In this document: positions 1 to 34,165 of the stretch, piece by piece
Numbering within the stretch: position 1 is the stretch's first letter
How the letters are laid out: each line of letters starts with the position of its first letter
IMG/VR virus record: IMGVR_UViG_3300008267_000175
Location: 1-34,165 of that record
Direction: 5' to 3' (one strand)
DNA from: a virus
Length of the DNA: 34,165 bases
Translations under genes and position numbers: made by a program
The notes under the pieces: model-generated
The model's database searches: none
What the model was told of the DNA's origin: nothing
What the model saw: the letters and a program-made list of their open reading frames with translations, nothing else

Positions 1-1
1 T

Positions 2-931
2 CTTGTTTCCAAGTCTGCTGGTGGAAGATCAAAACCAAACATAAGTTCTATAAGATTTTTAGCACCAAAATGGTTTGCTTCGCAAGAAAGAGCAGTTACC
101 GTCAATGATTATAAAGCATTGTTGATAGAATCTGGTTTTTTTGAAGATGAAACCCAATTCAATGTATTTGGTGGTCAATCATTATCCCCACCAAGATATG
201 GTAGAGTATTCATAACATCAAATACAGCACCATCAGATACAACCATAAACGAATTTATAAATTATCTAAAAGAAAGAAGTGTAATTACTGTACTTCCTGA
301 GTATGTTCAATCTAATTCGTTGAATGTATATGTTGATTTTAATTTTAGAATACAAAATACAAGTTTAAATAGATCCACAACGGTTGCAAATGTTAAGAAT
401 GAATTTGCACAAAATTATGCTGCAACAAATCAATATAACGTAACATTCAGTTCATCTGACTTCATTGAGTACATACAGCAAAAGTTAAACAATGGACTAA
501 TAATAAGTCCAGATGATTTTAATATCTACGTTAGACAACAAATAACATCCGGAAAGGATTATGCATTTAATCTTGAAAATGAGTTATATCTTCCCCTTTA
601 CACATATATTGATATAACTGAACCATTTGACTGTGGTATTTCTGATTTTCCAGAGGGATCGAAAGGTGTTCTCAAAATGTACGCCACATCTCTCATAGGT
701 AAAAATAATAAAATTAATTTACAATTATGGGCAAGAGATGAATCCACGGGTGCTGAAGAACAAATAGATGGAGACTTTGGTTACTTTATTGCTAATTCCG
801 GTGCAATTTATATTAAAAATGGAACAATACAAAATACAGCAATAATGAATGTAGATTTCAAAAAGAAAAACTTTACTATAGGATTAAATAATCTTATAAC
901 ATTCGAATCAAACAACGTTAACGTGATCTAA
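2..931 (+). CDS. 6: Baseplate wedge protein gp6-like, 3' part
   Basis: The reading frame is open from base 2, so the gene begins upstream of the window and only the C-terminal part (about 309 residues) is present. A TTG at 119 is an internal codon, not a start: the residues before it (APKWFASQERAVTVNDYKAL) are the typical gp6/J-like segment preceding the conserved domain. In T4, gp6 dimers form the inner ring of the baseplate wedges and drive the hexagon-to-star change. The following text (YVDFNFRI, then YIQQKLNNGLIISPDDF) fits the gp6 C-terminal half. The stop codon overlaps the next ATG (TAATG), a sign of translational coupling. Family assignment rests on motif recall and on position before gp7- and gp8-like genes; fairly sure. 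Confidence 0.8.
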   Translation, partial: LVSKSAGGRSKPNISSIRFLAPKWFASQERAVTVNDYKALLIESGFFEDETQFNVFGGQSLSPPRYGRVFITSNTAPSDTTINEFINYLKERSVITVLPEYVQSNSLNVYVDFNFRIQNTSLNRSTTVANVKNEFAQNYAATNQYNVTFSSSDFIEYIQQKLNNGLIISPDDFNIYVRQQITSGKDYAFNLENELYLPLYTYIDITEPFDCGISDFPEGSKGVLKMYATSLIGKNNKINLQLWARDESTGAEEQIDGDFGYFIANSGAIYIKNGTIQNTAIMNVDFKKKNFTIGLNNLITFESNNVNVI

Positions 932-2082
932 TGCTTTCAACTACACTAAACAGTCAAACCCCAACCGTAAGATCAAAGATTAGTTCTTTGACAAGTGTTA
1001 TTGATGAATTATCATTAACTTTATTCGCTTCCACATGTAATACACAATTTGAAATAAATTCACAGATACCTTCATGGATACTCAGCGAAGCAGAAAATCG
1101 TCAAAAAGATGGATATGCATCAATAACTATTTTTGATTTTATTCAAAAATATTATGATTGGTTGTACTGTGATGGTGTAGATGGTGCTCAATATAAATTA
1201 AGTGAAAAATTAATAGACTTGATTGACGTAGAAAAAACTCCAGATGAGTTTTTAGAGAAAATTGCGTTTTCTTATGCGGATGGTTTTCAGGTTTCATCGC
1301 TTGAGCAAAACGGTGGATTTGTAAAGGAAGATGATCTTCGTCAGTTTATTAAAAATATTAGAACTGCGGTATACCAAAAGAAAACAACAGAAGATGGTAT
1401 TAGATATTTTTTTACTAGACTTTTTGGTGTTGATGAAGATGCGATCAATATTGAAGTTCCTAAAAAAATAATACTAAGATTAAATGGAGGGCGATTTGTA
1501 GATGATAATTTCGTTTTTCCGGGAGGAACAGGATCGTATGAAAGTATAGGAACGTTAAGTGGCAGTTATCTAAATGGATCCAGATTACAAGACAGTAATT
1601 GGATTCAAGATTGGTCTTATCTTCTTAAAGTTGGTATAATTTTTAGCAAATATAAAGAAACATATTTAAATATGATGCATCCCGCTGGTCTTAAAGTTGT
1701 GTTTGAAAAAACACTAGCAGACTACCAGGGACCAACATATGATGAAACCATTCCATTTGTATGTGAATATCCTATGTTGAAAAACTATGCAGAATATGGA
1801 ATTTCTTTTGATTATCAAAATTATAACGTTAATTTAGCACCAGCAGTTTTTAATACAGATTGGATAAACGAAACACTAGCTGGAATTACTTTATGTGGAT
1901 TATCGTATGATATCAGGTGTTCGATAGGAAACACTGGTTTTTGTGGACCAACTCATATATTTCCTTCTTGGACAGATCAAACAAACGTATTTAATTTTAG
2001 AGGCATAAATATCAACACAATGCTGGAATTATGCTATCCAGCAGAATTAGGATCTCCAAATGATGGAGTAGAATGTTCATGA
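931..2082 (+). CDS. Baseplate wedge protein, gp7 position (gp7-like)
   Basis: A 383-residue protein between gp6 and the gp8-like gene, where T4 has gene 7. T4 gp7 has 1032 residues, so this would be a much reduced version. Three blocks are recognisable from divergent T4-like baseplate proteins: YKLSEKLIDLIDVEKTPDEF (about residues 88-107); FIKNIRTAVYQKKTTEDGIR followed by YFFTRLFG (about 138-165); and WSYLLKVGIIFSKYK...MMHPAGLKVVF (about 228-260). The HPAG block after a 'WSYLLKVG'-type strand is widespread in phage baseplate wedge proteins. The C-terminal 100 residues contain several Cys and look unrelated to T4. The ATG overlaps the gp6 stop codon. The structural role is likely; naming it gp7 is inference from order. 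Confidence 0.6.
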   Translation: MLSTTLNSQTPTVRSKISSLTSVIDELSLTLFASTCNTQFEINSQIPSWILSEAENRQKDGYASITIFDFIQKYYDWLYCDGVDGAQYKLSEKLIDLIDVEKTPDEFLEKIAFSYADGFQVSSLEQNGGFVKEDDLRQFIKNIRTAVYQKKTTEDGIRYFFTRLFGVDEDAINIEVPKKIILRLNGGRFVDDNFVFPGGTGSYESIGTLSGSYLNGSRLQDSNWIQDWSYLLKVGIIFSKYKETYLNMMHPAGLKVVFEKTLADYQGPTYDETIPFVCEYPMLKNYAEYGISFDYQNYNVNLAPAVFNTDWINETLAGITLCGLSYDIRCSIGNTGFCGPTHIFPSWTDQTNVFNFRGININTMLELCYPAELGSPNDGVECS

Positions 2083-2091
2083 GATATAACC

Positions 2092-3855
2092 ATGGCTATT
2101 AAAAGTACAACAATTAAAAATTACATTAAAGATACTGGTACAAGAAATCAATTATTTGTATTTGTTGGATCTGATGTTAATAATAACCAATCAAATACAA
2201 ATCAATCTAGTTTGGATTTGTGGAAACAATCAGATTTTTCTGTAAGAGTTGGTCAAAATAGTATTTATCCAGTGGTTCCAAATATCAAATGGATTCAAAA
2301 AAGACCATATACACCGTGGTCGGGTACTTCAGAAAATATAGGAAATTATTATGCATATAATGACCAAAATAATTATGTTTACCTTTGTATAAGTGATAAT
2401 ACCAATAATAGAATAGATTTGCGTGGTGAAAACGTTTCAAATATCAGACCAACTCACATTTCAGGAATTCAAGCATATTCTGATGGATATTCTTGGAAAC
2501 CTCTTTATAGAATTACCCCTTCTATTGAACGATTTGTTACCACAAAGTGGATTCCTGTTATTTCATTTGATCTGTATGATTCTGATAATCAAAAAACTCA
2601 ATTAGAACAAACTCAAGAATTTTGTGGTGATTCTTCTACTGGAACAATCGGACAATGTGCGATTTATGCTAAAATCCCATTAAGCACTGACGATGATTCT
2701 GGAACTATAGAATACCAAAAAGGAGATTTGTTTTCTATTGCGGATTCGATCACATGCAGTGATTGTAATTATTTAATGAAAAATAATGACAAGTTTATAT
2801 CTATATTTTACGAATCATCAGATACGGTTCCGGATACAGCAACTATAGATGATGAATATACAAAAATTGAAAATTTTATTAATCAAAATCAAATCTCTAC
2901 TGCATCTCCTTACTATTATTTGTATCAAATTAATTTAAATGATGATATTGATGAAGGTTCAATCATTTCAACATTTATAGATTTATCTTCATTTACCGAT
3001 TCTCAATTAATAGTTACACAAGAAAATCCAGAGTTAACTTTGAGCAGTAATAGTGGTTCTGGTGGAAGAATTAGACTTAAAACTGGATTGTTGAATAATT
3101 CACATATCATCAATGGAATAGAAGTTTTAAGCAGAGGATCTGGATACAAAGATATTACAATTTCAATTAGTAGTGGAATACTAAGCAATTCTATAACATC
3201 TGCTGATTTACTTTCAAAAATATTTGTTAATTTAGATATTGTAGATGGATTGGCATTTGATCCGGTTTCTGTATTAAATTCTCAGCATGTGATGATTGAT
3301 GCAAGACTTGATAAATCTTCTATTGAAAATTCCGGAATAATTTTACCATCAACTGTTAATTTTTTCGGTTTGGTGGAAAATCCAGTAGGTATTTCGGGTG
3401 CTCAAAGTGTTCCATCAGGAAGCAATTTAAATAAAAAGAATGATTATATCTTTAGAACAACCGCTAAAGTTGAAATAATAAATAATTCATCAAGCAGTCA
3501 ATTACCAGAAACAAATGAAGAATATGATTTAACTTTTAGCGAGGAAGGTATTCTTACGACCAATAGTGATACAATTATTGGAGGATCGACAAATATATCT
3601 GGTCCTTCGTTTATTTCATATAATGAGTTTAAAAATATTGCATATTCAAAAATTGATTCTTTGGTTGGTGGAGTATTGGAAGGACCAACAAATGGTTCAC
3701 CTAAAAGCAATTCAACAGTAATTTCAATTATAGATAAACCAAGATTTGTTCAATATTCCGGAAAAATTCTGTCAACAACTAAATTAGAAACAGATTTGCC
3801 AGTTGCCGATGTAGATTCTGTGATTGTTCGTATAAATATCGTAAAAGGATTATAA
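2092..3855 (+). CDS. 8: Baseplate wedge protein gp8-like, enlarged
   Basis: A 587-residue protein whose first 180 residues carry the gp8 pattern: NQLFVFVGSD near the start, a Trp-rich stretch (KWIQKRPYTPW), NYVYLCISD, and SDGYSWKPLYRITPS. These correspond to the T4 gp8 order of beta-sandwich strands, including its 'GDGYVWEYLFEIPP' segment. T4 gp8 has 334 residues, so this protein carries about 250 extra residues in the middle and C-terminal part. These are rich in Ser, Asn and Asp and have a GSGGRIRLKTG turn (about residues 324-334). In T4, gp8 dimers bridge gp7 and gp10 in each wedge. ATG 2092 lies 9 bases after the previous stop with only a weak Shine-Dalgarno sequence. An exact late promoter octamer for the next gene lies inside its 3' end at 3831. 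Confidence 0.7.
   Translation: MAIKSTTIKNYIKDTGTRNQLFVFVGSDVNNNQSNTNQSSLDLWKQSDFSVRVGQNSIYPVVPNIKWIQKRPYTPWSGTSENIGNYYAYNDQNNYVYLCISDNTNNRIDLRGENVSNIRPTHISGIQAYSDGYSWKPLYRITPSIERFVTTKWIPVISFDLYDSDNQKTQLEQTQEFCGDSSTGTIGQCAIYAKIPLSTDDDSGTIEYQKGDLFSIADSITCSDCNYLMKNNDKFISIFYESSDTVPDTATIDDEYTKIENFINQNQISTASPYYYLYQINLNDDIDEGSIISTFIDLSSFTDSQLIVTQENPELTLSSNSGSGGRIRLKTGLLNNSHIINGIEVLSRGSGYKDITISISSGILSNSITSADLLSKIFVNLDIVDGLAFDPVSVLNSQHVMIDARLDKSSIENSGIILPSTVNFFGLVENPVGISGAQSVPSGSNLNKKNDYIFRTTAKVEIINNSSSSQLPETNEEYDLTFSEEGILTTNSDTIIGGSTNISGPSFISYNEFKNIAYSKIDSLVGGVLEGPTNGSPKSNSTVISIIDKPRFVQYSGKILSTTKLETDLPVADVDSVIVRINIVKGL
3831..3838 (+). promoter_or_regulatory. Late promoter octamer TATAAATA inside the gp8-like gene
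   Basis: This is an exact match to the T4 late promoter -10 element (recognised by gp55 sigma with gp33/gp45 in T4). Its end lies 20 bases before ATG 3859, the same spacing range as the clearer intergenic copies in this window, and a purine-rich AAAGGA ribosome-binding site follows. It is embedded in coding sequence, so chance occurrence in AT-rich DNA is possible. Confidence 0.55.
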
Positions 3856-3858
3856 AAA

Positions 3859-4578
3859 ATGGTTTCACCGTTTGGAACAAATTTACCCCTAACATCTGCT
3901 CCATATTATAGTAGAGTTAGTAATAATTATTCTGGATTTGCTGTTCCCAAGAATTATTATATTTTAGCATTCAATCCTGGTTATGCGCTACAGGCATCTG
4001 AATTAAACGAAATCCAGGAAAACTTTTTCTTAAATTTAAACTTAACGCAAAGAATGAATGCCAACTGGAACGCTCTCGGATATAGAATTCCATTCTGGCA
4101 AGGTGCAATTCCTTTAACTCCAACTTTAGTAACATCAACAGAACCAACTATAACTTCGGGTGCCGCGACCTTTACCATTTCTTGCGCTGCTGGTTGGTAC
4201 ATGTGGACAGATCCAACATCAAGTATGAGTTTTTGGATATACATTGATTCTACAATCTCAGAATCATTTACAACAACACAATCAACTCATACCATAGGAC
4301 TGGTTGGCACATCAAACGAAACCATATTATGTTGCCCAAATGATTCGTGTGATGATACACAGGATTCAACTCTGAGAGACAATTCCCAAGGAGATTCAAA
4401 TACACATAATACATGTGGTGCCTCTAGAAAAAACATGACAGTTACTAGTCTTGATATACGAGATGGATTGATTTCAAATAATTCAACATTCTTTCCAGTT
4501 TTATACATCACAGTAACTGGTTCGACTGTTACTATAACATTTGCAGATACACAAAATTTAACAGATATAGCAGAATGA
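3859..4578 (+). CDS. Baseplate-associated protein with FNPG-LQASELNEIQ motif
   Basis: A 239-residue protein. Residues about 33-55 read YYILAFNPGYALQASELNEI and continue QENF. This matches the F(R/N)PG-x-x-(V/L)QA-x-EL(N/T)-x-(I/L)Q signature at the N terminus of many phage baseplate or tail proteins (DUF4815-like). Such domains usually dock tail fibres or hubs to the baseplate, so this protein may link the wedge genes upstream to the fibres downstream (inference). A Cys-rich, Asp/Asn-rich segment with LCCPNDSCDD lies near residues 156-165 and foreshadows the Cys clusters of the later fibre genes. The start is preceded by AAAGGA and by a late promoter octamer at 3831. T4 gp9 or gp10 roles are possible by position but not supported by sequence. 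Confidence 0.5.
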   Translation: MVSPFGTNLPLTSAPYYSRVSNNYSGFAVPKNYYILAFNPGYALQASELNEIQENFFLNLNLTQRMNANWNALGYRIPFWQGAIPLTPTLVTSTEPTITSGAATFTISCAAGWYMWTDPTSSMSFWIYIDSTISESFTTTQSTHTIGLVGTSNETILCCPNDSCDDTQDSTLRDNSQGDSNTHNTCGASRKNMTVTSLDIRDGLISNNSTFFPVLYITVTGSTVTITFADTQNLTDIAE

Positions 4579-4586
4579 GGAAATAA

Positions 4587-6935
4587 ATGGCGTTTAATGA
4601 TACAATTTCACCATTAACTGGAACTTCAACATTTTATGATTGGTTCATAAAAGAAAATAATGAAATTATTTCTAAATTGAATTTAGCAACGGTTTCCGGT
4701 GTCACTAGTGGTGATGGGGTATTGGCATCATTGAACACTTCAAGTGGTGTTGTCACTGTTTCTATCGGTGGAACATCTGGTGTCATAAATACCGGATTAA
4801 CATTTGCTGGAGCAGTTAGTTTTAATGGTGAAATTGTAATTCCAAATATTTCATATAAGATTACTGGAATTACATCTGGAACTTCTGGATATACATTTGG
4901 ATCTGTAGTAAGAATTAATTCAGCGGGTTATACTACAGCAAAAGCAAATGATCCAGATTCAGCAGAAGTGGTTGGTGTGATTTCATCTAGAAATACATCA
5001 TATTCTGTTGTGACTCTTGCTGGTAGAATTAATGGAGATTTCACAGAAGTTGCTGGTGGTACTTTATCTCCAGGTTGTATTTATTTCTTAAGTGGAACAA
5101 CATCTGGTTATATAACAACAAGCGAACCCAATACTTTGGGTTATGTTTCAAAACCAGTTATTTTAGGAATAGGAGAAACTGCCGGGGTTGTTCTTCAATA
5201 CAGAGGCAATTATCTGAATGACTCGGGTGCAGATGGATTATCTGGAACAAATAAGATTTATGTTCAAATATCTAAATCAGCAACTAATCCTAGTAACTAT
5301 GGATTCTCCGCTGGTAACTTTATATCGTTTGCTCCAGACATTTTAGCAGGAAATACATTTTTTCATCAGTGGTTAACTAACACAGGAAGAACTGCAATAG
5401 ATGGTTGGTTCCTTAGTGGAAGTTATAATTACGCAAATAATCTAGTTGGCATTGTAGGAACACCAGACGCATCCACAACAATATTTAATTTTGCTCCTGA
5501 AGAAGATTTTATAGTTGGAATGATTGAATCTGTAAATGAATCCGCACCATCATATAACATATATCAAATTATTACTCATGGAACAACTACAGTAATTCCA
5601 TATTCAATATCAACCGCAGCAACCAAACAAGGAACTTGGTTAGTTTCTGGATTAACATATAACGTAAATGCTTCTGGTGTGACTGGACAACTAAGAATAC
5701 AAGACATTTATAAACCAGATACATCTTCAGGTTATTCTGTTCTTGGTCATGTTTTTGATACTTCTCCAACATATTGGTATGTTGATATCAAACCAATCAC
5801 ATATGTTGGTGTATCAAATCAAAGATCTACATCATCCACAGAATCATTGACAAATGGAATTAATTATTCGTTTAATGGAGACTTATCGATTTGGCAAAGA
5901 GATACTGGAAGAGACTCACAATATACAACTTCAGGAAACGTTTATTTTGCTGATAATTGGATAAGAAGACAGTCGGGAATAGCATCGGGAAGTTCTCAGT
6001 ATATTCAGAGACAGTCTTTTTCCGTCGCGAGTACTTCGGTTGAAGGAACTCCAGAATATTATGTTGATGTAAAATGTGTAGCAGATCCCGGTGGTGCAGA
6101 CCCATCTGGTGGAGTATATTCCATTGGTCATGTAATTGAAAATATTGAAACATTCAATGGAGAGGATGTAACTGTAAGTTTCTATGCTAAATGCAGTTTA
6201 TCTTCTTATTCTGCAAATGTTTATTTTGCAAGGTATTCTGGAGGATCGCAAGTTAGCAAAACAACAATTGGAACAATTGATCTTTCTACATCATGGACAA
6301 AACACACACTAACATATGATGTCAGTGCTTTATCAGCAGGAACATATAGTGATGATTATGTTGAAATTGGTATAGATTTAATACCACTCGTAGAAGAAGC
6401 ATATGACAATGCAGTTTCTACTGGAACTGCTCTCTATGTAAGTTTGGCATCGATGGCAGTATACAATGGATCATATTCTTCTCCTAAACATATATTTGAA
6501 CAATATGATGATAAGTTAAAGAAAGCAAGAAAGTTTTATTATACAACATATAAGGATACACAGACAACAGGTTCAAAAACCATGTTAACAGAAATTGATC
6601 CTGTATTAAATACCTTGTCATTTTCATATATTCCAACTGCTCCATTTGGAATATTCAAGTTCCCAACAATTATGCGAGAAGAACCAACAATTTCCGTTTA
6701 CTCACCCAAAGGTGTAGTGAACGAAATGTACAACTATACAGCAAATAGAGATTTGAAGGCAACATCGGGAACGATAGGATATTCAGGAGCAACCAGATCT
6801 GGTGGTACGCCTGGTGCTCAGACAGTATCATCATCCGCTGACACAACAACAGTTAAAATAAATATAAATGCTGGTGCCGTTCCATATGATGTAATTAATT
6901 TCCACTTGGTAGCAGATGCAAGTTATCCCATCTAA
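4587..6935 (+). CDS. Tail fibre protein with carbohydrate-binding-type domain
   Basis: A 782-residue protein with good Shine-Dalgarno GAGGAA (4577-4582). N-terminal residues 1-70 include a STFYDWFIKENNEIISKLN segment typical of fibre attachment ends. Residues about 98-211 form a compact beta module (GSVVRINSAGY..A, EVVGVIS, CIYFLSGTTSGYI, GVVLQYRG) that is repeated in the next gene. Near residue 429 starts FNGDLSIWQRDTG...ADNWIRR, the well-known 'NGxFxIWQRGTxF...ADRW' signature of phage fibre carbohydrate-binding-like domains. This is followed by a jelly-roll-like stretch and the FEQYDDKLKKARKFYY block, and the protein ends with the NFHLVADASY type C terminus seen in that family. Likely a receptor-binding or fibre-shaft subunit; the ligand is unknown. 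Confidence 0.75.
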   Translation: MAFNDTISPLTGTSTFYDWFIKENNEIISKLNLATVSGVTSGDGVLASLNTSSGVVTVSIGGTSGVINTGLTFAGAVSFNGEIVIPNISYKITGITSGTSGYTFGSVVRINSAGYTTAKANDPDSAEVVGVISSRNTSYSVVTLAGRINGDFTEVAGGTLSPGCIYFLSGTTSGYITTSEPNTLGYVSKPVILGIGETAGVVLQYRGNYLNDSGADGLSGTNKIYVQISKSATNPSNYGFSAGNFISFAPDILAGNTFFHQWLTNTGRTAIDGWFLSGSYNYANNLVGIVGTPDASTTIFNFAPEEDFIVGMIESVNESAPSYNIYQIITHGTTTVIPYSISTAATKQGTWLVSGLTYNVNASGVTGQLRIQDIYKPDTSSGYSVLGHVFDTSPTYWYVDIKPITYVGVSNQRSTSSTESLTNGINYSFNGDLSIWQRDTGRDSQYTTSGNVYFADNWIRRQSGIASGSSQYIQRQSFSVASTSVEGTPEYYVDVKCVADPGGADPSGGVYSIGHVIENIETFNGEDVTVSFYAKCSLSSYSANVYFARYSGGSQVSKTTIGTIDLSTSWTKHTLTYDVSALSAGTYSDDYVEIGIDLIPLVEEAYDNAVSTGTALYVSLASMAVYNGSYSSPKHIFEQYDDKLKKARKFYYTTYKDTQTTGSKTMLTEIDPVLNTLSFSYIPTAPFGIFKFPTIMREEPTISVYSPKGVVNEMYNYTANRDLKATSGTIGYSGATRSGGTPGAQTVSSSADTTTVKININAGAVPYDVINFHLVADASYPI

Positions 6936-6946
6936 TGGAGCAATAA

Positions 6947-8074
6947 ATGCCTAGTTGTAGCAACAGTTCAAATATACAAGCATCAATAAATACACTCAGC
7001 GTAACACAGGGTGGATCTAGATTATTAGTATCAATTCCTTATGTATCAGGACTAACACTAGGTCAAGTTGTTCGTTATGATGTTGCAAGTTCTGGATATA
7101 CTGCTTCTCGCGCAGATTTAGCAGAAACCTCAGAAGTTTTTGGTGTTATCGAATCATATGATTCAAACTCAAATAAATTTAATACAGTAATATATGGTTC
7201 CATAAGCGTCAACTCTTCTACTCTTGCCGATATGGGTAGTGGCGGTGGTTCTGGTGGAAATGACATCTATTTCCTAAGCGGTGTTACTGCTGGAAAGTTA
7301 CAAAATTTAGCACCAACAGATATTGATCACATAATTAAACCAGTTTATCAAGTATCTCCACATGGTTCATATACTGGCGTAATTGTAAATTATCTAGGAT
7401 ATAGAATTGGTGGAGAAATACAAGCATCATTTCAAAATGATACAAATCTTGGATCAATGCAAACTTTACTAGGAAATTCAGATTTTGAAACTGGATTCCT
7501 AGACGCTTCAATTTCACACGAATTACCAATTGCTGATTATCCGGAATTTTATGAAAAATTTGAAACAGAATATGGGTTTGTTGAAAAAATTACAGTAAGT
7601 GAATCAATACCTGGATCAATCACAGCAAATCTTGCAGTTACACAGACAACATCTTCATACTCGGGAACAATTACATCTGTAGATTATGCAAATAAACATA
7701 TTTATGTTTTAAGAAGACCAAATACAGATTTGGCATCTTTGACTAAACAAATTTCAATAACAACGTCATCATCTACAGTTAAATTAACGCCAACGACAAC
7801 ATCTGTGTATTCTGTATTTACTCCTATCATAAATCTTACACAACCAATAGCGGTCTATGGGAAAGATGGTTCAAATGTAAGCGTCACCCAAAATGTAAGA
7901 GTAGGAATAAAAGTTAAACCACAGGGTGTTCAGGTTGCGGTTCCAACAAATGTCACAACCGCATCATTAAAAGCAACAGAGTTAAAAATTGGTGTTGCGG
8001 AAGATGATTTGGAAACTTTATTAAATGATTTTGAAACAAGAATTGCAGCAATTGAATCTAGACTAAGAATGTAA
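6947..8074 (+). CDS. Short tail fibre / structural protein sharing a module with its neighbour
   Basis: A 375-residue protein, start preceded by GGAG. Residues about 34-155 repeat the module of the preceding gene: GQVVRYDVASSGYTASRA, EVFGVIES, IYFLSGVTAGKL, KPVYQVSP, GVIVNYLG. A GSGGGSGGND linker splits the module, as in flexible loops. The middle contains ASISHELPIADYPEFYEKFE; the end (about residues 340-375) is a predicted coiled coil, ATELKIGVAEDDLETLLNDF followed by ETRIAAIESRL, suitable for trimerisation of a fibre. The last residues are LRM. It probably forms a fibre or collar piece together with the upstream protein (inference). No named T4 homologue can be assigned. Confidence 0.6.
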   Translation: MPSCSNSSNIQASINTLSVTQGGSRLLVSIPYVSGLTLGQVVRYDVASSGYTASRADLAETSEVFGVIESYDSNSNKFNTVIYGSISVNSSTLADMGSGGGSGGNDIYFLSGVTAGKLQNLAPTDIDHIIKPVYQVSPHGSYTGVIVNYLGYRIGGEIQASFQNDTNLGSMQTLLGNSDFETGFLDASISHELPIADYPEFYEKFETEYGFVEKITVSESIPGSITANLAVTQTTSSYSGTITSVDYANKHIYVLRRPNTDLASLTKQISITTSSSTVKLTPTTTSVYSVFTPIINLTQPIAVYGKDGSNVSVTQNVRVGIKVKPQGVQVAVPTNVTTASLKATELKIGVAEDDLETLLNDFETRIAAIESRLRM

Positions 8075-8078
8075 AAAT

Positions 8079-11000
8079 ATGATTTACGGAAGCAGTCCAT
8101 ACGTTAAAAGAAATCTAGTAGGTTTAACTGGACCAACTGGTGAAACTGGAATAACCGGACCAACTGGTAACAATGGTCCAATAGGTCGAACAGGATCTAC
8201 TGGAAATACTGGTGCGAGTATTGTTGGAATGACCACAGATTCAAATGGATTTGTGATAACTACTTTTTCAGATAATACTGCTGTAAGTTCTCCAAAAATT
8301 AAAGGAACAACTGGTAACTATTATATTTTTGCTGATGGTGCGACCCAGACATCAGGAGTATTTGATATACTCTATGGTGTATGTTATGCATCAGACGATA
8401 CAGGTAACGTAATTGTTCCAACACTTACATTCCGTGGATTTACGACTGCATCTAAAAATGATAATTTACAATTTATTACAATAAACTCTTCCGATAGTTC
8501 AGAAGTAATTGGTATAACTTATAGTTTAGCAGCACTTCCATACCTTGGAATATCAGGTGGAAGTGATGGACAATTAATTGTTAGAGATCAGAGCACAAAT
8601 TTCTTTTACGGATTAACTGGAACAAAATATGATGTTCTAAAGCAAACCGTTGATATGCAAATTCTTAATTATGGTGAAAGAGTTCATTTTGTTGAACCGA
8701 TTAAGAAGACAAATTATGTCTTCTCTCCAACAGGAACACCATCTGCAACATCCGGAAGATATTTTGTTTGGAATATTGATTGGGAAAAAGCAAATACATT
8801 TATATTAAGTGAGTGGACTCACCTATTATTGGCGGGAGAAACCCCAACCACTCAAGTTGTATTGATAAGAAATACTCCGTCTGCGGATATAGCAAAAGGA
8901 ATTACAATTGTAGTTCCCTCTGGCATTACAGGATCAATATTAACAAAATATGCTGTTACAAATGATTTAACAGCAGGATTTACATTACAATCTGGCAATT
9001 ATTCAATATCTTGGCCACTAAAATATCCTCCATGTTTTACAGAAAATGTTGATGTTTTCAATATGATATCATTAGATGATGTTTGGTATGCCAACTATGG
9101 TATTTATGATTCAGAAACAAATCAACTAGAATGGAACGCAGATTATAATAATTGTCCAGGATCTGTAAATATAGAAGATCCGGGTTATATTCCACCACCA
9201 ACATATGTAACTTGTTGTTCTGGTGCTCCGGATTATGTTTGTCAAACATCAGTCGAAACTGGTGGATGTATTTCTCCAAATTATGTAGTTTCATCGTGTG
9301 ACGGTTGTGCAGATGATCCACCAGAACCAGAATATGAAAACTGTTGCTCTGGTGCTCCGTTTTATGAATGTAACCCTAATCAATTAAAAGGAACATGCAA
9401 TCAACCAGGATATTTTGTTGTATCTGACTGCATTCAATGTCAATATGTTCCTCCTACAAAAAAATGGTGCTGTCCCGGTTCTCCAACATATACATGTATC
9501 GAAGTGGACATAACAGATCCATGTACTGGATATTCAACACAAGCGGAATGTGAAAGTAATTGTGAACCACCACCACCAGTGCCTGGATTGTGTTGTGATT
9601 CCTGTACTGGTATATCGTATGATTCTAATGATAATGCTGGTTGTTCTCAGTATGGTCCGGAATTTCAATTTAAACCAAACGATTATGTAGGAAATCCAAA
9701 TAGTAAGTGCGTTCCCAATAGCAGCACATTTGGCGTTTGTTGTTATTTAGACCAAAATGATCAATATCAAAAAGAATCAAATTTTGTATTAGAATGTGAT
9801 TGTGCGAATAATGTAAATAATGTTGCAAATCGATATATCTGGATAGAAAAAACAGATTGTATTAAAGATCCAGCAGCAATAGATTGTACAGATGCATTTA
9901 CAGATAAAGGTGCATGTTGTGATGGATTTGGAAATTGTACACCTTCAACAACTATTGGAAATTGTACAAATTATTGGCAAGGAAAGGGTAGAAAGTGTTC
10001 TTATACTTACAATACAAATCAAACATTTAACGTATGCTCTGACGGCACCGCTGGATGTTGTAATAATGTAAATGGTGTATGTACAGATGTAACAGGACAA
10101 AGTAATTGTATTGGTAGATTTTATGGATGTGGTCATTTATGCGGGGATCCAACTGTTCCTCCATGCATCGATACTGTTCCTGAAACTTTATGTGAATATT
10201 CAAACGGACCTTATTATATAAGAAAAACAGATGGATCACACTTAACGTTAAATAAAGGTGATGAATTTGCAGGAGGAATTGTTGTTGGAATATTTAATCC
10301 AAATGGAGCGCAGTGTTTTGGAAATACTGCATTTGGTGGATATCGTCCAGCAGATTTAAATCAGGATGGTTCATATTCTGGTGGCACTATTATCAAACAA
10401 AGAACTGATTTTAATTTTTATACAGGATCAACACTTGCTGACGGTTCTGTAGAAAGACCATGTGGAAATTATCAAAGTCAATATGAAATAACTGGTTATG
10501 GATTTACAGCACCAGATGGTGGAGGACCAACAAACAATGATTCATGGTTATTAATTGTTTCTAAATTACCTGTAATGTTTAGAGAATTTGTTAGAACAAA
10601 TTCTGGTGCTCCTGGAAATAATGCTATTAAATTATTAAATCCTGCTTATGGTCCAAATACATCAAATTTACCAACAATAACTCCGGGTGCTGGTGCAAAT
10701 ACCTGGGATGTCTGGTCAAGTTTTGGACCAAATTCTAATTGTTTAAATTGTAATCCACTACAATGGGAAAATACTTCACAGACTACTAGATCACAGGCAT
10801 TCTATGGTTCGGGCATTCAAAGTCAATTTTATTACACCGATGTAAAGTCATTCATATGGTCACATGGTGGAACTTCGTTTTGTGATATTGAATTTAACAC
10901 ATTACTACAACAAAATCCTTCTTTATCTGGTAATATCTACACACCAGGAGAAGGAAATAATTGTTATATTAATATGGCATCAACTACACCGGGATTCAAT

Positions 11001-12281
11001 GTAGTCGTTGGTAATTATCCACCAATATTATCAGCAAATAATAGTTTTGAAACCTATAGAAATCATGATGATGGATCATTTGGTTATGCATATACCAATT
11101 TAACACATTTCCGTGGTCTGTTTTATATGTTTGGATCCTGTTCTGATGCAAATGGAGTGTGTTCGGAGTGTGAGTCTGATCCATTGTTAAGATCTTTTAG
11201 ATATTATTCTGCCTCTAGAAATTCTACAACTGGGAAATGGTCAAAAAATTTTGGATTAGAAAATACGATTGCTCTTATCAAATCGTCAATGGCAGAATAT
11301 TATCTTTATAATGCTTCTGCTAACGTTTTTCCAAAAATAACAAATTCCACTGGAAGTACAATTACATTAAAAACTTTATATGGTGCAACAGGTTCAGCAG
11401 AATATAATCCACTATATACTGTTGCTGATGGACCAACACAAAGAACAACTGTTGCCGAAGGATGTTCAGTTTGGAATAGATTATATTATCCAGTTGACAA
11501 TCCATTAACAGATACAGCAGCAACATCAGAAATAAATTGTCAAAATATTAGAGCATTTAAACCTTATATTGGAGAAAATTCATTAAAAATACCACAAATT
11601 TCAAGATGGTATGTTCCAAGTATAGACGAACTTGCATTTATAGCAAAAGCATGTAGAGATGAACAATTACAACAAAAAATATTAGATTCTGGTGGAATTG
11701 CTATTGGAGACACACAAATAAACAATCCTGAAGGATGGTTAACAACGGCAAATCCTCTACCAACAGGAATAAATGGTCAATCTGATATAAGATCTTATGT
11801 TTGGTCATCGACTGGGACATGGAAAGATGGAGCAACACTACAATATGTACAAAGAGATCTTACATCTACTTCTTCGTGGTCCCTTGCAGCAGATCCATTG
11901 ACATCACAAACAGATCCAGGATTAACCTTTGGAACTCGACAATTTACTGATGTGTGGGCAATTAAATTTAGTCCAACAGATCCTACAAATACAAATAGTT
12001 ATAAAGTATCAAAAGTGAATGATTTTAAAGATAGATTAGAACTAAGACTTGTCAGAATGGTTCGTTGTGATCAAAGATATTATAATGATTCTGCTGGTCC
12101 TGGTTTTGCCTATCCGACTACAAGAACTAAATTTTGGCAAGTACCGAGATTAACACTTTCCACTGTTGCATCTGGCGGATCTCCTCTTTCTTTTGCAGGA
12201 AGTGTGAATAAATATGTTGGGTCAGATTTCAATGGTAGCGTATTTGTTGAACTTCCAACAATATTTCAATACACAACATAA
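8079..12281 (+). CDS. Giant adhesin: collagen-like stalk, Cys-rich rod, C-type-lectin-like tip
   Basis: A 1400-residue protein, the largest here. Residues 15-45 are a collagen-like run of ten to eleven Gly-X-Y triplets rich in GPTG and GNTG. Residues about 50-375 are beta-rich fibre text. C379 to C705 is a cysteine-rich rod that includes three copies of CC(S/P)G(A/S)P-x-Y-x-C beginning at C379, C422 and C464, about 43 residues apart. A GDEFAGGIVVGIF motif starts near residue 727. The tip has DUF1566/Lcl_C-type motifs: WYVPSIDELA at 1177-1186, VWSST at 1241-1245, then WAIKF and ELRLVRMVRC near 1326. A 70-residue tail follows. The first six residues, MIYGSS, are shared with the next gene. No strong Shine-Dalgarno sequence is visible. 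Probable host-binding fibre; the receptor is unknown. Confidence 0.7.
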   Translation: MIYGSSPYVKRNLVGLTGPTGETGITGPTGNNGPIGRTGSTGNTGASIVGMTTDSNGFVITTFSDNTAVSSPKIKGTTGNYYIFADGATQTSGVFDILYGVCYASDDTGNVIVPTLTFRGFTTASKNDNLQFITINSSDSSEVIGITYSLAALPYLGISGGSDGQLIVRDQSTNFFYGLTGTKYDVLKQTVDMQILNYGERVHFVEPIKKTNYVFSPTGTPSATSGRYFVWNIDWEKANTFILSEWTHLLLAGETPTTQVVLIRNTPSADIAKGITIVVPSGITGSILTKYAVTNDLTAGFTLQSGNYSISWPLKYPPCFTENVDVFNMISLDDVWYANYGIYDSETNQLEWNADYNNCPGSVNIEDPGYIPPPTYVTCCSGAPDYVCQTSVETGGCISPNYVVSSCDGCADDPPEPEYENCCSGAPFYECNPNQLKGTCNQPGYFVVSDCIQCQYVPPTKKWCCPGSPTYTCIEVDITDPCTGYSTQAECESNCEPPPPVPGLCCDSCTGISYDSNDNAGCSQYGPEFQFKPNDYVGNPNSKCVPNSSTFGVCCYLDQNDQYQKESNFVLECDCANNVNNVANRYIWIEKTDCIKDPAAIDCTDAFTDKGACCDGFGNCTPSTTIGNCTNYWQGKGRKCSYTYNTNQTFNVCSDGTAGCCNNVNGVCTDVTGQSNCIGRFYGCGHLCGDPTVPPCIDTVPETLCEYSNGPYYIRKTDGSHLTLNKGDEFAGGIVVGIFNPNGAQCFGNTAFGGYRPADLNQDGSYSGGTIIKQRTDFNFYTGSTLADGSVERPCGNYQSQYEITGYGFTAPDGGGPTNNDSWLLIVSKLPVMFREFVRTNSGAPGNNAIKLLNPAYGPNTSNLPTITPGAGANTWDVWSSFGPNSNCLNCNPLQWENTSQTTRSQAFYGSGIQSQFYYTDVKSFIWSHGGTSFCDIEFNTLLQQNPSLSGNIYTPGEGNNCYINMASTTPGFNVVVGNYPPILSANNSFETYRNHDDGSFGYAYTNLTHFRGLFYMFGSCSDANGVCSECESDPLLRSFRYYSASRNSTTGKWSKNFGLENTIALIKSSMAEYYLYNASANVFPKITNSTGSTITLKTLYGATGSAEYNPLYTVADGPTQRTTVAEGCSVWNRLYYPVDNPLTDTAATSEINCQNIRAFKPYIGENSLKIPQISRWYVPSIDELAFIAKACRDEQLQQKILDSGGIAIGDTQINNPEGWLTTANPLPTGINGQSDIRSYVWSSTGTWKDGATLQYVQRDLTSTSSWSLAADPLTSQTDPGLTFGTRQFTDVWAIKFSPTDPTNTNSYKVSKVNDFKDRLELRLVRMVRCDQRYYNDSAGPGFAYPTTRTKFWQVPRLTLSTVASGGSPLSFAGSVNKYVGSDFNGSVFVELPTIFQYTT
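9213..10193 (+). repeat. Cysteine-rich repeat rod in the 8079 adhesin
   Basis: This encodes C379-C705. Three close copies of CC(S/P)G(A/S)P-x-Y-x-C start at 9213, 9342 and 9468, followed by more divergent units such as GACCDGFGNC and GCCNNVNGVC. Each unit has a CC pair, then a C about 6-9 residues later and further single Cys residues. The copies are similar at protein level but differ in DNA, so the duplication is not recent. Confidence 0.75.
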
Positions 12282-12290
12282 TCAACTATA

Positions 12291-15200
12291 ATGATATACG
12301 GTTCATCACGCATCATCCAATTAGTATCAAATGCCGTTCCAGGAGCAGCAATTGGTGCAACAGGTTTAACAGGTCCAACAGGATCAACAGGTCCAACAGG
12401 ATCAACTGGTAATATAGGTCCAAATGGAGTAACAGGATCAGGAATTACTGGTGCAACGTATTTTGGTTCTACAGTTACATTTTTAGGTAATGGTAAAACA
12501 TTTGAGTTTTCTGGATTGCAGGGTGATGCTGGCGTATCAACAGGAAATGAAGTGGTTGCATTTGTTGATTTGGGAATAAATTCAGAAGTAAAAATATCTT
12601 CAGATTATGTTTATAGTAATTTTCAAATAGGTTATGGTGGAACCGCTCAGTTTAAATCTTTAACTATTTCTGGATCTGTTCCACAAACAATAGTTTCTGG
12701 TAATTTTGTTGGAATTACTTCAAATAACTTTACAGTAACACTATATGGTGCAACTGTTTTGGATGCAAATGTTCCATTTGGAAATACTGGAGAAATTCTT
12801 TATATAAACAGCAACGCAGGATTTGGAACAACTCCACTTAAGGCAGCGGCGGCACCGGGAACAAAATGGGTTCCATCCGAACGTCAACTGATCATAAATC
12901 AAATTTTTAGCAGAGAAGCAATATACTCAAATAAAAATTGGAAATCTTCTTCCGCATCATGGTCTTTGCCAGCAAATTATAATGCAACATTAAATTATTA
13001 TCAAGGAATAACTGGTGAAACTTACGGTACATCACTTATTGAGAATGTAATAAGTCCAAATTTTGTTTGGAACAATACAACAAATGAATTTAATCTTCCG
13101 ATAGATTATACTGGTGTAGCATTATCTCCATCGATAATTATTGGGTTTACAAGTGGTGCTACGATGGAAAGAATTTCTTTCCTTTCACATTCAGGAATAT
13201 CTCAAGCAAATATATACGCTCCTCAAAATCTGACATTGGATAATATTGGTTCGTGTTGTTTATGTAAATCGGATGGATCCCAAACAGTTTGTTTAGATTA
13301 TGTTTCTAAACTTTATTGTGATTCTGTGTCTGGTTTGTTTAGCACAAGTTCATGTGTAAACAGAACAGGAGCATCTGGTTCTGGATGTTACTTCGAAGGT
13401 GCTTGTTGTACATATGATCCAATCACAGATTCTACTCGTTGTGTAAATACTACTGCTGAAAAATGCACAGAATTTGGTGGACTTTTTAATGAAGGAGAAT
13501 CTTGTAACAATGTTTGGATAGGAAATAATTTATTTACATGTCCATCAAATATTTGTACAGCAGGAACAAGACAAATAGGAAAGTGTTGTGTTCAAGGAAG
13601 ATGTTATAATTTATCTCAACAGGATTGTAACTCTATCTTTAATTCGGTATTTGTTGCTGGATCTACATGCGAATCCGAAGAAGGAGATCCAGTATGTTGC
13701 GCGCAAACAGTAGACCTCGAAGGTGCATGTTGCACTGGACAAAATTGTGTAGTGAAAAGTGCTTCTCAATGTGCGGAAGATAATGGAATATTTCAAGGAT
13801 CCGGTGTTCCTTGTTCAACCACGACATGCTGTGGTTACGCATATAATGATCCATATTTCATCGGTGATGAAGCAAATAGTTGCAAAGCACTTGGACAAAA
13901 TCAAACATATTCGTGTCTAAAGGTTGGCGATAAACTTGGTGGTGGTTACTTTGTTGGATTTGTTGGAATGCCAAATCCATGTGATCCATACGTTAATCCG
14001 ACACTGGCACATGGTGAACCACTTGAGTGTTTAATATATCCAAGAGGTCAGTTTACTAATTTCCCATATTGGCCTTATAAAACATGTAAGGGTGGTAACG
14101 GAACAGATAACACAGGAACAATTGATTATTTTGCAAGAACATATCCTGGTGTTTTACCAATAATATCAAAAAGAAATAAATGTTTTTCGAAAGCAGGAGC
14201 TCCATTTGTACAACAAGCGTATAATTTAAATGGTGTTACATGGCCTTCAGAAATCTTATTTGAAGGTGGATTTAATTATACACCAAATAGAGGATTATAT
14301 TCATATTCATTGGTTGGTTCTGGTCTTGCTGTTGAATATTTTGATGAAGGTGATAACTTATATAAGTATCTCGCATCTAAAGTTTATGGAGATACAGACA
14401 TTCATATATTGTGGGCATTGATAATTGCTCCTGAAGACGTTGAAATATCAAGTGCTGTTGGTGGTGAACCCGGTGGATCAAGACAACTTAGTTGGGGAAT
14501 GATGCAGGGATGTCATCTAGCAAACGATACTGGTGTACCTATTGAAGTCGTAAATGAAGAAATTCCAACATATCCAGTTGATGGATTATTAACAACAAGA
14601 CTTCACGATTCTTATTCATTGAATAATCCAAGTTATTGGTTTAGAAGCACAACATCAGATCCAAACGCATATAAGAGATTTAGTTTTGGAAATGGTCCAG
14701 CATGGGATTCAACAGTATCTGAAGAAGTAATTACAAATGACATTGATGCATTTAAAGTTGCGTATTCGAATATGTGGTCAAACAAAAATCCACTTACTTC
14801 AGCAATTCGTCAAATATCGGATATAAATGCAACAAATTCATATGGACACAATGATTGGTATATCCCAAGTATCATTGAATTGAATTATATTTACAATAAT
14901 TTAGCAGATTTAAATGCTGCTCTTGCAATTAACGACTCTCAAATTATTGGAGGAAATGAATATTGGAGTTCAACTAGCGTTAGTAGACTTCAATCTTGGA
15001 GTGTATTTGATCCATATGATAAAGATCAATATGTATTAGAAAATATAGATTCAAATATAGAACCATATCTTTCAAGTAATAGACTAACAAGTGAAAATTC
15101 ATATGGTTTGACAGAAGACGATGCTTACAAGTTTACTATGGCAGTCGCAAATGGTCAAAAAATGTTAACTCAAGTATTTAATGGAATCTCTACTACCGAT

Positions 15201-15416
15201 GGTATGATGCGTTCAAGAAATAGAAATGCGAGAGTTGCAAATCTAAGACCTGTTAGAAGAATTCCACTTGTCGTGACTTGTAAAAACTTTTACTATACTC
15301 AGAGTATATTAGATTTTACAATTACATCTAATTGTTCTTCGTGTCTAGATATTAAAGCAAATCTTTGTGATCAGCATTTAGAAGGTCCAGAACGTTGTCC
15401 AGGATGTCCAGTATAA
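12291..15416 (+). CDS. Adhesin: collagen-like stalk, GACC repeats, C-type-lectin-like tip
   Basis: A 1041-residue paralogue of the preceding gene. It starts with the same MIYGSS, then has Gly-X-Y triplets from G22 to G49 (GATGLTGPTGSTGPTGSTG...). C322 to C514 holds four cysteine repeats of the form G-x-CC-x(n)-C-x(6-9)-C-x(3-4)-G-x-(F/W)...C, such as GACCTGQNCVV. Near residue 545 is GDKLGGGYFVGF, the counterpart of GDEFAGGIVVGIF in the previous protein. The tip has DWYIPSIIEL (D855 onward) and EYWSSTS (E890 onward), then ARVANLRPVRRIPL, a DUF1566/Lcl_C-type arrangement with the typical R-x-VR end. A terminal Cys-rich tail (CSSCLDIKANLC...CPGCPV) follows. The gap from the previous gene is 9 bases with no clear ribosome-binding site, suggesting coupled translation. 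Probable receptor-binding fibre. Confidence 0.7.
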   Translation: MIYGSSRIIQLVSNAVPGAAIGATGLTGPTGSTGPTGSTGNIGPNGVTGSGITGATYFGSTVTFLGNGKTFEFSGLQGDAGVSTGNEVVAFVDLGINSEVKISSDYVYSNFQIGYGGTAQFKSLTISGSVPQTIVSGNFVGITSNNFTVTLYGATVLDANVPFGNTGEILYINSNAGFGTTPLKAAAAPGTKWVPSERQLIINQIFSREAIYSNKNWKSSSASWSLPANYNATLNYYQGITGETYGTSLIENVISPNFVWNNTTNEFNLPIDYTGVALSPSIIIGFTSGATMERISFLSHSGISQANIYAPQNLTLDNIGSCCLCKSDGSQTVCLDYVSKLYCDSVSGLFSTSSCVNRTGASGSGCYFEGACCTYDPITDSTRCVNTTAEKCTEFGGLFNEGESCNNVWIGNNLFTCPSNICTAGTRQIGKCCVQGRCYNLSQQDCNSIFNSVFVAGSTCESEEGDPVCCAQTVDLEGACCTGQNCVVKSASQCAEDNGIFQGSGVPCSTTTCCGYAYNDPYFIGDEANSCKALGQNQTYSCLKVGDKLGGGYFVGFVGMPNPCDPYVNPTLAHGEPLECLIYPRGQFTNFPYWPYKTCKGGNGTDNTGTIDYFARTYPGVLPIISKRNKCFSKAGAPFVQQAYNLNGVTWPSEILFEGGFNYTPNRGLYSYSLVGSGLAVEYFDEGDNLYKYLASKVYGDTDIHILWALIIAPEDVEISSAVGGEPGGSRQLSWGMMQGCHLANDTGVPIEVVNEEIPTYPVDGLLTTRLHDSYSLNNPSYWFRSTTSDPNAYKRFSFGNGPAWDSTVSEEVITNDIDAFKVAYSNMWSNKNPLTSAIRQISDINATNSYGHNDWYIPSIIELNYIYNNLADLNAALAINDSQIIGGNEYWSSTSVSRLQSWSVFDPYDKDQYVLENIDSNIEPYLSSNRLTSENSYGLTEDDAYKFTMAVANGQKMLTQVFNGISTTDGMMRSRNRNARVANLRPVRRIPLVVTCKNFYYTQSILDFTITSNCSSCLDIKANLCDQHLEGPERCPGCPV
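12372..12407 (+). repeat. Two 18-base tandem units in the collagen-like stalk
   Basis: Units GGTCCAACAGGATCAACA and the next copy, which differs only in the last base, run in frame and encode GPTGSTGPTGST. Near identity at DNA level points to recent duplication by slippage or unequal exchange. Confidence 0.85.
13254..13832 (+). repeat. Cysteine-rich GACC-type repeats in the 12291 adhesin
   Basis: This encodes C322-C514: four units beginning SCCLC, ACCTY, KCCVQ and ACCTG, about 40-50 residues apart. Each has a CC pair, a third Cys, a fourth Cys before a Gly-aromatic turn, and a fifth Cys. Confidence 0.75.
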
Positions 15417-15431
15417 TTTAAAGGAAATAAT

Positions 15432-18400
15432 GTGAGTAGCAGTGCAGTAATTAATTTTACAGTTTATGGTCCAACTGGAAATCAGGGGCCGCAAGGAAGC
15501 ACAGGTGCCACTGGTGCCACTGGTGCCACTGGTGCCACTGGTATCACTGGACCAAGAGGAGTCTATTACACAGAGTCTACATCTGCTGGAAACTCAATCA
15601 TTTTTACACTTTCAGACGGCACAACTTTAGGTGTTAGTGGTTCATTTAGAGGTGCAACGACATCTGATAAAACTATAGGTGCAATTCGTGGTGAAAATGT
15701 AGGAAGCGGAGAGGGTCTATTAAGAACTATTTCGGGTGGAACATTTACATTTAAAGGAATATGTGCATATGGTTCTTTAAGAGCATCATATACTGGACCC
15801 AATAACGAATATATTTCAATAGATTCAATTTATTGGGGATATGATCTTCCTGGAAATTATGATCCATCAACGATGTCGGGAAGAGAACTTTTATATCTTG
15901 AAACTCCTGTTCTTGTAGCAGGAGCAGATTTAAAACATCATCCTCTTATTGCTAATGATATTCAATCTGGTATATGTGGTGCTTTTGGGTTTACATTTAC
16001 CGAAAATCCAGATACCACTAGCCATTTAAACGCTGGATCAAAAATTTTAAGAGTAGGTCCATTTAAAAAGGGAACTCTCGTCGGTTTAACTGGATTATAT
16101 AATAATACAAATGGAACAACTCAAGGTATATTTTTAGATGCAAATGCTGCTGGTGTTTTTATTCTTAAAACACCAATAGGTGTACAGGGAATCACGGGAT
16201 CATTTAGAAAAAATGAAATTGCATCAATAACCGTAATGGTTGAATCTGATGACGTTTGGAGATTCCCAACAAACATCTATTTTGAACCAGATGAAAATTA
16301 TTTGTCTTGTGGTAAGAATATAATTGGTCTTATGTCATATGATGCTGGAGCAACTTGGTTGGCAACAGTTTCACATAGAGGTCACGGAATTGAAAATGCA
16401 GGAAGACAATGTATTCCCGGTTATATTTACGGATCTTGTTGTTATAGAAATGCGGATTCAACTCTAGAGTGTATTGATTATACTTCAAAAAGTGTATGTG
16501 ACAGATTATTTGGTTCATTCAGTCCAGCAAAAACATGTGAAGAGTCATGTACATTGTCAAATGGCGTTTGCTGTACAAATGGAAAATGCATTGAAAACGT
16601 TTCAATAACTTTGTGTGATACTTTTGGTGGACAATATTGGGAAAATATTGATTGTGATCAGTATAATTCTGAAGGATTCAATTATCCTACAGGAAATCTT
16701 TCTGAACTAGAAATAAAACAACAAGGAAGATTTTGTTACAATTATTGTTCCGAAGATGAAAATGATCAAGCGGTTTGTTGTAAAAATGGAGAATGTCTTG
16801 GAAAGTATACAAGAGCACAATGTGAACTTGTTCTTGGTGGAAAATCAGTGCAAACGACAACTGGTTGTAATGGTGTTGATTGTTGTGATTATAGTGTAAT
16901 AGATGGTGCTTGTTGTGTTTGTAATGCAGAAACAAACACATATACATGTAGTGTACAATCAGTTGCTGCGTGTAAAGAAGCAAATGGTGTGTTCATGGGA
17001 CCAGGATCACAATGTGCTGATGTGAGTTGTGGATGTGTTTGTGGGGGTGGAGAAGAACAAGATGGTCTTGGATGTTGCTATGATCCAAATGGTCCACCAT
17101 ATAATTGTACACAAACAACTTTGCAAGATTGTCCCACTAAGTATACTTGGAGTGAAGGTTCAAGTTGTGATGAATGTACAGGTGGTGGTGGGAGTGGTCA
17201 AATAGGAATGTGTTGTCAAACAACCACATCGGATGGTGTCACTACAGTACTATGTCTAGGAGATCAATATTCGCAAGGCGATTGTAGTGGACCTGGACAG
17301 GTTTGGACTCAAAATGGTTCTTGTAATACATGCACTTTCCAACAAACAACACAAGGAATTTGCTGTAAGAATGGCGCATGTCAGTCTGGTGTTACAACAA
17401 AACAACAGTGTGATGCTGCTTGTGGTCATTGGATATCATCGATAAGTGTTCGAACAGAACCATGTACATCTGATGGAAATGGAAACGTAACATGTGGTGG
17501 CACTGTACACACTTATAACTTTGGTCAAAATACTACTACTGAATGTGAAATATGTTCTCTTTCTAGACCTATCTTTTGGTCACCAATATCAATTAGTCCA
17601 TATGGAGTTACATGTGATATTCCTGCTATTGGTAATGAATCATTTGCTGAACAATTTGATGCTCCAAATCAATTTTGGAAAGGATATAAGTTAGGATTTG
17701 ACAAATCTTATAGTTGTTACACAAGATCAGATGGTACATCGGCGGATCTTGTATTTAATCATAAAGGTCATTTTTATGTAATTCCTGGATTGCCTTCAAC
17801 TATAACACAAACGAATCTATTGAATGCAATTAAAAATATATTTAAACCAAGCGTTAGTCTTGAAAATTTAACAAATGCAACTTATCAAACATTAAATTCT
17901 TATTATTACTACATTTATAAACCAGCCACGCCGAATCAAAATTGGGAAACATTTATAGAATATATTGAAAATGAATTATGTACACAGAGTGCTCCTGGTT
18001 GTGCTACTTGTAGTTGTGATGGCGATATAGAGTGTGCTCCAACTACATCACAAACTCCAGAGTTTTCTGTTTTTGCAAATTTTGATTTTTTTGATTCACC
18101 AACAATTGAATATAGTTTGTTGGGTGATCCAAATTCATGTTCACAATTTGGAGATGGTAATTATGTATTTAGACTCAGTTGTAATATTAATGAAGCATGT
18201 ACTCCAGATTGTGAAGAATCTTCTGGTTGCGGACAACCACCACCATCAATATGTACAATAACACAAATTGGACCAGGAATAAATCCAAGCGATAATCCAT
18301 ATCCATTAGAATTCGATTTACCAATATGGTCTTCACAGGATGAAATACTTCCACCATGTCCAATAACTCCAGCATGTGCCTCTAGTGGATATACAAAAAA

Positions 18401-18482
18401 TGCAAAAATAACTATAAATAATGAAGACTATTGTTTGCCTATAATATGTACAGATGATTGTGATGATTTTGAAACATGCTAA
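15432..18482 (+). CDS. Adhesin: collagen-like stalk and seven-unit Cys-rich rod
   Basis: A 1016-residue protein with a GTG start, preceded by AAAGGAA (15420-15426). An ATG at 15430 reads straight into TGA, so GTG at 15432 is the usable start. Gly-X-Y triplets run from G13 to G43, including four consecutive GAT triplets. Beta-rich text follows. C336 to C708 holds about seven cysteine units (SCCYR, VCCTN, VCCKN, ACCVC, GCCYD, MCCQT, ICCKN), the longest such rod here. Unlike its neighbours it lacks the WYxPSIxEL/WSST tip. Instead it has a Tyr-rich segment (SYYYYIYKP) and a second Cys-rich C terminus (about residues 855-1016) ending DDFETC. A different tip suggests a different ligand, or a shaft role (inference). 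Confidence 0.65.
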   Translation: MSSSAVINFTVYGPTGNQGPQGSTGATGATGATGATGITGPRGVYYTESTSAGNSIIFTLSDGTTLGVSGSFRGATTSDKTIGAIRGENVGSGEGLLRTISGGTFTFKGICAYGSLRASYTGPNNEYISIDSIYWGYDLPGNYDPSTMSGRELLYLETPVLVAGADLKHHPLIANDIQSGICGAFGFTFTENPDTTSHLNAGSKILRVGPFKKGTLVGLTGLYNNTNGTTQGIFLDANAAGVFILKTPIGVQGITGSFRKNEIASITVMVESDDVWRFPTNIYFEPDENYLSCGKNIIGLMSYDAGATWLATVSHRGHGIENAGRQCIPGYIYGSCCYRNADSTLECIDYTSKSVCDRLFGSFSPAKTCEESCTLSNGVCCTNGKCIENVSITLCDTFGGQYWENIDCDQYNSEGFNYPTGNLSELEIKQQGRFCYNYCSEDENDQAVCCKNGECLGKYTRAQCELVLGGKSVQTTTGCNGVDCCDYSVIDGACCVCNAETNTYTCSVQSVAACKEANGVFMGPGSQCADVSCGCVCGGGEEQDGLGCCYDPNGPPYNCTQTTLQDCPTKYTWSEGSSCDECTGGGGSGQIGMCCQTTTSDGVTTVLCLGDQYSQGDCSGPGQVWTQNGSCNTCTFQQTTQGICCKNGACQSGVTTKQQCDAACGHWISSISVRTEPCTSDGNGNVTCGGTVHTYNFGQNTTTECEICSLSRPIFWSPISISPYGVTCDIPAIGNESFAEQFDAPNQFWKGYKLGFDKSYSCYTRSDGTSADLVFNHKGHFYVIPGLPSTITQTNLLNAIKNIFKPSVSLENLTNATYQTLNSYYYYIYKPATPNQNWETFIEYIENELCTQSAPGCATCSCDGDIECAPTTSQTPEFSVFANFDFFDSPTIEYSLLGDPNSCSQFGDGNYVFRLSCNINEACTPDCEESSGCGQPPPSICTITQIGPGINPSDNPYPLEFDLPIWSSQDEILPPCPITPACASSGYTKNAKITINNEDYCLPIICTDDCDDFETC
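15504..15539 (+). repeat. Four identical 9-base units GGTGCCACT in the collagen-like stalk
   Basis: Four exact copies encode GATGATGATGAT, followed by the near copy GGTATCACT. Perfect identity including the third codon positions, in otherwise A/T-ending DNA, shows recent slippage expansion. Confidence 0.95.
16437..17555 (+). repeat. Seven-unit cysteine-rich rod in the 15432 adhesin
   Basis: This encodes C336-C708. Units start at each G-x-CC (or GCC) and run about 35-55 residues, with the general pattern CC...C...C...G-x-(F/Y/W)...C. DNA copies are diverged, so this rod is older than the collagen triplet expansion. Confidence 0.75.
18413..18420 (+). promoter_or_regulatory. Possible late promoter octamer TATAAATA inside the 15432 gene
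   Basis: An exact late -10 match, ending 75 bases before ATG 18496 and inside the 3' end of the upstream coding sequence. The distance is longer than for the other promoters here, so chance occurrence is a real alternative. Confidence 0.35.
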
Positions 18483-18495
18483 AAGAGTAAAATAA

Positions 18496-20007
18496 ATGAC
18501 CATACAGTTTAGATCCAGAATAAAACCAGCAATAGATTACTCGACCATATTAAATTCATATGGTGTTTGTTGTGGAATCACCGGATCAACTGGACCATTA
18601 AAATCCTTTATTGAATGTTTTAATGAGGGTGGGCATTTTATACCTGTAAAAAATGAAGATCCAAATTCAGTTTCATGTCCAGATGTTGATATTAGAAGAG
18701 GATGCTGTTGTTCGTGTTCATATGTAACACCAGGGGAACTCAATCAAATACCAACATATTCAACTCCATTTACAGGAATCCCATATATTTCATCTGGTGT
18801 TAGAAGTAATGTTTCTAAATGTGAATGTGATCGTATTGGTGGAAAATGGACTGAAGGTGAATGTCCAACATTATCTTCTACTAATTGGCAAAATCTGTGC
18901 GTAAAAGAAAATCAAGATGTTCGTGCTCCAAGAGCATGTTGTCATTTGGGATTTGATGTTGATACTGGTTGGCCAACAGAAATTATTTGTACAGACGTTT
19001 GCACTTCAGTTGATTGTGCAAATCTAGGAACAGATGTATATCCTTCTGTTTTTACAGATAATAAAAGATGCGGAATTCCACCATTAAATTCAGGTGATAT
19101 TCCGGTTCAATGCGAACAAAGTGAATACGTTACTAAAATGGCACTTTCCACTCGCCTATATGAAGGGTTTCAAATGGGTTCATGTTATGAATTAGAACTT
19201 AATGATGAAAACACCTATGAATATACATGTTCGATTACTCCAGAATCAATTTGCACTGGTTATTGGGTACAAGAACAAAATGAAAATTATCCATATTGCA
19301 CATCATCATATCAACCAACAAATCCAGTAAAATCAAACAACAGATATTTATCACAAACAATGACTTTGAGTGATTTTAATAATTATGGTCTTACTTCTGG
19401 TGATGAGTTTCATGGTGGAATATATATTGGAATATTCAAACCATCACCTCTTAATGGTGAAAGTAGTTTAGTAAGAGGTAATCTTGCTTTTGGAACACCT
19501 TCTTCCTATAAATTTATTGGTGATGATATTGGTGGAACTTCCTCACAGTGGGCAATAATTGTTGATCCAGTTGAATACACGGTTCCATTTCTAAATGAAG
19601 ATGAAAGAGATATTCATTATCAAACATCATTATGGGATGGTTATTATAACACATATGGAGATAATTCTAATTTTTATGGAATACAAACTGCGCTTACAAA
19701 AACAATAGCAAATCAACCACGAAATGGATTTTTAGATTATTATCTACCATCGATATATGAACTAAGTTTTTATTGTCAATATCTCTATAACAAAAATCAG
19801 TCACTAGATGCAAATTTAATATCTTCAAGTATTTTTAGCAGTAAGTACTTGAATTCATCAACAAATAAAAGTAAAATAAATAACAAAACATTTATATACG
19901 GTCATTCTCTATCAACAGATCTGGGAGTTAATAATTTTAAAAATGTTCTTATATATAAAAAGAACACAGAAACTGCATTGTTTTTTAGACGTATAATTTT
20001 AACATAA
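18496..20007 (+). CDS. Short adhesin: Cys-rich region plus degenerate C-type-lectin-like tip
   Basis: A 503-residue member of the same adhesin family with most of the stalk missing. Near residues 25-33 it has CCGITGSTGP, only a few Gly-X-Y residues and merged with the first CC pair. C25 to C268 is cysteine-rich (RGCCCSCSY, CECDRIGGKW, RACCHLG, GSCYELE). GDEFHGGIYIGIF starts at about G302 and matches the pre-tip motif of the 8079 gene. The tip has DYYLPSIYELSF around residues 414-425, parallel to WYVPSIDEL, but the WSST motif is replaced (KYLNSSTNKSK) and the end is FFRRIILT. It may be a shortened receptor-binding or accessory fibre protein; the function of a degenerate tip is uncertain. Confidence 0.6.
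   Translation: MTIQFRSRIKPAIDYSTILNSYGVCCGITGSTGPLKSFIECFNEGGHFIPVKNEDPNSVSCPDVDIRRGCCCSCSYVTPGELNQIPTYSTPFTGIPYISSGVRSNVSKCECDRIGGKWTEGECPTLSSTNWQNLCVKENQDVRAPRACCHLGFDVDTGWPTEIICTDVCTSVDCANLGTDVYPSVFTDNKRCGIPPLNSGDIPVQCEQSEYVTKMALSTRLYEGFQMGSCYELELNDENTYEYTCSITPESICTGYWVQEQNENYPYCTSSYQPTNPVKSNNRYLSQTMTLSDFNNYGLTSGDEFHGGIYIGIFKPSPLNGESSLVRGNLAFGTPSSYKFIGDDIGGTSSQWAIIVDPVEYTVPFLNEDERDIHYQTSLWDGYYNTYGDNSNFYGIQTALTKTIANQPRNGFLDYYLPSIYELSFYCQYLYNKNQSLDANLISSSIFSSKYLNSSTNKSKINNKTFIYGHSLSTDLGVNNFKNVLIYKKNTETALFFRRIILT
18568..19299 (+). repeat. Cysteine-rich region of the short adhesin
   Basis: This encodes C25-C268. It includes a CCC-S-C cluster, the CECDRIGGKW turn and later CC/C units. The spacing is less regular than in the other three adhesins. 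Confidence 0.6.
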
Positions 20008-20008
20008 T

Positions 20009-20012
20009 GGAG
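20009..20012 (+). promoter_or_regulatory. Shine-Dalgarno GGAG that sets start 20019
   Basis: GGAG lies 6 bases before ATG 20019. The alternative ATG at 20007 overlaps the previous stop and has no site in front of it, so 20019 is preferred. Confidence 0.75.
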
Positions 20013-20018
20013 TATATC

Positions 20019-20588
20019 ATGGGATGCAATTGTAAAAACAAAAATAAAACAACGCAAGAACAAAATCCAGCACCAGAAAACACACAACAAGAACAAGTTT
20101 CTTTTAGAAAAGAAGAAATAAAAAAAGAATCAGGAATTAAAGAAAAATTAACAATGATGCAGAGTTTTGCTACGGCGATAGCATCTCGCGGCATTAGTAA
20201 TGAAAAAGTTACAATTCCAATGAAGCAATTGAGAGTTGCTTCTTGTTTTGGAAATCAAAATCAAGGAGGAATTTTACCTCCATGTGAACATCTAAAACAA
20301 AGTCAAACTCCTGGTAAGTTCTTTTGTGGGGGTTGTGGTTGTGGAGACAGAAAGGGAACTTGGTTAATTTCTGAAGGCGATGAATATTCAAAATTAGATT
20401 ATCCAAAACTTTCTTGTCCGCTACAAATGCCTGGATTTTCTAATTATTCAAAATCTAAACCAGATGAGGCAAATGCTCCAATAACTAGAAGATACTATAT
20501 TGAACAAATGGCATATAAAGATATAGAAAAGATACCAGTAAAAACACACGAAGCACCAATAACACCTCCAAAAGAAGAAACAAAATAA
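20019..20588 (+). CDS. Unknown small Cys-rich protein with C-x2-C-x-C cluster
   Basis: A 189-residue protein starting MGCNCKNKNK. After a polar Gln/Glu/Lys-rich N terminus, a compact cysteine-rich domain holds C76, C89 (CEH), C103-x2-C106-x-C108 in FFCGGCGCGDRKGTW, and C133 in YPKLSCPLQMPGF. Six Cys plus H91 in this spacing suggest a bound zinc ion or an iron-sulfur cluster (inference). The C terminus is Pro/Lys/Glu-rich. It is the last gene of the adhesin operon, directly before a terminator. I do not recognise a named family. It could be a small virion protein or a factor for assembling the cysteine-rich fibres. Confidence 0.6.
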   Translation: MGCNCKNKNKTTQEQNPAPENTQQEQVSFRKEEIKKESGIKEKLTMMQSFATAIASRGISNEKVTIPMKQLRVASCFGNQNQGGILPPCEHLKQSQTPGKFFCGGCGCGDRKGTWLISEGDEYSKLDYPKLSCPLQMPGFSNYSKSKPDEANAPITRRYYIEQMAYKDIEKIPVKTHEAPITPPKEETK

Positions 20589-20595
20589 TTAAAAG

Positions 20596-20629
20596 AACTC
20601 TCCTTATAAATAAAATAAGGAGAGTTTTT
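20596..20629 (+). terminator. Rho-independent terminator after the adhesin operon
   Basis: A perfect 12-bp stem, AACTCTCCTTAT (20596-20607) with ATAAGGAGAGTT (20615-20626), a 7-base AT loop and a TTTTT run (20625-20629). It sits 7 bases after the stop of the Cys-rich gene and just before gp13. Confidence 0.9.
20605..20612 (+). promoter_or_regulatory. Late promoter TATAAATA inside the terminator loop, for gp13
   Basis: An exact T4-type late -10 element covering the end of the left terminator arm and the loop. A start about 6-7 bases downstream would give a leader of roughly 13 bases containing GGAG (20619-20622), itself part of the right terminator arm, before ATG 20632. Confidence 0.75.
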
Positions 20630-20631
20630 CT

Positions 20632-21432
20632 ATGTCTGTACCAAATTCAAGACAAACCCTTATAGAACACAGTCTTCGTACACTTGGACACCCTGTAATT
20701 CAAATTAACGTAGATCAGCAGCAATGCGAAGATCGTCTTGACGAAGCATTACAGTTTTTCCAAGAACGTCATTTTGATGGAGTGCAAAAAGTTTATTTTA
20801 AATATTTAATGACACAAACCGATATTGATCGTGGATTTGTTGAATTGGAAGATATTGATACTCCTTCGGGAGATCCTGATGGTCCAAATGGAGAAAACAT
20901 TCTCTCAGTAATAAAAGTTTTTAGATTTGGAACATTATCTGGTGTTAATATGTTTGACATCAGATATCAATTGGCATTGACCGATTATTTCGGAATAAAC
21001 AGAGGATTGAATGGAAGTCAATCAACACCTCTTGCTGGCTATCATGTAACCATGTCATATATTAGTTTACTTGAACAATTTTTTAGTCCAGAAAAATCAG
21101 TTAGATTTAGCAAAGTAACAAATAAAATTTATCTTGATGCATTATCACAAGATATATCCGCTGGACAATATATTGTCATAGAAGCATATGCTAGTTTAGA
21201 TCCAGATGTTCATACAAAAATATATAATGACCGTCTTCTTAAAAAATACTTAACAGCACTCATTAAAAGGCAATGGGGATCAAATATGTTAAAGTATGAT
21301 GGTGTTCAACTTCCAGGTGGTATTACATTCAAAGGTCAACAGATATTTCAAGATGCTATGGCAGAGATAGCAGCAATAGAACAAGAATTCTACTTAACTC
21401 ACGAACTCCCAGTAGATTTCATAATGGGATAA
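20632..21432 (+). CDS. 13: Neck protein gp13 (head completion)
   Basis: A 266-residue protein (T4 gp13 is 309). The N terminus has the conserved helix RQTLIEHSLRTLGHPVIQIN followed by VDQQQCEDRLDEALQFFQERHFDG, a hallmark of T4-type gp13. C-terminal LLKKYLTALIKRQWGSNMLK and GGITFKGQQIFQDA also fit. In T4, gp13 and gp14 form the neck that closes the portal after packaging and allows tail joining. It is the first gene of a new transcription unit, behind a late promoter and a GGAG site located in the terminator. Gene order (13-14-15-16-17) confirms the call. Confidence 0.9.
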   Translation: MSVPNSRQTLIEHSLRTLGHPVIQINVDQQQCEDRLDEALQFFQERHFDGVQKVYFKYLMTQTDIDRGFVELEDIDTPSGDPDGPNGENILSVIKVFRFGTLSGVNMFDIRYQLALTDYFGINRGLNGSQSTPLAGYHVTMSYISLLEQFFSPEKSVRFSKVTNKIYLDALSQDISAGQYIVIEAYASLDPDVHTKIYNDRLLKKYLTALIKRQWGSNMLKYDGVQLPGGITFKGQQIFQDAMAEIAAIEQEFYLTHELPVDFIMG

Positions 21433-21435
21433 TAT

Positions 21436-22359
21436 ATGGCAACAAATCCATACTTCAAAGAATATATTGGCGAACAAACTTTACTTGACGACTTGGTTGT
21501 AGAAACAATCAAAGCAATGGGTAGAGATATGATTTATATTCCCAGAGAATATTTAAATCGTGATATTATCTTTGGAGAGGATCCAATTTCACAATTTAAA
21601 GATGCATATACTATTGAAATGTATATTCAAAACGTCACCGCATTCGGTGGTCAAATGAATATCATCAATAAATTTGGTATCAATATAACCGATAGAGTTA
21701 CGCTTCAGTTATCAAAAACAAGATTTGAACAAGAAATATACACAAAAAACACTTCATTGAGAACTCCAAGAGAAGGTGATTTGATATACTTTCCATTTAA
21801 TAAAAGTATTTTTGAAATTAATTATGTTGAAGACAAGATTCCATTCTTCCAATTTGGAACACTTAATGTTTACACACTAACATGTGAACTCTTCACATAT
21901 TCATTTGAAAATATTGAAACCGGAGTTACAGAGATTGATGATGTTGAAGAAAAAAGAAAATACAACATGTATTCATTTACGCTTTCGAGCAGTCCGATTA
22001 CTGGAACCCTAACATTAAAACGCGGAGATCAGATATTTCAGGTAAACGGCATTACTGGTGCTGGAGCAACATATGCAAATGCCACTGCTGAAGGTATTAT
22101 AGTCGAATACACTGGAAATACAACGTATATTAAGGGTGTTACGGGAACATTTGTTTCTGGTGTTAGTGGAACTCAAACAATTAAAAATAAAGTCAATGGA
22201 GTAGAATATTATTTGTTAGACGTAGATCAAACAAATATAAACCTTTCAGTAGATCCAATTTCTGGTGTTGGTGAAATAGAAAATGATGTTTATGCTGAAG
22301 AAGCAGATAATAATCTAAACTTCAGTCGAGATAATCCATTCTCAGAGGAGTGTACATAA
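21436..22359 (+). CDS. 14: Neck protein gp14 (head completion)
   Basis: A 307-residue protein (T4 gp14 is 256). N-terminal MATNPYFKEY, QTLLDDLVVETIKAMGRDM, YIPREYLNRDIIFGED and SQFKDAYTIEMYIQNVTAF are characteristic of gp14. The next block, FGINITDRVTLQLSKTRFEQ, followed by PREGDLIYFPFNKSIFEINY, is the core beta fold. Residues about 185-265 (Gly/Thr-rich, ITGAGATYANATAEG) look like an inserted loop or extra beta domain absent from T4. It starts 3 bases after gp13, and its stop shares a base with the gp15 ATG, indicating coupled expression. Confidence 0.9.
   Translation: MATNPYFKEYIGEQTLLDDLVVETIKAMGRDMIYIPREYLNRDIIFGEDPISQFKDAYTIEMYIQNVTAFGGQMNIINKFGINITDRVTLQLSKTRFEQEIYTKNTSLRTPREGDLIYFPFNKSIFEINYVEDKIPFFQFGTLNVYTLTCELFTYSFENIETGVTEIDDVEEKRKYNMYSFTLSSSPITGTLTLKRGDQIFQVNGITGAGATYANATAEGIIVEYTGNTTYIKGVTGTFVSGVSGTQTIKNKVNGVEYYLLDVDQTNINLSVDPISGVGEIENDVYAEEADNNLNFSRDNPFSEECT
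22347..22350 (+). promoter_or_regulatory. Shine-Dalgarno GGAG for gp15 start 22359
   Basis: GGAG lies 8 bases before ATG 22359. The in-frame GTG at 22350 overlaps the site itself, so ATG 22359 is the better start. Confidence 0.75.
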
Positions 22360-23111
22360 TGTTTACAGTAACACAATCATTCTATAATGAATCCATAAGA
22401 AAAATAGTTATTGCTTTTGGATCACTATTTGAATCTGTTTATGTAACAAGATTTGAAGAAGATGGATCAGAACAACAAAAGATTCGTGTTCCTTTAAGTT
22501 ATGGAAGTAAAGAAAAATTTATATGGAAATTAACTCAAGAGAGTAGTTTATCTAAAAATAGTAGAGTTCAAATCGTTCTTCCAAAATTAGGATTTGAAAT
22601 CACAACTATGATATATGATCCATCAAGAAAATTAAACAGATTGACTCAGAGAGCAGAAGTTGTGAGTGGAGCATTGAAAAAAGTATATGCAGAAGTTCCA
22701 TACAATATAAACTTTTCATTATATGCTTTTACAAGAAATATGGATGATATGTTACAAATCATTGAGCAAATATTGCCTTATTTTGCTCCAGATTATACAG
22801 TAACTATAAAAATGAATGATGTTCATGACAGTGTGGACATTCCGTTTATATTAAATAGTGTAAATCTCAATGAAGATTATGAGGGAACATTTGAAAACAG
22901 AAGAGCACTAATTAGTACTTTTGATTTTACATGTAAGAGTTACATATATCCAAATATATGTGGTGGAACTGGAGGTCTTATTGAAAGAACTGATGTCAAC
23001 TTCTTTGAAGGTTCGGGAACTACTGCCGCAAGTAATTATGTGAGAGATGTTGGTTATACTGGAGACTTTATTACTGGAAACACCACTTTGGTGATTGGAG
23101 ATTGGCCATGA
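22359..23111 (+). CDS. 15: Tail terminator / sheath stabiliser gp15
   Basis: A 250-residue protein (T4 gp15 is 272). It begins MFTVTQSFYNESIRKIVIAF, then GSLFESVYVTRFEEDGSEQQ, KIRVPLSYGSKEKF, RVQIVLPKLGFEI and NRLTQRAEV, the conserved order of T4-type gp15. Also NINFSLYAFTRNMDDMLQII and EQILPYFAPDYTVTI. In T4, a gp15 hexamer caps the tail tube and sheath and docks to the neck. ATG 22359 is chosen because GGAG precedes it and the stop of gp14 overlaps by one base. It ends ATGA-overlapped with gp16. Confidence 0.92.
   Translation: MFTVTQSFYNESIRKIVIAFGSLFESVYVTRFEEDGSEQQKIRVPLSYGSKEKFIWKLTQESSLSKNSRVQIVLPKLGFEITTMIYDPSRKLNRLTQRAEVVSGALKKVYAEVPYNINFSLYAFTRNMDDMLQIIEQILPYFAPDYTVTIKMNDVHDSVDIPFILNSVNLNEDYEGTFENRRALISTFDFTCKSYIYPNICGGTGGLIERTDVNFFEGSGTTAASNYVRDVGYTGDFITGNTTLVIGDWP
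23097..23100 (+). promoter_or_regulatory. Shine-Dalgarno GGAG for gp16 start 23108
   Basis: GGAG inside the gp15 3' end, 7 bases before ATG 23108. A TTG at 23102 is in frame but too close to the site. Confidence 0.7.
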
Positions 23112-23572
23112 GTGAAGATAAAACATCTGATCAAAAGTTATCAGAAATTTTAGATATTGCGTATGATGAACCAAAACAAAAAAATGAATTAATTCCGATT
23201 GTAACAGAAGTAAAAATAAAACGAAAAGATCAAATTAGACAAGATTTTGATTCTGCTCGTAGAAATATGAAAGAATTAATTGAAAAGGGATTTGAATCTC
23301 TTGATGGAATCATGAAAGTCGCAGAAGCAGGAGATTCGCCAAGAGCATATGAAGTAGCATCAATACTAATTAAAACTATAAGCGAAGTGAATACTGATCT
23401 AATCAATATGCATAAGACAACTGCCGATGCACTTGGAGCAAATAAAGTAGTTAAAAATACAACAAATAATTCTATATTTGTTGGATCTACAAGAGATCTT
23501 CAAAATTTAATTAATCAGTCTCGTAGTCAATTAAAAGCAATACCTACGGAAGAAGTGGAAAATGACAGCTAA
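23108..23572 (+). CDS. 16: Terminase small subunit gp16
   Basis: A 154-residue protein (T4 gp16 is 164). The conserved core IRQDFDSARRNMKELIEKGF, then ESLDGIMKVAEAGDSPRAYE and VASILIKTISEVNTDLI, is the helical oligomerisation domain of T4-type small terminases. The C terminus has STRDLQNLINQSR. The protein is predicted to be almost wholly helical. In T4, gp16 oligomers recognise concatemeric DNA and stimulate the gp17 motor. It begins in an ATGA overlap with gp15 and overlaps gp17 by 11 bases, consistent with tight translational coupling of the two terminase subunits. Confidence 0.92.
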   Translation: MSEDKTSDQKLSEILDIAYDEPKQKNELIPIVTEVKIKRKDQIRQDFDSARRNMKELIEKGFESLDGIMKVAEAGDSPRAYEVASILIKTISEVNTDLINMHKTTADALGANKVVKNTTNNSIFVGSTRDLQNLINQSRSQLKAIPTEEVENDS

Positions 23573-25301
23573 AAAAGATGGATATCTTGGAAACCCAAAT
23601 CTAAAACCCGTAGGCGTACAACAACAATTTACCCCAGAACAAGTTCAAGAGTACATAAAATGTGCTAATGATCCTGTATATTTTGTTGAAAAATATGTAA
23701 AGATTGTTGCTGTAGATAAAGGTCTTGTTCCTTTTGAAATGTATGATTTTCAAAAAGATCTGATTACAAAATTACACGCTAATAGATTCGTGATTGGTAA
23801 ACTACCTCGTCAGGTTGGAAAGACAACTACAGTGGGTGCTTATCTTTTACATTATGTTTTATTCAATCAAAATATGAACGTTGCTATTCTTGCAAATAAA
23901 CAATCCACTGCTATTGAAATTTTAGGCAGAATTAAGATGGCATATGAATATTTGCCAAAGTGGTTGCAACAGGGAGTAATCGAATGGAATAAGGGTTCGA
24001 TTGTTTTAGAAAACGGTTCTAGAATTTTAGCAGCGGCAACATCATCCTCTGCTATTCGTGGTGGTTCGTTCAACTGTATTCTGCTTGACGAGTTTGCTCA
24101 CATTCCTACTCAGATTGCGGAAGAATTCTTTACCTCCGTTTACCCAACCATTACATCTGGTCAGTCAACCAAGATGTTTATCATATCAACTCCTAACGGA
24201 TTAAATATGTTCTATTATTATTGGAAGGGTGCAATCAATAGTCAAAACGGTTATGTACCATTTGAGGTTCACTGGAGTCAGGTTCCAAAATATCCAGGTG
24301 GTCCATTGCGTGATGAGCAATGGAAAAAAGAAATGATTTCTAAAACCTCGGAGAAACAATTCGAGCAAGAGTTTGAATGTGACTTCTTGGGTAGTTCCAA
24401 TACATTAATATCGGCAGACAAACTTCACACCTTGGTTTATACCAAACCAGTGTTGCGTACTAAAGATGGTATGAACATTTATCAGGAACCTGTTCGAAAA
24501 GATCCAGATAATGATAAATCATACGATCACATTTATTTTATAACCGCAGACGTTGCCGAAGGACAGGGAAAAGATTATACCGCACTTACGGTAATTGATG
24601 TAACTCAATTTCCTTATAAAGTAGTCGCAACATATAGAAACAATACAGTTTCCCCTTTATTATTTGCTTCAGTTCTGAAAACAGTTGCCAGAAAATATAA
24701 TAATGCTTATGTTCTCATTGAAATCAATAGTATCGGATTTGAAGTAGCAAATGTTCTTCATACTGATTTAGAGTATGAAAATATTGTCAAAACTGCCATG
24801 ATGGGAAGAAAAGGTCAAATTATTACAGAAGGATTTGGTGCTGTTAAAAAAGTTCAGATGGGTGTAAAAACCTCAGTCATGACCAAAAAAGTAGGTTGTC
24901 AAGTTCTTAAGAACATGATTGAAGAAGATAAGTTAATCGTCGAAGATGCTGACTTAATTTCTGAATTTACGACATTTATATCTAAAAAGCAAAGTTTTGA
25001 AGCGGAAGATGGTCATAACGACGACTTGGTAATGTGTTTAGTGTTGTTTGCTTGGGCGACTCGACAGCAATATTTTAAAAATTTGACAGATATGGATGTC
25101 AGATTGGCAATGTATGAAAAAAATATTGAAGAAATTGAAGATAGCATGTTGCCATTTGGTTACTATTCTGACGGAACAGATGACTTTGAAGATCATGAGG
25201 AAAATCAAAAATGGTCCCAAAATGGCGATGATTGGTTAATATTTGACAAAATTAATGTTCCAACCCCCTGGGATGATCTCAAAAAGATCAAAAGGATCTA
25301 A
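23562..25301 (+). CDS. 17: Terminase large subunit gp17 (packaging ATPase and nuclease)
   Basis: A 579-residue protein (T4 gp17 is 610). The ATPase domain has Walker A RQVGKTT at 83-89 (K87, T88), Walker B CILLDEFA at 172-179 (D176, catalytic E177) and coupling motif STPNG at 209-213. The RNase H-like nuclease domain has D330 in ITADVAEGQGKDY, E387 in LIEINS and D487/D488 in GHNDDLV, matching the acidic triad of T4 gp17. All key residues are present, so the protein should be active. It translocates DNA into the prohead at the portal and cuts concatemers. Its start lies inside gp16 with a weak GTGGAA site, so expression probably depends on gp16 translation. Confidence 0.97.
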   Translation: MTAKKDGYLGNPNLKPVGVQQQFTPEQVQEYIKCANDPVYFVEKYVKIVAVDKGLVPFEMYDFQKDLITKLHANRFVIGKLPRQVGKTTTVGAYLLHYVLFNQNMNVAILANKQSTAIEILGRIKMAYEYLPKWLQQGVIEWNKGSIVLENGSRILAAATSSSAIRGGSFNCILLDEFAHIPTQIAEEFFTSVYPTITSGQSTKMFIISTPNGLNMFYYYWKGAINSQNGYVPFEVHWSQVPKYPGGPLRDEQWKKEMISKTSEKQFEQEFECDFLGSSNTLISADKLHTLVYTKPVLRTKDGMNIYQEPVRKDPDNDKSYDHIYFITADVAEGQGKDYTALTVIDVTQFPYKVVATYRNNTVSPLLFASVLKTVARKYNNAYVLIEINSIGFEVANVLHTDLEYENIVKTAMMGRKGQIITEGFGAVKKVQMGVKTSVMTKKVGCQVLKNMIEEDKLIVEDADLISEFTTFISKKQSFEAEDGHNDDLVMCLVLFAWATRQQYFKNLTDMDVRLAMYEKNIEEIEDSMLPFGYYSDGTDDFEDHEENQKWSQNGDDWLIFDKINVPTPWDDLKKIKRI

Positions 25302-25329
25302 AGAGAATACAAATTTAAAAAAAAATACA

Positions 25330-25337
25330 TATAAATA
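25330..25337 (+). promoter_or_regulatory. Late promoter TATAAATA upstream of the sheath gene
   Basis: An exact late -10 octamer in the 61-base gap between gp17 and gp18. It ends 25 bases before ATG 25363 and is followed by a strong AAGGAGAG ribosome-binding site (25351-25358). Confidence 0.85.
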
Positions 25338-25362
25338 GAAATTTTATTTCAAGGAGAGAATT

Positions 25363-26598
25363 ATGTCAAGACCACAAGTTCAATTTAAAATTATAGATGA
25401 ATCTTTGGTTGTTCCGGTGACTGAGAATTTTTCCAGCACAATCGGGGGAGTTTGGAACCCAACGAACAACTTAAGGGTACTAGCAGGAACTACAGCAGAA
25501 AGAGATAATAAGTATTTTTTCGTTGCAGATGCAAATGAATGGTACGGAAGACTCACAGATTATATCGTAGGATTACAGGGTGGAGTAACCTTCGCCGCAG
25601 GAAATACATTCTACAGCGTTGGTAAATGTGCAGGAACATTCTTAAACGGTCAATACACTGGTAATGGTATTTCAGCGGGATTCTCCGGAGAGTGGTGGCC
25701 TATTAATAACTTCCTACAATATGGTGGAGGTTGTTATGTAGGATTTGATACTACATCAACACCTTCTAACGCCTTCCTAGAACTTGGTTTTGATGTAATA
25801 TTCCAAGGAGGAAATTGTGGTGGAGATGGAAATAATTATGGAACTGCTGTTACTAATGTTGTAACTGCCATGTCGAGTGGAGATAGACCAGTAATTGGTG
25901 TTGTATATGCACCATCAAATTCAGCAACAATTGGTGCTTCAATTACCGGAGTTACTTTGCCAAGTGGAACAAATAACTATAATTATATTCGTGTCTACGG
26001 CGAAAAACAACATTTAGACACCACCGGATTATATACAGTAACAACTCCTCTGACCGCAGATGTTGCTGGTTGTTTAGTAAGAACAGATAGAGATGCATAT
26101 CCTTGGTTCTCCCCAGCAGGAGATAAAAGAGGAAGAATATTAAATGTTCTCAGACTTAACAGATCTCTGACAACAACAGAACAGGATAATCTTTATGCAA
26201 ATCAAGTAAATCCTGTAGTAACATTCCCCGGATCTGGAACAGTTCTTTTTGGAGATAAAACCGGAGAAACAAGTACTTCGACATTATCAAGAATTAATGT
26301 TTCTAGATTGTTTATGTACGTTAAGAAATCCCTCGCTCCTGTTGCAAGATCAATTCTTTTTGAACAAAATGATTCAATAACTCGTTCACGATTTAAACTT
26401 GCAGCAGAAGGTTTCCTAGACAGAGTAGTTGGTCAAAGAGGAATTCAATCGTATAGAGTGATATGTGATGAATCTAACAATACACCAGAAATTATTGAAG
26501 CAAATTACTTTGTTGCTGATATTTTAATTAAACCAATCACATCAATTAATTATGTAACAATTACTTTGACAAATAAAGATCTTTCATCTACATTCTGA
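25363..26598 (+). CDS. 18: Tail sheath protein gp18, short form
   Basis: A 411-residue protein, much shorter than T4 gp18 (659). The C-terminal half carries the sheath core signature: PWFSPAGDKRGRILNVLRLN, NQVNPVVTFPGSGTVLFGDK, SRINVSRLFMYVKKSLAPVA, a short link, then RSRFKLAAEGFLDRVVGQRG and VICDESNNTPEIIEANYFVA. The N-terminal half has GVWNPTNNLRVLAGTT and Gly-rich beta text but no room for the outer protruding domains of T4 gp18. The contractile core and the N- and C-terminal strands that interlock subunits seem kept. Its own late promoter and strong AAGGAGAG site fit a protein needed in many copies. It is followed by the tube gene, as in T4. Confidence 0.92.
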   Translation: MSRPQVQFKIIDESLVVPVTENFSSTIGGVWNPTNNLRVLAGTTAERDNKYFFVADANEWYGRLTDYIVGLQGGVTFAAGNTFYSVGKCAGTFLNGQYTGNGISAGFSGEWWPINNFLQYGGGCYVGFDTTSTPSNAFLELGFDVIFQGGNCGGDGNNYGTAVTNVVTAMSSGDRPVIGVVYAPSNSATIGASITGVTLPSGTNNYNYIRVYGEKQHLDTTGLYTVTTPLTADVAGCLVRTDRDAYPWFSPAGDKRGRILNVLRLNRSLTTTEQDNLYANQVNPVVTFPGSGTVLFGDKTGETSTSTLSRINVSRLFMYVKKSLAPVARSILFEQNDSITRSRFKLAAEGFLDRVVGQRGIQSYRVICDESNNTPEIIEANYFVADILIKPITSINYVTITLTNKDLSSTF

Positions 26599-26620
26599 TA
26601 CATAAAATAAGAGGGTAAAC

Positions 26621-27172
26621 ATGCCAACATTAAACGATTTCAGAAATAATTTTTTTGGTGTAAGACCAAATAGATTTTTAGTAATTGGTACATTTCCAGA
26701 TGCAGTTACGCAAATAGCACCAGAAGATCTTAGAATTTATGTAAAAGCGGCAGATCTTCCAGGTTCAACCATAGGTGCCATCAACGTGGCATGGCAAGGA
26801 AGAGTTGTAAAATTTGCTGGTGAGCGTGTATATGCTGACTGGGCAATTAACGTCTACGAATCAAATGCTCCCGCAAAAGATCTTCGTAAGGCATTTGAAG
26901 AGTGGATGGAAATACTTAGCGGTAGAAACACCAATCAAATAGACTATAACGTTGCAACAGACTGGACAGTGTATTACAGCGATATAGTTCCAAATGATAC
27001 TAACTCACCAGAAAACACACAAGACGTTGGAAATTTTAATAAAGCAATCAAATTAAAGAATTGTTTTCCAGTGGATCTAGGACCAGTCACTCTTAACTAT
27101 GATCTCGCAGATTCGTTTTCAGAATTCACGGTCCAAATCGCATACGATTACTGGGAACCAATTTTAGAATAA
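26621..27172 (+). CDS. 19: Tail tube protein gp19
   Basis: A 183-residue protein (T4 gp19 is 163). Conserved text: TLNDFRNNFFGVRPNRFLVI, YVKAADLPGSTIG, VKFAGERVYADWAINVYES and DLRKAFEEWMEIL, ending with FTVQIAYDYWEP. In T4, gp19 hexamers stack into the inner tube through which DNA passes. The start is preceded by a GAGGG site. It shares a strand pattern (N(R/K)F...A(D/N)(L/I)P...W..I) with the 33398 gene product, so the window encodes two tube-fold proteins. Position between sheath and portal matches T4. Confidence 0.94.
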   Translation: MPTLNDFRNNFFGVRPNRFLVIGTFPDAVTQIAPEDLRIYVKAADLPGSTIGAINVAWQGRVVKFAGERVYADWAINVYESNAPAKDLRKAFEEWMEILSGRNTNQIDYNVATDWTVYYSDIVPNDTNSPENTQDVGNFNKAIKLKNCFPVDLGPVTLNYDLADSFSEFTVQIAYDYWEPILE

Positions 27173-27186
27173 TATAAGGAAAATAA

Positions 27187-28764
27187 ATGTCTTTTTTCTC
27201 TGATCTTTTTGGTTTTGCTTTTAATAAAAATCCTACTGAGGGAATAAACACATTAGGTGGACTATCGGGAGATGGTCCATCTAATGCCTCATTTGTCGCT
27301 CCTGAAAATTATGATGGAACACAGGTTCTTGAAACTGGCGGATTCATGTCGTCAGTTTATGATTTTGCTGGTTCATTTATTGATGAAAATTCATTAGTTA
27401 GACAATATCGAAGTATGTCACTTTATCCAGAAGTGGATATGGCAATTGAAGATATAGTTACTCAAGCAATAGTGTTCGATGGGCAAAATACTGCTATTCG
27501 TCTAATATTAGATAATACAGATCTTTCTGATAATATTAAAGGAAAGGTCATGCAAGAATTTGATAAAGTATCTAAACTTTTAGATTTTTCAAATAGAGGG
27601 TATGATATTTTTAGAAGATGGTATGTCGATGGAAAAATATATTATCAATGCATAATTGATATGGAACATCCAGAACGTGGAATTCAAGAACTAAGAGCGA
27701 TTGATCCCATTAAAATCAAAAAGATTCGTAAAGTACAAAAGCAAGTAAAACGAGTGAACAACAGTGCAATTCCTCTTGTTAAAAACATTGAGGAATATTA
27801 TGTTTACACTGATTTTGAAGTGAGCAATACCATGGCAAGCACACCTCAAACTGGAGTTAAGATTTCTCCAGATTCAATCGCATATTGCCATTCTGGTTTT
27901 ATAGATCAAACAAGTAAGAGAGTTGTGGGTCATTTACACAAGGCAATACGCCCACTCAACATGCTTCGTCAAACCGAAGATGCAATGGTTGTTTATAGAA
28001 TATCAAGAGCACCAGAACGTAGAATTTTCTATGTTGATGTTGGTAATCTTCCTAAACAAAAAGCAGAACAATATATTAAAGATCTCATGAATAGATATCG
28101 TAATAAATTAACATACGATTCTTCAACGGGTGAGATTAAAGATCAACGAAATCATATGTCGATGTTAGAAGATTATTGGTTACCAAGAAGAGAAGGTGGT
28201 AAAGGAACAGAAATTACCACTCTTGCTGGTGGTCAAAATCTAGGACAAATGGAGGATGTTGAATATCTTCTTAGAAAGTTATACAGAGCATTGAATGTAC
28301 CGTTGACCCGAATGGAAGTTCAAACTGGTTTTAATCTTGGAAGAAGTTCTGAAATCACCAGAGATGAAGTTAAATTTTATAAGTTTATTGAAAGACTTCA
28401 AAATAAATTTTCAACTTTATTTTTGGATATACTTAAGAAACAATGTTTACTTAAAGGTATTATGACATCAGATGATTGGTCTAGAGTATATCAAGATATG
28501 AAATTAAAATACAGCAAAGATTCATATTTCACAGATCTTAAAGAAAATGAAATTCTAGCTGAACGTATTAATATGTTAAATACTATTGGTCAATATAATG
28601 GTCTATTCTTCTCAACAAAATATGTTAGAAAGAATATACTAAAACAAACAGATGAAGAAATTGCAAAGATGGATCAAGAAATGGAAATTGATCGTCAGAA
28701 GCAAATTCAACAACAAATACAAATGCAGCAATTGGGACTAGTTGATCAAGAACAACAAAAATAA
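27187..28764 (+). CDS. 20: Portal protein gp20
   Basis: A 525-residue protein, nearly the same length as T4 gp20 (524). Conserved blocks: LVRQYRSMSLYPEVDMAIED, DIFRRWYVDGKIYYQCIID, IQELRAIDPIKIKKIRKV, DAMVVYRISRAPERRIFYVD, PKQKAEQYIKDLMNRYRNKL, FYKFIERLQNKFSTLFLDIL. The C terminus is Gln-rich (RQKQIQQQIQMQQLG). The portal dodecamer sits at one head vertex, starts prohead assembly, and is the docking point for gp17 and later the neck. An AAGGA site precedes the start. Its 3' end overlaps the promoter of the next transcript by none to one base, an economical junction. Confidence 0.96.
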   Translation: MSFFSDLFGFAFNKNPTEGINTLGGLSGDGPSNASFVAPENYDGTQVLETGGFMSSVYDFAGSFIDENSLVRQYRSMSLYPEVDMAIEDIVTQAIVFDGQNTAIRLILDNTDLSDNIKGKVMQEFDKVSKLLDFSNRGYDIFRRWYVDGKIYYQCIIDMEHPERGIQELRAIDPIKIKKIRKVQKQVKRVNNSAIPLVKNIEEYYVYTDFEVSNTMASTPQTGVKISPDSIAYCHSGFIDQTSKRVVGHLHKAIRPLNMLRQTEDAMVVYRISRAPERRIFYVDVGNLPKQKAEQYIKDLMNRYRNKLTYDSSTGEIKDQRNHMSMLEDYWLPRREGGKGTEITTLAGGQNLGQMEDVEYLLRKLYRALNVPLTRMEVQTGFNLGRSSEITRDEVKFYKFIERLQNKFSTLFLDILKKQCLLKGIMTSDDWSRVYQDMKLKYSKDSYFTDLKENEILAERINMLNTIGQYNGLFFSTKYVRKNILKQTDEEIAKMDQEMEIDRQKQIQQQIQMQQLGLVDQEQQK

Positions 28765-28772
28765 TATAAATA
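28765..28772 (+). promoter_or_regulatory. Late promoter TATAAATA after gp20
   Basis: An exact late -10 octamer beginning at the base after the gp20 stop. It ends 17 bases before ATG 28790, so the predicted leader is about a dozen bases and contains AGGAG. Confidence 0.85.
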
Positions 28773-28777
28773 AATTT

Positions 28778-28782
28778 AGGAG
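28778..28782 (+). promoter_or_regulatory. Shine-Dalgarno AGGAG that sets start 28790
   Basis: AGGAG is 7 bases before ATG 28790. A frame open from 28742 would place the start inside gp20 and upstream of the promoter, so 28790 is the true start. Confidence 0.85.
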
Positions 28783-28789
28783 AAATAAT

Positions 28790-29338
28790 ATGTCAAATTC
28801 AAAAGATATTTTTAAGGCACTTGTCGCAGAGGACTTGGTAAATGCTAAAAAGTTAATTAACGAAGCACTTCTTTCTAAATTGGGTGGTTCACTTGAAGAA
28901 AAATTAGTAAATTTTGCCCCATCAGTGTTTAATGAAGAGAAGGGTGAAAAGAAAGAACTAACAGCAAATCAAATGAGAATTGCTAAATTAGCAGGAGATA
29001 AAGATAAGATTGACGCTGCTGATTTTAAAGCACTTCGTGCTCGTAAAGGTAAAAAAGATGAAAAAAATGAATCTGTAGAAGAAAATGAAGAACTAGAAGC
29101 AATTGCTGAAGAATTCGAACAAGAATTATTTTCTTTAGTTGAAGAAATCGAAGAAGAACTCGGTGAAAAATTATCAGAAGATGAAATTAAAGAACTTGCT
29201 GATGAATTACTAGAAGCAATGAATGAAGACGAAGAAGAAGACAGTGAAGATGAAGAAAATTCTGAAGAAGAAGAAGAAAATACTCCAAAAACAACAGCAC
29301 CAGCAACGAAAAGAACAATCGGTGACGTTGATTATTGA
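28790..29338 (+). CDS. Acidic prohead core protein, gp67/gp68 position
   Basis: A 182-residue protein between portal and prohead protease, where T4 encodes the core proteins gp67 and gp68. The N terminus (MSNSKDIFKALVAEDLVNAK then KLINEALLSKLGG) is helical. A Lys/Arg patch, DFKALRARKGKKDEK, lies near residues 77-91. The second half is extremely acidic (EEFEQELFSLVEEIEEELGE, then runs of Glu/Asp such as NEDEEEDSEDEENSEEEEEN) and ends TIGDVDY. High acidity and helical content fit an internal scaffold/core protein, probably processed by gp21. The start at 28790 is set by AGGAG and by the promoter position. The gene name is uncertain because such proteins diverge quickly. Confidence 0.7.
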   Translation: MSNSKDIFKALVAEDLVNAKKLINEALLSKLGGSLEEKLVNFAPSVFNEEKGEKKELTANQMRIAKLAGDKDKIDAADFKALRARKGKKDEKNESVEENEELEAIAEEFEQELFSLVEEIEEELGEKLSEDEIKELADELLEAMNEDEEEDSEDEENSEEEEENTPKTTAPATKRTIGDVDY

Positions 29339-29350
29339 AAAGGAACCCCA

Positions 29351-29995
29351 ATGAAACTCATTACAGAAACAGTTGAAGACATTCAAACCCTCGTTGAATC
29401 TAATGAGTCTGGGGGTAAAACATATAAACTTCGTGGTGTCATGATGGAAAGTGACACACAGAATCGTAATGGTCGTATATACGAAGGTAAGATTCTAAAA
29501 AAAGAAACCAGCAGATATATCAATGAGTATGTAAATAAAAATCGTGCTCTTGGCGAATTAAACCATCCATCAGGTCCAACAGTTAATTTAGATCGCGTTT
29601 CTCACATGATTACCAATTTAAAAGAAAATGGTAAACAAATACTGGGAGAAGCAAAAATAATTGACACACCAATGGGTAAGATTGTAAAAAATCTAATTGA
29701 TGCTGGTGCTAAACTTGGTGTATCTTCAAGAGGAATGGGAAGTTTAGAAAAACGAGGTGGAGTAAATTATGTAAAGGAAGACTTTACATTAGCGGCGATT
29801 GATATTGTTGCCGATCCATCCGCACCGAATGCATTTGTTGATGGAATCTTAGAAGGTAAAGAATGGATCTGGGATAATGGTCTTCTAATTGAAAAAGAAA
29901 TATCTGAATATGAAAAGAAATTAAAAAGAATTCCAAAGAAAAAATTAGAAGAACAAACAATTAATTTATTTGCTAAATTTTTAAGAAGCATATGA
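29351..29995 (+). CDS. 21: Prohead core protease gp21
   Basis: A 214-residue protein, close to T4 gp21 (212). It has the herpesvirus-assemblin-like phage protease layout: GVMMESDTQNRNGRIY (30-44), GELNHPSG with catalytic-type H72, LGVSSRGMGSL with candidate nucleophile S125 or S126, and AAIDIVADPSAPNAFVDG (148-165). In T4 this enzyme cleaves scaffold, core and capsid proteins after assembly and then itself. The C terminus is Lys/Glu-rich helix. The start is preceded by AAAGGA, and its stop overlaps the next ATG (ATGA). Position between core protein and scaffold gene supports the call. Confidence 0.94.
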   Translation: MKLITETVEDIQTLVESNESGGKTYKLRGVMMESDTQNRNGRIYEGKILKKETSRYINEYVNKNRALGELNHPSGPTVNLDRVSHMITNLKENGKQILGEAKIIDTPMGKIVKNLIDAGAKLGVSSRGMGSLEKRGGVNYVKEDFTLAAIDIVADPSAPNAFVDGILEGKEWIWDNGLLIEKEISEYEKKLKRIPKKKLEEQTINLFAKFLRSI

Positions 29996-30699
29996 CAAAT
30001 TATTCTAACGACAAGTATCTTACTGAAGAAGTGAATTCTTACATTCAAAAAAGAATTCCTCATATGGCATCTTCTATAGTGGAAGTAAGACTTCCTCCGA
30101 TTCCAAAAGCATTGCAACCATTAGCAAATATTAATAAACCAATCGTAAGAGCATTGCAACCAATAGCAAAAAGAATTGGATATGGTGCTCAACAGATGGG
30201 ATCTTTGGTCAAAGAACTAGGTTATAAAGTTGCAAGAGATTTGCAAAAATCTGCTGGTGAACTTAAATCCGATTTGCATCAAATTGCAGATACAAATCTT
30301 ACAAAAGACGAAAATATATTATTAAGAAAACAAGGATTAGATCCTGATTATGTTCGTCAAATAATAACAACGTATCCAACACATGCAGAAGTTCGAGCAA
30401 AATATCCAAAAGTACCTACTAATAAATCAAGACGTGAAAAATATGAATCGTTATTAAATATGGCGAAAGAAAGACATGAGGTGGAAACCGCACTAACTCA
30501 TGCTAGATTTATGAATCCGCTATTGGCAAAAACCATGAAGAGTAGAGAAGAGTCTTCTACTAGTGAACTTAAAAATATTGCTAAAAGAAAACAAATTGCC
30601 GCGAAGGTAGACGAGTACAGTAAAAATATAGAAGCGGAAAGAAGAAAAAGATTAGTCAGAGCAAGAGCATTTAATATTGCTAAATTAAGAAATAAATAG
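29992..30699 (+). CDS. Unknown basic helical protein between gp21 and gp22
   Basis: A 235-residue protein, rich in Lys and Arg and with no Cys. It begins in an ATGA overlap with gp21. A near-duplicate lies at about residues 40-62: KALQPLANINKPIV then RALQPIAKRIG. Later text is charged helix (TNKSRREKYESLLNMAKERH, KNIAKRKQIAAKVDEY, EAERRKRLVRARAF). T4 has no gene here, but T4 does have a small basic core protein (gp68) beside acidic gp67 upstream of gene 21. This gene could be a displaced analogue, or a DNA-binding internal head protein (both inference). I do not recognise a family. Confidence 0.55.
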   Translation: MTNYSNDKYLTEEVNSYIQKRIPHMASSIVEVRLPPIPKALQPLANINKPIVRALQPIAKRIGYGAQQMGSLVKELGYKVARDLQKSAGELKSDLHQIADTNLTKDENILLRKQGLDPDYVRQIITTYPTHAEVRAKYPKVPTNKSRREKYESLLNMAKERHEVETALTHARFMNPLLAKTMKSREESSTSELKNIAKRKQIAAKVDEYSKNIEAERRKRLVRARAFNIAKLRNK

Positions 30700-30726
30700 T
30701 GGTCTAAATATTAAATATACTAAATA
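30691..30726 (+). promoter_or_regulatory. Cluster of degenerate late promoter octamers before gp22
   Basis: AATAAATA (30691-30698) and TCTAAATA (30703-30710) each differ from TATAAATA at one base, and ACTAAATA (30719-30726) at two. They lie in the 54-base gap before gp22 and the end of the preceding gene. Which of them, if any, is used cannot be told from sequence. Confidence 0.35.
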
Positions 30727-30753
30727 GTTTTTAGAAAAAGTGGAGAACCAAAA

Positions 30754-31812
30754 ATGGCAGAAAACAACCCATACGCAGAGTACGCATCTACACAATTATA
30801 CCAAGACGCTTTAGGAAAGGGAGCAATGATTGGTGCTATCCCAGTAGCAAATCAAGGAACTGCCGCTGGTAATATGGCATCAATTAGTGGTCCGGGTGGC
30901 GCAAAAAAGAAAGGCAAAAAACAACAAGTTCAAGAAGAAGATGTTGATTATCTTGCCAGTCTTTTTGATGGTGAAGAACTCAGTGAGAACTTCAAATTCA
31001 AAGCAAAAACAATCTTTGAAGCAGCAATCAATGAACGTGTCTCTATAATTGAAGCACATATTCTTGAAGCAGCAAAAGAACTTATTGAAGAACAAGCTGA
31101 AGCAGCAAAAGAAGTTATTGCAGAATCAACAGCAAATACAGCAAATAATCTTGTCGAACACATCGATGGTTATTTAAATTACGTTGTTGAAGAATGGATG
31201 ACTGAAAATAAAGTAGCAGTTGAACGCGGTCTTCGTACCGAAATTGCTGAAAACTTTATCAATGGTCTTAAGGATCTATTTGAAAGTTCATTCATTGATG
31301 TTCCACAAGAAAAATACAATATTCTTGATGACATCTATGAAGCAAACGAAGAACTTCAAAATAATCTTAATAAAATGATCAAGGAAAATATTGATCTTAA
31401 GAATGAAGTCACCGCACATCTTTGCGCTGAAGCATTCATGAGACAAGCATCCGGTCTTGCTGATACAGAAGTTGAAAAACTTGCTAAATTAGCAGAAGGG
31501 GTTGAATTTGAGAATGTTGAGCAATATGAAAAGAAAGTTGCTCTTCTTAAAGAATCATACTTCAATAGAGCACCTTCATCCACAACAAAGCAAACACTTT
31601 CTTCACAGTCTTTCGGTCAGGTTCCACTAACTGAAGACGCATCATTTGTTGGTTCCAATAATTCAGATCCACTCATGGAAAATGTAGTAAATACTCTTTC
31701 ACTTTTAAACAAAAATAGACCAAAGGTAGATAGAGTCATTCCAGAAAATTCTTCAGTTGCTCGTTTAGCGTCTTTAATCAATCCAAATAGTGTCAAGGAC
31801 AACAATATTTGA
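30754..31812 (+). CDS. 22: Major prohead scaffold protein gp22
   Basis: A 352-residue protein (T4 gp22 is 269). Typical text: DVDYLASLFDGEELSENFKF, then KAKTIFEAAINERVSIIEAH and ILEAAKELIEEQAEAAKEV, a long helical and Glu/Ala-rich core. Several (L/I)-x-E followed by A or G sites fit the T4 gp21 cleavage rule, for example IFE-A, ILE-A and LAE-G. An N-terminal Lys patch (AKKKGKKQQ) precedes the core. It forms the inner core around which gp23 assembles and is then degraded. A GGAGA site precedes the start. The C-terminal part (SSTTKQTLSSQSFGQVPLTE, then LLNKNRPKVDRV) is less conserved and may bind gp23. Confidence 0.92.
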   Translation: MAENNPYAEYASTQLYQDALGKGAMIGAIPVANQGTAAGNMASISGPGGAKKKGKKQQVQEEDVDYLASLFDGEELSENFKFKAKTIFEAAINERVSIIEAHILEAAKELIEEQAEAAKEVIAESTANTANNLVEHIDGYLNYVVEEWMTENKVAVERGLRTEIAENFINGLKDLFESSFIDVPQEKYNILDDIYEANEELQNNLNKMIKENIDLKNEVTAHLCAEAFMRQASGLADTEVEKLAKLAEGVEFENVEQYEKKVALLKESYFNRAPSSTTKQTLSSQSFGQVPLTEDASFVGSNNSDPLMENVVNTLSLLNKNRPKVDRVIPENSSVARLASLINPNSVKDNNI

Positions 31813-31824
31813 AAAATAAAAAAT

Positions 31825-31832
31825 AATAAATA
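31825..31832 (+). promoter_or_regulatory. Probable late promoter AATAAATA for gp23
   Basis: One mismatch (first base) to the late octamer. It ends 24 bases before ATG 31857 and is followed by a strong AGGAGAG site. The surrounding poly-A-rich text lowers specificity. Confidence 0.45.
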
Positions 31833-31856
31833 AAAAGGAATACAGGAGAGAAAACA

Positions 31857-33329
31857 ATGTCATTAGATTTTAATAATACGTCACCCTATGATCAATTAGT
31901 AGAAAAGTGGTCACCAGTTCTTGATCACTCAGATATGCCATCAATTAACGATCTTCACAAGAAGAGAGTTACAGCAGTCCTTCTTGAAAATCAAGTGAGG
32001 GCAATGGCAGAAGAAAGAGCATCAGGAAACCTCTTTGAAAATACAATGGGACCAATCGGCATCGGTGGTAATTTCACCACTGGTCAAGTTGGTGCAGCAG
32101 GAAACTTTGCTGGTTATGATCCAGTCCTCATCTCACTTGTTCGCCGCGCAATGCCAAACGTCGTAGCATATGACATCGCTGGCGTTCAACCAATGAGTGC
32201 TCCAACTGGACTTATCTTTGCAATGCGCGCTCGTTACGGAAACGATTCTTCTGGTTATACGCTCGGAACCGAAGCACTCTTTGATGAACCATGGGCTAAG
32301 TTCTCTGGTGTTTGTGGTGCATCTGGTCCTGGTGGACAAAACTACGGAGTTCTTTTAACTGGTTCATCTGCTGGTGTATTCACCACAGGAGCAATGGGTA
32401 ATGGTGTTACATACATTACACGCCTTGATACATTCTCACAATTCCGCGGAATGTTAACAACAACCGCAGAATCTCTTGGTGCAAATACAGCAACATCAGA
32501 TTTCCGTGAAATGGCATTCAGTATTGAAAGAGTCGCAGTACAAGCACGCTCACGCGCTCTCAAGGCAGAATATACAACCGAACTTGCACAAGATCTTCGT
32601 GCTGTTCACGGTCTTGATGCTGAAGCAGAACTTGCTAATATTCTCTCGGTTGAAATCATGAACGAAATTAACCGCGAAATTCTCAGAGCAATGTATTATG
32701 TTGCTAAGACTGGTTGCCAAAATGCTGATCTCGCAGGAGCAGTTGGTGGCGGTGTTGGTGGTGTATACGATCTCGTCAATGACTCAGACGGTCGTTGGTC
32801 AGCAGAACGCTTCCGTGGACTTATGTTCCAAATTGAACGCGAAGCAAATCAAATTGCTAAGGATACTCGTAGAGGAAAGGGTAATTTCATCGTATGCTCC
32901 GCTGACGTTGCTTCAGCACTCGCAATGGGTGGATTCCTCAATCTCTCACCAGCACTCAATGTAGACATGCAAGTAGATGATACTGGTAATGTCTTCGCTG
33001 GTGTACTCAACAATAAGTTCAAGGTTTATATCGATCCATTCGTTGCCAACAACGTTAACTTCGTCACCGTTGGTTACAAGGGAACATCACCATATGACGC
33101 AGGATTCTTCTACTGCCCATACGTTCCACTACAAATGGTCAGAGCAGTCGGTCAGGATACCTTCCAACCCAAGATTGGATTCAAGACTCGTTACGGTCTA
33201 GTTGCCAATCCATTTGCTGGTGGAAGAAATTCAACCTTCTCCGCTTCAAACGATGATGGTTTACAAGCAAGCACAAATGCTTACTACCGCCTCTTCGCAG
33301 TTACAAATCTCCACGGCAACACCGCCTGA
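31857..33329 (+). CDS. 23: Major capsid protein gp23
   Basis: A 490-residue protein (T4 gp23 is 521). The N-terminal delta region includes LVEKWSPVLDHSDMPSINDL and AVLLENQVRAM. Then LVRRAMPNVVAYDIAGVQPM (about 94-113), followed by SAPTGLIFAMRARYG, is the diagnostic HK97-fold block of T4-type gp23. Also FREMAFSIERVAVQARSRAL and KAEYTTELAQDLRAVHGLDA. In T4 cleavage occurs at an L-x-E site in this region; here NLFE at 58-61 is the closest match but is followed by Asn, so the exact site is uncertain. Codon choice differs from neighbours (more CGC, CTC and C-ending codons), as expected for the most abundant protein. A strong AGGAGAG site and a terminator bracket it. Confidence 0.97.
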   Translation: MSLDFNNTSPYDQLVEKWSPVLDHSDMPSINDLHKKRVTAVLLENQVRAMAEERASGNLFENTMGPIGIGGNFTTGQVGAAGNFAGYDPVLISLVRRAMPNVVAYDIAGVQPMSAPTGLIFAMRARYGNDSSGYTLGTEALFDEPWAKFSGVCGASGPGGQNYGVLLTGSSAGVFTTGAMGNGVTYITRLDTFSQFRGMLTTTAESLGANTATSDFREMAFSIERVAVQARSRALKAEYTTELAQDLRAVHGLDAEAELANILSVEIMNEINREILRAMYYVAKTGCQNADLAGAVGGGVGGVYDLVNDSDGRWSAERFRGLMFQIEREANQIAKDTRRGKGNFIVCSADVASALAMGGFLNLSPALNVDMQVDDTGNVFAGVLNNKFKVYIDPFVANNVNFVTVGYKGTSPYDAGFFYCPYVPLQMVRAVGQDTFQPKIGFKTRYGLVANPFAGGRNSTFSASNDDGLQASTNAYYRLFAVTNLHGNTA

Positions 33330-33352
33330 TAGATCGAAATAACTAAACCGAG

Positions 33353-33385
33353 AACCCAGGGTGAAATACCCCTGGGTTTTCTTTT
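33353..33385 (+). terminator. Rho-independent terminator after gp23
   Basis: A 9-bp stem, AACCCAGGG (33353-33361) with CCCTGGGTT (33370-33378), an 8-base loop and the T-rich tail TTTTCTTTT ending at 33385. It is GC-rich against an AT-rich background and 24 bases after the gp23 stop. Confidence 0.92.
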
Positions 33386-33392
33386 ATAAATA
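33385..33392 (+). promoter_or_regulatory. Late promoter TATAAATA abutting the gp23 terminator
   Basis: An exact late -10 octamer whose first T is the last base of the terminator T tract. It ends only 5 bases before ATG 33398, so transcription would start at or next to the start codon. Confidence 0.75.
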
Positions 33393-33397
33393 CTAAT

Positions 33398-33988
33398 ATG
33401 CCAAACAACTTGGATCAGATCATAATCCAAAATGTACCAGATAGCATCATTCGCGATTTGCCTGGTGATGCATTATTTGAAAACTTTTTCCAACCAACGA
33501 CACATAATAATCTAACAAATAATAAGTTTAGATTTATTTTAACTCGTTGTCCAACGCTTACATATTTTTGCCAACGAGCAAATATACCATCATTAAGTTT
33601 TGGGACAACAGTACAATCAAACCCAACTGGTGTTTCAATAAGAAGACCTGGAACTTCATATGTTTATGAAGACCTACAAATAGGGTTTGCTGTTGACGAA
33701 AATATGAAAAATTGGTTGGAAATTCATAATTGGATCAAAGATATTGGTCTTTCATATAATAGAAATACTGAAACATTATACGAACATCAAAAAGTAGCAA
33801 ATGCTTATCTTTTGGTTTTAAACAGTGCATATCGTCCAATTATAACAATCAAATATAAAAACATTTATCCCACATTTGTAAGTAGTGTAGATTTTGATTC
33901 TTCACTACCAGACACAGATCCAATTATAGCAACTGCTACATTTGCATATACACATTATGAAGTTGATGTATTGACTTCAAACCCCTGA
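33398..33988 (+). CDS. Tail-tube-fold structural protein (gp19/gp48/gp54-like)
   Basis: A 196-residue protein. Text NNKFRFILTRCPTLTYFCQR, ANIPSLSFGT, VSIRRPGTSYVYEDLQIGFA and VDENMKNWLEIHNWIKDIGL matches a family common in marine T4-like phages that has the tail-tube fold. The same strand order is seen in gp19 at 26621. Related T4 proteins are gp19 (tube) and gp48/gp54 (baseplate tube cap and initiator). Which role applies cannot be set from sequence; tube initiator or completion protein is likely. No Shine-Dalgarno site precedes ATG 33398, and the late promoter leaves no room for a leader, so leaderless translation or read-through from gp23 is implied. Confidence 0.65.
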   Translation: MPNNLDQIIIQNVPDSIIRDLPGDALFENFFQPTTHNNLTNNKFRFILTRCPTLTYFCQRANIPSLSFGTTVQSNPTGVSIRRPGTSYVYEDLQIGFAVDENMKNWLEIHNWIKDIGLSYNRNTETLYEHQKVANAYLLVLNSAYRPIITIKYKNIYPTFVSSVDFDSSLPDTDPIIATATFAYTHYEVDVLTSNP

Positions 33989-33999
33989 TATTATATAAT
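33971..33999 (+). promoter_or_regulatory. Sigma70-type promoter TTGACT-17-TATAAT
   Basis: The -35 TTGACT (33971-33976, one mismatch to TTGACA), a 17-base spacer and a perfect -10 TATAAT (33994-33999). It straddles the 3' end of the tube-fold gene. The expected start falls at about 34005-34007, on the ATG of the next gene. It suits an early or middle gene read by unmodified host polymerase. Confidence 0.75.
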
Positions 34000-34006
34000 T
34001 TTTATT

Positions 34007-34165
34007 ATGAACATCGAACAAATAAAAGCACAAGCAGAAATAGACACCGTTATTGACACAAATCATCTTGATGATGAAGCATCAAGAATTCCACAAATAC
34101 ACAACAAATATCTGTGTATTTTAATGGATGAAAAATTAGTGTTAGAATCGTTTGATTCTAAATTA
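34007..34165 (+). CDS. uvsY: Probable UvsY recombination mediator, 5' part
   Basis: Only the first 53 codons are inside the window, and the frame is still open at the right edge. The text MNIEQIKAQAEIDTVIDTNH, then LDDEASRIPQIHNKYLCILM, resembles the N terminus of T4-type UvsY (short acidic helix, 'ID...L..EA', then a helix with H/S-KY/W-L). UvsY loads the UvsX recombinase onto gp32-coated single-stranded DNA, an early/middle function, which fits the sigma70-type promoter just upstream instead of a late octamer. No Shine-Dalgarno site is visible. Because only a third of the protein is seen, another small helical protein is possible. Confidence 0.55.
   Translation, partial: MNIEQIKAQAEIDTVIDTNHLDDEASRIPQIHNKYLCILMDEKLVLESFDSKL

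Follow-up and report, generated by a model that had tools for sequence, protein, structure and literature searches.

The viral record IMGVR_UViG_3300008267_000175, whose entire stretch of 34,165 bases was analysed here (hereafter the window), is part of the genome of a T4-type myovirus that belongs to an uncultured lineage. Four adjacent genes in it, named A to D in this study, probably form a receptor-binding array whose four fixed slots lie at or close to the baseplate, and in which two adhesins (B and D) are conserved and two (A and C) diversify rapidly. This asymmetry between conserved and diverging slots is the new element. T4-type phages are abundant in water, but most receptor-binding proteins of their uncultured lineages match nothing and so carry no annotation; for one such lineage, the array supplies an ordered signature by which it can be recognised.

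Family searches located baseplate-wedge-type proteins at 119-2082 and gp13, gp14, gp15, gp16, gp17, gp18, gp19, and gp20, in this order, at 20632-28764, with prohead protease and scaffold genes after gp20. The portal and capsid proteins were 48-57% identical to those of cyanophages, Pelagibacter phage Mosig, and Methylophilales phages, and Shine-Dalgarno-like sequences were present upstream of gp13, gp18, gp20, and gp23. Searches for tRNAs and Rfam families found none, photosystem genes, a marker of a cyanobacterial host, were absent from 12 relatives, and gene D had no relative in bacterial genomes. The sole match in bacterial genomes was a gp17 relative (54%) at 740-2341 of L071, a contig binned in a Flavobacteriales MAG; this is too little to name the host, and the host link is uncertain. 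In another relative (L047, 15045-18880), gp17 matches were spread over separate ORFs, perhaps owing to an intron or an inserted gene in the terminase.

The four consecutive ORFs have exactly the coordinates and lengths given in the first-pass annotation: A, 8079..12281 (1400 aa); B, 12291..15416 (1041 aa); C, 15432..18482 (1016 aa); and D, 18496..20007 (503 aa), all on the + strand, as are the other features given below in the form start..end. A, B, and C each contain a collagen run, an N domain, and a cysteine rod, followed in A by a large, variable DUF1566-type tip with insertions, in B by a conserved Lcl_C tip, and in C by a hypervariable distal part. D has no collagen run and consists of a cysteine module and a compact DUF1566-fold tip. 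A 375-aa gene at 6947..8074 (named "pre"), which likely encodes a baseplate or attachment protein, precedes the array in every contig long enough. It has a domain of ~118 aa in common with the 782-aa gene at 4587-6935 (37-43% identity in relatives), possibly a repeated baseplate attachment domain. Between D and the neck protein gene gp13 (20632..21432), used as the anchor gene, lies a gene for a conserved 193-aa protein (20007..20588) at the position of T4 wac; the protein has 8 cysteines, shows 56-80% identity in relatives, and has no counterpart in the family libraries or in cultured phages. The placement of the array where T4 has genes 9-12 and wac agrees with the baseplate-wedge-type matches upstream and gp13 to gp20 downstream. 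That A-D might be secreted or host-surface proteins expressed late, and not virion parts, would suit the role of Legionella Lcl, a bacterial surface adhesin (PMC11162425), and a cysteine content that is unusually high for proteins assembled in the cytoplasm. Nevertheless, we consider this very unlikely, because the genes lie inside the T4-type structural cluster in a fixed order and their products have no obvious N-terminal signal peptide by eye (MIYGSS..., MTIQFRSR...).

The gene-neighbourhood search suggested at the outset recovered the A-D architecture in viral metagenomes, and the order pre-A-B-C-D-193aa-gp13 was found in all relative contigs long enough to show it. Two deep marine contigs also have this layout (gp13 of L056 being ~50% identical): slot 1 holds a DUF1566-type gene and slot 2 one that combines collagen and CC, after which come a giant C homologue of 2615-3078 aa and D. 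Among viral metagenome contigs, B alone as query gave 5 loci, and profile searches gave 13 loci for B, 48 for D, and 13 for C, counts that overlap because several loci are views of one contig or near-identical phages (e.g., L009, L010, and L013); D is the most widespread gene of the array. P0001 alone as query found no relative among the viral contigs. By tblastn, A, B, and C had no match in 50,697 cultured-phage records, and neither did the 193-aa protein nor the D and C proteins of a marine relative in the phage collection, where gene D was queried only via this distant relative.

The Gly-X-Y runs span 33 residues in A (11 triplets, residues 15-47, 8121..8219), 30 in B (10 triplets, residues 22-51, 12354..12443), and 33 in C (11 triplets, residues 13-45, 15468..15566), lengths reached by none of 2000 composition-preserving shuffles, the chance test applied to runs and motifs alike. 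By contrast, the longest run in D, 9 residues, was reached by 326 of the 2000 and is at chance level, so that the collagen-like triplets first ascribed to all four genes hold for A, B, and C but not for D. PF01391 scored 22.5 (A), 15.3 (B), and 24.0 bits (C), under its cut-off of 27.2, and 27.7 bits for the C orthologue of L010; PHROG tail-fibre matches to the array genes rest on the collagen stretch. With only 10-11 triplets, which measure ~9 nm in collagen, this stretch is more like a neck than a long stalk.

CC motifs number 7 in A, 6 in B, 8 in C, and 4 in D, and G-x-C-C occurs above chance in each of the four genes (0-11 of 2000 shuffles), in keeping with the CC-repeat regions originally described; the cysteines are conserved in orthologues of the array genes. 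These regions comprise residues 379-690 of A (9213..10148), in which the number of CC units varies among relatives, the rod of B (residues 320-517, 13248..13841), the conserved rod of C (residues 334-540, 16431..17051), and the module of D (residues 23-285, 18562..19350), where many cysteine positions are invariant in 29 relatives. As judged from profile comparison of the sequences, homology links the CC regions of B and C (probability 99.4) and likely those of A and B (94.7), whereas the D module has no detectable relation to the rods of A-C. The first-pass annotation had spoken of related stalks and rods; the relation holds for the rods of A-C, but not for that of D, and does not extend to the stalks beyond the collagen run, as the domains that follow this run in A, B, and C are without detectable homology. 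A common origin of these N domains is accordingly not supported. The cysteine-module rod itself, brought to light here, had no match in Pfam, nor by sequence in PDB. In the marine C homologues, cysteines are very numerous: L057 (745-9981) encodes 3078 aa with 359 cysteines and 59 CC pairs, and L056 (2142-9989) encodes 2615 aa with 279 cysteines and 39 CC pairs.

The PSI-x-EL motif is present in three of the four genes, as first reported: WYVPSIDEL with VWSST in A, WYIPSIIEL with YWSST in B, and YYLPSIYEL in D, C having none. The tip coordinates proposed earlier covered the C-terminal half, but the tips begin further upstream, at a conserved G-D-x-x-x-G-G located by sequence at approximately residue 716 in A, 536 in B, and 287 in D. 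The A tip thus delimited (residues 716-1340, 10224..12098) carries GDEFAGG ... WYVPSIDEL ... VWSST ... RLVRMVRC; the B tip extends over residues 536-1000 (13896..15290) and the D tip over residues 287-503 (19354..20004). Large insertions lie ahead of the PSI-EL motif in A and B, and none in D, and profile comparison of the three tips shows only short common motifs (22-32 columns, probability 64-83). PF07603 (Lcl_C, formerly DUF1566; curated cut-off, 34.9 bits) matched B of the window at 14793-15005 with 28.3-32.7 bits, below the cut-off, and B in 15 of 26 relative records searched, three of them above it. In A, nine relatives matched at 14.8-21 bits, all below the cut-off and assigned to A by coordinates, and slot 1 of one marine relative matched as well; the A sequence of the window gave no Pfam Lcl_C match, and gene D no PF07603 sequence match.

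A structure model of D built from 29 sequences had a mean pLDDT of 83.7, with the tip mostly >90. Its four best BFVD matches were all DUF1566 proteins (E 2.9e-4, 3.1e-4, 6.3e-3, and 0.018; probability 0.99-1.00), and its top PDB matches were C-type-lectin-like, though not significant (E 0.39). According to this model, the D tip is a compact, conserved member of the DUF1566 fold and therefore not the degenerate copy it had been taken for. Of the structure models proposed as a check on the fold, only that of D gave such a match; the model of the B rod and tip was poor (pLDDT 44), and the fold of B is consequently assigned from its sequence. The B-tip profile had Lcl-CTD (8Q4E) as its sole match in PDB, a weak one (E 0.81), and PDB sequence searches with D, the A tip, the B tip alone, and the C distal part returned nothing. 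The lectin-like character attributed to the tips is thus upheld by sequence for B in 15 relative contigs and for A in 9, and by fold for D, which places Lcl-type tips in contractile-tail phages.

Gene C has no DUF1566/Lcl_C domain, and its distal region (residues 541-985, 17052..18386), which belongs to differing families in different phages, has no recognised fold and no Pfam or PDB match; Pfam searches on the C proteins of other phages found collagen only. Past this variable part, the last ~31 residues (18387..18479) are conserved again, with the pattern N-[AV]-K-[IV]-x-I-N-N-x-x-x-C-[IL]-P. Comparison of the window with L007 showed 93% identity for gp17 and 72% for the C N-part, and distal parts common only over the last 30 residues. 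Between L010 and L014, most genes were 94-99% identical and the C distal parts 64% (a value obtained with L009, which has the same C as L010), with a CC-rich insertion of ~150 residues setting them apart. A small number of distal-part families turn up repeatedly in different phages, as in the window and L033 (33% over 449 aa). Simple replacement does not hold everywhere, as the distal parts are diverged homologues with indels of CC units in some pairs and of an unrelated family in others. Two relatives (L003, 13033-16215; L006, 13033-16185) have, unlike the window, C distal parts with long Pro/Ser-rich linkers (PPPPPTSPPPPP, poly-Ser). In L012 (5861-9150), gene C is seemingly split into ORFs of 706 and 396 aa, by a frameshift, a sequencing error, or a real split.

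Median identities between contigs were 75% for gp13, 56% for the B tip and 51% for the B rod, 50% for the D tip and 43% for the D N-part, 50% for the C N-part, 50% for the C rod and 17% for the C distal part, and 48% for the A N-part, 28% for the A tip and 21% for the A rod. Hence, the tips of B and D are conserved to the same degree as their own stalks, whereas the A tip and the C distal part diverge sharply while their bases are conserved. The conserved-N, diverse-C pattern of candidate receptor-binding proteins is accordingly seen in A and C, in B only between the freshwater type and the marine type, and not in D. In the marine contigs, the slot 2 gene retains a B-type N-part and rod (33%, E ~1e-20) and has no recognisable DUF1566 tip. 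Together with the C patterns, this matches the trace expected from an exchange of tips on conserved bases, and recombination may have been the route; relaxed constraint can also explain the faster change of the A tip and the C distal part.

The presence of two fast-changing and two conserved adhesins suggests a division of labour in gripping the host. The roles could instead be mixed, with A and C binding receptors and B and D being mainly structural proteins of the baseplate or collar (whisker-like) that use DUF1566 for assembly or trimerisation. D, with its 48 loci, adjoins the wac-position gene and gp13, the DUF1566 domain could promote trimer formation (PMC11162425), and tips conserved like their own stalks would fit such a role. 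But a conserved receptor would likewise conserve the tips, and gene size, CC modules, and the common tip type point to an A-like function, so that we regard mixed roles as rather unlikely. The known ligands of Lcl, sulphated glycosaminoglycans and fucoidan (PMC11162425), raise another reading, in which A-D are display adhesins that bind particles, mucus-like polymer, or other non-host glycans and keep the phage near its hosts; it appears improbable, since the position among baseplate genes and the fast divergence of tips are better fitted by host recognition. Hypermutation of the lectin-like tips by a diversity-generating retroelement (DGR) is the least credible of these explanations. DUF1566 and C-type-lectin domains have been reported as DGR targets (PMC6642488, PMC10743442), but no reverse transcriptase (PF00078) was found in 18 related records, fragments of up to 118 kb, and DGR mutagenesis is therefore not supported; moreover, A and C vary by insertions and module exchange, not by point changes at fixed sites.

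Under the four-slot receptor-binding array that we favour, A, B, and C would each attach to the particle through a short conserved N-terminus, followed by a short collagen-like run that probably brings about trimerisation, a further N domain, and stacked small cysteine-paired (CC) modules serving as a spacer, while D, lacking collagen, would rely on an N-terminus and a CC module of its own. The DUF1566/Lcl_C (C-type-lectin-like) tips of A, B, and D would likely contact envelope glycans, and C would present a rapidly changing non-DUF1566 distal region with conserved sequence on either side. B and D might then provide a constant grip, perhaps on a common primary receptor or in core attachment, and A and C a variable grip that tunes strain range. 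The A tip would diverge by mutation and insertions; in the C distal part, CC units would be gained and lost and sequence replaced, with recombination between the conserved flanks as the probable route. More tentatively, each slot may have its own conserved base and rod, with two conserved lectin-like tips and two positions open for tip exchange, and the CC-module rod may be a new fibre building block. With constant and variable parts named, the search for the receptor and for the determinants of strain range can be directed to the appropriate domains.

In T4, the genes upstream of gp13 include those for gp12 and wac (fibritin), the attachment fibres of tail and neck. A-D share this position, but they are cysteine-rich, A-C are much larger, and no PHROG or Pfam match to gp12 or fibritin was found in them. 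Collagen repeats and major tropism determinant (Mtd) domains have been reported in a marine T4-type structural operon, and the host recognition cluster of pelagimyophages and cyanomyophages occupies the same genomic place, the variable region between VrlC and gp14 (PMC7029224). In contrast to A-D, which are adjacent and in fixed order, that cluster lacks synteny, is of greater size, and has metabolic genes interspersed (Mosig, S-SSM7); these two reference genomes gave no Lcl_C match. Multiple phage proteins with a C-type-lectin domain in a single genome are also described for Tentaclins and other gut phage DGR targets (PMC10743442), but the Tentaclins described there carry an N-terminal lectin followed by Ig domains and are DGR-hypermutated, whereas the tips of A, B, and D are C-terminal and a reverse transcriptase was not found.

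The first-pass annotation knew of no described T4-type system with this domain order in tandem. This holds for the cultured phages searched, but the general layout is known from Ackermannviridae, in which several tail adhesins follow one another, their bases conserved and their tips exchanged (PMC8432352, PMC11414711). In these phages (Kuttervirus, e.g., CBA120), up to four receptor-binding genes, TSP1-TSP4, are clustered beside baseplate genes, and conserved N-terminal parts carry diverse C-terminal receptor modules exchanged by recombination (PMC8432352, PMC11414711, PMC8825819). Their tailspikes are joined via gp10-like XD and TD domains in a branched complex; A-D are instead composed of collagen runs, CC modules, and DUF1566 tips; among their four tips, two are conserved, and no Pfam, PHROG, or NCBIfam match to XD/TD-type or tailspike receptor modules was found in them. 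In Legionella Lcl (PDB 8Q4E, 8QK8; PF07603), a collagen-like region likewise precedes a C-terminal DUF1566 domain, of the Lcl_C type that B matches; Lcl-CTD is a C-type-lectin-like trimer behind the collagen-like region and binds sulphated glycans (PMC11162425). Lcl differs in being a bacterial surface protein with a compact tip that lacks the large A/B insertions and with no CC rod described, and A and B scored 16.6 and 11.6 bits, over the collagen stretch only, against the equivalog cut-off of 500 bits of NF046116 (Lcl adhesin). A-D are thus closest in layout to the tailspike clusters of Ackermannviridae and in building blocks to Legionella Lcl.

Follow-up and report, generated by a model that had tools for sequence, protein, structure and literature searches.

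The late promoters of phage T4 are marked by an 8-bp box, TATAAATA, which spans positions −13 to −6 (excerpt of PMC1524935) and lies about one helical turn from the start of transcription (excerpt of PMC2988020). Leaderless (‘TA-led’) genes, in which the start codon follows a −10-like signal at about 12 bp, are described from many bacteria (excerpt of PMC3160421), and ribosome binding of the 5′-terminal AUG has been described for leaderless messages (excerpt of PMC9031893). Phage messages are called often leaderless in an excerpt of PMC5312081. The message of lambda cI has a 5′-terminal AUG without a leader, according to excerpts of PMC9031893 and PMC5312081, and resembles in this the message proposed below. 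For pelagimyophages, attempts to predict middle and late promoters did not succeed (excerpt of PMC7029224). Among the titles and abstract openings listed in literature searches, none reported that T4-like or SAR11 phages have leaderless messages. A transcriptome of cyanophage Syn9 has reportedly been published.

The DNA studied here, a viral record of 34,165 bases (hereafter, the window), covers part of a T4-like phage's structural gene block. Its genes include portal gp20, scaffold, gp23, a gp3-like gene and the start of uvsY, in this order; the order gp23-gp3-uvsY is the same in cyanophage DSL-LC02. By gp23, the closest named phages are cyanophages (57%) and Pelagibacter phage Mosig (55%). 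The features around the junction between gp23 and the gp3-like gene are listed below, where N5 means five bases between a promoter box and an ATG.

31825–31832, + strand: box AATAAATA of the gp23 gene's own leader, followed by 24 nt including AGGAG and by ATG 31857 (pairing with the anti-SD, −7.4 kcal/mol)
31857–33329, + strand: gp23 major capsid protein gene (Pfam Gp23, E 8e-136)
33350–33385, + strand: intrinsic terminator of gp23 (stem-loop 33350–33381, T tract up to 33385)
33385–33392, + strand: −10 box TATAAATA of a putative T4-type late promoter (exact match; −13 to −6 in the T4 convention)
33393–33397, + strand: five-base spacer CTAAT (−5 to −1), constant in length and variable in letters among relatives
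33398–33400, + strand: start codon ATG and predicted transcription start (+1 = A33398, by the spacing convention)
33398–33988, + strand: gene for a gp3-like tail completion protein of 196 aa (PHROG 45 tail tube, E 1.3e-32; cyanophage gp3 by tblastn)
33971–33999, + strand: near-consensus promoter of the sigma70 type, TTGACT-17-TATAAT, where gp3 ends, with N7 up to the uvsY ATG 34007
34007–34165, + strand: gene for a uvsY-like recombination mediator, running off the contig (N-terminus shared with UvsY-matching genes of relatives)

Terminator, late box, five bases and ATG abut, without a Shine-Dalgarno (SD) sequence; this part of the original prediction is read directly from the DNA. The stem-loop has 12 pairs, 7 of them GC, and is followed by TTTTATAAAT, so that a GC-rich stem-loop and a T tract are both present, as in an intrinsic terminator. 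The fold of 33348–33387 has an energy of −21.7 kcal/mol (z −5.1), which none of 200 shuffles equalled. T33385 is common to the T tract and the late box. Because the T4 late box occupies −13 to −6, the predicted +1 is the A of ATG 33398, and the arithmetic by which the message had been predicted to begin at the ATG is right, with the T4 start distance assumed for a distant gp55. The gene has an AUG start and no SD, as a leaderless gene should. The 22 nt upstream of ATG 33398 gave a best pairing of +1.5 kcal/mol with the anti-SD string, and those upstream of the uvsY ATG gave +0.6 kcal/mol, as compared with −5.4 to −9.3 kcal/mol for eight other hand-picked genes of the window, gp23 included. Some further window genes inside operons, which have no promoter of their own, also appeared by eye to have no SD.

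In the window, TATAAATA was found 6 times (4.84 expected). The other exact copies lie 17–25 nt before an ATG with SD (3831, 20605, 25330 and 28765) or are intragenic (18413). TATAAATA-N5-ATG occurs once against 0.09 expected, and at least once in 8 of 100 shuffles. From these counts we rejected an excess visible in the window by itself. Within the window alone, the box-N5-ATG arrangement could be due to chance; across relatives it is not, and the strength of the case comes from conservation.

Two of the other boxes have features of their own. The TATAAATA at 28765 directly follows the gp20 stop; the ORF there was called from TTG 28742, and its start is more likely ATG 28790, 17 nt after the box and with AGGAG. 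At 20593–20629, a hairpin AACTCTCCTTAT...ATAAGGAGAGTT followed by T's (fold −18.3, z −6.8) lies directly ahead of ATG 20632, where a gene assigned by PHROG as head-tail adaptor starts, and the late box 20605–20612 spans the end of its 5′ arm and the loop. The layout is repeated in the related contigs G001, G002 and G005. A late start at the AGGAGAG would free the SD that upstream messages would lock.

The product of the gene at 33398 had been called a tube-fold protein. It is a homologue of gp3, a tail completion protein, and matches the tail tube family PHROG 45; its match to the Pfam tail tube falls under the curated cut-off and its identity to cyanophage gp3 is 38% or less (tblastn). Both the family and the placement between gp23 and uvsY are those of gp3. 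The true start might be a later codon, TTG 33410 or TTG 33458, with the ATG fortuitous, and the majority of the 60 listed tblastn matches do start at residue 26–36. However, the alignment takes in M1 in 8 of 8 relatives, the window among them, the ATG is retained in all 24 distinct close junctions, 22 of which also have the N-terminus MPxN, and neither TTG is preceded by an SD. These observations agree with the start at ATG 33398 that had been predicted, and we consider a later start most improbable.

The original prediction had named a comparison of the spacing in related phages as a check. The first scan of viral contigs, with the gp3 protein, covered 80 of 164 loci, of which 76 were listed with upstream DNA (L020, L047, L049 and L056 were left out). 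Among these 80 of 164 loci, the box-to-ATG distance in 46 close loci was N5 in 36, N6 in 8 and N7 in 2; counted as 24 distinct close junctions, it was N5 in 19, N6 in 4 and N7 in 1, and an SD-like four-mer was present in the 25 nt upstream in 0 of the 24. A second scan used an alignment led by a distant relative and partly reached the same contigs; its best 80 of 494 added 26 distinct junctions, 25 with the box at N4–7 and one, L167, at N12. The start was not found in 5 of the 175 records of the junction listing.

A quick tree was made of 96 distinct gp3 proteins, excluding identical proteins, L020, L054, L056, L100, L108 and rows whose upstream DNA or protein was short; HTVC008M, Melnitz, phiM19 and others are on long branches in it. 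A clade of 55 distinct proteins, the window's included, had an SH-aLRT of 97. Box-N4–7-ATG was present in 54 of the 55 rows (N5 in 46, N6 in 5, N4 in 2, N7 in 1), and the remaining row, L125, is a contig cut at the gene start that begins inside gp3. The spacing is thus conserved in the manner predicted, while 24 different spacers occur among the 55 rows and the gp23 terminator is kept with changing stem letters.

Outside the clade the arrangement differs. L167, which adjoins it, has AGGA in its N12 spacer. The neighbouring rows L060–L078 keep terminator and box and have 17–27 nt with an AGGAG-type SD before the gp3 ATG, except for L074, which has no box near. In another neighbouring group, L050–L059, there is no late box near gp3, and L053 has one 29 nt off. 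Because the neighbouring gp3 groups have an SD leader or a different arrangement, the predicted leaderless layout is a trait of the clade, where it is held down to 43% identity, with L045. As a separate observation on L050–L059, gp3 is not behind the gp23 terminator there, and all four junctions seen for the next gene retain TGATATAAT-N6-ATG.

The layout is not confined to gp3. We measured distances from promoters to ORF starts, taken as the first ATG of each frame, in eight clade contigs (the window, G001–G005, G011 and G012). TATAAT/TATACT showed a peak at N6–7, the sigma70 distance (21 of 72; 3.3 expected), as did TGNTATAMT (12 of 19); a rearranged motif gave 1 of 56. TTGACA was at the right distance in four of the clade cases (G001 112420, G002 107692 and 28330, G005 70053). 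For late boxes, 31 of 151 were at N4–7 (18 at N5) and 93 at N13–28. An SD-like word accompanied 3 of the 31 and 77 of the 93 leadered genes, a contrast that is partly built in, since a box at N4–7 leaves no space for an SD. The strict box TATA[AC]ATA was at N4–7 in 12 of 63 (5.9 expected), and ATAAATA was at N5 in 14 of 110, against at most 3 of 56 for twelve permuted heptamers. By contig, the N5 late boxes were clear in G011 (p 0.0002), weak in G001 (0.018) and G002 (0.027) and not significant in the other five; homologous genes recur across contigs, so that pooled p-values overstate independence. Counts blind to ORFs gave little excess of TATAAATA-N5-ATG (10, against 5 in a reversed control over 10 contigs) and no clear excess of TATAMT-N5–6-ATG, a pattern that misses N7 (45 against 36 over four clade contigs).

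Besides gp3, the late genes at N4–7 include those for a baseplate wedge subunit (assigned by PHROG in G001, where we take it to be gp25-like; same N-terminus in G002, G003 and G005) and for head closure (G001 copy; same N-terminus in G002). The sigma70 genes at N6–7 include dUTPase (G001) and DNA polymerase (G011). All three related contigs that were searched have a gp55 homologue, in a region that the window does not reach.

It had been suggested that a leaderless message would keep gp3 low beside the very abundant gp23. The same design occurs at uvsY and at DNA polymerase, dUTPase, baseplate wedge and head-closure genes. Because these unrelated genes share the layout and the gp3 of a neighbouring group carries an SD leader, this reason is unnecessary, and we set aside the layout as a marker of low gp3 dosage.

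The uvsY gene that follows is preceded by a promoter of another type. Its N-terminus is shared with genes of relatives that match UvsY of cyanophage DSL-LC03. A scan of the window found 6 sigma70-like sites against 8.4 expected, so a match alone proves nothing, and the window's uvsY is absent from the sigma70 distance count above as its frame leaves the contig. Among 45 distinct uvsY junctions of the clade, a −10 sequence was at N6–7 in 30 and an SD-like word was present in 5, as compared with N6 in 7 and an SD in 10 of the 17 junctions outside the clade. uvsY is probably a second leaderless start, predicted to be served by a host-type promoter.

Outgroup phages lack these peaks. Late boxes at N5 numbered 0 of 26 in syn9, 2 of 34 in P-SSM4, 0 of 36 in DSL-LC03 and 0 of 15 in C48C1; in the T4 relative RB32, 1 of 32 was at N5 and 21 were at N13–28, which differs from the window's gp3, where the start codon is at the predicted +1. 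No significant late-box peak was seen in the three cyanophages and the T4 relative. The sigma70 −10 sequence was at N6–7 in 0 of 13 (syn9), 1 of 21 (DSL-LC03), 0 of 26 (P-SSM4) and 0 of 35 (RB32), and there was likewise no peak in HTVC008M (1 of 19) or Mosig (2 of 21); the counts were 0 of 20 in Melnitz and 2 of 29 in C48C1.

Two cultured phages, both with Pelagibacter HTCC1062 as recorded host, do share the late layout. In Mosig, gp3 is preceded by the gp23 terminator and then GATAAATA-TTAGT-ATG, as in the window, and late boxes at N5 are enriched (6 of 33). In HTVC008M, gp3 has ACTAAATA-GTAAT-ATG, but one extra gene stands between gp23 and gp3, and there is no terminator in the 30 bases up to the box. 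Its late boxes are also enriched at exactly N5 (11 of 25, gp3 included), with 14 at N4–7; 10 of these 14 lie within 5000–50500, and all 10 coincide with deposited CDS starts. The genes concerned include tape measure, DNA end protector, head completion and a baseplate wedge. At 18916/18943 the divergent DNA end protector and head completion genes stand back to back, each with a late box at N5.

HTVC008M and Mosig differ from the window's clade in having no sigma70 peak and in standing apart from it, on long branches, in the gp3 tree. Because of this position, the leaderless trait may have more than one origin, or may have been retained in more than one line. Promoters that lie on start codons could also explain why late-promoter prediction failed in pelagimyophages.

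In Melnitz, 3 of 30 late boxes are at N5, and 22 nt separate the box from the gp3 ATG. Just before gp3 (locus L265), TATAAATA-N5-ATG opens a frame of 8 codons that overlaps the gp3 start and has AAGGG inside. This frame possibly represents a 5′-terminal upstream AUG like those in an excerpt of PMC4965119.

Might the layout reflect compaction only? The promoter and ATG would then be squeezed behind the terminator, their spacing would be irrelevant to translation, and gp3 would be made mainly from gp23 read-through by SD-independent initiation. The genes are indeed tightly packed, and an SD-like word precedes 303 of 689 clade ORFs, so that many lack one. But the mode in the clade is exactly N5, with none below 4; it is again exactly N5 in HTVC008M, whose gp3 shows no terminator in the 30 bases up to the box; and the peak of the sigma70 promoters is at the distance that fits their +1. 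Compaction alone predicts neither peak, and we regard this explanation as unlikely.

The distance could also have been a feature of the promoter, if its start region itself favoured ATG. Of the leadered late boxes, none of 93 in the clade had the triplet at N5, nor did any of the 95 pooled from three cyanophages, RB32 and C48C1, and on these counts we rejected this idea for the window's clade; Mosig does have it at 1 of 18 such boxes and Melnitz at 2 of 13. Late boxes without a nearby gene start showed no N5 peak for ATG (10 of 410 in the clade). The sixth base after the box was a purine in 82 of the same 95 leadered promoters, as expected if transcription starts there; among the clade's 93, purines showed no clear peak (66 at +1, 52 at −1 and 70 at +2).

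These data also bear on the possibility that transcription begins 1–3 nt ahead of the ATG and leaves a minute leader. The N6 and N7 junctions in 6 of the 55 rows would fit this, and T ends most spacers. The mode at N5 and the purine preference at that position in the 95 promoters speak against it, and a minute leader seems quite unlikely to us. Instead, the spacing kept with changing spacer and terminator letters, the absence of an SD, the specificity of N5-ATG for gene starts in the clade and the recurrence of the design at other genes favour the leaderless gp3 message originally proposed. Judged from sequence, gp3 is very probably leaderless, expressed from a late box whose +1 is its own AUG, as part of a branch-wide habit in which uvsY probably shares.

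From this architecture, its conservation and its enrichment, we infer the true 5′ end of the gp3 message, the use of gp55 in the window's phage and initiation on a 5′ AUG. Late in infection, gp55-RNA polymerase would recognise TATAAATA at 33385–33392 directly behind the gp23 terminator, open the AT-rich stretch and initiate at A33398, so that the gp3 message would start with its own AUG. Because leader and SD are absent, the ribosome would bind this 5′-terminal AUG directly. The terminator upstream would stop gp23 messages from running on, which would make gp3 a late unit of its own; read-through could give a longer gp3 message as well. uvsY would do likewise from a host-type promoter. In the branch as a whole, a share of the promoter-proximal genes would be leaderless while others keep an SD leader, and the same may hold for late genes of SAR11 myophages.

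As markers of the host of the window's clade, psbA (Photo_RC) and WhiB were found in 0 of 17 and 0 of 20 records, respectively, many of the records being fragments. When GTDB genomes were scanned with the gp3 alignment, a single distant locus turned up, in a Marinimicrobia assembly. In G011 (L199 17857–18249) there is a tmRNA gene with the tag ANNNNYMAIAA, together with several tRNAs; these could be of use in identifying the host.

The predicted promoter of gp3 is like T4 late promoters, whose use requires the sigma subunit gp55 and the clamp gp45, in its 8-bp box, the AT-rich stretch downstream and the gp55 homologue of related contigs, and like them it would do without a −35 sequence. Lambda cI is a single gene of a temperate phage, whereas here a T4-like lineage would have a habit that involves host-type and late promoters. 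The ‘TA-led’ genes of bacteria are alike in the −10-like signal about 12 bp upstream and the absence of an SD; they differ in that they belong to cellular genomes and have sigma70-like signals, as far as the excerpted source describes them, while the T4-like phages here would also use the phage late box.

We think it likely that leaderless messages serve for part of the genes in a whole T4-like branch and, separately, in SAR11 myophages, where gp55 late promoter and start codon form a single element, and that the window's branch uses host-type promoters in the same way. A guess about one site thereby becomes a prediction for a lineage, namely late promoters that have their +1 on the start codon, and it is testable in the Pelagibacter HTCC1062 host of HTVC008M and Mosig. 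If it is true, a late box plus five bases to ATG would be a simple rule by which gene starts and late promoters of these phages could be annotated, and late-promoter searches upstream of leaders would miss the promoters on start codons. Some T4-like phages of environmental bacteria would then do without SD leaders for some of their genes, and their infected hosts would translate 5′-AUG messages well, which would bear on translation in infected SAR11-like hosts.
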